Below, piece after piece: positions 1 through 36,454 of a DNA stretch of 36,454 bases. The stretch comes from a virus. The notes below the pieces were generated by a model. The model did not search any database, was not told where the DNA came from, and saw only the letters and a program-made list of their open reading frames with translations. Position 1 is the stretch's first letter. The number at the start of each line of letters is the position of its first letter. The stretch covers positions 17,014 to 53,467 of the IMG/VR virus record IMGVR_UViG_3300030099_006671; one strand, given 5' to 3'. The translations under genes and the position numbers were made by a program.

Positions 1-261
1 CCAAAACCTGCAGCTAAAGGTGGCATGATGAAAGCTAAATCAGGTAACATGGCAAAAATTAATAAAGTAGTTAAAGGTTTAGAAAAAGCGTCTAAGTTAC
101 ATTTAGGACAGGCAAAAATTTTAAAAACAGTAAAAGCGACAACTGGAACATTTGCAAGTAAGATGCAACCTTATGATGGTAGTTATGTACAAGGTGATTT
201 AGCTGGACAAAAAGTTTCTAACCCTAGTTTAGTAAAATACTACAAAGATTTAATTAAATAA
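1..261 (+). CDS. Lysine-rich phage protein, 5' end outside window
   Basis: The reading frame is open from base 1, so the gene begins upstream of the window; an internal ATG at 25 exists but need not be the start. The visible part is about 86 residues, rich in Lys, Gly and Ala. It carries the stretch VVKGLEKASKLHLGQAKILK and ends in KYYKDLIK. Both pieces recur in the protein at 1512-2285 (ALEKASKLHAAQAK and DYYKDLM), so the two are related. The stop codon overlaps the start of the next gene by one base. I do not recognise a function. Its place just ahead of the head-tail adaptor genes suggests a small virion or assembly protein, which is inference. Confidence 0.7.
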   Translation, partial: PKPAAKGGMMKAKSGNMAKINKVVKGLEKASKLHLGQAKILKTVKATTGTFASKMQPYDGSYVQGDLAGQKVSNPSLVKYYKDLIK

Positions 262-833
262 TGGGAAAGAAAAAAATATTACCTGATTATTTAAAAGGAA
301 CTACAGTAGGTGGTGGTGTGCAAGTTTATGATGATGAATATGTAACTTCACCTAGAGTTGATTTTAGCATTAAAAAGAAAGGTGTTACTGTTGGTGTAAA
401 AGGTGAAAAACCTTTTAGTAAAATTAGTAAAGAAAATTTAAATAGTATTTTGGGTTTAAATATTACAAAAGAAGGTAAGAGTTCAAGTTTTGGAGTAGAG
501 GGAACAAAACAAGGTAAAAGTAAAAACATAGGATTTACTTTTTCTAAAAGTTTTAAAAAAGGAGGGCTAAAAGAATGGTTCAAACAAAATTGGGTAGATA
601 TTGGGAGCAAACGAAAAGATGGTTCCTTCGCAAAATGTGGTCGTTCAAAACAACTTGCGGATGCGAAACGGAAGTATCCAAAATGCGTGCCTCTAGCGAA
701 AGCGAGAAGAATGACAGAAAGCCAAAGAAAGTCTGCCGTTGCCAGGAAACGGGCCGCTGCCAATGTGGGACCTAAGCCAACAAACGTTAAGACATTTACT
801 AAGAAATACTATGGTGGTATGATCGACATATGA
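261..833 (+). CDS. Basic protein with DUF5872-like C-terminal module
   Basis: The 190-residue protein has two parts. Residues 1-100 are a Gly/Lys-rich, beta-type region (IKKKGVTVGVKGEKP, FGVEGTKQGKSK). Residues 101-175 form a module beginning GGLKEWFKQNWVDIG, then KCGRSK, YPKCVPLAKARRM and SAVARKRAAANVGPKPTNV. It matches my memory of a small uncharacterised domain (DUF5872-like) of phages and marine microbes, with two conserved Cys (C126, C142) that could bind metal. The DNA of this second part is visibly richer in G+C than its neighbours, as if the module was acquired separately. ATG overlaps the previous stop; the end overlaps the next start by four bases (ATGA). Function unknown; the family name is from memory. 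Confidence 0.8.
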   Translation: MGKKKILPDYLKGTTVGGGVQVYDDEYVTSPRVDFSIKKKGVTVGVKGEKPFSKISKENLNSILGLNITKEGKSSSFGVEGTKQGKSKNIGFTFSKSFKKGGLKEWFKQNWVDIGSKRKDGSFAKCGRSKQLADAKRKYPKCVPLAKARRMTESQRKSAVARKRAAANVGPKPTNVKTFTKKYYGGMIDI

Positions 834-1534
834 GCAAATTTAAAAGAACAAACAAGCAAGCACCTCCACAAGGAAAAAAGGTAAAAATTTTTGACCTATA
901 TCCAACAGGTGTTTATGGTAAAATGAAAGCAAAAGATTTTAAAGGTGTTTCTAAGTCATCAAAAAAAGGTAACAAAATGGGTGGTGTAATTAAAGCTAGT
1001 GAGGGAGTAAGCGTATCTCCAAAGATGACTGATTATACAAAAAATTTAATCGGTAAAGCAGATCAAGGTTTAGGTAAAGCTATTACACAAGGTAAAAATT
1101 TATTTGGAGCTATTGGAGCTAAAGTAAAAAAAGCTGGTGAGATTTTAAAAAAACCACTGGTTGCCTCTGCAACTGGTATTAAAACACCTGAGAAAGCAAA
1201 AGCAGTTGCTAAAAATATAGCTAAAGCAATGTCGGGTAATGTCGGTAAAGGCACATCAAAAGCCTTAGTAACGAGCAGAACAGCTAAATTGTTTAAAGCA
1301 GCTAGATTCGCAAGAGCTGTCACACCAATAGGAGCAGCATCTATTGTAATAGGTGCAGCCACTAAGAAGAGAGACCCTAAAGCAGTTAAAAGAGAAAGAG
1401 ATTTTTACAAAGGTAAGAAATACAAAGACGTAGGTTTTGAGTCTATGATGGATTACGCAAAACCAAAAAGTAAAGGTGGAGTAATATCATACAATAAAGG
1501 AGGATTTAATTATGCCATTAACAAAAAAAGGTAA
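830..1534 (+). CDS. Lysine/alanine-rich probable virion protein
   Basis: This 234-residue, very basic protein lies between two other Lys-rich genes. A basic N-terminus is followed by KMGGVIKASEG, a helical Lys/Ala-rich centre and a weakly hydrophobic segment (ARAVTPIGAASIVIGAA, about residues 165-180). The C-terminus has two KGG motifs (KSKGGVISYNKGGFNY). The last KGG codons, at 1496-1503, read AAAGGAGG and supply the ribosome-binding site of the next gene, whose start lies inside this one (23-bp overlap). It starts at ATG in an ATGA overlap with the gene before. No enzymatic motif is visible. A minor or DNA-associated virion protein is a guess from charge and position. Confidence 0.8.
   Translation: MSKFKRTNKQAPPQGKKVKIFDLYPTGVYGKMKAKDFKGVSKSSKKGNKMGGVIKASEGVSVSPKMTDYTKNLIGKADQGLGKAITQGKNLFGAIGAKVKKAGEILKKPLVASATGIKTPEKAKAVAKNIAKAMSGNVGKGTSKALVTSRTAKLFKAARFARAVTPIGAASIVIGAATKKRDPKAVKRERDFYKGKKYKDVGFESMMDYAKPKSKGGVISYNKGGFNYAINKKR
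1496..1503 (+). promoter_or_regulatory. Strong Shine-Dalgarno AAAGGAGG inside upstream gene
   Basis: AAAGGAGG lies eight bases before the ATG at 1512 and is encoded by the Lys-Gly-Gly codons near the end of the 830-1534 gene. It fixes the start of the downstream gene and shows that one stretch serves both as protein motif and translation signal. Confidence 0.75.
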
Positions 1535-2285
1535 AGAGATAATGAAATCCATGAAAGAACAATACGGTGATAAAAAGGGTGAAAGTATTTTTTATGCATC
1601 TAAAAATAAAGGCACTATCAAAGGTGTAGAGAAAGCATCTAAAGGAAAGATGATGAAAGTAAAAGAAGTCAAAGGAGCTTTAGAAAAAGCTTCTAAATTA
1701 CATGCTGCGCAAGCTAAAACTTTAGGCACTGTTTTAAAAGCAGCCGGTGGTAAAATGATGGGAAGACCCATGATGGCTAAAGTTGGAGTAAAGGTAGGAA
1801 GAGATACTGCAAAGAAACTCAAAGAAGCAAGAAAAAGAAGAAAAGCAGATGTTATTAAAGGCATGGGCGGTTACATGGGTGGCGGATTAAAAGAAGCTAC
1901 AAAAAAATTAAAAGCACAAGGCTATAAAGGAGGAAATATGGCATTAAAAAAAATACCAGAGGGTCCAAAAGGGGAGGGCTTGAGAAAATTAAAAGCTGAA
2001 AGACCTGATGTAACTAGAAAAATGGGTTTTGCTAAAAAAGGTAAAGTTATAAAAGCTGGTCTAGGCACAATGGCTCTTACTTCAAAAAAAGGAAGAGAAT
2101 TAGCTAAAAAATCTGTGAAGGCTCGAATGAAAATTAGTCCTTCATTAAATTATTTATCAAGAGATAATGGAGGTTCAGTTAAATCTACAAGAGGATTTGG
2201 TGCAGCAAGAACTTCAGGATCAGGTTTGCAAGATGAAAAATTAATACCAGGAAAATCTTTAGATTATTATAAAGATTTAATGTAA
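1512..2285 (+). CDS. Lysine-rich phage protein (MPLTKKGKEIM family)
   Basis: 257 residues, strongly basic. The N-terminus (MPLTKKGKEIMKSMKEQYG, then ESIFYASKNKGTIKGVEK) is a pattern I recall from marine phage proteins annotated only as hypothetical. Residues about 50-75 (KEVKGALEKASKLHAAQAK) and the last residues (SLDYYKDLM) repeat elements of the truncated gene at the window start, so the two are paralogues or share an assembly motif. The middle is a Lys/Arg-rich helix (KKLKEARKRRKADVIKG) that could bind nucleic acid. The start is set by the AAAGGAGG at 1496-1503. It lies immediately before the head-tail adaptor gene. Function is unknown. Confidence 0.82.
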   Translation: MPLTKKGKEIMKSMKEQYGDKKGESIFYASKNKGTIKGVEKASKGKMMKVKEVKGALEKASKLHAAQAKTLGTVLKAAGGKMMGRPMMAKVGVKVGRDTAKKLKEARKRRKADVIKGMGGYMGGGLKEATKKLKAQGYKGGNMALKKIPEGPKGEGLRKLKAERPDVTRKMGFAKKGKVIKAGLGTMALTSKKGRELAKKSVKARMKISPSLNYLSRDNGGSVKSTRGFGAARTSGSGLQDEKLIPGKSLDYYKDLM

Positions 2286-2291
2286 TGAATT

Positions 2292-2987
2292 ATGGCTACA
2301 TCAGGGACTTCAGCATTCGATTTAAACATCGATGATATCATCGAGGAAGCATACGAGAGATGCGGGATAAGAACTAATAGTGGCCGAGATTTAAGATCAG
2401 CAAGAAGAAGTTTAAATTTATTATTCTCAGAGTGGGGTAATAGAGGTGTTCATATTTGGAAAGTATCTTTAAATGAAATAGCTTTAGTAGCAGGAACTGC
2501 ACAATATTCTGTGAATAGTGCTGTTAGCGACGTATTGGAAGCTTATATTTCAACGACTGCTGCTGCACAAAATACCTCATCAACAAACGATATTTCATTA
2601 ACTAAAATAGACAGATCAGCTTACGCAGCTTTACCAAATAAATTACAAACAGGACAACCATCTCAATACTTTGTTGATAGACAAACTACACCACAAATTT
2701 TTTTATATTTAGCACCTGATGCAACTACATTCACAACTTTAAAATTTTATTCCGTTGATAGAATTCAAGATGTCGGTGTATACACAAACCAAGCTGATGT
2801 TGTATACAGATTTTTACCATGCATGTGTTCAGGATTGGCTTATTATTTATCTATGAAAAAAGCACCAGATAGATTACAAACATTAAGATTAGTTTACGAA
2901 GATGAGTTACAAAGAGCTTTAACTGAAGATGGTCAAAGAACATCAGTTTATATAACACCACAAACTTATTTTGGAGATGGAGTATAA
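2292..2987 (+). CDS. Head-tail adaptor / tail tube protein (P22 gp4 / T7 gp11-like)
   Basis: The 231-residue protein carries the pattern of the P22 gp4-type adaptor family: an N-terminal helix (IDDIIEEAYERCGIRT), then SARRSLNLLFSEWGNRGVHIW, a beta region with VAGTAQYSV, and a C-terminal helical part (FLPCMCSGLAYYLSMKKAP, then LYEDELQRAL-type helix). In that family the protein forms a ring under the portal and closes the filled head. Position fits: first of a run of adaptor and tail genes. It ends in a one-base overlap with the next gene (TAATG). No strong Shine-Dalgarno is seen upstream; translation may be coupled to the preceding gene. Family assignment rests on motifs, not a search. Confidence 0.8.
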   Translation: MATSGTSAFDLNIDDIIEEAYERCGIRTNSGRDLRSARRSLNLLFSEWGNRGVHIWKVSLNEIALVAGTAQYSVNSAVSDVLEAYISTTAAAQNTSSTNDISLTKIDRSAYAALPNKLQTGQPSQYFVDRQTTPQIFLYLAPDATTFTTLKFYSVDRIQDVGVYTNQADVVYRFLPCMCSGLAYYLSMKKAPDRLQTLRLVYEDELQRALTEDGQRTSVYITPQTYFGDGV

Positions 2988-3424
2988 TGCCATACGCAAG
3001 AGGAAAAAGATCGAAAGCAATATCTGATAGGTCAGGACAAGCCTTTCCTTACAGAGAAATGGTAAAAGAATGGAATGGTTCTTTGGTGCATATATCAGAA
3101 TATGAATCAAAACATCCACAACTTGATCCTCCATATCATAAAGCAGATCCTGTTGCCTTATTAAATCCAAGATCGATGAAATTTCAGCAGCCACAAACTG
3201 TTGCATCAAATGATAATACAATTGCTGATTCTGGTGGTATTACAGTGGGCGTTGCTAATTTAAGTTTGCCTGGAGATTTTGCTTTTCAAGTTTTTCATCA
3301 AGAGGTTACGGGTGATGGTATCACTACACAAATTTCATCTATGCAACCTAGAGATCCATCTTTGCAAAATAGAGCTAGAGAGGCTTCAACTATATTAGGT
3401 AATGTAACAGTGAGTATTTCATAA
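2987..3424 (+). CDS. Small conserved virion protein
   Basis: 145 residues. The N-terminus has KAISDRSGQAFPYREMVKEW followed by NGSLVH and KHPQLDPP, a signature I recall in many marine phage genomes between the two adaptor genes, always without a known role. The C-terminal half is beta-rich (GGITVGVANLSLPGDFAFQV) and resembles a small collar or tail protein. It starts at the ATG overlapping the adaptor stop and itself overlaps the next start by one base, so it is translated in one coupled series. No catalytic residues are visible. Confidence 0.8.
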   Translation: MPYARGKRSKAISDRSGQAFPYREMVKEWNGSLVHISEYESKHPQLDPPYHKADPVALLNPRSMKFQQPQTVASNDNTIADSGGITVGVANLSLPGDFAFQVFHQEVTGDGITTQISSMQPRDPSLQNRAREASTILGNVTVSIS

Positions 3425-4089
3425 TGGCAATAACTTATACAAATTTTTTGACTCAAGTTAGAAACTACACTGAAGTGGACAGTAATGTTTTATCTGACAC
3501 ATTAATTGATCAATTTATTAGAAACACAGAATTAGATATAGCAGGTAAGGTTGATTATGATGACCTTAGAAAATATGCAACATCTAATTTCACTGCGGGG
3601 AACCGTTATGTAAGTTTGCCGGGAGATCTTTTGATAATAAGATCAGTACAAGTCATAGACGGAGGCACAAGAGTTTTTTTAGAAAAAAGAGATACTAGTT
3701 TTATTTCAGAGTTTAATCCTAGTGAGGCACAGGGGACACCAAAATATTACGCTAATTGGGAGGACAATGTACAAACTGGAGCAGTTATCCTTGTAGCTCC
3801 AAACCCTGCTACGGCTGCAACTGTTCAAATAAATTATATTAAAGATCCACCTCATTTTGACAGCTCAACAAATACTTTTTTATCAACTCATCAAGAAGCT
3901 TTGTTACTATATGGTGTCCTTGTAGAGTGTTATGGTTTCTTAAAAGGGCCTGCTGATCTTTACAACCTATACAGACAAAGGTATGATGAGAGTATGCAAG
4001 CTTTTGCTGTTCAACAAATGGGCAGAAGAAGAAGAGGCGAATTTGAAGATGGAGTTCCTAGACTTAAAGTAGAATCTCCATCACCATAA
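3424..4089 (+). CDS. Second head-tail adaptor-like protein (SU10 adaptor type)
   Basis: 221 residues. The order of elements matches phage adaptor proteins of the SU10 type: an N-terminal helical part (YTNFLTQVRNYTEVD, then LIDQFIRNTELDIAGKVDYD), a beta core (YVSLPGDLLIIRSVQVI, AVILVAPNPATAATVQINYI) and a C-terminal helix (EALLLYGVLVECYGFLKG) ending in a basic segment (MGRRRRGEFEDG). Such proteins form a dodecameric ring between portal and tail. Together with 2292-2987 it gives two adaptor-like proteins in this phage, possibly one stacked on the other. Starts in a TAATG overlap. A search against adaptor profiles would settle which ring each forms. Confidence 0.75.
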   Translation: MAITYTNFLTQVRNYTEVDSNVLSDTLIDQFIRNTELDIAGKVDYDDLRKYATSNFTAGNRYVSLPGDLLIIRSVQVIDGGTRVFLEKRDTSFISEFNPSEAQGTPKYYANWEDNVQTGAVILVAPNPATAATVQINYIKDPPHFDSSTNTFLSTHQEALLLYGVLVECYGFLKGPADLYNLYRQRYDESMQAFAVQQMGRRRRGEFEDGVPRLKVESPSP

Positions 4090-4108
4090 ATTTTTATAAG
4101 GAGATAAA

Positions 4109-4546
4109 ATGGCTATAACAACTAATGCAATATGCAACACTTTTAAAAAAGAACTTTTAGAAGCAAAGCACAATTTTAGTAACCCAGGCGGAAATACATT
4201 TAAATTAGCAATGTACACTAACTCGGCTACTTTAGGAAAATCAACAACATCTTTCACTACCGGTAATGAGGTAAGTTCACCTTCTGGTTACTCATCAGGT
4301 GGAAAAGCTCTTGTTAATACTGGAACATCTTTAGCAACAAATACAGCAATAACAGATTTTGCTGATTTGTCTTTTGTAGGAGTTACACTTACTGCAAGGG
4401 GTGCATTGATTTACAATGACTCAGCAACTGGAGATCCAGGTGTGGCGGTGTTAGATTTTGGCGGTGACAAAACTGCAACTTCAGGAACTTTTACTATTCA
4501 GTTCCCAGCGTTTACAACGAGTGCAGCAATATTGAGAATCGCATAA
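4109..4546 (+). CDS. Small beta-rich virion protein
   Basis: 145 residues preceded by a clear ribosome-binding site (AAGGAG, about eight bases before ATG). The N-terminal helix NTFKKELLEAKHNF is followed by a Ser/Thr/Gly-rich beta region with FKLAMYT, ARGALIYNDS, VAVLDFGGDKTATSGTF and a final AAILRIA. This layout is common to a small structural protein of marine podoviruses and siphoviruses. It is probably a tail or fibre-attachment component: the next two genes are fibre-like. The family has no defined function that I know of. Confidence 0.75.
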   Translation: MAITTNAICNTFKKELLEAKHNFSNPGGNTFKLAMYTNSATLGKSTTSFTTGNEVSSPSGYSSGGKALVNTGTSLATNTAITDFADLSFVGVTLTARGALIYNDSATGDPGVAVLDFGGDKTATSGTFTIQFPAFTTSAAILRIA

Positions 4547-4563
4547 TTTAAAAGGAGGGCCAG

Positions 4564-5547
4564 GTGGCAGATATTACTGTAATCGTAAACGCACCTGGCA
4601 TTCCAACCACGTGGGGCGAAAAAACTTGGGGCGATGCTTCATGGGGTCAGCAAACAGGATTAGTAACAGACACAGGCACAGCTACAACCGTAGCCAACGC
4701 AAACGTTAATCCAACAGGCATAGCAGCGGGGACAAGCGTTGGACAGATAGACATAGACATAGGTGTAACAGTAGTTGTAAGTGGTATATCAGCTACAACT
4801 TCTATAGGGGATGAATCAATAGCTTTAGGCAGGCAGCAAGACGTAACAGGAATTTCACTTTCAACATCAATAGGATCAGTTTCTATAGAACCAACTCAAC
4901 TAATAGGCACGGGCTGGGGAAGAAGAACCTGGGGTAATTTAGCTTGGGGTGATGCTTTTTCTGCACAAGCCGTAGGTCAAGCTCTTAGTGCATCTCAAGG
5001 AACTGTAACTCCTGTTACTGATGTAAGCATATCAGTTTCTGGTTTTGATCTATTAACTATTACACAAGGAATAAGTTCTTTAAAAATCGATCAGGATATA
5101 ACTGTTTTCGCTTCTGAAGATCAATTAGATACTGCGATTGGTTCTACATCTCAAACTGGATTGGCTAACGTTAACGCTTCAGGTAATTCTGCTTCATCAA
5201 GTGTTGGTCAGGTAATACCTGAACCTAAAATTCCAGTTGATGTTGTAGGAGTGGGAATGACAGCTTCATTGGGAACAATCTCACTTGTTCAAACAACAAA
5301 TGAGTCTGTAACAACGGCTGGATTATTAACAGGCTCACTAGGGTCTATCACACCGGTGTCAGTTTATAGTGTAACTGGTCAAGCCTTAGCTAGTTCTATT
5401 GGATCAGTAGCAGTTACTGGAACTGGAAATATACCTTTAACAGGCATAGGCTTGACAGCAAATATTGGCTCAGTTAATGTAACTTCATGGCAAGAGATTG
5501 ATCCTGGTGTAAATAATATATGGACGGAAGTTGATCTTGCAGCATAA
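4564..5547 (+). CDS. Repeat-containing tail/fibre protein with WG modules
   Basis: 327 residues starting with GTG; AAAGGAGG at 4551-4558 decides this start. Two tryptophan modules, TWGEKTWGDASWGQQ (near residue 16) and GWGRRTWGNLAWGDA (near residue 117), frame a series of short beta repeats of the form G-x-x-L-x-x-S-x-G-S-V (VTGISLSTSIGSVSI, VTGQALASSIGSVAVTG, LTGIGLTANIGSVNVTS and others). This looks like a beta-solenoid or fibrous virion protein exposed on the tail. It contains no Cys and is rich in Thr/Ser/Gly. The C-terminus contains further Trp residues (SWQEIDPG, IWTEVDLAA). Role as a receptor-facing or fibre-linking protein is inferred from repeats and neighbours. Confidence 0.75.
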   Translation: MADITVIVNAPGIPTTWGEKTWGDASWGQQTGLVTDTGTATTVANANVNPTGIAAGTSVGQIDIDIGVTVVVSGISATTSIGDESIALGRQQDVTGISLSTSIGSVSIEPTQLIGTGWGRRTWGNLAWGDAFSAQAVGQALSASQGTVTPVTDVSISVSGFDLLTITQGISSLKIDQDITVFASEDQLDTAIGSTSQTGLANVNASGNSASSSVGQVIPEPKIPVDVVGVGMTASLGTISLVQTTNESVTTAGLLTGSLGSITPVSVYSVTGQALASSIGSVAVTGTGNIPLTGIGLTANIGSVNVTSWQEIDPGVNNIWTEVDLAA

Positions 5548-5568
5548 TTTTGTTAAAATAGGAGATAT

Positions 5569-6897
5569 ATGGCATCAAGTTTTTCTACAGATTTAAAATT
5601 AGAATTAATGGCTACTGGCGAAAACGCTGGTACTTGGGGTGATAAAACTAACACAAATTTAAATTTAGTACAACAAGCTATTGCAGGCTTTGAACAAGTT
5701 ACGCTGTCTTCAGGTGGAACTTTAGCACTTGCAATGTCAGACGGTGCTTTATCAAATGCAAGAAATTTAGTAATTAAATTTGCAACTGCAACAATTGGTG
5801 CAAGCACAATTTGCACTATACCTGATAGTATTGAAAAATTTTATATATTTGATTGCACAGGTTTAACGAACCCTACTAACTTAACTATTAAGACAGCTTC
5901 AGGAACAGGTTTCTCTCCAGATAGAGCGGCAATCTTTGCTGCCTATGCAGACGGCACAAATTTGAATGAAGTATCATTAGATACTTTAGGCGGAACCGTA
6001 GCTGCTGCACAGATAGCTTCAGATGCTGTAACAACAGCTAAAATTTTACAGTCAAATGTTACACAAAATAAAATGGCACCAAACGCCATCGGAACAGCAC
6101 AAATTATACAATCTAATGTCACATTAAATAAAATGGCTCCTAACTCAGTGGGCCCAGCACAATTACAATCTACTGCAGTGACAGCTGGATCTTACACTAC
6201 AGCCGACATTACTGTTGACGAAGACGGAAGAATTACTGCTGCATCAACAGGCTCAGCAGGGGCGCCTGATTATTTTTACACTTTTGCTGACGCTGGAAAC
6301 GTAACAGGCACTTACAATGCTCAACCAGGTACAACTAAACTTGGAGTTTATCTTTGTGGAGGAGGCGGATCTGGAGCGTCAGGTAACAACCCGGTAGGTG
6401 CAGGACCAGGAGGTTCAGCAGGTATAGGATTTTTTAGCATACCTGTAAGTTCACCAGCACCTTCACCGTTTTCAGCACCTTACACGTTAGGAGCAGGAGC
6501 TACAGGACAACAAAATAGAGAGGGACAAGCTGGTCAAAGTTCAACTTTTGGAAATCCAGTACAAGCCACTGCTACAGGCGGAGGAGCCGGACCGAAAGTT
6601 CCACAAGCACCACAAGATCCTTCTATACCAAGAGGTGGAAATAATGGTACAGCTCCAGGAGCGACTATAGATTTAACTGTAACTTCAGGTCATCAAAATT
6701 CGCCTGACACTCCTTCGCAAGCTTCACAAGTAGCTGCAAAATATGCTTCTGCAGGTTTTGTATTATCAAATGATCCTACTAATTCTCCAGTGATATTTGG
6801 AATGGGTGGATCTAGTGCAAAACATCCAAACGCTCAAACACCAGGTGGTCCAGGTAATCCAGGGGCAATTAAAATTTTTGAAAACTTTATTAGTTAA
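5569..6897 (+). CDS. Tail fibre protein with glycine-rich tip
   Basis: 442 residues, AGGAG upstream of ATG. The N-terminus (FSTDLKLELMATGENAGTWG, then DKTNTNLNLVQQAI) is the virion-anchoring region seen at the start of many marine phage fibre proteins. Residues 161-180 and 181-200 are a direct repeat built on QSNVT-NKMAPN, a short shaft-like repeat. Residues 205-230 have the turn motif ITVDEDGRITAAS. From about residue 260 the chain is very Gly/Pro-rich (GGGGSGASGNNPVGAGPGG), typical of polyglycine-type fibre tips. It probably contacts the host receptor. The gene is followed after two bases by a small gene that may be its assembly partner. Confidence 0.82.
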   Translation: MASSFSTDLKLELMATGENAGTWGDKTNTNLNLVQQAIAGFEQVTLSSGGTLALAMSDGALSNARNLVIKFATATIGASTICTIPDSIEKFYIFDCTGLTNPTNLTIKTASGTGFSPDRAAIFAAYADGTNLNEVSLDTLGGTVAAAQIASDAVTTAKILQSNVTQNKMAPNAIGTAQIIQSNVTLNKMAPNSVGPAQLQSTAVTAGSYTTADITVDEDGRITAASTGSAGAPDYFYTFADAGNVTGTYNAQPGTTKLGVYLCGGGGSGASGNNPVGAGPGGSAGIGFFSIPVSSPAPSPFSAPYTLGAGATGQQNREGQAGQSSTFGNPVQATATGGGAGPKVPQAPQDPSIPRGGNNGTAPGATIDLTVTSGHQNSPDTPSQASQVAAKYASAGFVLSNDPTNSPVIFGMGGSSAKHPNAQTPGGPGNPGAIKIFENFIS

Positions 6898-6899
6898 TT

Positions 6900-7370
6900 A
6901 TGGCTTATTTACTTTTTAATGAACATAACGAGTTACAACAAATCGCTAAAGAGGAAAACGATTTTAATGTAACTAGAGGTAACCTTGATCATTATAAAGG
7001 TCTAGGTAAGCTTAAGACTGTTTCTGCAGATGATTACAAAGCTATTGTTGCAGGTGAAAAAAAAGCTACACTTACAGACGACAATGTAGTTTTAACAGAT
7101 GTGGCTGATAGAGTTTTTTCATATGATCAGGAAGGTTTTCAAATTGCAGTTAATGAACAATTAGAATTAGTGAATAATTTTTTAGAAACATGGGCAGGAA
7201 AATTAGATACCTCTGATTTTTCAGGTCTTAAAACAAGAATTAATAACTACAAATCAGGTCTAGAAAATATTAACATTTCATCTATAAGTTTCCCAATAAC
7301 AACAGATTTCTTTAGATATTGGTATGACAATCAATCTTCAGAACCTTTTCCAAGCGGTTATTTACATTAA
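6900..7370 (+). CDS. Protein next to tail fibre, possible fibre chaperone
   Basis: 156 residues, starting two bases after the fibre stop. It begins MAYLLFNEHNELQQIA and is mainly helical and acidic (VNEQLELVNNFLETWAGKLD), ending in a Trp/Tyr/Pro-rich segment (FFRYWYDNQSSEPFPSGYLH). Small helical proteins directly after a fibre gene are often fibre assembly or capping proteins. Here that role rests on position only. I recall similar short proteins after fibre genes in marine phages but not a named family. Confidence 0.72.
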   Translation: MAYLLFNEHNELQQIAKEENDFNVTRGNLDHYKGLGKLKTVSADDYKAIVAGEKKATLTDDNVVLTDVADRVFSYDQEGFQIAVNEQLELVNNFLETWAGKLDTSDFSGLKTRINNYKSGLENINISSISFPITTDFFRYWYDNQSSEPFPSGYLH

Positions 7371-7377
7371 ATCAGAA

Positions 7378-7396
7378 ATATTGTAAAAGACAATAT
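7378..7396 (+). promoter_or_regulatory. Hairpin covering the start of the first oxygenase gene
   Basis: ATATTGT (7378-7384) and ACAATAT (7390-7396) are perfect inverted repeats with a five-base loop. The second arm includes the first two bases of the ATG at 7395, so in RNA the start codon would be partly paired. No clear Shine-Dalgarno precedes this gene. It may hold translation down, but seven A/U-rich pairs are weak. Confidence 0.35.
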
Positions 7397-7958
7397 GTCA
7401 TTGAAAGATTACATAAGAGTCTATCCTCTTATAAAAGATCCTGTAATTTTAAGTAAACTTATAAGATTTTTGAATAAAGCCTATGCAACAAATATGTTTG
7501 AACAGGGGGGTTTAGGAAAAGTTAATCATCAAGATAAAAAAATAAGAGACGTTAATATTTTAGGATTAAATAATTTAAGTAATTCATTAAGTATCGTTCA
7601 TTGGGCAAATTTTTTAGGTCATTTTATTTTACAAGGTGCAAAAAAATATATTGATGAGTTTCCAAGAATCGCTCAAGCTACAATATTTGACATGCAAGCC
7701 TTAAGATATGGTTTAGGTGGTCACTATGATTTTCATGTAGATGACGGTCCAGGTTTTAATAGAAAACTAAGTTCTATCCTAATTTTAAACAATGATTATG
7801 AAGGTGGTGAGCTTTGTTTTGATATTGATGGAAAAATAGAAAAAATAAAAAACACTCCTGGTAATATAATTATTTGGCCAAGTAATTTTATGTTCCCACA
7901 TGCAGTGCAACCTCTTAAAAAAGGGACAAGGTATTCAATAGTTTCATGGATGAATTAA
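7395..7958 (+). CDS. 2-oxoglutarate/Fe(II) oxygenase, prolyl-4-hydroxylase type
   Basis: 187 residues with a double-stranded beta-helix core. Iron ligands: H114 and D116 in YDFHVDDG, and H169 in FPHAVQP; R179 (KKGTRYS) is placed to bind the 2-oxoglutarate C5 carboxylate. The intervening KLSSILILNNDYEGGEL is the usual strand-turn signature of P4H-like enzymes, and GNIIIWPSNFMFPHAV is the distal strand. These enzymes hydroxylate an amino acid, nucleotide or small molecule using O2 and 2-oxoglutarate; the substrate here is unknown. All catalytic residues are present, so it should be active. It overlaps the next oxygenase gene by 13 bases. Confidence 0.85.
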   Translation: MSLKDYIRVYPLIKDPVILSKLIRFLNKAYATNMFEQGGLGKVNHQDKKIRDVNILGLNNLSNSLSIVHWANFLGHFILQGAKKYIDEFPRIAQATIFDMQALRYGLGGHYDFHVDDGPGFNRKLSSILILNNDYEGGELCFDIDGKIEKIKNTPGNIIIWPSNFMFPHAVQPLKKGTRYSIVSWMN

Positions 7959-8491
7959 AAAAAGGTTATAAAGTAATAAAAAATTTTCTCTCTAAAGAAG
8001 AGGTGGATCTTCTTACACATTACACAAGAATGAGACATAGAACTAATTTTGATTCTTTTGATTTGAACCAAAATAATCAAGGTGATACTATGTACTATGG
8101 AGATCCTGCCACAGACTCTGTCTTAATTAGTAAAATTAAATTAATGGAAAAAGAAACTGGTCTAGAACTTTTACCAACTTATTCTTTTTGGAGGATGTAT
8201 ACTTATACAGCTGATTTAAAAAAACATAAAGATAGACCAGCTTGTGAAATTAGTGTGACTGTAAAAATAAATTCATGCGGTGTGGCATGGCCTATATTTA
8301 TTGAGGGTAAGAAAATTGATCTTGAGAATGGTGATGGTTTAATTTACAAAGGTTGCGAAAACTTCCATTGGCGTGAAGAATTTAAGGGTGATTGGCACTC
8401 TCAGGTTTTTTTACATTATGTTAATAAAAATGGTCCTAATAAAGAATGGTACAAAGATAAAAGACAATTATTTGGAGTTTTAAAAAATTAA
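7946..8491 (+). CDS. Second 2OG/Fe(II) oxygenase-like protein
   Basis: 181 residues, starting within the previous gene. H94-K95-D96 in LKKHKDRPACEIS is the HxD iron motif, and WPIFIEGKKIDLENGDGLIY forms the central strands. The distal His is probably H141 in ENFHWREEF; the following GDWHSQVFLHYV is the last strand. No Arg occurs at the usual place after the distal His, so 2-oxoglutarate may be held by another residue (R143, H151 or Q153 are candidates). The sequence type (GDGLIYKGCENFHWRE) is one I recall from marine phage and bacterial oxygenases of unknown substrate. Clearly distinct from its neighbour rather than a recent duplicate. Confidence 0.78.
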   Translation: MDELKKGYKVIKNFLSKEEVDLLTHYTRMRHRTNFDSFDLNQNNQGDTMYYGDPATDSVLISKIKLMEKETGLELLPTYSFWRMYTYTADLKKHKDRPACEISVTVKINSCGVAWPIFIEGKKIDLENGDGLIYKGCENFHWREEFKGDWHSQVFLHYVNKNGPNKEWYKDKRQLFGVLKN

Positions 8492-8715
8492 TGATTATAA
8501 AACAAAATAAAAAAGACGGAACGGCTGAAATTATTTTTTCATGGAAGGAAATATGGACATTGATAAAAAAAAGAAAATTGCAGTTTACAGCTGAAAGTTT
8601 TAAACATTTAACTAATAATTTTATAAAAATTATTATGGAATTTAATGAAAATTTTGAAGATAATTTACAAAGAAAAACTACTCATTCAAATCACGTTAAG
8701 ATAAAAAATGATTAA
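8491..8715 (+). CDS. Small hypothetical protein between oxygenase genes
   Basis: 74 residues, starting in a one-base overlap with the preceding stop and ending inside the next gene. It begins MIIKQNKKDGTAEIIFSWKE and is amphipathic helical afterwards (AESFKHLTNNFIKIIMEFNENF). No signal or transmembrane segment. I recall short proteins of this type in pelagiphage genomes but no function. Its coupling to oxygenases on both sides suggests co-expression. Confidence 0.68.
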   Translation: MIIKQNKKDGTAEIIFSWKEIWTLIKKRKLQFTAESFKHLTNNFIKIIMEFNENFEDNLQRKTTHSNHVKIKND

Positions 8716-9241
8716 AGAGGAAAACAAAATTATTGAAAGAGACATTGCTAGAAGAGCTTTTCTTTTTGAAATCATAACAGAAGTAGACGCAGAATCTTTG
8801 ATATCTGATATAAATAATTTTATTAAAGAAAAAAATCTTAATTACACAACAAATGTAAAAGGTGGAATGACAGATTGGTATGCTTTTAATAATCATGAAA
8901 AATTTTTAAATATATTAAATGAGGGTTGTACTTACTTAGGTAAGTATGCAAATTTTAATAAGGCAGCTCTCAAAGAGGCTTGGGGTATAAAAATAGAAAA
9001 AGGAGATTATACAGAAAAACATAATCATGCCGCTTCTGTAATGTCTGGTATATTATATTTAAATGATGTTGATCAAAACTTAATTTTTCCCGATTTAAGG
9101 ATTTCAGTAAAACCCAGAAAAGGTACGTTTTTACTCTTTTCACCTTGGTTGGACCATATGACAGACGTAAATAAAACAGAGACGACTAAATACGCCATCC
9201 CTTTTAATTTTATGGAATATAAACATAAAGATTGGTCTTAA
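8708..9241 (+). CDS. 2OG/Fe(II) oxygenase of the 2OG-FeII_Oxy_5 type
   Basis: 177 residues. The core reads WGIKIEKGDYTEKHNHAASV, then SGILYLND: this is the H-x-H form (H105, H107) typical of the PF13759-like group, where the second His replaces Asp. D129 in FPDLRI and H150 in SPWLDHMTDV follow; K161 (TTKYAIPFNF) occupies the place where an Arg usually binds 2-oxoglutarate. The N-terminal half is helical and may recognise the substrate. It is the third oxygenase in a row after the tail fibre genes and the last gene before the nozzle gene. Substrate unknown. Confidence 0.8.
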   Translation: MIKEENKIIERDIARRAFLFEIITEVDAESLISDINNFIKEKNLNYTTNVKGGMTDWYAFNNHEKFLNILNEGCTYLGKYANFNKAALKEAWGIKIEKGDYTEKHNHAASVMSGILYLNDVDQNLIFPDLRISVKPRKGTFLLFSPWLDHMTDVNKTETTKYAIPFNFMEYKHKDWS

Positions 9242-9265
9242 GATATTTATTACTTATTGAGGTAA

Positions 9266-9274
9266 TGATATAAT
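9266..9274 (+). promoter_or_regulatory. Extended -10-like element before the nozzle gene
   Basis: TGATATAAT (extended -10, TGnTATAAT) ends five bases before the ATG at 9280, and no ribosome-binding site lies at normal distance. A start of transcription about seven bases downstream would coincide with the ATG, giving a leaderless message. The same arrangement is found at 11984-11992. No good -35 is seen, which is tolerated by extended -10 promoters. Confidence 0.45.
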
Positions 9275-9279
9275 CAATT

Positions 9280-11457
9280 ATGCCATTAGCAAAAGTAAAA
9301 ATAGCACCAGGATTTGACAAACAATCTACTCCAGCTGACGCGGAAGGTCGATGGGTGGATGGTGATAATGTTAGATTTCGATACGGAGAGCCTGAAAAAA
9401 TAGGTGGTTGGTCAGCCTTAGTTAATAAACAATTAGTTGGTGCCGCTAGAGCACAACACGTTTGGGCGAATACTGCTGGTAAAAGATACGCTGCCATAGG
9501 GACTAACAAAGTTTTAATAATTTATTTTGATGGTGCCTTTTATGATATTACCCCTTTAGATACTGATAATTTTCAAACTGGGTCAGATATTACGACAACC
9601 AACGGGTCAGCCACAGTGACTATAACAACATCTAACGCACACAATTTGTTAGTCGGTAATATAGTAACTTTTGCAAACGCTGGTTCTTTTACAGGAGCAA
9701 ACACAGATTACACCGCAACAGATTTTGATGATAAACTTTTTGAAATTCAATCTGTTCCTACAACTACCACTTTTACAATCACAATGCCCTCTTCAGAGTC
9801 GAAATCAGGAGTGACTAACGATGGCACCCTAGACGTAAGGCCTTATGTGGTAGTTGGTCCTTTGTCTGAAACGGCTGGTTATGGATGGGGAACATATTTT
9901 TTTGGTGGACAACCAGTTGCTTCAACTACAACCACAATGAACAATGGGGGTGCCATGTTAGTAGGTGCATCATCTGTTGTTTTGACTAACTCTTCATTAT
10001 TTCCTGCTTCAGGAAAAATTAGAATTGGATCTGAAGATATGGAATACACAACAAACACCACTGGCACTAACACTATTAGCGGAATCACAAGAGGAATAAA
10101 TGGCACAACTCCTGCAGAGCATGCAAACGGATCAACAGTCACCGACATTACAGAATTTGTAGGATGGGGTGACGCTTCATCTACAACTTCTGTTACAATA
10201 GAACCTGGTAACTGGTCTTTAGATAATTTTGGAAATATTTTAATAGCCACAGTGCACAATGGTGAAACTTTTACTTGGGATGCATCACTAGGCACTGCTT
10301 TACAAACAAGAGCAACCATTGGAACTGGCATGCCAACACAATCTGTGATGTCTATTGTGTCAGACAGGGATAGACATCTATTTCATTTAGGAACACAATC
10401 GACGATAGGTTCAAGTCCACAAGATAAAATGTTTATAAGATTTTCTGATCAAGAAAGCATTAGTGTATATGAACCTACGTCAACAAACACTGCAGGAACA
10501 TTCAGATTAGATGACGGCACTAGAATTGTTGGAGCTTTTAAAGGAAAAGATTATATTTTAGTTTTAACAGACACTGCTACATATGAAATGCAATTTGTTG
10601 GTCCTCCTTTTACGTTTTCAATTAGGAAGGTAGGATCTAATAATGGTTTAATAGGCCAACACGCTGGAGTGTTTGCAAACGGAGCAGTTTATTGGATGGG
10701 TAAAACTGGAGGATTTTATGTTTATGACGGAACCGTTAAATCTATTCCATGTCTAGTAGAGGACTTTGTTTTTACAACGACAGGCAACAACCCTGGCATA
10801 AATTACAATTCTGGCCAAATAATTTATGGAGGAATAAATGAACTTTATTCAGAAATAAATTGGTTTTATCCTACAGCCAATTCTTCTATAATTGACAGAG
10901 TAGTGACTTACAATTATGCAGAAAATGTTTGGACGACAGGCACTCTGGACAGAACAACTTGGGTTGGTTCCACAGTTTACGAACAGCCTTACGCTACTGA
11001 TTTTAATGAATCTAATACTCCTACTTTTCCTGTTGTAAATGGCGTATCTAATGGAGCAACGATTTACTACGAACATGAAGCTGGACTTAATCAATTAAAT
11101 GGAGATGGAACTGAAACAGCCATAACTTCTTTTATAAAATCTGGAGAGTTTGATTTAAATGGAAGACAAGGTGTGCCTGGCGATGGGGAATTTATAATGA
11201 GTATAAAAAGATTTTTACCTGATTTTAAACGTATAAGTGGAAATGCAAAAATAACAATTTTTTTAAATCAATTTCCACAAGGAACTACCGCTTCTTCTAG
11301 TCCTTTAGGACCATTTACTTTAAGCTCAACGACATCTAAAGTTGATACAAGGGCAAGGGCAAGATTAGTAGCTGTTCAGGTTGAGAATGAAGGTTTGAAT
11401 GAAAGCTGGAGGTATGGGTCTTTTAGATTTGATATAAGACCTGACGGTAGAAGATAG
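9280..11457 (+). CDS. Tail nozzle / stabilisation protein (P22 gp10 / T7 gp12-like)
   Basis: 725 residues, the second largest protein here. The N-terminus (APGFDKQSTPADAEGRWVDG, then DNVRFRYGEPEKIGGW) is the signature of the P22 gp10-like tail hub family, a beta-propeller ring that forms the distal nozzle of short tails. The middle has an insertion rich in Thr (residues about 100-185 and 205-290: GSATVTITTSNAHNLLVGN, GKIRIGSEDMEYTTN) resembling two small inserted beta domains. The propeller resumes with NFGNILIATVHNGETFTWD, DRDRHLFHLG and WMGKTGGFYVYDGTVK. The C-terminus (ARARLVAVQVENEGLNESWR, then YGSFRFDIRPDGRR) is family-typical. TAGTG joins it to the next gene. Confidence 0.87.
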   Translation: MPLAKVKIAPGFDKQSTPADAEGRWVDGDNVRFRYGEPEKIGGWSALVNKQLVGAARAQHVWANTAGKRYAAIGTNKVLIIYFDGAFYDITPLDTDNFQTGSDITTTNGSATVTITTSNAHNLLVGNIVTFANAGSFTGANTDYTATDFDDKLFEIQSVPTTTTFTITMPSSESKSGVTNDGTLDVRPYVVVGPLSETAGYGWGTYFFGGQPVASTTTTMNNGGAMLVGASSVVLTNSSLFPASGKIRIGSEDMEYTTNTTGTNTISGITRGINGTTPAEHANGSTVTDITEFVGWGDASSTTSVTIEPGNWSLDNFGNILIATVHNGETFTWDASLGTALQTRATIGTGMPTQSVMSIVSDRDRHLFHLGTQSTIGSSPQDKMFIRFSDQESISVYEPTSTNTAGTFRLDDGTRIVGAFKGKDYILVLTDTATYEMQFVGPPFTFSIRKVGSNNGLIGQHAGVFANGAVYWMGKTGGFYVYDGTVKSIPCLVEDFVFTTTGNNPGINYNSGQIIYGGINELYSEINWFYPTANSSIIDRVVTYNYAENVWTTGTLDRTTWVGSTVYEQPYATDFNESNTPTFPVVNGVSNGATIYYEHEAGLNQLNGDGTETAITSFIKSGEFDLNGRQGVPGDGEFIMSIKRFLPDFKRISGNAKITIFLNQFPQGTTASSSPLGPFTLSSTTSKVDTRARARLVAVQVENEGLNESWRYGSFRFDIRPDGRR

Positions 11458-11978
11458 TGATCTATAATTTATTTAGCACACCTATTTTTTATGGTGATAT
11501 CGATTCTAAAAAAATTGAGTTTGAGAAACAAAATGAATTTATACCCTCTTGGATGAGTAGAGCTCAGTCAACGAAATCACATAATTTTGTTAATGCTTTA
11601 AAAAACGAATCAAAAATTTATTTATTAAAAAAAATAAGTGAATTGATGAGCGAAAAATTTACAGGTTTTGAAGTAGATTTAATAAATATTTGGACAAATA
11701 AATACAAAAATAATGATTATCAAGAACCACATATTCATCCTAAATCTCATTTTAGTTTTATAATTTATTCTAAGGTTCAAGAAAGTAAAACATATTTTTT
11801 AGCACCAAACGATTATTTAGTAGAATCTTTTGGAATGGAATCAATTTACAAAACAAAAGATTTTTTAAGATTTAAAAATAACAGCATAGTAATATTTCCA
11901 AGTTTTTTACCTCACGGTGTTCAACCCTCTGAGAATCAAGAAACTATTGCAGGAAATCTTTTATTTAAACAACATTAA
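11457..11978 (+). CDS. 2OG-oxygenase fold protein lacking the usual 2OG-binding Arg
   Basis: 173 residues, GTG start overlapping the nozzle stop by one base. It begins MIYNLFSTPIFYGDID, the usual opening of PF13759-type oxygenases. Iron ligands are H92 and H94 in QEPHIHPKSHFSF and H153 in FPSFLPHGVQPSE. The residue expected to anchor 2-oxoglutarate (Arg of the RxSxxxN strand) is not there: the strand reads QETIAGNLLF. Either another residue does this job, a different cosubstrate is used, or the enzyme is inactive. It is separated from the next oxygenase by two small genes. Confidence 0.76.
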   Translation: MIYNLFSTPIFYGDIDSKKIEFEKQNEFIPSWMSRAQSTKSHNFVNALKNESKIYLLKKISELMSEKFTGFEVDLINIWTNKYKNNDYQEPHIHPKSHFSFIIYSKVQESKTYFLAPNDYLVESFGMESIYKTKDFLRFKNNSIVIFPSFLPHGVQPSENQETIAGNLLFKQH

Positions 11979-11983
11979 CATTA

Positions 11984-11992
11984 TGATATACT
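11984..11992 (+). promoter_or_regulatory. Extended -10-like element before a 54-residue gene
   Basis: TGATATACT stands five bases before the ATG at 11998, in the same position and context as TGATATAAT before 9280 (15 of 18 bases through the ATG agree). There is no Shine-Dalgarno. A leaderless transcript start is a reasonable reading. Confidence 0.42.
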
Positions 11993-11997
11993 AATTT

Positions 11998-12162
11998 ATG
12001 GCTAAAATAACTATACAGATACCAGAACCTAAATCGGAGTACTCACAAGAAGATCAAAGACAAATACTTCAAGCATTTAGAACTTTACAGTCTCAGTTGA
12101 ATTTTTCATATGAGAATGATATAAAAAACAAACAAGACGCATTTAATTATTTTTTATCATGA
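11998..12162 (+). CDS. Small conserved phage protein, 54 residues
   Basis: ATG at 11998, stop TGA at 12160-12162 overlapping the next start (ATGA). The product begins MAKITIQIPEPKSEYSQEDQ, continues RQILQAFRTLQSQLNFSYEN and ends in a short polar helix. The opening beta strand plus Pro-rich turn and the LRTLQ-like helix match a small protein I remember beside nozzle genes in marine podoviruses. It is probably a small virion or tail-associated protein. The tight overlap with the following gene supports it being translated. Confidence 0.68.
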   Translation: MAKITIQIPEPKSEYSQEDQRQILQAFRTLQSQLNFSYENDIKNKQDAFNYFLS

Positions 12163-12509
12163 CAATACAATATCAAAATCAAGGTTACAAACAATCAGGC
12201 ACAGGTAAAACTACTGTTTTAACATGTCCCTCTAATGCAACGATAATAATTAAGAGTATTTATGTTGCTAACAACGATGGCTCATCAGCTATTCTAGTTA
12301 ATATGAACTTAGTAGATTCATCTGATTCTGGTGCTGAATATGAATTTTTTAGAAGTGACGTTGCAGCTAAGTCTCAAGTCAATGCGGCGCCACAAGGTTT
12401 AAATCTAGAAGCAGGTGACTCAGTCACAGTGCAAGCGGCGACGAGTGGCAATAAGATTCAAGGAGCTATAAGTTTTGCATTAATAGATAGATCTCAAGAA
12501 AATGGATAA
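12159..12509 (+). CDS. Small beta-rich virion protein
   Basis: 116 residues beginning MTIQYQNQGYKQSGTGKTTV. Predicted to be almost all beta strand: ATIIIKSIYVANNDGSSAIL, then VNMNLVDSSDSG and a final GNKIQGAISFALIDRSQ. The central phrase LNLEAGDSVTVQA is typical of small beta-sandwich decoration or collar proteins of phages. No catalytic motif. It is coupled by ATGA to the preceding small gene and overlaps the next oxygenase gene by eight bases. Confidence 0.73.
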   Translation: MTIQYQNQGYKQSGTGKTTVLTCPSNATIIIKSIYVANNDGSSAILVNMNLVDSSDSGAEYEFFRSDVAAKSQVNAAPQGLNLEAGDSVTVQAATSGNKIQGAISFALIDRSQENG

Positions 12510-13026
12510 GCGTAAGATTGAAGTTTTTGATAATTTTTTGAACCCAGAAAATTTTGTCAAAATTCAAAATGAAGTCTTAGACTCAGAATTTCCATGGGGT
12601 TATAACGATGACATATGTGGACATAATGAGGAACAGGATAAATTAGATAATTGTATGTTTGTACACAGTGTGTATAAATCGCAACCTAAATTTTATATAA
12701 GTCCACTTTTTAATACACTTACACCTCTTTTAAATAAATTAAATATAGACTCATTGTGTAGAATAAAGATTAATTTAAATTTACGCACTGAAAGTCATAT
12801 AGAACATTGTTATCACGTGGATCACAAAGATGTAAATTTTTATAGTGCAATTTTTTATTTAAACGATAATAATGGTGGTACAAATATTGAGGGTCAGCCT
12901 TTTATAAAGAGTGTTGCAAATAGGTTAATAATTTTTCCCTCTAACGTTGCTCACACCGGTGTAACACAGACTAATACAAAAAGAAGGGTAGTTATAAATA
13001 TTATTTATACAAAACATAATGGCTAA
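12502..13026 (+). CDS. 2OG/Fe(II) oxygenase, P4H type
   Basis: 174 residues. Iron ligands H105 and D107 in CYHVDHKDVNFYSAIF and H151 in FPSNVAHTGVTQ; R161 or R162 (TNTKRRVVINIIY) is placed for 2-oxoglutarate binding. YLNDNNGGTNIEGQPF is the usual P4H turn. The N-terminus (RKIEVFDNFLNPENFVKIQN) is the helical start of the fold. All residues for activity are present. It starts inside the previous small virion gene and its end overlaps the start of a 44-residue basic protein by eight bases. Substrate unknown. Confidence 0.84.
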   Translation: MDKRKIEVFDNFLNPENFVKIQNEVLDSEFPWGYNDDICGHNEEQDKLDNCMFVHSVYKSQPKFYISPLFNTLTPLLNKLNIDSLCRIKINLNLRTESHIEHCYHVDHKDVNFYSAIFYLNDNNGGTNIEGQPFIKSVANRLIIFPSNVAHTGVTQTNTKRRVVINIIYTKHNG

Positions 13027-13153
13027 AAAGAAACCTCTATTTGGAGTAAACAATTATCATAAACGCACACCAAAAAAGCGTCCGGGTGTTCATACCAAAA
13101 GAAAGAACAAAAGAAAACCACATCGTAAGAAAAGTCGTGGACAAGGACGTTAA
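13019..13153 (+). CDS. Very small, extremely basic conserved phage protein
   Basis: 44 residues: starts MAKKKPLFGVNNYHKRTPKK, continues RPGVHTKRKNKRKPHRKK and ends SRGQGR. Nearly half the residues are Lys, Arg or His. I recall near-identical small proteins (opening MAKKKPLFGVNNYHKR and ending RGQGR) in many marine phages, including cyanophages. Binding to nucleic acid is likely from charge alone; its place among tail genes could mean it is packed in the virion. It starts eight bases before the oxygenase stop. Confidence 0.72.
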   Translation: MAKKKPLFGVNNYHKRTPKKRPGVHTKRKNKRKPHRKKSRGQGR

Positions 13154-13172
13154 ATTACTATATTAAAAAAAA

Positions 13173-13349
13173 ATGACTGTTTATCAAAAAATTAAATGTG
13201 AGACTAAAACCATTTACAGAAGTAAAAAAACTGGACAAAAATATAAAACTAAAGAAGACTTTTTATCTAAACATACACAAGAAGATCTAGCTACAGATGT
13301 TGAAGTTATGGTGCCTGATTTGCCAATATTTACTAAAACAAAAAAATGA
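13173..13349 (+). CDS. Small hypothetical protein, 58 residues
   Basis: Begins MTVYQKIKCETKTIYRSKKT, continues GQKYKTKEDFLSKHTQEDLA and ends in VEVMVPDLPIFTKTKK. Its stop overlaps the next ATG (ATGA), which supports it as real. The acidic C-terminal DLPIF resembles a partner-binding tail but that is a guess. No known family. An A/T-only stretch (ATATTAAAAAAAAATG) precedes the start instead of a ribosome-binding site. Confidence 0.62.
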   Translation: MTVYQKIKCETKTIYRSKKTGQKYKTKEDFLSKHTQEDLATDVEVMVPDLPIFTKTKK

Positions 13350-13864
13350 ATTTAAAAAACGTAGATTTTTTACAAAATGAAAATTTAAATCAGGTAAAGG
13401 TTTTTAAAAATATACTTGATATTAAAAATGATTTTAATTTTAATGATATATTAAATCTTATTCAATATAGTTACTTTCAAAATAGTCCAAAATATCCAAA
13501 ACATACAGGAATAAATATTAACGACATTTTTAGTCATACCTTTCAAATATTTGATGTAAGAGAATCAGAAAAATTAAATGAGCTGCATAAACAATTTAGT
13601 GTTTTATTTAAAAAGGGCATAAACGATGAAAAATTTAGACCGGATATTTTTTTTTCTTTTAGGTCATCTACTGGGCCATTGCACGCAGACGAATGTAACG
13701 TTTTTATAATTGGTCTTGAAGGCACGACCTTTTACGATATTCCATCATTAAAAAAAATTTATGAAGTTAATAAAACTGATGCAATATTTATACCAGCAAA
13801 GATTACTCACGCTGCTACATCAATACAAAAAAGAATAATTTGTTCATGGAGTATATTTAATTAA
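13346..13864 (+). CDS. Cupin / 2OG-oxygenase-like double-stranded beta-helix protein
   Basis: 172 residues. The C-terminal half carries SSTGPLHADECNVFIIGLEG, with H113 and D115 as an HxD pair, and IPAKITHAATSIQKRIICSW, with H155 as distal ligand and R163 eight residues on. This is the pattern of a JmjC/cupin-like oxygenase. The N-terminal half is helical and Asn-rich (NFNDILNLIQYSYF). The usual EGGE turn of P4H enzymes is missing, so it is a separate subfamily from its neighbours. It is coupled to the glycosyltransferase that follows (TAATG), suggesting linked function or expression. Confidence 0.7.
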   Translation: MNLKNVDFLQNENLNQVKVFKNILDIKNDFNFNDILNLIQYSYFQNSPKYPKHTGININDIFSHTFQIFDVRESEKLNELHKQFSVLFKKGINDEKFRPDIFFSFRSSTGPLHADECNVFIIGLEGTTFYDIPSLKKIYEVNKTDAIFIPAKITHAATSIQKRIICSWSIFN

Positions 13865-14796
13865 TGAGCCCATTAGGAGGAACAGAATTACAGTACAAAT
13901 TTTTACAAGATAATATTGATAAGTCTTTATTAGATAAATTTCAAATATGTTTATCAGTGCCTGGTAGAGTTCCCTTATCAAAAAATAAAATCAATATTCT
14001 TTGGCAAAAAATGGCTCCTGATCAACCACACTTTCAAGAATTTTTTAGAGATAAAAAACAAATAGAACAATATGACTATTATGTATTTAATAGTCATTGG
14101 AATTATGAACAATTTAGAAAAACATTTCAAATACCTCATGAAAAATGCACTGTTATTAAAAACGGAATAACTAATATAAAACAAAGAGATGTAGAAAAAA
14201 AGAGGGATAAAATAAAATTAATATACCATCCTACTCCATGGAGGGGTTTATCTGTCTTACTTGGAGCTATGCAATTAGTAAAAAATAACAATATAGAATT
14301 AGATGTTTATAGTAGCACCAAAGTGTATGGTTCTGATTTCGAAAAACAAAATGATGGTTTATATCAAGGACTCTATGATCAGGCTAAAATTTTACCAAAT
14401 GTTAATTATATAGGTTATAAACCTAATCAATATATTTTAGATAATCTTCACAATTATGATGCTTTTGTTTATCCAAATATATGGGAGGAAACGTTTTGTA
14501 TTTCAGCACTAGAATCATTGGCTTGTGGTTTGTTTGTGGTAACGACAGATAATGGTGCTCTTTATGAAACCTGTTCGGAGTTTCCTGTCTACATTCCTAT
14601 GGACACTAATTTAAAAAATTTAGCTATTCAATTTGCTGCAGTTATTGATGGTTTACCGAGTCAACTAAATAGTCCGGGTTGTCATAATCATCTAAGATTT
14701 CAACAAAACTTCTATAATCATTTTTATAATTGGAAAAATATCGCTGGACAGTGGGAGAATTTTTTAAAGGGAGCAGTACATGCAAGATCCAAGTAA
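13864..14796 (+). CDS. Glycosyltransferase, GT-B fold (GT4-like)
   Basis: 310 residues. It opens at once with SPLGGTELQYKF, the GGTE loop normally found after the first strand, so the protein has a shortened N-terminus. PTPWRGLSVLLGAMQLV (residues 124-140) is the donor-site start of the second domain, and EETFCISALESLACG (208-222) is the E-x7-E motif (E209, E217) that binds the sugar nucleotide. Such enzymes move a hexose from NDP-sugar to an acceptor. It follows a cupin-like oxygenase gene and precedes another glycosyltransferase. The acceptor could be a virion protein, a hydroxylated residue, or host surface sugar; the sequence does not tell. Confidence 0.85.
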   Translation: MSPLGGTELQYKFLQDNIDKSLLDKFQICLSVPGRVPLSKNKINILWQKMAPDQPHFQEFFRDKKQIEQYDYYVFNSHWNYEQFRKTFQIPHEKCTVIKNGITNIKQRDVEKKRDKIKLIYHPTPWRGLSVLLGAMQLVKNNNIELDVYSSTKVYGSDFEKQNDGLYQGLYDQAKILPNVNYIGYKPNQYILDNLHNYDAFVYPNIWEETFCISALESLACGLFVVTTDNGALYETCSEFPVYIPMDTNLKNLAIQFAAVIDGLPSQLNSPGCHNHLRFQQNFYNHFYNWKNIAGQWENFLKGAVHARSK

Positions 14797-15604
14797 ACCA
14801 ATTTGGTTTAATAAAACTATAGAACCAAAGAAAGAGATAAAATCTGAAAAAAACTTTTCTATATTTGTTGCAACACCTTGTCATAGCGAAGTGTCAATTC
14901 ATTATTTTCAGGCATGTTTAGATTTTCAAAAGCAGTGTATGAAAAATAATGTATTAGTTTCTTTTCAAATAATGAAGTCATCTCTAGTAACTCAAGGTCG
15001 AAATTTATGTGTTTCAAGTTTTATGGAGAGTGAACACTCACATTTACTATTTATAGATTCTGACATAGATTTTCAAGCGGCATCAATTTTTAAAATGATC
15101 GCAGCAGATAAAGGTGTGATATCAGTTCCCTATCCATTAAAAGATTTTAACTGGGATAAAGGTTGGGATAGAATACAAGCAGGTGAAATAAAAAGTGCAA
15201 AGGATTTAAAATTTAAGGGGTTTTATAGATATCCAATGAAGGTCGAGCACGAAGATAATATTAAAGTTGATGATGGGTGTATAGAGGTAACACACTCTCC
15301 AACTGGGTGTATGTTAATTAAAAGAGCAACTATAGAAAAAATGATCAAAGCTTATCCTGAAATGGAGATAGAACAAAAAACTATTATTAATGGTCAAATG
15401 ATAAATAGACCTTATTATTATAATCTTTTTGATACTCAGTTTGATCCTGAGAAAAAGACTTATATGGGAGAGGATTTTGCCTTTTGTAAAAGATGGAAAG
15501 ATATAGGTGGCAAATGCTATGCTTTAGTCACAGATAGAATATCACATGTAGGAGAACATCAGTATAGAGGCTGTTTTGCTGATGAGTTGATCAAAACTAA
15601 GTAA
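14780..15604 (+). CDS. GT-A-type glycosyltransferase-like protein
   Basis: 274 residues; GGGAG upstream of ATG at 14780, inside the previous gene. After a short extension, FSIFVATPCHSEVSIHYFQA begins the nucleotide-binding fold; HLLFIDSDIDFQA (residues 89-100) contains the D-x-D metal/sugar-nucleotide motif (D93, D95). Later come TGCMLIKRATIEKM, a GED triad (230-232, YMGEDFAFCKRWKDIGG) and HVGEHQYRG (256-264). That series is familiar from phage and viral glycosyltransferases of GT2-like type. It should use an NDP-sugar with a divalent metal. Adjacent to a GT-B enzyme, it may extend a glycan begun by the other. Confidence 0.8.
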   Translation: MQDPSKPIWFNKTIEPKKEIKSEKNFSIFVATPCHSEVSIHYFQACLDFQKQCMKNNVLVSFQIMKSSLVTQGRNLCVSSFMESEHSHLLFIDSDIDFQAASIFKMIAADKGVISVPYPLKDFNWDKGWDRIQAGEIKSAKDLKFKGFYRYPMKVEHEDNIKVDDGCIEVTHSPTGCMLIKRATIEKMIKAYPEMEIEQKTIINGQMINRPYYYNLFDTQFDPEKKTYMGEDFAFCKRWKDIGGKCYALVTDRISHVGEHQYRGCFADELIKTK

Positions 15605-15640
15605 AATGGTAATATTACTCAATAACGTTAAAGTAATATT

Positions 15641-16540
15641 ATGGATCCATTTACAATAGCACTAGCCACATTTGGCGTACAAAAACTTCGTGGAAAATCT
15701 ACTAGAACTGCACTTAAAGATGCGGCATTAGTAGGTGGAGCTTCTTATGGTATTGGACAATTATCGGCTGCAGGGACTTTTGGAGCTCAAGCTCAAGCGG
15801 GGCAAGGTTTTTTAGGCTCGGTTGGTAGAGGAGCACCACTTTCAAGTTTAGGTTTTGGAGCAGGATCGGGAGCAAGTAGTAAGCCAGTAACTCAAAAAAA
15901 TTTTCTTCAAAGATTATTAGGTGAGAGAGCAACAAAAGATGCTGCGGGTAACATAGTAAAAGAGGGATCAGGTTTTAGAGGACTCGGCACTGGAGAAAAA
16001 TTATTTTTAGGAAGCACAGCTTTAAGTTTAATACCTGAAGATGTAGAAGAATTTAAAACTCCCTTCACAGAAGAAGATTATAAAAAAGCTCAAGCAGAAC
16101 AAGCTGCTAAATTAAAAGGTGGTTTTGAGCCAGCACCGCAATACTCAGGAGGCATAACATCGTTTGCACCAGCATCCATATATGCTGCAAAGGGAGGACT
16201 TGCTGAGATTAAAAAATTTAATGAAGGTGGTATAAATTATTTACCATCGAAATCTACTCACGATGAAAATGATGTACACAATTACGTAAGAGCACAAGGT
16301 TATGTTGAAGATGGTGCAGGTAATGGTGACAAAGACGAAGATACAATGCTAGCACAATTAGCTGATGGTGAATTCGTATCAAGAGCAGATGCAGTATTAG
16401 GGGCAGGAATTTTATCTGGCGCATCACCTAAAGATAGGAAAGATATGAGATCAAAAGGCGCAAGCTTTTTTTATGATCAACAAAAAAAATTTAAAAGAAT
16501 TTTCGATTTAGTAGATGCAAAAAGAGAAAAAACAAATTAG
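15641..16540 (+). CDS. Conserved virion protein with KGG motif and ADGEFV domain
   Basis: 299 residues. N-terminal part is Gly/Ala-rich (LVGGASYGIGQLSAAGTFGA). At about residues 183-200 lies AAKGGLAEIKKFNEGGINYL, followed by an acidic region and EDTMLAQLADGEFVSRADAV, then LGAGILSGASPKDRKDM. The ADGEFVSRADAV block is one I recall in many marine phage internal virion proteins. No catalytic residues. It leads the ejection-protein cluster (15641-21272) and its end overlaps the GNAT-like gene by 26 bases. No ribosome-binding site is visible. Probably a minor capsid-internal or DNA-ejection component. Confidence 0.76.
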   Translation: MDPFTIALATFGVQKLRGKSTRTALKDAALVGGASYGIGQLSAAGTFGAQAQAGQGFLGSVGRGAPLSSLGFGAGSGASSKPVTQKNFLQRLLGERATKDAAGNIVKEGSGFRGLGTGEKLFLGSTALSLIPEDVEEFKTPFTEEDYKKAQAEQAAKLKGGFEPAPQYSGGITSFAPASIYAAKGGLAEIKKFNEGGINYLPSKSTHDENDVHNYVRAQGYVEDGAGNGDKDEDTMLAQLADGEFVSRADAVLGAGILSGASPKDRKDMRSKGASFFYDQQKKFKRIFDLVDAKREKTN

Positions 16541-16979
16541 TAAACAAGTTTCGGTTCTTGCGATAGAACCAAAAGAGATTGAAAAGTATTGGAACCTTGT
16601 TGAGTTTTTTATAAGACAAGGGATCAAGTATGAAGATAACTGGGTATCAGTGCCTCTTTTTAAGAAATATTTAAAAGAGAACGCTTATCAGTTATTTATA
16701 ATGTTTGGATCTGATGATGGAGAAAAACATAAAGTTTTTGGTACATTTGTAACTAGAATTACAGCTTTACCAAACTTTAAACAAGTAGAGGTCGTTTTGC
16801 TTGCTGGCGAAAAAAGGGAGCTCTGGCAAGACGAAGTTTCTGAGATGCTTGAACATATTGCTGTTCAATACGATTGTAAAAGGATAGCGGTGTTTGCAAG
16901 AAAAGGTTGGGAAAGATTTCTAAACTCAATCGGCTGGGAAACAAAAAGGTATTTATTTACGAAGGAGATTAAAAAATGA
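16515..16979 (+). CDS. GNAT-like protein in the internal virion cluster
   Basis: 154 residues. The order matches a small acetyltransferase fold: N-terminal helix pair (IEKYWNLVEFFIRQG), strands with LFIMFGSDDGEKHKVFGTFV and QVEVVLLAGEKRELW, helix, and KRIAVFARKGWERFLNSIGW near the end. The usual acetyl-CoA loop (Q/RxxGxG/A) is not obvious, so catalysis is doubtful. GNAT-like proteins occur at the same place in T7-type phages (gp13, internal virion protein A), where they act in assembly. That parallel is from memory. It starts within the previous gene and ends in an ATGA overlap with the next. Confidence 0.65.
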   Translation: MQKEKKQISKQVSVLAIEPKEIEKYWNLVEFFIRQGIKYEDNWVSVPLFKKYLKENAYQLFIMFGSDDGEKHKVFGTFVTRITALPNFKQVEVVLLAGEKRELWQDEVSEMLEHIAVQYDCKRIAVFARKGWERFLNSIGWETKRYLFTKEIKK

Positions 16980-17821
16980 GTTTTATATTTGGAGGAGGAG
17001 GCGGCGGATCTGCACCTACGCAAAGTGGGACATCTGTTGTAACTCAAAGAGAAGCACCAGGCGTAGAAGCACGAAAACTTGCCCTTTATGATGAAGCTGC
17101 AAGATTAGCGGCTCAACCTGTAAATCTTCCTGCAATTCAAGCTGCACCTGCGACTGCTGCAGAACAAGCTGCTTTTCAACAGGCAGCTCAAACCGGAACA
17201 GGACAAGCAACTGTTACTGCAGGTATAGGGTCCATACTTGGAGCTCAAACACCAAACATTCAACAATTTCTAAATCCTTTCCAACAATTTGTAACGGATG
17301 AAATTAATAGACAAGCTGCAATAGGTCAAAACAGATTAGCAGCTCAAGCAGTTGGTGCAGGAGCATTTGGTGGTGGTAGAGAGGGAGTAGCACAAGGTGA
17401 ATTAGAAAGAGCAAGATTAAGTCAAATAGGTTTAGCACAACAAGCTGGATTCCAACAAGCTTTAGGAGCTGCACAAAGACAACAACAATTAGGATTACAA
17501 TCTGGACAATTGTTAGGGGCACTTGGTGGGCAACAACAAGCACTAAGATTACAAGATATACAAACTGGTTTACAAGCAGGTGGAGTCGAAAGAGGAATAG
17601 GACAGGCTGGATTAGAGGCAGCTAGACAAACTCAATTACAAAGATCTTTTGAACCATTCCAAAGAATAGAATTTTTAAAAGGTATATTAACAAATTTACC
17701 AACAACACAAAGTAGTATTACAGCAACCACGGCTCCCGGATCTAATCCACTTGCTCAAGCTTTGGGAACTGGTTTAGGTGCTTACTCTGCTTATCAGTTC
17801 ACAAGACCGCCGGGGGCATAA
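16976..17821 (+). CDS. Gln/Ala-rich internal virion protein (gp14-like role)
   Basis: 281 residues, starting MSFIFGGGGGGSAPTQSGTS. The middle is a long Ala/Gln/Gly-rich helical region (residues 60-200: AIGQNRLAAQAVGAGAFGGG, AGFQQALGAAQRQQQLGLQS) with heptad-like spacing. GGGREGVAQGELERARLSQI is a phrase common to ejection proteins of marine phages. It has no Cys or His. This composition and its place between a GNAT-like gene and larger virion genes fit a pilot or ejection protein that crosses the cell envelope. TAATG couples it to the next gene. Confidence 0.76.
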   Translation: MSFIFGGGGGGSAPTQSGTSVVTQREAPGVEARKLALYDEAARLAAQPVNLPAIQAAPATAAEQAAFQQAAQTGTGQATVTAGIGSILGAQTPNIQQFLNPFQQFVTDEINRQAAIGQNRLAAQAVGAGAFGGGREGVAQGELERARLSQIGLAQQAGFQQALGAAQRQQQLGLQSGQLLGALGGQQQALRLQDIQTGLQAGGVERGIGQAGLEAARQTQLQRSFEPFQRIEFLKGILTNLPTTQSSITATTAPGSNPLAQALGTGLGAYSAYQFTRPPGA

Positions 17822-18705
17822 TGGATAAAGTATTAACAAGAAAATTATTTAGAAAAAAATACTTTGAAAAACATCAGCCAAAAACTTTTAATAAAGGTGG
17901 TTTAGCTGGAATACAAAAATTTCAAACAGGTGGATTAACTTCTAAAGAAAAAGCTTTATTGACTTTACCTTTTGCTCAAGCTTTTCTAACAGCAGATCAA
18001 AGACCAGGTGAAACACAAAGAAGTTCTTTAGCTAGAGCTTTAGGTGTGGGGTTCTCAGGAGTGCCTGCAAGTATTGAAGCAATATCAAAATTAAGACCAA
18101 AAAGAAATTTATTATTAACACCAGCTGAAGTCAAAGCGGCAGGTCTTACTGAAGGCACAGTTGCACAAAGAGATGAAAAAGGTAAAATAAATGTTGTACA
18201 AGCTCCAAGTGCTGAAGAGGTAAAACAAACGCAAGCTGCAAGAAGAGTGCAAAGTATTATTGGTAACATCGCACAAAAATATCAACAATTAGGAAAACCA
18301 GTTGGAACAATAGATTTTAAAAGAATAGGTGCATTTTTTGGTAGAGCAGGTGGTGCAAATTATTCAAAAGAATACGGTAAATTAAAAGCTAATATTCAAC
18401 AAGCTACAAGTTTTATATCACAAGCAATATCAGGTGCAGCAGTATCTGAACAAGAAGCAGAGCGTATTAAAAAAATGATACCTCAATTAAGCGATAGTGA
18501 AGTTACATTTGAAGCTAAACTTGAAACACTATCAGGATACTTTAATCAGGTAGAACAAATAGCTAAAGGTAATAATACTAATATTTTAAATGCTATGAAT
18601 ATCATGGAACAGACAGGTGCTTCTGATGCGTTTACTGATATTGATTTAGCTAAACAAATAGTATTAGAGAGAAAAGGGGACACAATTGATGTGTCTAAAA
18701 ACTAA
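17821..18705 (+). CDS. Internal virion protein with N-terminal KGG motif
   Basis: 294 residues. The basic N-terminus (LTRKLFRKKYFEKHQPKTF) runs into NKGGLAGIQKFQTGG, a motif shared with the 15641 protein (AAKGGLAEIKKFNEGG). After that it is mostly helical: a stretch at residues 30-70 (LLTLPFAQAFLTADQRPGET), LTPAEVKAAGLTEGTVAQRD, and a C-terminal helical domain with AISGAAVSEQEAERIKKMIP. No enzyme motif (no transglycosylase Glu context) is visible. It is flanked by one-base overlaps on both sides, so it is made in fixed ratio to the other internal proteins. Confidence 0.75.
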   Translation: MDKVLTRKLFRKKYFEKHQPKTFNKGGLAGIQKFQTGGLTSKEKALLTLPFAQAFLTADQRPGETQRSSLARALGVGFSGVPASIEAISKLRPKRNLLLTPAEVKAAGLTEGTVAQRDEKGKINVVQAPSAEEVKQTQAARRVQSIIGNIAQKYQQLGKPVGTIDFKRIGAFFGRAGGANYSKEYGKLKANIQQATSFISQAISGAAVSEQEAERIKKMIPQLSDSEVTFEAKLETLSGYFNQVEQIAKGNNTNILNAMNIMEQTGASDAFTDIDLAKQIVLERKGDTIDVSKN

Positions 18706-21272
18706 TGGGCGAAATAGTAGTACACGGACAAAAATTTACAATAAAAGGTGATACACCAACACCAACTGAACAAGTTGCAATAGATAGTTTTTTAGATTTT
18801 AGAGAAAACACATCTGGCCTTACAGGTAATAAAGAATTTGATGAACAAGGTGTTTTAACTCTTTCACCAGAAGAAGTTTTATCAGAAGCTAACAAAGGTA
18901 AATACAATAAAGATACTGAGAGTTTTTTAGGTAGCCCTAGTTTTAAAAGATTGGTTACTGAGGTAGGTTTATCTATTGCTGGTGGTATTGCAGGAGTTGC
19001 ATTAGCACCTGTTACAGGAGGTGGATCTTTAGTAGCTTCAGCAGGTTTAGCTGCAAGAGTAGCTAGTCTATCTAGACCTTTATTAAATATTTCTGCTAAT
19101 ACAGTAAGAAAAATCGGAGCAGGAACGGCAGGAGCGACAATTGGGGGAGGTACCGGAGCTGCGTTAGCACAAACCTTTGACCCTAGAGATGATATTGTAA
19201 AAGAAGTTACAAGAGGTGCATTACAAGGAGGACTTGGTGAATTAGCTGGTTTTGGATTAGCTGGTGCTTTAAGTAAGATTTATACAAAAATTGCTAGAGG
19301 TAAAGTTAACCAACAATTTGGTGCATCAAGAGCTGTAAGCATTTTAAATAGAGAAAAAGAATTTTTTAAACAACTTTTAAAAATTAAAAAAGGAGAACCT
19401 CTTGAGTTTGGAAAATTACAAGGTGTATTAACTGATGAGCAAATAAAATTATTAAATCAACCTGAAGAAGCACAAAAACTAATAAAGAAAATAGAAACAG
19501 AAGAAGGTACAGATTTTTTAACTAAAAAAGTAGAGAAAGCAGCGATAACTCCAGGTTTAGCAGTAGAGAGTCAAAGTATTGATTTAATCGAAGGTATAGC
19601 AAAATCTTCTTTCTTTGGTGGTCCGTTGATTAGAGCACAAGGATATGCAACTAACACTTTAGCTCAAGGTATGGAGGCTTTTGGAGAATCAATCATTAAA
19701 GCGTCTAAAGAGGGAATAGATCCAGAGGGATATATGATTGGTAAACTTTTAAACGATAGTGTTTTGAGAAGTAAAAAAACTTACGAAGCCACAAAGACAG
19801 GCATGTGGAGAGATTTTAACAGAGAGGCTGAAAAAGCATTAAGATTACCAGACGGATCTTTCGATCCAAGATATTTAGTAAATATTGCTAGTAAAGAAAA
19901 ATCTTTAATATTTAATCCTCAAATTGGTAAAGCAGAACCGACTACATCTTTAAAAACTTTTGCTAGAGATGAGTTAGGGAAGCTTAAAGATCCAGCATTA
20001 AAGGGTTTAGGTGAGAATGTTAATATAGAACAAACATTAGCTAAGGTTTTACAATTAGATGATAATTTACCATACCCTGTATTAAATAATGCTTACACAG
20101 CTATTGTTCAAAGATTAAATCCTGCTGATCCTGCACAAGCTAGAGTTAGAGCTGAAATTATAAAAAGAATGACTCACTTACAAGAAAAAGCAAAATTGCC
20201 TTTAGCTATTAATGGTACAAGATCAGCTATAGTACAATTTTCTAAAATGGGTGATGAAGTTTTTAGAGATACTACTTTTAAAAAAATTATGAATTCTGAA
20301 GTGGGACAAGAAAAATTATATAAACAAATCGTAGTCGCTAATAACAGGAGTGTAACTGAAAATTTTTTAAAACTTATAGATAAAGAAGTACCTGTGCCTG
20401 GTGGTGGGACTATGAAACTTTTTGAAAATGCTGATGATATTAAACATGGTTTAAGAGGGCAGTTTTTTAGAAATTTTTTAAAAGAATCAAAAGACATTAA
20501 AGGTCAATATGAAGTTTTAAAACCAGCGAAAGCTACTAAATTTTTAGAAAATTATAAAAGCTTTATTGATGACTCTGGATTAATAACAAAAGAGCAAGCT
20601 AAAAATTTAAGAGATTATGCACTTGCACTTAGATTTTCTGAAGGTACTTTAACAAGACCAGGTGTTAGTGGTAAAGCTGGAACTGTATTTATTCAATTAA
20701 AACAAGCTGGTGCTATAACTCAATTGGGTGCAGTTGCTGCTGGAGGATCAGGATTTATTGATCCTGGTACAGCATTAGCTTTCTTTGTAGCACCCGCTGC
20801 TGTTTCAAGAATGTTTGCAAATCCAAAAGCTACAAAATTATTAATCGAAGGGTTAAAAGCACAACCTAGAAACTTTGATCAGTATTCAAGATTAGTAAGT
20901 CAAATAACTTCTGGTTTAGCAGGCCAAGGTTTCATAGGACCAGAACAAGCTAAAATGGCTATGGATCAAGTAGAAGGTAATAGAGAGGTTTGGGAGGCTT
21001 ACTTTAAAGGTGAAACATTACCTGAGATAAATATAGATCCTGTGCAACCAGAAACAGCTCCTGCTCTTTCATTTAATTTTCAACCACAAGAGGGGGTAGA
21101 AACAGAAGGTAGAAGATCTGTTGCAGAATTACCCACGCTTCAAGCTTCTCCAACAACTTTTAATCCAAATACTAGGGCTGCATTAGCAAGCGGTGATTTA
21201 TTTGCTGCGATAGCTGCAAGACCACAACTAAGAAAAGGTGGAATAGTTAATGCCAAAAAAACAAACACATAA
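18705..21272 (+). CDS. Large internal virion / DNA-ejection protein
   Basis: 855 residues, the largest protein in the window. Residues about 83-165 are hydrophobic and Gly/Ala-rich (GLSIAGGIAGVALAPVTGGG, then IGAGTAGATIGGGTGAALAQ) and could insert in a membrane. The remaining two-thirds is helical and charged. Near the end there is a second hydrophobic patch (GAITQLGAVAAGGSGFIDPG) and the C-terminus LRKGGIVNAKKTNT, another KGG motif. Size, hydrophobic blocks and place at the end of the virion cluster fit a pore-forming ejection protein (role like T7 gp16 or P22 gp16/gp20). I see no lytic transglycosylase signature. Overlaps the next gene by 23 bases. Confidence 0.77.
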   Translation: MGEIVVHGQKFTIKGDTPTPTEQVAIDSFLDFRENTSGLTGNKEFDEQGVLTLSPEEVLSEANKGKYNKDTESFLGSPSFKRLVTEVGLSIAGGIAGVALAPVTGGGSLVASAGLAARVASLSRPLLNISANTVRKIGAGTAGATIGGGTGAALAQTFDPRDDIVKEVTRGALQGGLGELAGFGLAGALSKIYTKIARGKVNQQFGASRAVSILNREKEFFKQLLKIKKGEPLEFGKLQGVLTDEQIKLLNQPEEAQKLIKKIETEEGTDFLTKKVEKAAITPGLAVESQSIDLIEGIAKSSFFGGPLIRAQGYATNTLAQGMEAFGESIIKASKEGIDPEGYMIGKLLNDSVLRSKKTYEATKTGMWRDFNREAEKALRLPDGSFDPRYLVNIASKEKSLIFNPQIGKAEPTTSLKTFARDELGKLKDPALKGLGENVNIEQTLAKVLQLDDNLPYPVLNNAYTAIVQRLNPADPAQARVRAEIIKRMTHLQEKAKLPLAINGTRSAIVQFSKMGDEVFRDTTFKKIMNSEVGQEKLYKQIVVANNRSVTENFLKLIDKEVPVPGGGTMKLFENADDIKHGLRGQFFRNFLKESKDIKGQYEVLKPAKATKFLENYKSFIDDSGLITKEQAKNLRDYALALRFSEGTLTRPGVSGKAGTVFIQLKQAGAITQLGAVAAGGSGFIDPGTALAFFVAPAAVSRMFANPKATKLLIEGLKAQPRNFDQYSRLVSQITSGLAGQGFIGPEQAKMAMDQVEGNREVWEAYFKGETLPEINIDPVQPETAPALSFNFQPQEGVETEGRRSVAELPTLQASPTTFNPNTRAALASGDLFAAIAARPQLRKGGIVNAKKTNT

Positions 21273-21465
21273 AGATCAATTAGCACATCAAAGAATATCG
21301 GATCACGAGAAACTTTGTCAAATCATGCAAAGGGAAACTAATAAGAAAATTAATGATCTACATACTGATATCCATAGAATAGAAAAAATATTAATAACTA
21401 GCACAGGTTTTTTAATAACATCTATGGTTGGATTAATTATTGCAATGATAATTAAAATATTCTAA
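21250..21465 (+). CDS. Small coiled-coil protein with C-terminal membrane helix, holin-like
   Basis: 71 residues. Residues 1-47 are a charged helix (AHQRISDHEKLCQIMQRETN, then KKINDLHTDIHRIEKI) with coiled-coil spacing; residues 48-70 (ILITSTGFLITSMVGLIIAM) are one transmembrane segment ending in a Lys. This shape is that of XhlA-type hemolysin/holin accessory proteins, which help endolysin release. No endolysin is recognisable nearby, so a lysis role is inference. Its start lies inside the previous gene, after an AAAGGTGG that codes a KGG motif there and may serve as ribosome-binding site. Confidence 0.66.
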   Translation: MPKKQTHKDQLAHQRISDHEKLCQIMQRETNKKINDLHTDIHRIEKILITSTGFLITSMVGLIIAMIIKIF

Positions 21466-21473
21466 AAGGTTTT

Positions 21474-22196
21474 GTGCAACTACATAGAACAGAAACTAAA
21501 TTTTTTATTACTGATCTAAAGAAAGAAAAAAAATATGATTATGAAACTTATACTCGCAATGACAATGACGGTCCAAGAACCTATAATGTCGGAGATAAGA
21601 AAATCCCATCAGTTACTACTATTCTATCAGCGACACAATCAAAAGAAAAAAGAGAAGCTCTTGATCGATGGCGAGAACGAGAAGGATATAGAAACGCTGC
21701 CAAGATAACACAAGACGCAGCTAAACGTGGCACTGAAATGCATTATGTATTAGAGCAATACATAAATGGTGTTGGATATTTAAATTTATCTGATGAAGGT
21801 GCACAAGCCAGAATGATGGCTCATCAAATTATATTAAATCTAGAACCACTTAAAGTAGTTTACGGATCGGAGGTTAGTCTGGCTTATGAAGATCAATGGG
21901 CTGGTTCAACAGATTTAGTTTGTCTTTACGATGGTAAACCTACAATTTTAGATTTTAAACAATCTAACAAACCCAAAAGAGAGGAATGGATTACAGATTA
22001 TTACTATCAGATTGCTGCATACTCTTTAGCACATAAAAAAAATTATGGACCAATAACTCAAGGTATGATTTCAATTTGTACTAAAGATAAGTTGTATCAA
22101 GGTTTTAAGATGAATGAAGACAAATTAAAAGAGTATGAAGATAAATGGTTCAAACGTGTAGAGGAATATAATAAAATTAATCGAAATAGCGCTTAA
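21474..22196 (+). CDS. PD-(D/E)XK nuclease, RecB/MGME1-like
   Basis: 240 residues, GTG start after AAAAGG. Core motifs in order: AAKRGTEMHYVLEQYI (residues 83-98), E133 in YGSEVSLAY, D147 in GSTDLVCLYDG, D160 and K162 in ILDFKQSN, and the Q179 motif in YYYQIAAYS. This is the E-D-DxK-Q set of RecB-type exonucleases, close to MGME1-like single-strand exonucleases. The enzyme would trim DNA with free ends during recombination or replication. SVTTILSATQSKEKREALDR is a common N-terminal signature of these phage proteins. Its 3' end overlaps by 20 bases the end of a gene on the other strand. Confidence 0.84.
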   Translation: MQLHRTETKFFITDLKKEKKYDYETYTRNDNDGPRTYNVGDKKIPSVTTILSATQSKEKREALDRWREREGYRNAAKITQDAAKRGTEMHYVLEQYINGVGYLNLSDEGAQARMMAHQIILNLEPLKVVYGSEVSLAYEDQWAGSTDLVCLYDGKPTILDFKQSNKPKREEWITDYYYQIAAYSLAHKKNYGPITQGMISICTKDKLYQGFKMNEDKLKEYEDKWFKRVEEYNKINRNSA

Positions 22197-23595
22197 TATT
22201 ATCACCCATTATCTCTTTACTTAAATCTCTCTTACCATCTAAAGAATTTAAAATTAATTCATCAATTGTATTAGGTGCTATCAGGTCTATGTAGGAAACC
22301 TTAAAAGTTTGACCAATTCTGTGAGCACGGTCTTCGCTTTGATCCCTATGTTCAAGATTGTAACTATTAGAGAAATATATAACATTCCTAGCAGCAGTAA
22401 GGGTAAGACCAAAACCGCCAACACTAGGATTACCGACAAGGAAACGACATCCAGAATAATTCTGAAAGTTTTCAACAGCACGTTTACGATTTTCGACACT
22501 AACCGCTCCGTATATGGAAACCAAACTTTCTTTGCCATAGTTTTTCTCCAACATTTTTTCGATCTGTTTAATATTAAAAATATAATTAGCCCATATTATA
22601 CTCTTGCCAGTGGTCTCCTCCAATATGCTCTCAAGCTCTTTTAGTTTGGGATTAGTTTTAAACTGTACAATATCTTCATTATCTGTTTTAGTAAAACCAC
22701 AAGTAACCTGATGTAATTTAATAATTTCAGTCAGCTTATTAGTGTATGAAACTTCTTTATCATAGATGATGGCCCTAGCCTCTCTCTTCAATCTAGTATA
22801 AATTTTTTTCTGCTCTTCTGATAATTCTATGTTTCTAATAAAATGTTGTTTAGGCGGAAGATCTAGACAATCCTCTTTTGTACATCTAAAAGAAAACAAT
22901 TTTAATTTTTGTTCTAGCTCTTCTGTGTTAATAAATTTTACAGGTATTTTTGTTGAATGTGTGCCTAGGTTTATCTCTTTTAAAATAGCATATCTGTTTC
23001 TAAATGCATAATAAGATTTAAAACCTAATAGATCTTTACTCAAAAATTCACATTGTGTATAAAGGTCTAATGGATTTTTTGTTACTGGGGAGCCTGTCAA
23101 TATACGTCTGTACTTGGCGAGATAACCAATTTTACACAATTCTTGCGTTCTCTTCGCACGTTTATTTTTTATTGTGGTACTTTCATCTACTATAAGAAGG
23201 GTTTTGTCACCCCTTTTCAATAATTGGTGTTTTAAAAACTTTACACCTTTACTTCTAGATAGTGATTCGATATTCATTAACAGAAAAAAAAATTTGTTGT
23301 ATTTGTATTTATCTAATTTTTTTAAGTTGTGTGTTTTCCAAATAAAGATATCAGGTTGTAGTTTAGAATGATTCTTAATTTCTTTAACCCAATTTGTATA
23401 AACTGAGTTAGGTGCTAATACAATTACATCGTTTATTTCTTCACGCTCATATAAAAAGTTAGCATTATCAATGGCCACTTTAGTTTTACCTGTACCCATC
23501 TCCATAAAATAGCCGTACGCTTTTTGTTCATGTCCTAAGTCAAATGCTTTAGCTTGATGTTTGAATGGCTTAGTTTTCCACACACTTGATTCCAT
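22177..23595 (-). CDS. SNF2-type (SF2) DNA helicase
   Basis: The true start is most likely the ATG at 23595-23593, preceded on this strand by AAAAGGA; the frame is open further but the extra residues are not like a protein. That gives 472 residues. Motifs: Q-like FKHQAKAFDLG, Walker A MEMGTGKTKV (31-40), DEST at 137-140 (motif II), TGSP at 168-171 (III), KSIIWANYIFNIKQIE (IV), GGFGLTLTAARNVIYFSN (V) and QSEDRAHRIGQ (VI). The last is the SNF2 hallmark. Phage members probably remodel or translocate on DNA in replication or recombination. It is the only leftward gene in the replication block and meets the nuclease gene tail to tail. Confidence 0.87.
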   Translation of the reverse strand: MESSVWKTKPFKHQAKAFDLGHEQKAYGYFMEMGTGKTKVAIDNANFLYEREEINDVIVLAPNSVYTNWVKEIKNHSKLQPDIFIWKTHNLKKLDKYKYNKFFFLLMNIESLSRSKGVKFLKHQLLKRGDKTLLIVDESTTIKNKRAKRTQELCKIGYLAKYRRILTGSPVTKNPLDLYTQCEFLSKDLLGFKSYYAFRNRYAILKEINLGTHSTKIPVKFINTEELEQKLKLFSFRCTKEDCLDLPPKQHFIRNIELSEEQKKIYTRLKREARAIIYDKEVSYTNKLTEIIKLHQVTCGFTKTDNEDIVQFKTNPKLKELESILEETTGKSIIWANYIFNIKQIEKMLEKNYGKESLVSIYGAVSVENRKRAVENFQNYSGCRFLVGNPSVGGFGLTLTAARNVIYFSNSYNLEHRDQSEDRAHRIGQTFKVSYIDLIAPNTIDELILNSLDGKRDLSKEIMGDNIKRYFD

Positions 23596-23616
23596 GCATC
23601 CTTTTAAACTTTTTCC

Positions 23617-23644
23617 TTTACAAATACAAATAAAAATATATAAG
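23617..23644 (+). promoter_or_regulatory. Candidate sigma70 promoter for the replication operon
   Basis: TTTACA (23617-23622) and TATAAG (23639-23644) are 16 bases apart, in the gap between divergent genes. Transcription would begin near the ribosome-binding site AAAGGAGG (23651-23658) of the gene at 23663. The gap between the two divergent starts is only 67 bases, so the leftward helicase gene must share it. In this A/T-rich DNA such matches can arise by chance. Confidence 0.45.
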
Positions 23645-23662
23645 CACTTCAAAGGAGGTTCT

Positions 23663-24205
23663 ATGGATTTAGAACAAGAGTCGACCATTGCGGTCGATAC
23701 CGGGATGTCAAAGGACATCGCCGATTCTTGCAATAAGTTAATAGATACTCAGAAACAGTTAAAAGCGATAGACGATAAACGAAAAAAGTTAGAAGAAGTT
23801 GAACGCACTCTTTCTGAGCAAACTATTCCAAACTTAATGCAACAGGCAGGTATTTCGATGCTTAAATTAGCAGATGGTTCATCTGTTGAGATAAGTAAAA
23901 AATATGCTGCTAGAATTCCTGCAGCAAAAAGTAATGAAGCTTTATCTTGGCTAAGAGAAAATGGTTTTGAAGATCTAATTAAAAATGATTTATCAATGTC
24001 ATTTGGTATGAAACAAGATAACGAGGCAAAAGCTTTAGCAGCGGAACTCATCGAAAAAGGTTTTAACGTCAAACAAAAAACCCACGTTCATCATAGTACA
24101 CTTGCTGGATTTGTTAGAGAACAAGTCGAATCAGGCAAAGATGTACCCCATGATTTATTTGGTGTTTATGTTGCCGATAGAACTAAAATATTAACAAAGG
24201 AATAA
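23663..24205 (+). CDS. Conserved phage replication-cluster protein
   Basis: 180 residues. The start at ATG 23663 is fixed by AAAGGAGG four bases upstream of the gap; an earlier in-frame start would run through the divergent promoter region. N-terminal half is a coiled coil (LIDTQKQLKAIDDKRKKLEE, then VERTLSEQTIPNLMQ). The C-terminal half has MLKLADGSSVEISKKYAARI, SNEALSWLRENGFEDLI, and HHSTLAGFVREQVESGKDVP followed by DLFGVYVADRTKI. This whole series is one I recall as a hypothetical protein beside replication genes of marine and enteric podoviruses. Role unknown; perhaps a DNA-binding accessory protein. It is followed after one base by the SSB candidate. Confidence 0.76.
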   Translation: MDLEQESTIAVDTGMSKDIADSCNKLIDTQKQLKAIDDKRKKLEEVERTLSEQTIPNLMQQAGISMLKLADGSSVEISKKYAARIPAAKSNEALSWLRENGFEDLIKNDLSMSFGMKQDNEAKALAAELIEKGFNVKQKTHVHHSTLAGFVREQVESGKDVPHDLFGVYVADRTKILTKE

Positions 24206-24206
24206 T

Positions 24207-25025
24207 ATGCCAAAAACAGAACAAGCTCAGTCTCAAGAGCTTTCCAAAAAAACAGAGGCAAAACTTCCTGCAAAAATAGATCTTGAATCATATGCAGGAC
24301 AAGGTTCGGAGTTTGTAAGTGCTAACGATCAAAAATTACCGATCCTTAAAATTCTTTATGCTAACTCACCAGTGCTAGATGAAAGTGATGGTAAGTACAT
24401 AGAGACAGCAAAACCAGGTGACATCTATTCAGAAACTTCTGGAACTTTATGGAAAGGCAAAGACGGAATATTAGTTGTTCCATGTCTTTACATAAATACT
24501 TACAATGAGTGGAAAGATAGAGGTGATTCACCAGGAAGACCAGTAGGTATACATACAGATCCTGCTATTATGGCTAAAACAAATAGAGGGGATGATAACA
24601 AAGATAGACTTGAAAACGGTAACTATGTAGAAGATACAGGAAACCATTTCGTTTATATCTTAGATAAAAATTATCAACCAGTTGAACAAGCGTTGATAAC
24701 TATGAAATCTACTCAAAAGAAAAAATCTAAAACTTGGAACACTATGATTGGTACAAGAAGAAAACAAGGAAAGAAATCCATGTTTAATCCACCAAGATGG
24801 TCTACAGTTTATAGATTAAAAACTACTAAAGAATCTAATTCACAAAACTCTTGGTATGGTTGGGTTGTAGAGTTTGATAAGTTTTTAGATGAAACTAAGG
24901 ACACTAAACTTTTACAAACAACTCATTCATTTTATGAGTCAGCAATGAAAAGTGATATCTTTGGTAAGGTAGATTTTGTTGAAGAAAAACAACAAATGAA
25001 AAAAGCTGATGGTGTTCCATTTTAA
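24207..25025 (+). CDS. Candidate single-stranded DNA-binding protein
   Basis: 272 residues with an AAAGGA-type site before the start. The chain is beta-rich in the middle (KGKDGILVVPCLYINTYNEW, FVYILDKNYQPVEQALITM), consistent with an OB-like fold, and has a basic loop (KSTQKKKSKTWNTMIGTRRK). The C-terminus is KKADGVPF, resembling the short hydrophobic tail by which SSB proteins hold partners, although less acidic than usual. The gene sits immediately ahead of the primase and helicase, where phages commonly encode this activity. I give SSB as likely from position and layout; a structure comparison is needed for certainty. Confidence 0.6.
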   Translation: MPKTEQAQSQELSKKTEAKLPAKIDLESYAGQGSEFVSANDQKLPILKILYANSPVLDESDGKYIETAKPGDIYSETSGTLWKGKDGILVVPCLYINTYNEWKDRGDSPGRPVGIHTDPAIMAKTNRGDDNKDRLENGNYVEDTGNHFVYILDKNYQPVEQALITMKSTQKKKSKTWNTMIGTRRKQGKKSMFNPPRWSTVYRLKTTKESNSQNSWYGWVVEFDKFLDETKDTKLLQTTHSFYESAMKSDIFGKVDFVEEKQQMKKADGVPF

Positions 25026-26563
25026 TGATAAAGGATCTCTTAGAGTTATTTCAAGGTGATCCAAATCAGTATCTCACTACCGTTCTTACAGGGACGGTAG
25101 ATGAGAGGGGCAAACATGAAGCGAAGTGCACAACTGTTCATGAACCTGTTACTGAGGACATTTGGGATAAACATATCAAAGGTGAAATTAGAATTGGGAT
25201 AAGACCTGAGAAAGAAGATTTAGTTAAGTGGGGTTGCATTGATATTGATCCACGAAGCTATAAAGATTATGCATCTAAAAAATATTTAGACATAATTAAA
25301 AACAATAACCTACCACTTGTTCCTACTAGATCTAAATCAGGAGGGCTGCATTTATTTATTTTTTTAAAAGATTGGTCAGATAAAAAAAGGTTACTTAAAG
25401 TTTTGCATTTTTGGAATGATAAATATTTTTTAAGCAAGGAAGTTTTTCCTATGAACAAAGCTGTAAACATGCCGTATTTCAATGCAGAAGCAACCACGGA
25501 ACACGGATATGAAAATAACATTCCAATATTAATAGGTCGTTTTATAGATTACGCTAAGACACAAATTATTTCATTAGAAAATTTAGAAAAGATTAAGACA
25601 GATGTTTACGAACCTGAGAGTAGATGGTCTGAGTATCCACCTTGCGTTCAAAGCATGATTAATGAAAAATGGTCTGGTAATCACAGGAATGATTTATTGT
25701 TCAACATAGGCGTTATGGAAATGAGAAAAGCTGACGGAGAACTTTCTAAAAAAGAACTTTTAGAAATACTTATTGATAGAAATACACAAGTTTTTGATAC
25801 ACCCTTATCTCCACAAGAAATTAAAACAACAATATTAAGTTCATTATCAAAAAAAAATTATACATTAAAATGTAATACACCCTTATGTTCTAAAGATAAA
25901 TGTAAGCATAGAGCTTTAGGTATAGGCACACAACCTCCAGACATTGTTAATGATTTTACAAATATTACTTACACAAGATACATGAAAACTATTGAATATA
26001 GTTTTAAATATCAGGATGAAGAGATTACAGTGAGACCTGAAGACATGGTTGATGAGAAAGCATGGAGGAAAAAATTATTAGGATTTAGAATTTATTGGAA
26101 AACATTAGAGCGACCAAAAAAAGCGCCACCACCTTTTGAACTATTAATGCATCATATAGTATGTAATGCTACAGAAGATACAGAGTCTAAATGGTTGGAT
26201 GTATTAAACGAGGAGCAATATGATATTCTTAAAAAATTCTTTGAAGATCATTTAGAAGTAGATGATTACAAAAAGATAAAAGATGGATTTGTTGTAGTAG
26301 ATTCTAAAACACAAATTTGTTATTTTAAACAAAATACCTTAAAAAGATTTATATCAGGTAAGAAATATTTTAACACTACAAAAGAAGCAATGAAATTATT
26401 AGATTGTCAGCATTTAGATTATCACGAAGGAGAAAAAAATGTTTGGTCTGTGAAGATGCCGGAGTTCGTTGTTTATAAAGAAGTGAAGAAAAAAGCACCA
26501 CAAAAGAAAAATCAAATATCAGAATTAGATGACGAGTACCACACAGGAAAATTCAGAACTTAA
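25025..26563 (+). CDS. Archaeo-eukaryotic-type primase (AEP) with PriL-like cysteine region
   Basis: 512 residues. Residues 60-115 hold the AEP catalytic motifs: KWGCIDIDPRSYKD with D73 and D75 (DxD), then VPTRSKSGGLHLFIFL (the sGxH motif, H109). After a linker, YPPCVQSMINEKWSGNHRND (C207) and LKCNTPLCSKDKCKHRALG (C283, C288, C293) place four cysteines in the order seen in PriL-type iron-sulfur domains. That suggests the catalytic and regulatory primase halves are fused in one chain. The C-terminal 200 residues are helical without recognised motifs. It would lay RNA or DNA primers for the downstream polymerase. One-base overlap at the start, 35-base overlap with the helicase at the end. Confidence 0.8.
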   Translation: MIKDLLELFQGDPNQYLTTVLTGTVDERGKHEAKCTTVHEPVTEDIWDKHIKGEIRIGIRPEKEDLVKWGCIDIDPRSYKDYASKKYLDIIKNNNLPLVPTRSKSGGLHLFIFLKDWSDKKRLLKVLHFWNDKYFLSKEVFPMNKAVNMPYFNAEATTEHGYENNIPILIGRFIDYAKTQIISLENLEKIKTDVYEPESRWSEYPPCVQSMINEKWSGNHRNDLLFNIGVMEMRKADGELSKKELLEILIDRNTQVFDTPLSPQEIKTTILSSLSKKNYTLKCNTPLCSKDKCKHRALGIGTQPPDIVNDFTNITYTRYMKTIEYSFKYQDEEITVRPEDMVDEKAWRKKLLGFRIYWKTLERPKKAPPPFELLMHHIVCNATEDTESKWLDVLNEEQYDILKKFFEDHLEVDDYKKIKDGFVVVDSKTQICYFKQNTLKRFISGKKYFNTTKEAMKLLDCQHLDYHEGEKNVWSVKMPEFVVYKEVKKKAPQKKNQISELDDEYHTGKFRT

Positions 26564-28172
26564 ACTTTTAAAAGAATTTAAGAAGAAGACTATAAAAATA
26601 TTTGGACCACCAGGTACAGGAAAAACTTTTACACTTATAGAAAGAGTTTTAAAAGGTCATTTAAAAAAAGGAGCTAGACCACAACAAATAGCTTTTTTAT
26701 CTTTTACAAACAAAGCTGTTAATACTGCAAAAGAAAGAGCTCTAGAAGCTTTCCCTCAATATCAAGAGGATGACTTTAGCAAATTTAGCACATTACATAG
26801 ATACTGCAGAAAATTTTTTGAAGAAGAAGTTTTTGATCCCAAAGATTGTATGATCGATTACGCATTACAAAATCACATTGTAAAAAGAACAGATTCAAGA
26901 TTATCTGAGGATGACTTTACTTACAAAGATTGGTCTTTACAAATATATAGTAAAGCTAGAAATTTAAGAAAAAGTCCAACTACAATATATAAACAAGAGG
27001 GATACAAAAGAGATAGTTTAGATGTTTTTGTAAGAAAGATAAGAACATATGAGCACTACAAAACTTCTGGTGGCCAAAGATCTTTTATAGATTTTGATGA
27101 CATGATTGAGAGAGCTGTAAATGAAGTTAACTTTCCCCCCTTAGATATTTTAATTTTAGATGAAGCTCAAGATTGCACCCCGCTTCAATGGGATGTCATT
27201 TACAAAATGGCAAAAAAAGTTAAACGTATTTATCTTGCCGGTGATGATGATCAAGGTATCTATAAATGGAACGGCGCAGATCCCTTATATTTTACAGATT
27301 ATTTTCCAGGAAGAAAAGTTAGGCTAAGAAAAACAAGAAGATTCGGTGAAGCTATACATCACTTTTCACAAATTATTCGTAGAGGTATACAAGGTAGTAT
27401 TGAAAAAGAATATTTACCTTCTGATAAAGATGGATATGTAAAAAGTTATTTTGATTTTAGTGACATCCCTATACAGAAAGAAAAAGGAACTTGGTTTATA
27501 TTAGGTAGAATAAACAGCACAGTAAATGAATTAAGAATGATAGCAAAAGATGCTGGATTATATTTTAAAGATAATCACGAAAATAAATGTTTTGACCAAA
27601 AACAATGGCAAGCGATTAAATCATGGACAAGATTAAGTAATAATAAAAAAATTAATAAACATGATGCACAAAATTTGTATAGGTATATTCGAGAATTATC
27701 ACAGACAAGCTTTAGAGGAGATAAGTTTTGGATGGGTGAACCAGATTTTAGAGATTACAGTTTTGAAGAATTAAAAGATTGGTGTGGTCTTGCACTACCA
27801 AATAAATCTAAAAAGAAACCATGGTTTTGGATATTGAGAAGAAACTTTAAACCAAAACAAACAAGACACTTCATTAGATTACTTAGAAATTATGGACAAG
27901 AAGAATTAGATCAGGATCCAAAAATTATTATAGATACAATACATTCTGTAAAAGGTGATGAGGCTGATCATGTAGTCATGTACAGTAAAGGTAATTATGC
28001 ATCAGACTTTGGACATAAAAAAAGAGATGATAAAACAGATGAAAGAAAAGTTTGGTATACCGGAGTCACTAGAGCAAAAAGAACTTTACATTTACTTCGA
28101 ACAGACTATAAATATAACTATCCATTAGGAGCAGATTATTTAATCTATATTAAGGAGAAAATGAATGACTGA
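26529..28172 (+). CDS. UvrD/Dda-type superfamily 1 helicase
   Basis: 547 residues. Motif I GPPGTGKT (26-33), motif Ia FLSFTNKAVNTAKERA, motif II DEAQD (211-215), motif III AGDDDQGIYKWNGA, motif V DTIHSVKGDEADHVV and motif VI YTGVTRAKRTLHLL are all in order. It is shorter than cellular UvrD, with reduced 1B/2B insertions. It should be a 3'-5' or Dda-like DNA helicase working with the primase upstream and polymerase downstream; no hexameric replicative helicase is seen in the window, so this may be the main fork helicase. The start overlaps the primase gene by 35 bases; an 8-base overlap links it to DUF3310. Confidence 0.88.
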   Translation: MTSTTQENSELKLLKEFKKKTIKIFGPPGTGKTFTLIERVLKGHLKKGARPQQIAFLSFTNKAVNTAKERALEAFPQYQEDDFSKFSTLHRYCRKFFEEEVFDPKDCMIDYALQNHIVKRTDSRLSEDDFTYKDWSLQIYSKARNLRKSPTTIYKQEGYKRDSLDVFVRKIRTYEHYKTSGGQRSFIDFDDMIERAVNEVNFPPLDILILDEAQDCTPLQWDVIYKMAKKVKRIYLAGDDDQGIYKWNGADPLYFTDYFPGRKVRLRKTRRFGEAIHHFSQIIRRGIQGSIEKEYLPSDKDGYVKSYFDFSDIPIQKEKGTWFILGRINSTVNELRMIAKDAGLYFKDNHENKCFDQKQWQAIKSWTRLSNNKKINKHDAQNLYRYIRELSQTSFRGDKFWMGEPDFRDYSFEELKDWCGLALPNKSKKKPWFWILRRNFKPKQTRHFIRLLRNYGQEELDQDPKIIIDTIHSVKGDEADHVVMYSKGNYASDFGHKKRDDKTDERKVWYTGVTRAKRTLHLLRTDYKYNYPLGADYLIYIKEKMND

Positions 28173-28437
28173 CGTAGGAATGTTTGAAAAAATAGATGAC
28201 CCTCAAGATCGTCAAATAGGTGGCCGACACTATAAAGGTTATGCCATATCACCATACGACTTTATTTCACAAAATCAATTAAATTTTTTTCAAGGCGTAT
28301 GTATAAAGTATCTAGTAAGGTATTTAGAAAAAGGTGGAGAGGAAGACTTGCAAAAAGTTAAACATTACTGTGATTTAGAAATATCTAGATTACGCAAAGA
28401 TAAGAAGATTATTGAAAAAAGAAAAATGCGAAAATAA
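28165..28437 (+). CDS. DUF3310 protein
   Basis: 90 residues. DRQIGGRHYKGYAISPYDFI, then NQLNFFQGVCIKYLVRYLEK and GGEEDLQKVKHYCDLEI are the DUF3310 signature (IGG-HY, a central N-x-L, G-KY--RY--KGG-eDL-K). The family is sometimes labelled nucleotide kinase in phage genomes, but no P-loop is present, so that label is doubtful. It is located between helicase and polymerase genes, coupled on both sides, with AAGGAG upstream of the ATG. A role in nucleotide supply or replication control is possible and unproven. Confidence 0.84.
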   Translation: MTDVGMFEKIDDPQDRQIGGRHYKGYAISPYDFISQNQLNFFQGVCIKYLVRYLEKGGEEDLQKVKHYCDLEISRLRKDKKIIEKRKMRK

Positions 28438-30305
28438 TGAGTTTACAACTAACAATGAATTTTAAAAAACATATTTGGTCATGTCCATCTGAATATAAAG
28501 ATTTATCAGGAGCTAAAGAAATAGCTATTGATTTAGAAACAAAAGATGATGGATTATCTGAGGGCTTAGGTGCAGGCTGGGCTTTAGGTAAAGGTAATAT
28601 TATTGGTTTTGCCGTTGCTGTAGAGGGATGGCAAGGTTACTTCCCGTTTGGACATTTTGGTGGTGGCAACATGATACCTGAACAAGTTAAAAAATATATG
28701 AGGGATATATGTGCTTTACCTTGTACGAAAATTTTTCACAATGCACAATATGATGTAGGTTGGTTAGAGGCTGAGGGTATTAAAGTTAATGGGGATATAG
28801 TTGATACTATGATAGCAGCAGCCATAATTGATGAGAATAGATTTTCGTATTCTTTGAATGCATTATCCGTAGATTACTTAGGAGAGATAAAAGCAGAGAC
28901 TGATTTAAAAGCTGCAGCAGCTGCACATGGTGTAGATCCTAAAGCAGAGATGTGGAAGTTACCAGCAGAGCATGTAGGTTTTTACGCTGAACAAGATGCA
29001 CGGCTCACGCTCCTATTATGGCAAAGATTCAAACAAGAGATCTCACATCAAAGCTTAACTACAGTTTGGGAGTTAGAATCTAAACTATTACCTATCTTAA
29101 TAAAAATGCGTCAACGAGGAGTGAGAGTGCAGGTAGACCGTGCTGAATCATTAAAAAAAGAAATGATACTCCAAGAAAAGAAAGTATTACAAGAAATAAA
29201 AAAAGTTTCAGGAGAAGAGGTCGATATTTGGAATGCCAGAAAAATAGGAACAGCTTTTGACAAATTAAAAATAGATTATCCAAGAACTGCAAAAACTGGT
29301 GAACCTTCATTTACCCATAACTGGTTGGTTAATTCTGACCATAAACTAGCAAAGTTAGTTTTACAAGGCAGAGAATTAAATAAATTTCATGGAACGTTTT
29401 TAACTTCTATTATGAAGTATCAGGTTAAAGGTAGGATACATGGTGAAATTATGCAACTGAAATCTGAACATGGTGGTACAGTGTCAGGAAGATTGAGTAT
29501 GTCTAATCCAAACTTACAACAAGTTCCTGCTAGGAATAAAGAGTTTGGTCCTAAGATCAGATCATTATTTATACCAGAAGAGGGACATCAATGGGGAAGC
29601 TTTGATTATTCGCAACAAGAACCACGGATGACGGTTCATTACGCAGCTTCTATTGGTGATGGTTATGAAGGGTCACAAGAATTAATTGAGTCGTATAAAA
29701 ATGCAAAAGCAGATTTTCACCAAACAGTTGCAGACTTAGTAGGTATAGAAAGAACACAAGCTAAAACTATTGGATTAGGTTTAATGTATGGAATGGGCAA
29801 AAATAAATTAGCAATTAGTTTAGGTGTAACAAAAGAAGAGGCAGATGTGCTTATATCAAAATATAATCGTAAGGTCCCTTTCGTAAAACAACTTTCTGAT
29901 AAGTGTATGTACACAGCTCAAGAGAGAGGTGTGATAAGAACTAAGAAAGGTAGAAAGTGTAGATTTGATATGTGGGAGACAAAAGATTTTGGTTTACATG
30001 TTGCTGAGAAAGAAGATAACGCAATAGCTAAGTATGGAAAAGAAAATATTAAAAGAGCCTATACATATAAAGCTTTGAACAGATTAATACAAGGATCTTC
30101 AGCAGACCAAACTAAACAAGCAATGTTAGATTGTTATGAAGCTGGATATTTACCAATGTTACAAATACATGATGAACTTTGTTTTAACGTAAAAGAAGAA
30201 AGACAAGCTAAAGAAATAAAAAAAATTATGGAGCAAACGATAGAGTTTAAAGTCCCGTTTGTAGTAGATTATGGTTTGGGTACCTCCTGGGGTCAGGCGA
30301 AGTAA
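28437..30305 (+). CDS. polA: Family A DNA polymerase with 3'-5' exonuclease
   Basis: 622 residues. Exonuclease motifs: AIDLETKD (D32, E34), FHNAQYDVGWL (D106) and YAEQDARL (Y183, D187), all complete, so proofreading should work. Polymerase motifs: SNPNLQQVP; motif A SFDYSQQEPR (D390); motif B RTQAKTIGLGLMYGMG (R439, K443, Y451); motif C LQIHDELCF (H578, D579). The residue equal to Phe762 of E. coli Pol I is Leu447. Leu at this place is reported in many marine phage polymerases and linked with a slower or different replication style. No 5' nuclease domain. It is the genome's replicative polymerase. The end overlaps a LAGLIDADG gene by 35 bases. Confidence 0.92.
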   Translation: MSLQLTMNFKKHIWSCPSEYKDLSGAKEIAIDLETKDDGLSEGLGAGWALGKGNIIGFAVAVEGWQGYFPFGHFGGGNMIPEQVKKYMRDICALPCTKIFHNAQYDVGWLEAEGIKVNGDIVDTMIAAAIIDENRFSYSLNALSVDYLGEIKAETDLKAAAAAHGVDPKAEMWKLPAEHVGFYAEQDARLTLLLWQRFKQEISHQSLTTVWELESKLLPILIKMRQRGVRVQVDRAESLKKEMILQEKKVLQEIKKVSGEEVDIWNARKIGTAFDKLKIDYPRTAKTGEPSFTHNWLVNSDHKLAKLVLQGRELNKFHGTFLTSIMKYQVKGRIHGEIMQLKSEHGGTVSGRLSMSNPNLQQVPARNKEFGPKIRSLFIPEEGHQWGSFDYSQQEPRMTVHYAASIGDGYEGSQELIESYKNAKADFHQTVADLVGIERTQAKTIGLGLMYGMGKNKLAISLGVTKEEADVLISKYNRKVPFVKQLSDKCMYTAQERGVIRTKKGRKCRFDMWETKDFGLHVAEKEDNAIAKYGKENIKRAYTYKALNRLIQGSSADQTKQAMLDCYEAGYLPMLQIHDELCFNVKEERQAKEIKKIMEQTIEFKVPFVVDYGLGTSWGQAK

Positions 30306-30690
30306 TGAAGATATAGCTTATTGTGCAGGCCTTTTCGATGGAGAGGGTTGTGTAATGTATAAACAATATTCTAGGTCTAGAAATAAAGGTAAGACCTCTC
30401 ATTTAGTGTGGAAAATTACTTTAGAAATTAATATGGTAGAGTTAGATCCATTACATTATTTTTATAATACTTTTAGAGTAGGAACTATTTCACACAAAAA
30501 TAATCTTGGTTTTAGTAGAAGAGATCAATGGCGTTGGAGATGCTCTCACAGACAAGCATTTGAAGTCGCTAAAAAAATTTATCCATTCAGTATTGTAAAG
30601 AGACCAAAATTATTAAAAGTGATAAATCATTATGAGTATGAAAAGCCGATAGGTGTCCTGCAAAAAAAATACGATTTTTCTAAATTTTAA
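30271..30690 (+). CDS. LAGLIDADG-type homing endonuclease
   Basis: 139 residues. EDIAYCAGLFDGEGCVMYKQ contains one LAGLIDADG motif (A19-G26) with E25 at the metal-binding position. The rest, HLVWKITLEINMVELDPLHY and DQWRWRCSHRQAFEVAKKIY, has the strand and helix pattern of these nucleases (W-x-C near the end of the fold). A single motif implies a homodimer. The only ATG (30271) is inside the polymerase gene in another frame, and a stop at 30265 prevents a longer reading; no ribosome-binding site is seen, so coupling to polymerase translation is likely. Probably a free-standing mobile endonuclease. It may cut rival polA genes, by analogy with other phage polymerases. Confidence 0.78.
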   Translation: MVWVPPGVRRSNEDIAYCAGLFDGEGCVMYKQYSRSRNKGKTSHLVWKITLEINMVELDPLHYFYNTFRVGTISHKNNLGFSRRDQWRWRCSHRQAFEVAKKIYPFSIVKRPKLLKVINHYEYEKPIGVLQKKYDFSKF

Positions 30691-30698
30691 AACTTAAC

Positions 30699-30884
30699 TT
30701 ACGCTCGCGCTAAAGCTAAATTTTCTTGTATGTCCTGATACTTGATCGTGTTTCTAGTTGATCTAATATCAGTCTCTGTTTTGTGCATGTCTACAGTAAC
30801 TCGGCCATTTAATATTAAATCAGATGACCACTGGTTCTCAAGTTTCTGGAGCTTCACTAACAGTTTTCTTTTCTCCGGACTCAT
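30699..30884 (-). CDS. Small leftward hypothetical protein
   Basis: The start at 30884 is chosen because GAGG lies seven bases upstream on this strand; a start at 30896 would add four residues. The product, 61 residues, is helical and charged: MSPEKRKLLVKLQKLENQWS, then SDLILNGRVTVDMHKTETDI and a final TIKYQDIQENLALARA. No membrane or enzyme features. The gene lies in a leftward group of three and overlaps its upstream neighbour (30838-31065) by 47 bases in another frame. Real by codon-like composition and coupling; function unknown. Confidence 0.55.
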   Translation of the reverse strand: MSPEKRKLLVKLQKLENQWSSDLILNGRVTVDMHKTETDIRSTRNTIKYQDIQENLALARA

Positions 30885-31065
30885 CAAGTTCCTCATAAGT
30901 TATGACGGTTTTTTTGTGATTATAAAAGTCTTCGTTTAAGGCTGTTACAATCCCGTCTTTTACTCGTTGTGAAAACTTATTTAAAGCCTCTATGGCCGTA
31001 TCAGCTTTGATAATATCCCTCAGATATTTACCACATGCTCTAGCTTGGATACGATAAGCTCTCAT
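30838..31065 (-). CDS. Small leftward hypothetical protein
   Basis: 75 residues, starting MRAYRIQARACGKYLRDIIK, then ADTAIEALNKFSQRVKDGIV and a C-terminal FYNHKKTVITYEELDESGEK. The start and alternation of strand and helix suggest a small alpha/beta protein. Upstream on this strand there is no ribosome-binding site, only an A/T-rich sequence with TATTATAT directly before the ATG. The gene is followed by, and overlaps, the small gene ending at 30699. I do not recognise a family. Confidence 0.58.
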   Translation of the reverse strand: MRAYRIQARACGKYLRDIIKADTAIEALNKFSQRVKDGIVTALNEDFYNHKKTVITYEELDESGEKKTVSEAPET

Positions 31066-31076
31066 AAGATATAATA

Positions 31077-31334
31077 TTAAAATTTATGCACTGTGTCAAT
31101 ATCGGGGTCACTTGACAGGCAATATACCTCTTTATGGGTCATAGATAGCCCTTTTTTTGCGATTTCCTCTTTATAGCGGTGTAGGTAGCTATAGAACTTA
31201 ACTGAGCAGTCAGCACGGCTTATTGCTCCAGGAATATAGACTTGAGTACATTGATTGTCCATATTGGGGTGATCATTACAGACATATCCAAAGATAATCA
31301 TTGCATATACTAATTCCATAAGAATACATATCAT
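31077..31334 (-). CDS. Small Cys-containing protein with hydrophobic N-terminus
   Basis: 85 residues. The first 20 (MICILMELVYAMIIFGYVCN) are hydrophobic, like a signal peptide or membrane anchor. The rest has Cys at four further places (after the anchor: MDNQCTQVY, RADCSVKFY, VYCLSS) suitable for two disulfides in the periplasm, with a Tyr-rich helix between. The true start may be the internal ATG (M6 or M11). It is the first gene of the leftward group, diverging from the gene at 31397. No known function; an exported small phage protein, possibly active on the envelope. Confidence 0.6.
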   Translation of the reverse strand: MICILMELVYAMIIFGYVCNDHPNMDNQCTQVYIPGAISRADCSVKFYSYLHRYKEEIAKKGLSMTHKEVYCLSSDPDIDTVHKF

Positions 31335-31359
31335 TTTTTGAAATTGTGTAAAGATCTTC

Positions 31360-31388
31360 TTGACTTATTATAATATCTTATCTATATA
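31360..31388 (+). promoter_or_regulatory. Candidate sigma70 promoter of the small-gene cluster
   Basis: TTGACT (31360-31365) and TATATA (31383-31388) are 17 bases apart, near ideal, eight bases before the ATG at 31397. A second -10-like TATAAT is inside the spacer (31369-31374). Transcription from the first would begin at or next to the start codon, so the first gene would have almost no leader. This is the best promoter match in the window and starts the cluster of small genes up to the terminator at 34683. Confidence 0.55.
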
Positions 31389-31396
31389 AGTTATCG

Positions 31397-31663
31397 ATGA
31401 CAAATATGACAGAAGAGGAATTTGCTGCTCGAATAGCACAGAAAGAAGACTCTGGAGACTATTCATTAGAACCATATAAAATAAATTCATGGCAGGACAG
31501 AAGAATAGCTGCAATGAATAGAATATCAAAAGCTAAAGGTCTTCCAATGGATGAACAAAATCCTTGGTTTCATCAATGGGTGCAAATTTTACATTCAAAA
31601 GCAAAAACATTACAAGAATTTAAAAAGGAGGCTTGGTATGTTCGATTCGGAAAACAATCTTAA
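31397..31663 (+). CDS. Small hypothetical protein, first of rightward cluster
   Basis: 88 residues: MTNMTEEEFAARIAQKEDSG opens an acidic helix, followed by PYKINSWQDRRIAAMNRISK and a Trp-rich end (NPWFHQWVQILHSKAKTLQE). There is no ribosome-binding site; the start codon is a few bases after a promoter -10, so a leaderless message is possible (M4 at 31406 is an alternative start). Its end overlaps the XRE regulator start by 26 bases and encodes that gene's AAAGGAGG. No family recognised; could be an early takeover protein given its place. Confidence 0.6.
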   Translation: MTNMTEEEFAARIAQKEDSGDYSLEPYKINSWQDRRIAAMNRISKAKGLPMDEQNPWFHQWVQILHSKAKTLQEFKKEAWYVRFGKQS

Positions 31664-31877
31664 TTTTACAATAGGAAGTTGGTTAAGACATCATAGGGTA
31701 TCAAATGGTCTTTTACAATCTGATATTGCTAAAATTTTAAATGTATCACATCAAAGCGTTAACAAATATGAACATAGTATTTGTAGAATGTCAGGTGATT
31801 CATTAATAAAGTTAACTAATCATTATGGCTGGAGTCTTAATGGTTTAATCAAAAAGAAAGGAGACAATCATGTCTGA
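31638..31877 (+). CDS. XRE-family helix-turn-helix regulator
   Basis: 79 residues. AAAGGAGG (31624-31631) lies six bases before ATG 31638 and fixes the start; an earlier ATG at 31551 would lie deep in the previous gene. The helix-turn-helix is SWLRHHRVSNGLLQSDIAKI, then LNVSHQSVNKYEHSICRMSG, the classical five-helix Cro/CI-like fold with the Q-x-D-I-A turn and the S-x-x-S-V-N-K-Y-E recognition helix. It should bind an operator, probably in the divergent region 31335-31396. No dimer or protease domain, so it is more like Cro than CI. Eight-base overlap with the next gene. Confidence 0.82.
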   Translation: MFDSENNLNFTIGSWLRHHRVSNGLLQSDIAKILNVSHQSVNKYEHSICRMSGDSLIKLTNHYGWSLNGLIKKKGDNHV

Positions 31878-32064
31878 AGGAAGTAAATTGGTAACGGTAA
31901 TGAGTATAGCTACTATAGCTTTATTTATGACAGCATGCTCAGCAACGTATACTGTTAAGTTTGGAAAGAAATGTACACCTGATCATAAAGAATGGTCCTA
32001 TGTTTGGTTTGTAGAGAAAGAAGGTAACAATGTTGCAAAAGAAAACTGTAAGGAGAAAAAATAA
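31870..32064 (+). CDS. Small lipoprotein
   Basis: 64 residues, AAAGGAG before ATG. The N-terminus KLVTVMSIATIALFMTACSA is a hydrophobic signal ending in a lipobox-like M-T-A-C (C23), so the mature protein would be lipid-anchored in the envelope. The remaining 41 residues contain two further Cys (GKKCTPDHKE, ENCKEKK) that may form a disulfide, and WSYVWFVEKEGNN. Short phage lipoproteins of this kind can block superinfection or act in lysis (spanin-like). Either is a guess here. Confidence 0.72.
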   Translation: MSEGSKLVTVMSIATIALFMTACSATYTVKFGKKCTPDHKEWSYVWFVEKEGNNVAKENCKEKK

Positions 32065-32288
32065 TGCCAAGATGTTACGATTATAAAGTTAAAGTTAATT
32101 TTGAATCTTCTGCTCATGGACAAAGAAAATATCTTACTGATAAAGAAATATTAGAGGAAACAATAAATCTTATGAGAGCTTATTTGTCTGGAGTAAAAAA
32201 ATCTAAATATTTTAAAATAGAAAGAAACTACTCAATCGCTAAGTGGGCAAAGGAGCGTAAGAAAAAGTATGGACATAAGACTTCTTAA
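32064..32288 (+). CDS. Small basic hypothetical protein
   Basis: 74 residues with AAGGAG upstream and a one-base overlap with the lipoprotein stop. Sequence features: MPRCYDYKVKVNFESSAHGQ (strand) then a Lys-rich helix (ETINLMRAYLSGVKKSKYFK) and a basic end KWAKERKKKYGHKTS. No family known to me. Its last codons (TATGGACATAAG) contain the ATG of the next gene in another frame, an arrangement repeated at the end of that gene. Confidence 0.6.
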   Translation: MPRCYDYKVKVNFESSAHGQRKYLTDKEILEETINLMRAYLSGVKKSKYFKIERNYSIAKWAKERKKKYGHKTS

Positions 32289-32556
32289 AATAAACGCAAT
32301 GAAAAGGTTTTATAAATTTATGAACACTAATATGGTGTCATTAAATTTATGGAGTGAGTACAACCCAGTTGGTAAAATTTATGCTGGTTTAGAAAAAAGA
32401 CAAGAGATAGCTGACAAAAGATTTAAGTTTTGTTTAGAGAGATCTAGGACAAGACCAGGTTGGAAAGTTTGCTATCTGAGATATTGTCAATTGGCTAAAG
32501 CTGATGATTTACTAAAATATATTAAACAAAGAAAGGAAAGACATGGACATAAATAA
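32269..32556 (+). CDS. Small basic hypothetical protein
   Basis: 95 residues from ATG 32269, or 85 from the internal ATG 32299. An AAAGGAG is 13 bases upstream of the first ATG, rather far. The product is helical and basic (LEKRQEIADKRFKFCLERSR, KVCYLRYCQLAKADDLLKYI) and ends KERHGHK. The C-terminal phrase GHK resembles that of the preceding protein (KYGHKTS) and both stop regions contain the start of the next gene. Function unknown. Confidence 0.55.
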   Translation: MDIRLLKINAMKRFYKFMNTNMVSLNLWSEYNPVGKIYAGLEKRQEIADKRFKFCLERSRTRPGWKVCYLRYCQLAKADDLLKYIKQRKERHGHK

Positions 32557-32746
32557 ATGGAAAAGCATGGCGATTAGAAAAGAAGACCATACTTTATTGA
32601 AAGGACTTTGTGCGGATAAGTATAGAGCTCCTGCTGCAATGTTTCAAAAGATATTGCATGACTACATAGGATTTCAAGCAAAGAAAAAAGGAATTGATGT
32701 AGATAAATACAAGAATCAATTGCATAAGAAAGGTAATGGCAAATGA
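32543..32746 (+). CDS. Possible ribbon-helix-helix DNA-binding protein
   Basis: 67 residues. KWKSMAIRKEDHTLLKGLCA, then DKYRAPAAMFQKILHDYIGF reads as one short strand (SMAI), a helix (EDHTLLKGLCADKY) and a second helix (APAAMFQKILHDYIG), the layout of Arc/CopG/MetJ dimers. The strand would sit in the DNA major groove. The fit is by pattern only. AAAGGAAAG precedes the ATG. It may act as a second small regulator in this cluster beside the XRE protein. Confidence 0.55.
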   Translation: MDINKWKSMAIRKEDHTLLKGLCADKYRAPAAMFQKILHDYIGFQAKKKGIDVDKYKNQLHKKGNGK

Positions 32747-32964
32747 CCATTACTGCTGTAGACATTAAAAGAGTTTTTTTTGATACTAAAGGTAAAGAGA
32801 GTTTCACGGTAGAATATAATCAAATTACTGACGAAATTACTTTAACTGTAGATGGTATAGAGAGGAACAAATTTAAATCTCAAGATGCAGAAAAAAAATA
32901 TGAAGATTTATTGAATTATATAAAAAACGAGTTTATAAAATTTCGAGATGTGGTTAAGAACTAG
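32743..32964 (+). CDS. Small hypothetical protein, ATGA-coupled
   Basis: 73 residues. MTITAVDIKRVFFDTKGKES and FTVEYNQITDEITLTVDGIE suggest three or four beta strands, followed by a helix (DAEKKYEDLLNYIKNEFIKF). It overlaps the previous stop by four bases (ATGA) and its end overlaps the 57-residue gene at 32948 by 17 bases. No known family. Its strong coupling supports it as a real gene. Confidence 0.6.
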   Translation: MTITAVDIKRVFFDTKGKESFTVEYNQITDEITLTVDGIERNKFKSQDAEKKYEDLLNYIKNEFIKFRDVVKN

Positions 32965-33121
32965 AAAATTAATTGTAAGACTTAGAATGTGGTATGCTGA
33001 CTTAAGAGGCCATCACGGTAAACGATGGAACTATGAACCAGGTGATTGGTATATGGGAAGACATAAAACTAGAACATCAGGACCAGGTAAAGTTATCAAT
33101 AAATCTGGATGGCCTAGATGA
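32948..33121 (+). CDS. Short Trp/Arg-rich protein, 57 residues
   Basis: ATG at 32948 inside the preceding gene, stop TGA at 33119-33121 overlapping the next ATG. The product (MWLRTRKLIVRLRMWYADLR, GHHGKRWNYEPGDWYMGRHK, ending in NKSGWPR) has six Trp and many Arg/His, with a loop rich in Gly. No family recognised, but ATGA coupling and non-random composition favour a real gene. It might bind nucleic acid or lipid. Confidence 0.52.
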   Translation: MWLRTRKLIVRLRMWYADLRGHHGKRWNYEPGDWYMGRHKTRTSGPGKVINKSGWPR

Positions 33122-33243
33122 TAGGTTTATTTTTTATTGGAATGTCAGGTATATTGTTGGCCGCTATAATTGCATGGTATGTCATTAATAAATTTATTTC
33201 AAAAAATACAAGCGAGTTACCTAAGTTTGATGATTTAGATTAA
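33118..33243 (+). CDS. 41-residue single-pass membrane protein
   Basis: ATG 33118 overlaps the previous stop (ATGA). Residues 1-24 (MIGLFFIGMSGILLAAIIAW) form one transmembrane helix; then VINKFISK and an acidic C-terminus (NTSELPKFDDLD). Very small membrane proteins are common in phage early regions and may alter the host membrane or act as lysis/exclusion factors. Nothing more can be said. Confidence 0.55.
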   Translation: MIGLFFIGMSGILLAAIIAWYVINKFISKNTSELPKFDDLD

Positions 33244-33256
33244 CCGGTAGTTGAAT

Positions 33257-33439
33257 ATGGTAAAAAAAACAAGTAATGGCGAGACTTTCATCACGCTTCC
33301 TAACTTTAGAAAATTTTGGATTTATGACCGTCCCTATGGTCATGATATTGTAATCTATTGCGATAAACGTAAAACCACTATAAAATGTAAATGGCCTGAT
33401 AGAAAACGAGTCGTATCAGGTCGAGTCGTTAATAAATAG
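33257..33439 (+). CDS. Small basic hypothetical protein
   Basis: 60 residues from ATG 33257 (an in-frame TTG at 33251 is an alternative). Sequence: MVKKTSNGETFITLPNFRKF, then WIYDRPYGHDIVIYCDKRKT and a basic end (WPDRKRVVSGRVVNK). Predicted beta-rich. No ribosome-binding site is visible, so its expression level is uncertain. No family recognised. Confidence 0.45.
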   Translation: MVKKTSNGETFITLPNFRKFWIYDRPYGHDIVIYCDKRKTTIKCKWPDRKRVVSGRVVNK

Positions 33440-33462
33440 TTTAGGTTGCAATAAAATTTAAA

Positions 33463-33675
33463 ATGAGTATAGCTAATATTAAATCTTTACCGATTTGCAA
33501 AGAATGTAAAGGTAACGGTTATATCAGGGGTTTTGTAAACACTGAGAACTGTATCTTTTGCTTCGGATCAGGACATAGTAATCACGCATCACGGGTCACG
33601 TATGACGATATGCTAAGTGTATTTGAGATGTGTGAAAATTATGTCAAAGAAAATAAAAAAGACTATACCCAGTGA
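33463..33675 (+). CDS. Small DnaJ-type zinc-binding protein
   Basis: 70 residues. CKECKGNGYIRG and CIFCFGSGH are two CxxCxGxG-type knuckles (Cys pairs at residues 13/16 and 31/34) as in the DnaJ central zinc domain, here only one zinc site. The rest is a helix (YDDMLSVFEMCENYVKENKK). Free-standing proteins of this kind occur in phages and may serve as small chaperone-like or RNA/protein-binding factors. No ribosome-binding site is evident (AAAATTTAAAATG precedes). Its end overlaps the next gene by 35 bases. Confidence 0.66.
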   Translation: MSIANIKSLPICKECKGNGYIRGFVNTENCIFCFGSGHSNHASRVTYDDMLSVFEMCENYVKENKKDYTQ

Positions 33676-33916
33676 GTTAACAAAACTTCTTGTTTTGTTA
33701 AGTAAAAAATTATCCCGTAGACAGTATGACAAAGGTGTTAATGTCATCTCATCATTATTAACTGGTGTTAATTATGGTTATGATGCCGAAGGTATAGATT
33801 TTAAATTTCACCGCGATGCCTTAGATATCTTTTTAATTCACAGTAATGAAAAGGAACCAGAAGCAGATGTGTTGCCATTTAAAATTATAAAGGGCGGAAA
33901 GATGAATGATGTATAA
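33641..33916 (+). CDS. Small hypothetical protein
   Basis: 91 residues from ATG 33641; a start at 33617 would sit deeper in the previous gene. The protein has a basic helix (MSKKIKKTIPSELTKLLVLL), SRRQYDKGVNVISSLLTGV, and an acidic end (HSNEKEPEADVLPF). Two helical halves around a Gly/Tyr turn (NYGYDAEGIDFKFHRDALDI) are suggested. The 11-base overlap with the next gene and dense packing support it. Family unknown. Confidence 0.52.
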   Translation: MSKKIKKTIPSELTKLLVLLSKKLSRRQYDKGVNVISSLLTGVNYGYDAEGIDFKFHRDALDIFLIHSNEKEPEADVLPFKIIKGGKMNDV

Positions 33917-34115
33917 TGCTAATATGAAAAAAGTAGATACAGAATTTCAAACCCTAAAAAATTTTATAGTGGATTATAAATTAACCGGCGCTGAGAAAAC
34001 CACATTATTGACGGATCTCCATATAAATTACGAGGTCGCCTCTCAAAGAAAATCTAAGAAAGAGAAGTACCATCGTGATCTACTCACCAGAGCTGTTAAA
34101 ACTTATGGGCACTAA
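33906..34115 (+). CDS. Small helical hypothetical protein
   Basis: 69 residues: MMYNANMKKVDTEFQTLKNF, then IVDYKLTGAEKTTLLTDLHI and ASQRKSKKEKYHRDLLTRAV, ending KTYGH. It is mainly helical and basic. Preceded by AAAGGGCGGAAAG as ribosome-binding site. The last 41 bases overlap a GTG-initiated gene. Its end (TYGH) resembles the ends of two other small proteins in the cluster (YGHKTS, RHGHK), perhaps by chance. Confidence 0.52.
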   Translation: MMYNANMKKVDTEFQTLKNFIVDYKLTGAEKTTLLTDLHINYEVASQRKSKKEKYHRDLLTRAVKTYGH

Positions 34116-34542
34116 TATTGCTAGTGATCTTATAACTGATAACCATAAATTACCCGAAGAGAAGCTTTGGCGTTATGTTATTCTTAATGCTATAGAAGAT
34201 GCCAGAGCCACAGCTGCAGATCGTAAAACTAGTGTTTATAAATTTGATGCTCACGAATGGATTTTAAATGGAGATGATTTTGAGCAAGTTTGTTGGTGGG
34301 CTGGTTGGGATCCTGAAGAAGTGCGTTTAAATTATAAAAAGGCATTAAAGAATCAAGCTATTGTTTTTTTAGAAAAACATATGCGCTGGAATGATTATAC
34401 ACAGATGTTTAAAAAATTAAAATCAGCAAGAGATAAAGAGTCTCGTAAATATTTAAGAAGTAAAGTTGAAGAGGCTAGAAAAAAAGTGATGAAAGCCAGA
34501 ATGGTAATTGTAACGACTTTGTTTATATCAATAAAAGTTTAG
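34075..34542 (+). CDS. Conserved phage protein with possible helix-turn-helix
   Basis: 155 residues, GTG start at 34075 inside the previous gene. The central region is distinctive: PEEKLWRYVILNAIEDARAT, SVYKFDAHEWILNGDDFEQV, then CWWAGWDPEEVRLNYKKAL. I recall this block from marine phage proteins. The part DFEQVCWWAGWDPEEVRLNY looks like a helix-turn-helix (turn at AGWDP), so a transcription factor is possible. The C-terminus is a long charged helix (MFKKLKSARDKESRKYLRSK) ending in a short hydrophobic tail. It is the last gene before the terminator. Confidence 0.65.
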   Translation: MIYSPELLKLMGTNIASDLITDNHKLPEEKLWRYVILNAIEDARATAADRKTSVYKFDAHEWILNGDDFEQVCWWAGWDPEEVRLNYKKALKNQAIVFLEKHMRWNDYTQMFKKLKSARDKESRKYLRSKVEEARKKVMKARMVIVTTLFISIKV

Positions 34543-34576
34543 TCACGGTGGAATCTTTCTAGGATTGTATGAAAAG

Positions 34577-34610
34577 TTAGCGTGGGCAAAAGATGACAAA
34601 CCCACGCTAA
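34577..34610. repeat. Perfect 10-bp inverted repeat
   Basis: TTAGCGTGGG (34577-34586) and CCCACGCTAA (34601-34610) are fully complementary with a 14-base spacer. It is G/C-rich for this genome and not followed by a T run, so it is not a typical terminator. It might be an RNA hairpin, a binding site for a dimeric protein, or part of an open frame that spans it. Confidence 0.65.
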
Positions 34611-34682
34611 TACTAAACAACGAGTTAGTCTTCATTAAAGACATGCTGAAACTTTACTAAATCTATGGATAAAAATCAAATA

Positions 34683-34717
34683 AAAAAACCCTGGATTATG
34701 ATAACCCAGGGTTTTTT
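34683..34717. terminator. Bidirectional rho-independent terminator
   Basis: AAAAAACCCTGG (34683-34694), an 11-base loop, and CCAGGGTTTTTT (34706-34717). The stem has six G/C-rich pairs next to an A/T tract on each side, so RNA from either strand ends in U residues. It separates the small-gene operon from the oxygenase and terminase part and would stop read-through from both. Confidence 0.88.
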
Positions 34718-34734
34718 GAAAGGAATGAAAACAA

Positions 34735-34818
34735 ATGTGCATATATTATAACGATTCTAAACTAAGTGTTCAATACTTCAATTTTCCTTGCTATTACAAA
34801 GAAAAAAGCTATCTTTGA
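34735..34818 (+). CDS. Possible 27-residue peptide
   Basis: ATG 34735 with AAAGGA about ten bases before; stop at 34816-34818, three bases before the oxygenase ATG. Product MCIYYNDSKLSVQYFNFPCY then YKEKSYL: Tyr-rich with two Cys. It could be a leader peptide controlling the next gene, or noise. Only the ribosome-binding site and its exact fit in the gap support it. Confidence 0.25.
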   Translation: MCIYYNDSKLSVQYFNFPCYYKEKSYL

Positions 34819-34821
34819 AAA

Positions 34822-35409
34822 ATGATTAAACCCTTTGAAACCGAATTTCCTTTAAATACCTTTATTGGAGCCTGGTATATTAACCCTTTAATATGTGATC
34901 AATTGATCAATTATTGTGAAGAAAACCCTCATGCAAAGAGAGAAGTTTCTTATTCTCATGAAGGAGTATTACATAAAAAATCAACTGAATGGTGTGTAAA
35001 ATCAACAGACTATCATGTGCCTATAAAATATTACATTGATTCTTTAAAATTAGTTTTAGATAATTACGCAAAAAGATGGGAGTTTGCAGCAAAGACAGCG
35101 AGATTCGGTTTACTTGAGAATTTTAATATTCAACACTACGGTGTTGGTGAAGGTTTTTACGAGTGGCATTTTGAAAAAACTTATAAACAAAGGTACGAAC
35201 TTTTTCGACATTTAGTTTTTATGACTTATCTCAATGACGTGCCTGATGGTGGCACTGAATTTTATTATCAGGGTATTTCTACTCCTGCTAGAAAAGGACT
35301 TACTTTGATATGGCCTTCTACTTGGACACATACTCATAGAGGTATTATTTCTAAAACTCAGGAGAAAAAAATAATTACTGGCTGGCTGTCATTCGAGGAC
35401 CGAGGCTAG
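34822..35409 (+). CDS. 2OG/Fe(II) oxygenase with HxE motif
   Basis: 195 residues. The core: FNIQHYGVGEGFYEWHFEKT, with H116-F-E118 in place of HxD; then YLNDVPDGGTEFYYQGISTP (the GGTEF turn); GLTLIWPSTWTHTHRGIISK with H172 as distal ligand; and KKIITGWLSF with K182/K183 where Arg usually binds 2-oxoglutarate. A Lys there occurs in some P4H-like enzymes, and HxE is a known but less common variant. The type is familiar from cyanophages and marine phages. Unlike the others it stands alone, 13 kb or more from the tail genes, between a terminator and the terminase region. The gene may have its own control. Confidence 0.83.
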   Translation: MIKPFETEFPLNTFIGAWYINPLICDQLINYCEENPHAKREVSYSHEGVLHKKSTEWCVKSTDYHVPIKYYIDSLKLVLDNYAKRWEFAAKTARFGLLENFNIQHYGVGEGFYEWHFEKTYKQRYELFRHLVFMTYLNDVPDGGTEFYYQGISTPARKGLTLIWPSTWTHTHRGIISKTQEKKIITGWLSFEDRG

Positions 35410-35458
35410 TGATAAGAGAATAATGGACCACGGGTCACGGTTCTGCCACAATTCAACG

Positions 35459-35472
35459 TTTCCTATATACCC
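35459..35472. repeat. Left arm of 14-bp perfect inverted repeat
   Basis: TTTCCTATATACCC is the exact reverse complement of bases 35667-35680. The arms are 194 bases apart and enclose all the ACTAGGAAA copies. Confidence 0.85.
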
Positions 35473-35519
35473 ACTCTATAGAAAAAAAATTTTAAAAAAA
35501 AATCTCTATAGGGCCAAAA

Positions 35520-35611
35520 ACTAGGAAACTAGGAAAAAGTCAATAAAATCAACACTTCTAGGTCAAAAATAACTAGGAATAAACTAGGAAAATTCCCAGA
35601 AAACTAGGAAA
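35520..35611 (+). repeat. ACTAGGAAA iteron cluster
   Basis: Copies begin at 35520, 35528 (in tandem, 8-base period), 35572 (last base T), 35583 and 35603. Distances between the last three are 11 and 20 bases, near whole turns of the helix. A weaker form, TCTAGGTCA, is at 35557. All are in the same direction. The inverted-repeat arms contain a related core (TATAGGAAA), so one protein may recognise all. Confidence 0.8.
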
Positions 35612-35666
35612 AATCTTGATCCAAACATTATAAAATTAATTTTTTAAAAATATTTTCCTACTTTTG

Positions 35667-35680
35667 GGGTATATAGGAAA
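35667..35680. repeat. Right arm of 14-bp perfect inverted repeat
   Basis: GGGTATATAGGAAA, complementary to 35459-35472, lies 28 bases before the small terminase start. TTTTCCTAC just upstream (35654-35662) is one more inverted copy of the iteron core. Confidence 0.85.
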
Positions 35681-35708
35681 ACTCAAAGTATGTTATAAAT
35701 AGGTCAAG

Positions 35709-36221
35709 ATGCCAAAAAAGAAGAACGAATTAAAATCATGGACTGAGCTAACTAAAAAGCAAAAAGCTTTTGTAGATATATTGGTAGAAAATTGGGGCCA
35801 GATATCTAAGGTTGAAGCTGCTAAACAAGCTGGTTATGAATCTAAAAAAGAATATGGTCCGATGGAGATTGCTTCTAGATTAACAAATCCTGATTTAAAT
35901 CCTCATGTATGTAGATACCTAGAGAGAAGGCTGCAAAAAGAATTACAAATTTATGAAAAAGACAAATTAAGAAAATATAAAAGATTTGATGACTTATCTA
36001 AAAAAGCAGAAAATAAAGGACAGCTAGGTGTTGCTGTAAATGCTGAGTTTAGATCTGGTCAGATGGCAGAAATGTTTGTAAATAAATCAGAAGTAAAACA
36101 TGTAGGATTGGAGGGTATGTCTCGTGAACAGCTTGAGAAACGTTTATCCGAGCTCGAACAGAAAATTGGTGAAGCGAAAAATATCGTTGACGTTACGCCA
36201 GAAAAAACTGCTTCGGACTAA
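35709..36221 (+). CDS. terS: Terminase small subunit
   Basis: 170 residues. WTELTKKQKAFVDILVENWG, then SKVEAAKQAGYESKKEYGPM is the N-terminal helix-turn-helix of small terminases (the KQxxFv and A-x-x-AGY signature). It is followed by a coiled-coil oligomerisation region (CRYLERRLQKELQIYEKDKL, RKYKRFDDLSKKAENKG) and a C-terminal helix MSREQLEKRLSELEQKIGEA. The protein recognises the packaging site and brings the large subunit to the DNA. The repeats directly upstream are natural candidates for its target. No large subunit follows inside the window. The ribosome-binding site is weak (AGGTCAAG). Confidence 0.8.
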   Translation: MPKKKNELKSWTELTKKQKAFVDILVENWGQISKVEAAKQAGYESKKEYGPMEIASRLTNPDLNPHVCRYLERRLQKELQIYEKDKLRKYKRFDDLSKKAENKGQLGVAVNAEFRSGQMAEMFVNKSEVKHVGLEGMSREQLEKRLSELEQKIGEAKNIVDVTPEKTASD

Positions 36222-36396
36222 TAACTGGTCAAACTTTATGACAGTGTTTCATGAAGTGCACAATCCAGGAATAAATACAAGTGTAGGTTTGGTGCAAGTA
36301 AAAATCAAACCTTGAAAATTGCTATGGGAAAAATGTAACCTTGGAAAATTCTATGGGCAAAAAATCAAACCTTGGAAATTGCTATGGGAAAATTAT
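36222..36396. other. 175-bp gap with tandem repeats
   Basis: Between terS and the next start there is no convincing gene. The second half (36301-36390) is three copies of a 30-bp repeat. The first half has no visible structure. Confidence 0.5.
36301..36390 (+). repeat. Three tandem copies of a 30-bp repeat
   Basis: Copies at 36301, 36331 and 36361. The first and third differ at one base (ATCAAACCTTG then A or G, then AAATTGCTATGGG); the middle one is diverged (TGTAACCTTGGAAAATTCTA). Constant core: AACCTTG-AAA-TT-CTATGGG. The period is exact. The copies run to within six bases of the next ATG, so they could be binding sites, an attachment or packaging element, or a translation-control element. 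Confidence 0.85.
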
Positions 36397-36454
36397 ATGA
36401 GAAAGAAAATTAAGATTAATAAAAAGAAAAAAATTGATATTGAAAAATATCCAA
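36397..36454 (+). CDS. Start of a basic protein, cut by window end
   Basis: ATG at 36397 opens a frame running off the window: MRKKIKINKKKKIDIEKYP. Only 19 residues are visible. The N-terminus resembles small phage proteins starting with a Lys run followed by LDLxKYP, of unknown function; it does not look like the start of a large terminase, though that cannot be excluded. No good ribosome-binding site is present. Confidence 0.5.
   Translation, partial: MRKKIKINKKKKIDIEKYP

Follow-up and report, generated by a model that had tools for sequence, protein, structure and literature searches.

Tail genes of a relative of pelagiphage HTVC023P include a fibre-tip/hydroxylase-fold cassette that varies apart from its backbone

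Fibre tips and their dedicated chaperones form host-range modules in phages, as in gp37/gp38 of T4 and S/U of Mu, and the hosts of pelagiphages are the most abundant bacteria in the ocean. Genes for 2OG-Fe(II) oxygenases are some of the most frequent "auxiliary metabolic genes" that marine phages carry. That HTVC023P-type phages carry many of them has already been published (PMC9599517), with Wittmers et al. 2022 (PMC9599517) describing eight non-orthologous 2OG-Fe(II) genes near each other, a "ferrochelatase" gene that always adjoins an oxygenase, and genes for DNA hypermodification; published surveys treat the oxygenases as metabolic genes (PMC9599517, PMC11561400). T4-like cyanophages carry the same oxygenase families, many per genome, including the pair of a prolyl-4-hydroxylase (P4H) and a "ferrochelatase", and the roles proposed so far for these enzymes are DNA repair or 2OG/nitrogen metabolism (PMC3037559, PMC9602691).

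The window analysed here (36,454 nucleotides, positions 17,014 to 53,467 of IMG/VR record IMGVR_UViG_3300030099_006671) comes from a 56-kb relative of pelagiphage HTVC023P, and it shows the same oxygenase and "ferrochelatase" arrangement, in the same phage group, as the clusters of PMC9599517. Of its seven mutually diverged oxygenase-fold genes, the tail module has six and one is at 34822, and there are two glycosyltransferase genes; two additional oxygenases lie outside the window at record positions 7156 and 15995, and the whole phage has nine iron-dependent hydroxylase-type genes, six of the nine amid tail genes. The features discussed below are as follows.

4564..5547, + strand: Rep, repeat virion protein; backbone partition
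5569..6228, + strand: N-terminal stem of the fibre, roughly residues 1-220 of 442; in the backbone partition
6448..6897, + strand: Gly-rich tip of the fibre, its C-terminal ~150 aa; first element of the exchangeable cassette
6900..7370, + strand: P156, 156-aa hypervariable protein directly after the fibre; cassette
7395..7958, + strand: O1, P4H-like 2OG-Fe(II) oxygenase (H114, D116, H169, R179); cassette
7946..8491, + strand: O2, predicted prolyl-hydroxylase-fold protein (H94, D96, H141); partner of the P4H within the cassette
8491..8715, + strand: 74-aa protein; cassette
8708..9241, + strand: O3, PF13759-type with a three-His motif (HxH...H); optional gene
9280..11457, + strand: nozzle/stabilization protein (phrog_3287, 9e-83)
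11457..11978, + strand: O4, PF13759-type (HxH...H); hot-spot gene
12159..12509, + strand: 116-aa small virion-type protein between hot-spot genes
12502..13026, + strand: O5, 2OG-Fe(II) oxygenase-like (phrog_274, E 3e-43)
13346..13864, + strand: O6, JmjC/cupin-like putative hydroxylase (H113, D115, H155); rare hot-spot gene
13864..14796, + strand: GT1, GT4-type glycosyltransferase; backbone partition
14780..15604, + strand: GT2, putative GT-A glycosyltransferase with DxD and ED motifs (phrog_1574, 4e-36)
34822..35409, + strand: O7, seventh oxygenase, HxE variant; early/small-gene region outside the tail module

All open reading frames named in a preliminary description of this DNA were present, and its count of six oxygenase-fold genes in the tail module with a seventh at 34822 was confirmed by Pfam, by fold models and by metal-site residues conserved inside each family alignment. 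Its statement that these proteins are mutually diverged also held, the best BLASTP E over all pairs being 0.006. Across 15 mapped genomes and contigs, 59 of 79 oxygenase-fold genes were concentrated in 24% of the total length (binomial, nominal 5e-21; relatedness among the genomes and seeds biased to the tail module make this an overstatement), and the clustering in the tail region exceeds chance. The number and type of oxygenases differed between loci, with nine between fibre and nozzle in locus L018. In a defence search the one model matched was a generic PADLOC "2OG" CRISPR-associated model; we took this as superfamily similarity and rejected a defence function.

O1 matched PF13640 (E 3e-17, 63.7 bits against a cut-off of 27) and, in a PDB sequence search, PiuC and Egl nine homologue 1. 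The P4Hs of the 70 related loci share a mean identity of only 38%, and the active site of H, D/E, H and R/K (either residue allowed at the second and fourth positions) was retained in 70/70. O1 has the same HxD...H...R site as the prolyl-4-hydroxylase family (P. putida P4H, PHD2/EGLN, vCPH) and sequence similarity to it, and is predicted to be an active Fe(II)/2-oxoglutarate hydroxylase. Directly after it, between fibre and nozzle, 40 of 49 loci carry a gene of the 7946 type.

That second gene, O2, belongs to phrog_2954 (E 8e-50), a family that PHROGs and two published surveys label "ferrochelatase". We rejected this identity: O2 had no Pfam match, none of 46 homologues matched any ferrochelatase model at E<=1, and a ferrochelatase signal was absent in NCBIfam and in PDB sequences. 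The predicted structure (pLDDT 95) had as its top Foldseek matches P. putida P4H, PHD2 and the chlorella virus hydroxylase vCPH, matching the double-stranded beta-helix of P4H/PHD2 at E 8e-9, probability 1.00 and TM 0.65-0.70; all 50 Foldseek matches listed were oxygenases, nearly all of them prolyl hydroxylases, and none had a chelatase fold. These neighbours act on protein prolines, and one was solved in complex with EF-Tu. The HxD...H site was present in 18/18 phage homologues of a cross-phage set and in 65/70 cassette loci, the metal ligands being lost in five. O2 thus shares fold and HxD...H with the prolyl-4-hydroxylases and differs from them in lacking the usual 2OG-binding Arg about nine residues after the distal His, where W, Y or another residue stands; it has conserved residues of its own (R143, Q153, H157). 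Because the usual Arg position is not kept and R143 is conserved instead, 2OG use by O2 is putative. On the structural model, O2 is a prolyl-hydroxylase-fold protein and not a ferrochelatase, a relabelling that appears to be new.

The other oxygenase-fold genes were more varied in type and occurrence. O3 (PF13759, E 7e-12, 46 bits against 27) and O4 (PF13759, E 2e-9, 38 bits against 27) have H105, H107 and H150 in 99-100% of 102 members and H92, H94 and H153 invariant in 86 members, respectively; the carboxylate of HxD/E was missing from the metal triad, with HxH in 99-100% of the 188 members, and both are at most putative as canonical 2OG oxygenases. O5 gave a sub-threshold PF13640 match (E 9e-5), its family keeps H105, D107 and R162 at 95-100%, and its PHROG label "DNA endonuclease V" is very probably also wrong. 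O6 matched JmjC_2 weakly in the window protein (E 0.033, below cut-off) and in 8/8 family members, its H113, D115 and H155 were invariant (n=14), and its model (pLDDT 75) had YcfD as top Foldseek match (E 4.5e-6) with YcfD/JmjC and cupin neighbours; no relatives were found in annotated phages. O7 matched PF13640 (E 6e-9), with metal residues H116, E118 (D in most members) and H172. The 116-aa protein at 12159 was found in 148 loci and matched the Ig-domain family phrog_13745 weakly.

Co-variation was measured as the Mantel r of pairwise distances across 70 related loci, with the nozzle as backbone marker; nozzle homologues came from 80 IMG/VR loci plus HTVC023P, HTVC027P and psg01. The fibre stem (mean pairwise distance 0.30) followed the nozzle (r 0.64) and not its own tip (r 0.07), though the two belong to one gene, and Rep gave r 0.69 against the fibre N-terminus and 0.64 against the nozzle. 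The tip (mean distance 0.70) gave r 0.45 with P156, 0.44 with the P4H and 0.06 with the nozzle. For P156 (mean distance 0.80) the values were 0.80 with the P4H, 0.69 with O2 and 0.77 with the 74-aa gene at 8491, which itself gave 0.75 with the P4H and 0.61 with O2; P4H and O2 gave 0.68, and the nozzle gave 0.11 with O2 and 0.15 with the P4H. Adjacent genes need not co-vary, since r was 0.07 between stem and tip within one gene and 0.26 between the 74-aa gene and the nozzle.

Replacement as a block was seen directly in pairs of loci. Those of L048 and L050 were 93% identical in the nozzle and 92% in the stem, with 42% in the tip, 25% in P156, 39% in the P4H and 39% in O2; high DNA identity stopped inside the fibre gene and returned at the nozzle, the breakpoint of exchange lying between stem and tip. 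The converse was seen for L045 and L025, with 95% identity in the P4H, 98% in O2 and 96% in the 74-aa protein, and 77% in the nozzle. The tip, P156, P4H, O2 and 74-aa gene vary together, apart from a backbone made up of the stem, the nozzle and the two glycosyltransferases; the fibre-tip/hydroxylase cassette appears to be new. A C-terminal [ST][FYW]P-type motif was present in 38/46 P156 sequences, and because the other eight come from loci that keep the P4H, we rejected it as an obligatory hydroxylation site.

As the preliminary description had proposed, the oxygenases travel with tail genes in relatives. The pair of P4H and 7946-type genes also lies beside fibre genes in several unrelated cyanomyoviruses, adjoining them in S-SM2, S-MbCM6, P-RSM4 and S-CAM8. 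The cyanophage regions taken contained no P156 relatives. The pair is fused in ACG-2014f, where no fibre gene adjoins it; P-SSM7, S-P4 and S-CAM22 have the 7946-type gene alone amid replication genes; and HTVC027P has no 7946-type gene, its oxygenases lying on the opposite strand.

The best explanation as a whole, which we rate a little short of an even chance, is a tail module consisting of a co-evolving backbone (Rep, stem, nozzle and the two glycosyltransferases) and a cassette of tip, P156, P4H, O2 and 74-aa protein that is replaced as a block. The P4H and O2 would work as a pair of maturation enzymes, hydroxylating side chains of the tip or of P156, its partner, during assembly in an oxygen-rich host, and each tip type would move with its own enzyme type. 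The further oxygenases near the glycosyltransferases would be optional occupants of a hot spot and might act on other virion proteins, and the glycosyltransferases would act apart, on a conserved target. The P4H co-varies with the tip, and a virion-protein substrate, which the preliminary description had named beside host surface sugars, is therefore preferred. The observations reach as far as gene identities, folds, the retained active site, co-variation and exchange as a block; catalysis, such a substrate and any effect on host range are inferred. Against this explanation stand the P156 sequences without the motif, the lost metal ligands and missing Arg of O2, and the lone, fused and opposite-strand arrangements just described, and linkage is a live alternative, since neighbours may be exchanged jointly even when neither needs the other to function. 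An unlikely but substantial competitor is that the oxygenases are auxiliary metabolic passengers acting on host metabolites or proteins, and lie in the fibre region only because it is a recombination hot spot. Their varying number and type (up to the nine of L018), the copies outside the tail module and their classification as metabolic in surveys (PMC9599517, PMC11561400) agree with this; hot-spot passengers should, however, tend to disappear or to combine independently, and the P4H and 7946-type genes near-universally fill one slot and agree in type with P156 and the tip.

The glycosyltransferases bear on the remaining alternatives. Of the two enzymes in the preliminary description, GT1 is clear (PF00534, Glycos_transf_1, E 1.5e-13, 51 bits against 26.4) and GT2 weaker, with Anp1 below cut-off for the window protein and found in 24/24 family members; D93, D95, E231 and D232 are invariant, and D93-S-D95 forms the DxD. 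The same description proposed that they glycosylate hydroxyls that the oxygenases make on a virion protein, a single pathway to which the common cluster of overlapping genes, the unbroken pairing of GT1 directly with GT2 (64/64 loci) and the chlorella virus collagen hydroxylase among the structural neighbours of O2 lend some plausibility. What the glycosyltransferases follow is the nozzle (GT1-nozzle r 0.92) rather than the cassette (GT1-tip r -0.07), which weakens that pathway, and psg01 lacks both while keeping four to five oxygenases; we consider a single pathway improbable. Comparison with relatives upheld the tie of oxygenases to tail genes and did not support the glycosyltransferases as its second step. 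O6, the oxygenase directly before GT1, is rare, 26 of 81 loci have no oxygenase between nozzle and GT1, and the collagen analogy failed, Gly_rich_2 (PF21722) being the sole domain matched in the fibre, with no collagen-family match. Modification of host surface polysaccharide or lipid by both enzyme kinds, blocking superinfection, would fit the low-scoring resemblance of GT1 to surface-polysaccharide and LPS glycosyltransferases; it seems quite improbable, as it leaves the matching of P4H type to tip unexplained and the nearest folds act on proteins. Oxygenase plus glycosyltransferase is also a known recipe for DNA hypermodification, by TET/JBP-like oxidation and then sugar transfer to DNA. 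Such genes have been reported in these phages (Wittmers et al., PMC9599517), but no protein had a Tet_JBP match in Pfam or NCBIfam and the genes adjoin tail genes rather than replication genes, which makes this reading very improbable indeed.

Returning to the backbone and exchangeable cassette, it is possible, though doubtful, that receptor-binding tips require hydroxylation by a cognate, co-inherited prolyl-hydroxylase pair, tip and enzymes being exchanged as one cassette. Tentatively, and jointly with that hydroxylated-tip reading, a maturase-coupled fibre module may exist in pelagiphages and, in a simpler form, in cyanophages. Linking a near-universal pair to the fibre tip with which it is exchanged replaces a loose metabolic conjecture by a hypothesis that can be tested; if it is confirmed, phages would alter their receptor-binding parts by protein hydroxylation as well as by glycosylation. 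A false clue is also removed, the phage "ferrochelatases" cited for heme/iron metabolism, and taken in a 2024 time series as a marker of season, being hydroxylase-fold proteins on the models. PMC9599517 reads the O2-type partner as heme metabolism, whereas here it has a predicted prolyl-hydroxylase fold, and the cluster, unlike in that study, divides between a cassette with the fibre tip and a backbone apart from it; for cyanophages, the fibre linkage of the 2OG oxygenases was not drawn in PMC3037559 or PMC9602691. The arrangement resembles T4 gp37/gp38 and Mu S/U in that a variable tip is exchanged with adjacent small genes from a breakpoint inside the fibre gene, and it differs from both in having two hydroxylase-fold enzymes among the genes exchanged with the tip.

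The six oxygenase-fold genes that the preliminary description had placed among the tail genes are all present, as are the seventh at position 34822 and the two glycosyltransferases, and the oxygenase-fold proteins are indeed so diverged that they hardly find each other by BLAST (best E 0.006). Two further oxygenase-like genes of the 12502 type lie elsewhere in the same genome outside the window, giving nine in total. In the families of genes 8708 and 11457, HxH replaces HxD to give a three-histidine site, and their members are only putatively oxygenases.

Oxygenase-fold genes by start position in the window, with their identification and the metal-site residues near-invariant within each family.
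7395: P4H-like; PF13640 (Pfam); H114/D116/H169/R179
7946: labelled ferrochelatase; needs structure for identification; H94/D96/H141
8708: PF13759 (Pfam); H105xH107...H150
11457: PF13759 (Pfam); H92xH94...H153
12502: PF13640, sub-threshold (Pfam); H105xD107...R162
13346: needs structure for identification; H113xD115...H155
34822: PF13640 (Pfam); H116xE118...H172

The window covers bases 17014-53467 of a viral record 56,371 bases long. The nozzle protein (9280-11457) shared 46-57% identity with its counterparts in the cultured SAR11 phages HTVC027P and HTVC023P and in the assembled 023Pt_psg01, and the gene order of HTVC023P was the same as around the window's nozzle gene. Used as a query, the nozzle retrieved 80 IMG/VR loci. 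Rather than scattering independently of tail genes, 59 of the 79 oxygenase-fold genes in 15 nozzle-bearing genomes or long contigs fell in the tail interval, although it makes up just 24% of the length (nominal binomial 5e-21, a value that takes no account of how related the genomes are or of the module having supplied six of the seven seeds). In HTVC023P, HTVC027P, and psg01, every oxygenase-fold gene was within or adjoining the tail module, and other contigs, including the window's genome, had some away from it; the clustering is real, not exclusive. One locus carried nine such genes between fibre and nozzle (L018:3979-9690) and another ten within about 10 kb, one of them between the two glycosyltransferases (L003:2846-12401). 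In HTVC027P (42092-43753; L082 8292-9953), the three tail-slot oxygenases ran antisense to the tail genes, and no 7946-type gene was present.

The 7946 gene is labelled ferrochelatase in PHROG (2954 and 3531), in HTVC023P, and in many cyanophage records, and a cyanophage "Hyp. with ferrochetalase domain" of ~530-730 bases (T4-GC 615) was listed by Sullivan et al. 2010; work by Wittmers et al. 2022 (PMC9599517) and, via phrog2954, a Western English Channel time series (PMC11561400) rest on the ferrochelatase name. None of 46 homologues had a ferrochelatase match in Pfam, and a search of PDB sequences with the family profile found no ferrochelatase. The AlphaFold2 model (mean pLDDT 95) instead matched PHD2, a chlorella virus collagen hydroxylase, and the P4H of P. 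putida, for which a structure with EF-Tu also exists (E 1e-8 to 1e-7), and H94, D96, and H141 were invariant in 18 phages from pelagiphages to cyanomyoviruses. We consider it very likely that the gene encodes a prolyl-hydroxylase fold and not a ferrochelatase. The usual 2OG-binding Arg position is variable but R143, Q153, and H157 are conserved, so that use of 2OG is no more than likely. The Phold paper (PMC12774648) reported EGLN-like structures as common in marine phages with no mention of ferrochelatase, and we found no correction of the label in the open-access literature searched. Metal ligands were lost in 5 of 70 pelagiphage copies (L005, L024, L057, L118, and L143), all or most of them being gone with R143/K143 kept; L005 and L118 have a second 7946-type gene, and the ligand-less proteins are possibly pseudoenzyme subunits. 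The phrog_274 label of 12502-13026, 'DNA endonuclease V', is probably a second misannotation: the family nevertheless has HxD plus Arg and weak PF13640 similarity, and takes in a cyanophage protein named 'leprecan-like', after prolyl 3-hydroxylase (members S-CAM8 SXCG_00041 and P-RSM4 PRSM4_054).

A P4H gene followed by a 7946-type gene also adjoins fibre genes in S-MbCM6, P-RSM4, S-CAM8, and S-SM2, where the neighbour is tail-fibre-like; pelagiphage HTVC033P has a single further oxygenase inserted between P4H and the 7946-type gene. Both are fused in a single 362-aa protein of ACG-2014f (7946 type 5-192, P4H 184-362), which suggests that they act together. The family is not invariably tail-linked, since P-SSM7, S-P4, and S-CAM22 carry a 7946-type gene without P4H among replication genes. 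Synechococcus phage S-CREM1 (L216 3032-8522) has an unbroken run of nine oxygenase-type genes, one annotated JmjC and the last of the 7946 type, near a tryptophan halogenase gene. In S-MbCM6 (L222 606-2666), the tail fibre is separated from the P4H/'ferrochelatase' pair by three 'sericin-like' genes, whose products are candidate substrates there.

In 40 of 49 distinct loci, a P4H-like gene (7395 or 34822 type) was followed directly by a 7946-type gene between fibre and nozzle. Mantel tests on pairwise protein distances in 70 deduplicated loci having the pair and the nozzle (p-values reaching 0.002, the floor imposed by the permutation number) separated two groups. The backbone comprised the nozzle, both glycosyltransferases (GT1, 13864; GT2, 14780), the fibre N-terminus (stem), and the repeat protein of 4564-5547 (r: nozzle-GT1 0.92, GT1-GT2 0.85, nozzle-stem 0.64, repeat-stem 0.69). 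The cassette comprised P156 (a hypervariable 156-aa protein, gene 6900, directly after the fibre), P4H, the 7946 type, and the 74-aa protein of gene 8491 (r 0.61-0.80), with the Gly-rich C-terminal fibre tip more loosely tied to it (P156 0.45, P4H 0.44, 7946 type 0.26). Between groups r was low (nozzle-7946 type 0.11, nozzle-P4H 0.15, nozzle-tip 0.06, tip-stem 0.07, tip-GT1 -0.07). Block replacement is directly visible in locus pairs. L048 and L050 share 93% identity in the nozzle and 92% in the stem, and 42% in the tip, 25% in P156, and 39% in both P4H and the 7946 type, with high DNA identity ending inside the fibre gene and returning at the nozzle; between L035 and L095, identity is 99% in the nozzle and 34% in P4H; and L045 and L025 are 95% identical in P4H, 98% in the 7946 type, 96% in the 74-aa protein, 85% in P156, 77% in the tip, and 77% in the nozzle. 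These are metagenomic contigs in which assembly chimeras are possible, but many independent locus pairs concur, and we hold the cassette structure with high confidence. The P4H active site was intact in 70 of 70 loci despite a mean identity of 38%, a pattern indicating that selection maintains P4H as a presumably catalytic, working enzyme while the remainder diverges. A small protein after the nozzle (12159-12509), found in nearly all loci, may form a third unit that is exchanged on its own, because it co-varies with neither the nozzle (r 0.21) nor GT1 (0.15).

The preliminary description had suggested that the oxygenases and glycosyltransferases may form a hydroxylate-then-glycosylate pathway. 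GT1 is a GT4-type enzyme (Pfam), and GT2 is probably GT-A, judging from invariant DxD and ED motifs and a sub-threshold Anp1 match in 24 of 24 members; the two were paired in 64 of 64 cases. One combined pathway is possible but not favoured: the pair co-varies with the nozzle and not with the cassette, psg01 has oxygenases and neither glycosyltransferase, the 13346 gene that touches GT1 in the window is rare (14 loci), and the nozzle-GT1 interval holds no oxygenase in 26 of 81 loci. A second GT2-like gene occurs in the replication region of HTVC027P (3493-4200; L181), with primase and helicase on either side.

To accommodate the demonstrated gene identities and folds, conserved sites, co-variation, and block exchange, we propose that P4H, helped by or in complex with the 7946 protein, would hydroxylate either the tip of the fibre or the hypervariable P156 next to it, and that the tip and its enzymes would have to match. 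We found no virion proteomics for these phages in the open-access literature searched. Physical linkage alone can give the same statistics with no functional dependence of the tip on the enzymes, and because of this we put the whole explanation, hydroxylation of the tip or P156 by enzymes matched to the tip, at somewhat under an even chance. The arrangement would resemble that of fibre tips with dedicated chaperones, in which a tip travels together with its helper genes, the helpers here including two hydroxylase-fold proteins.
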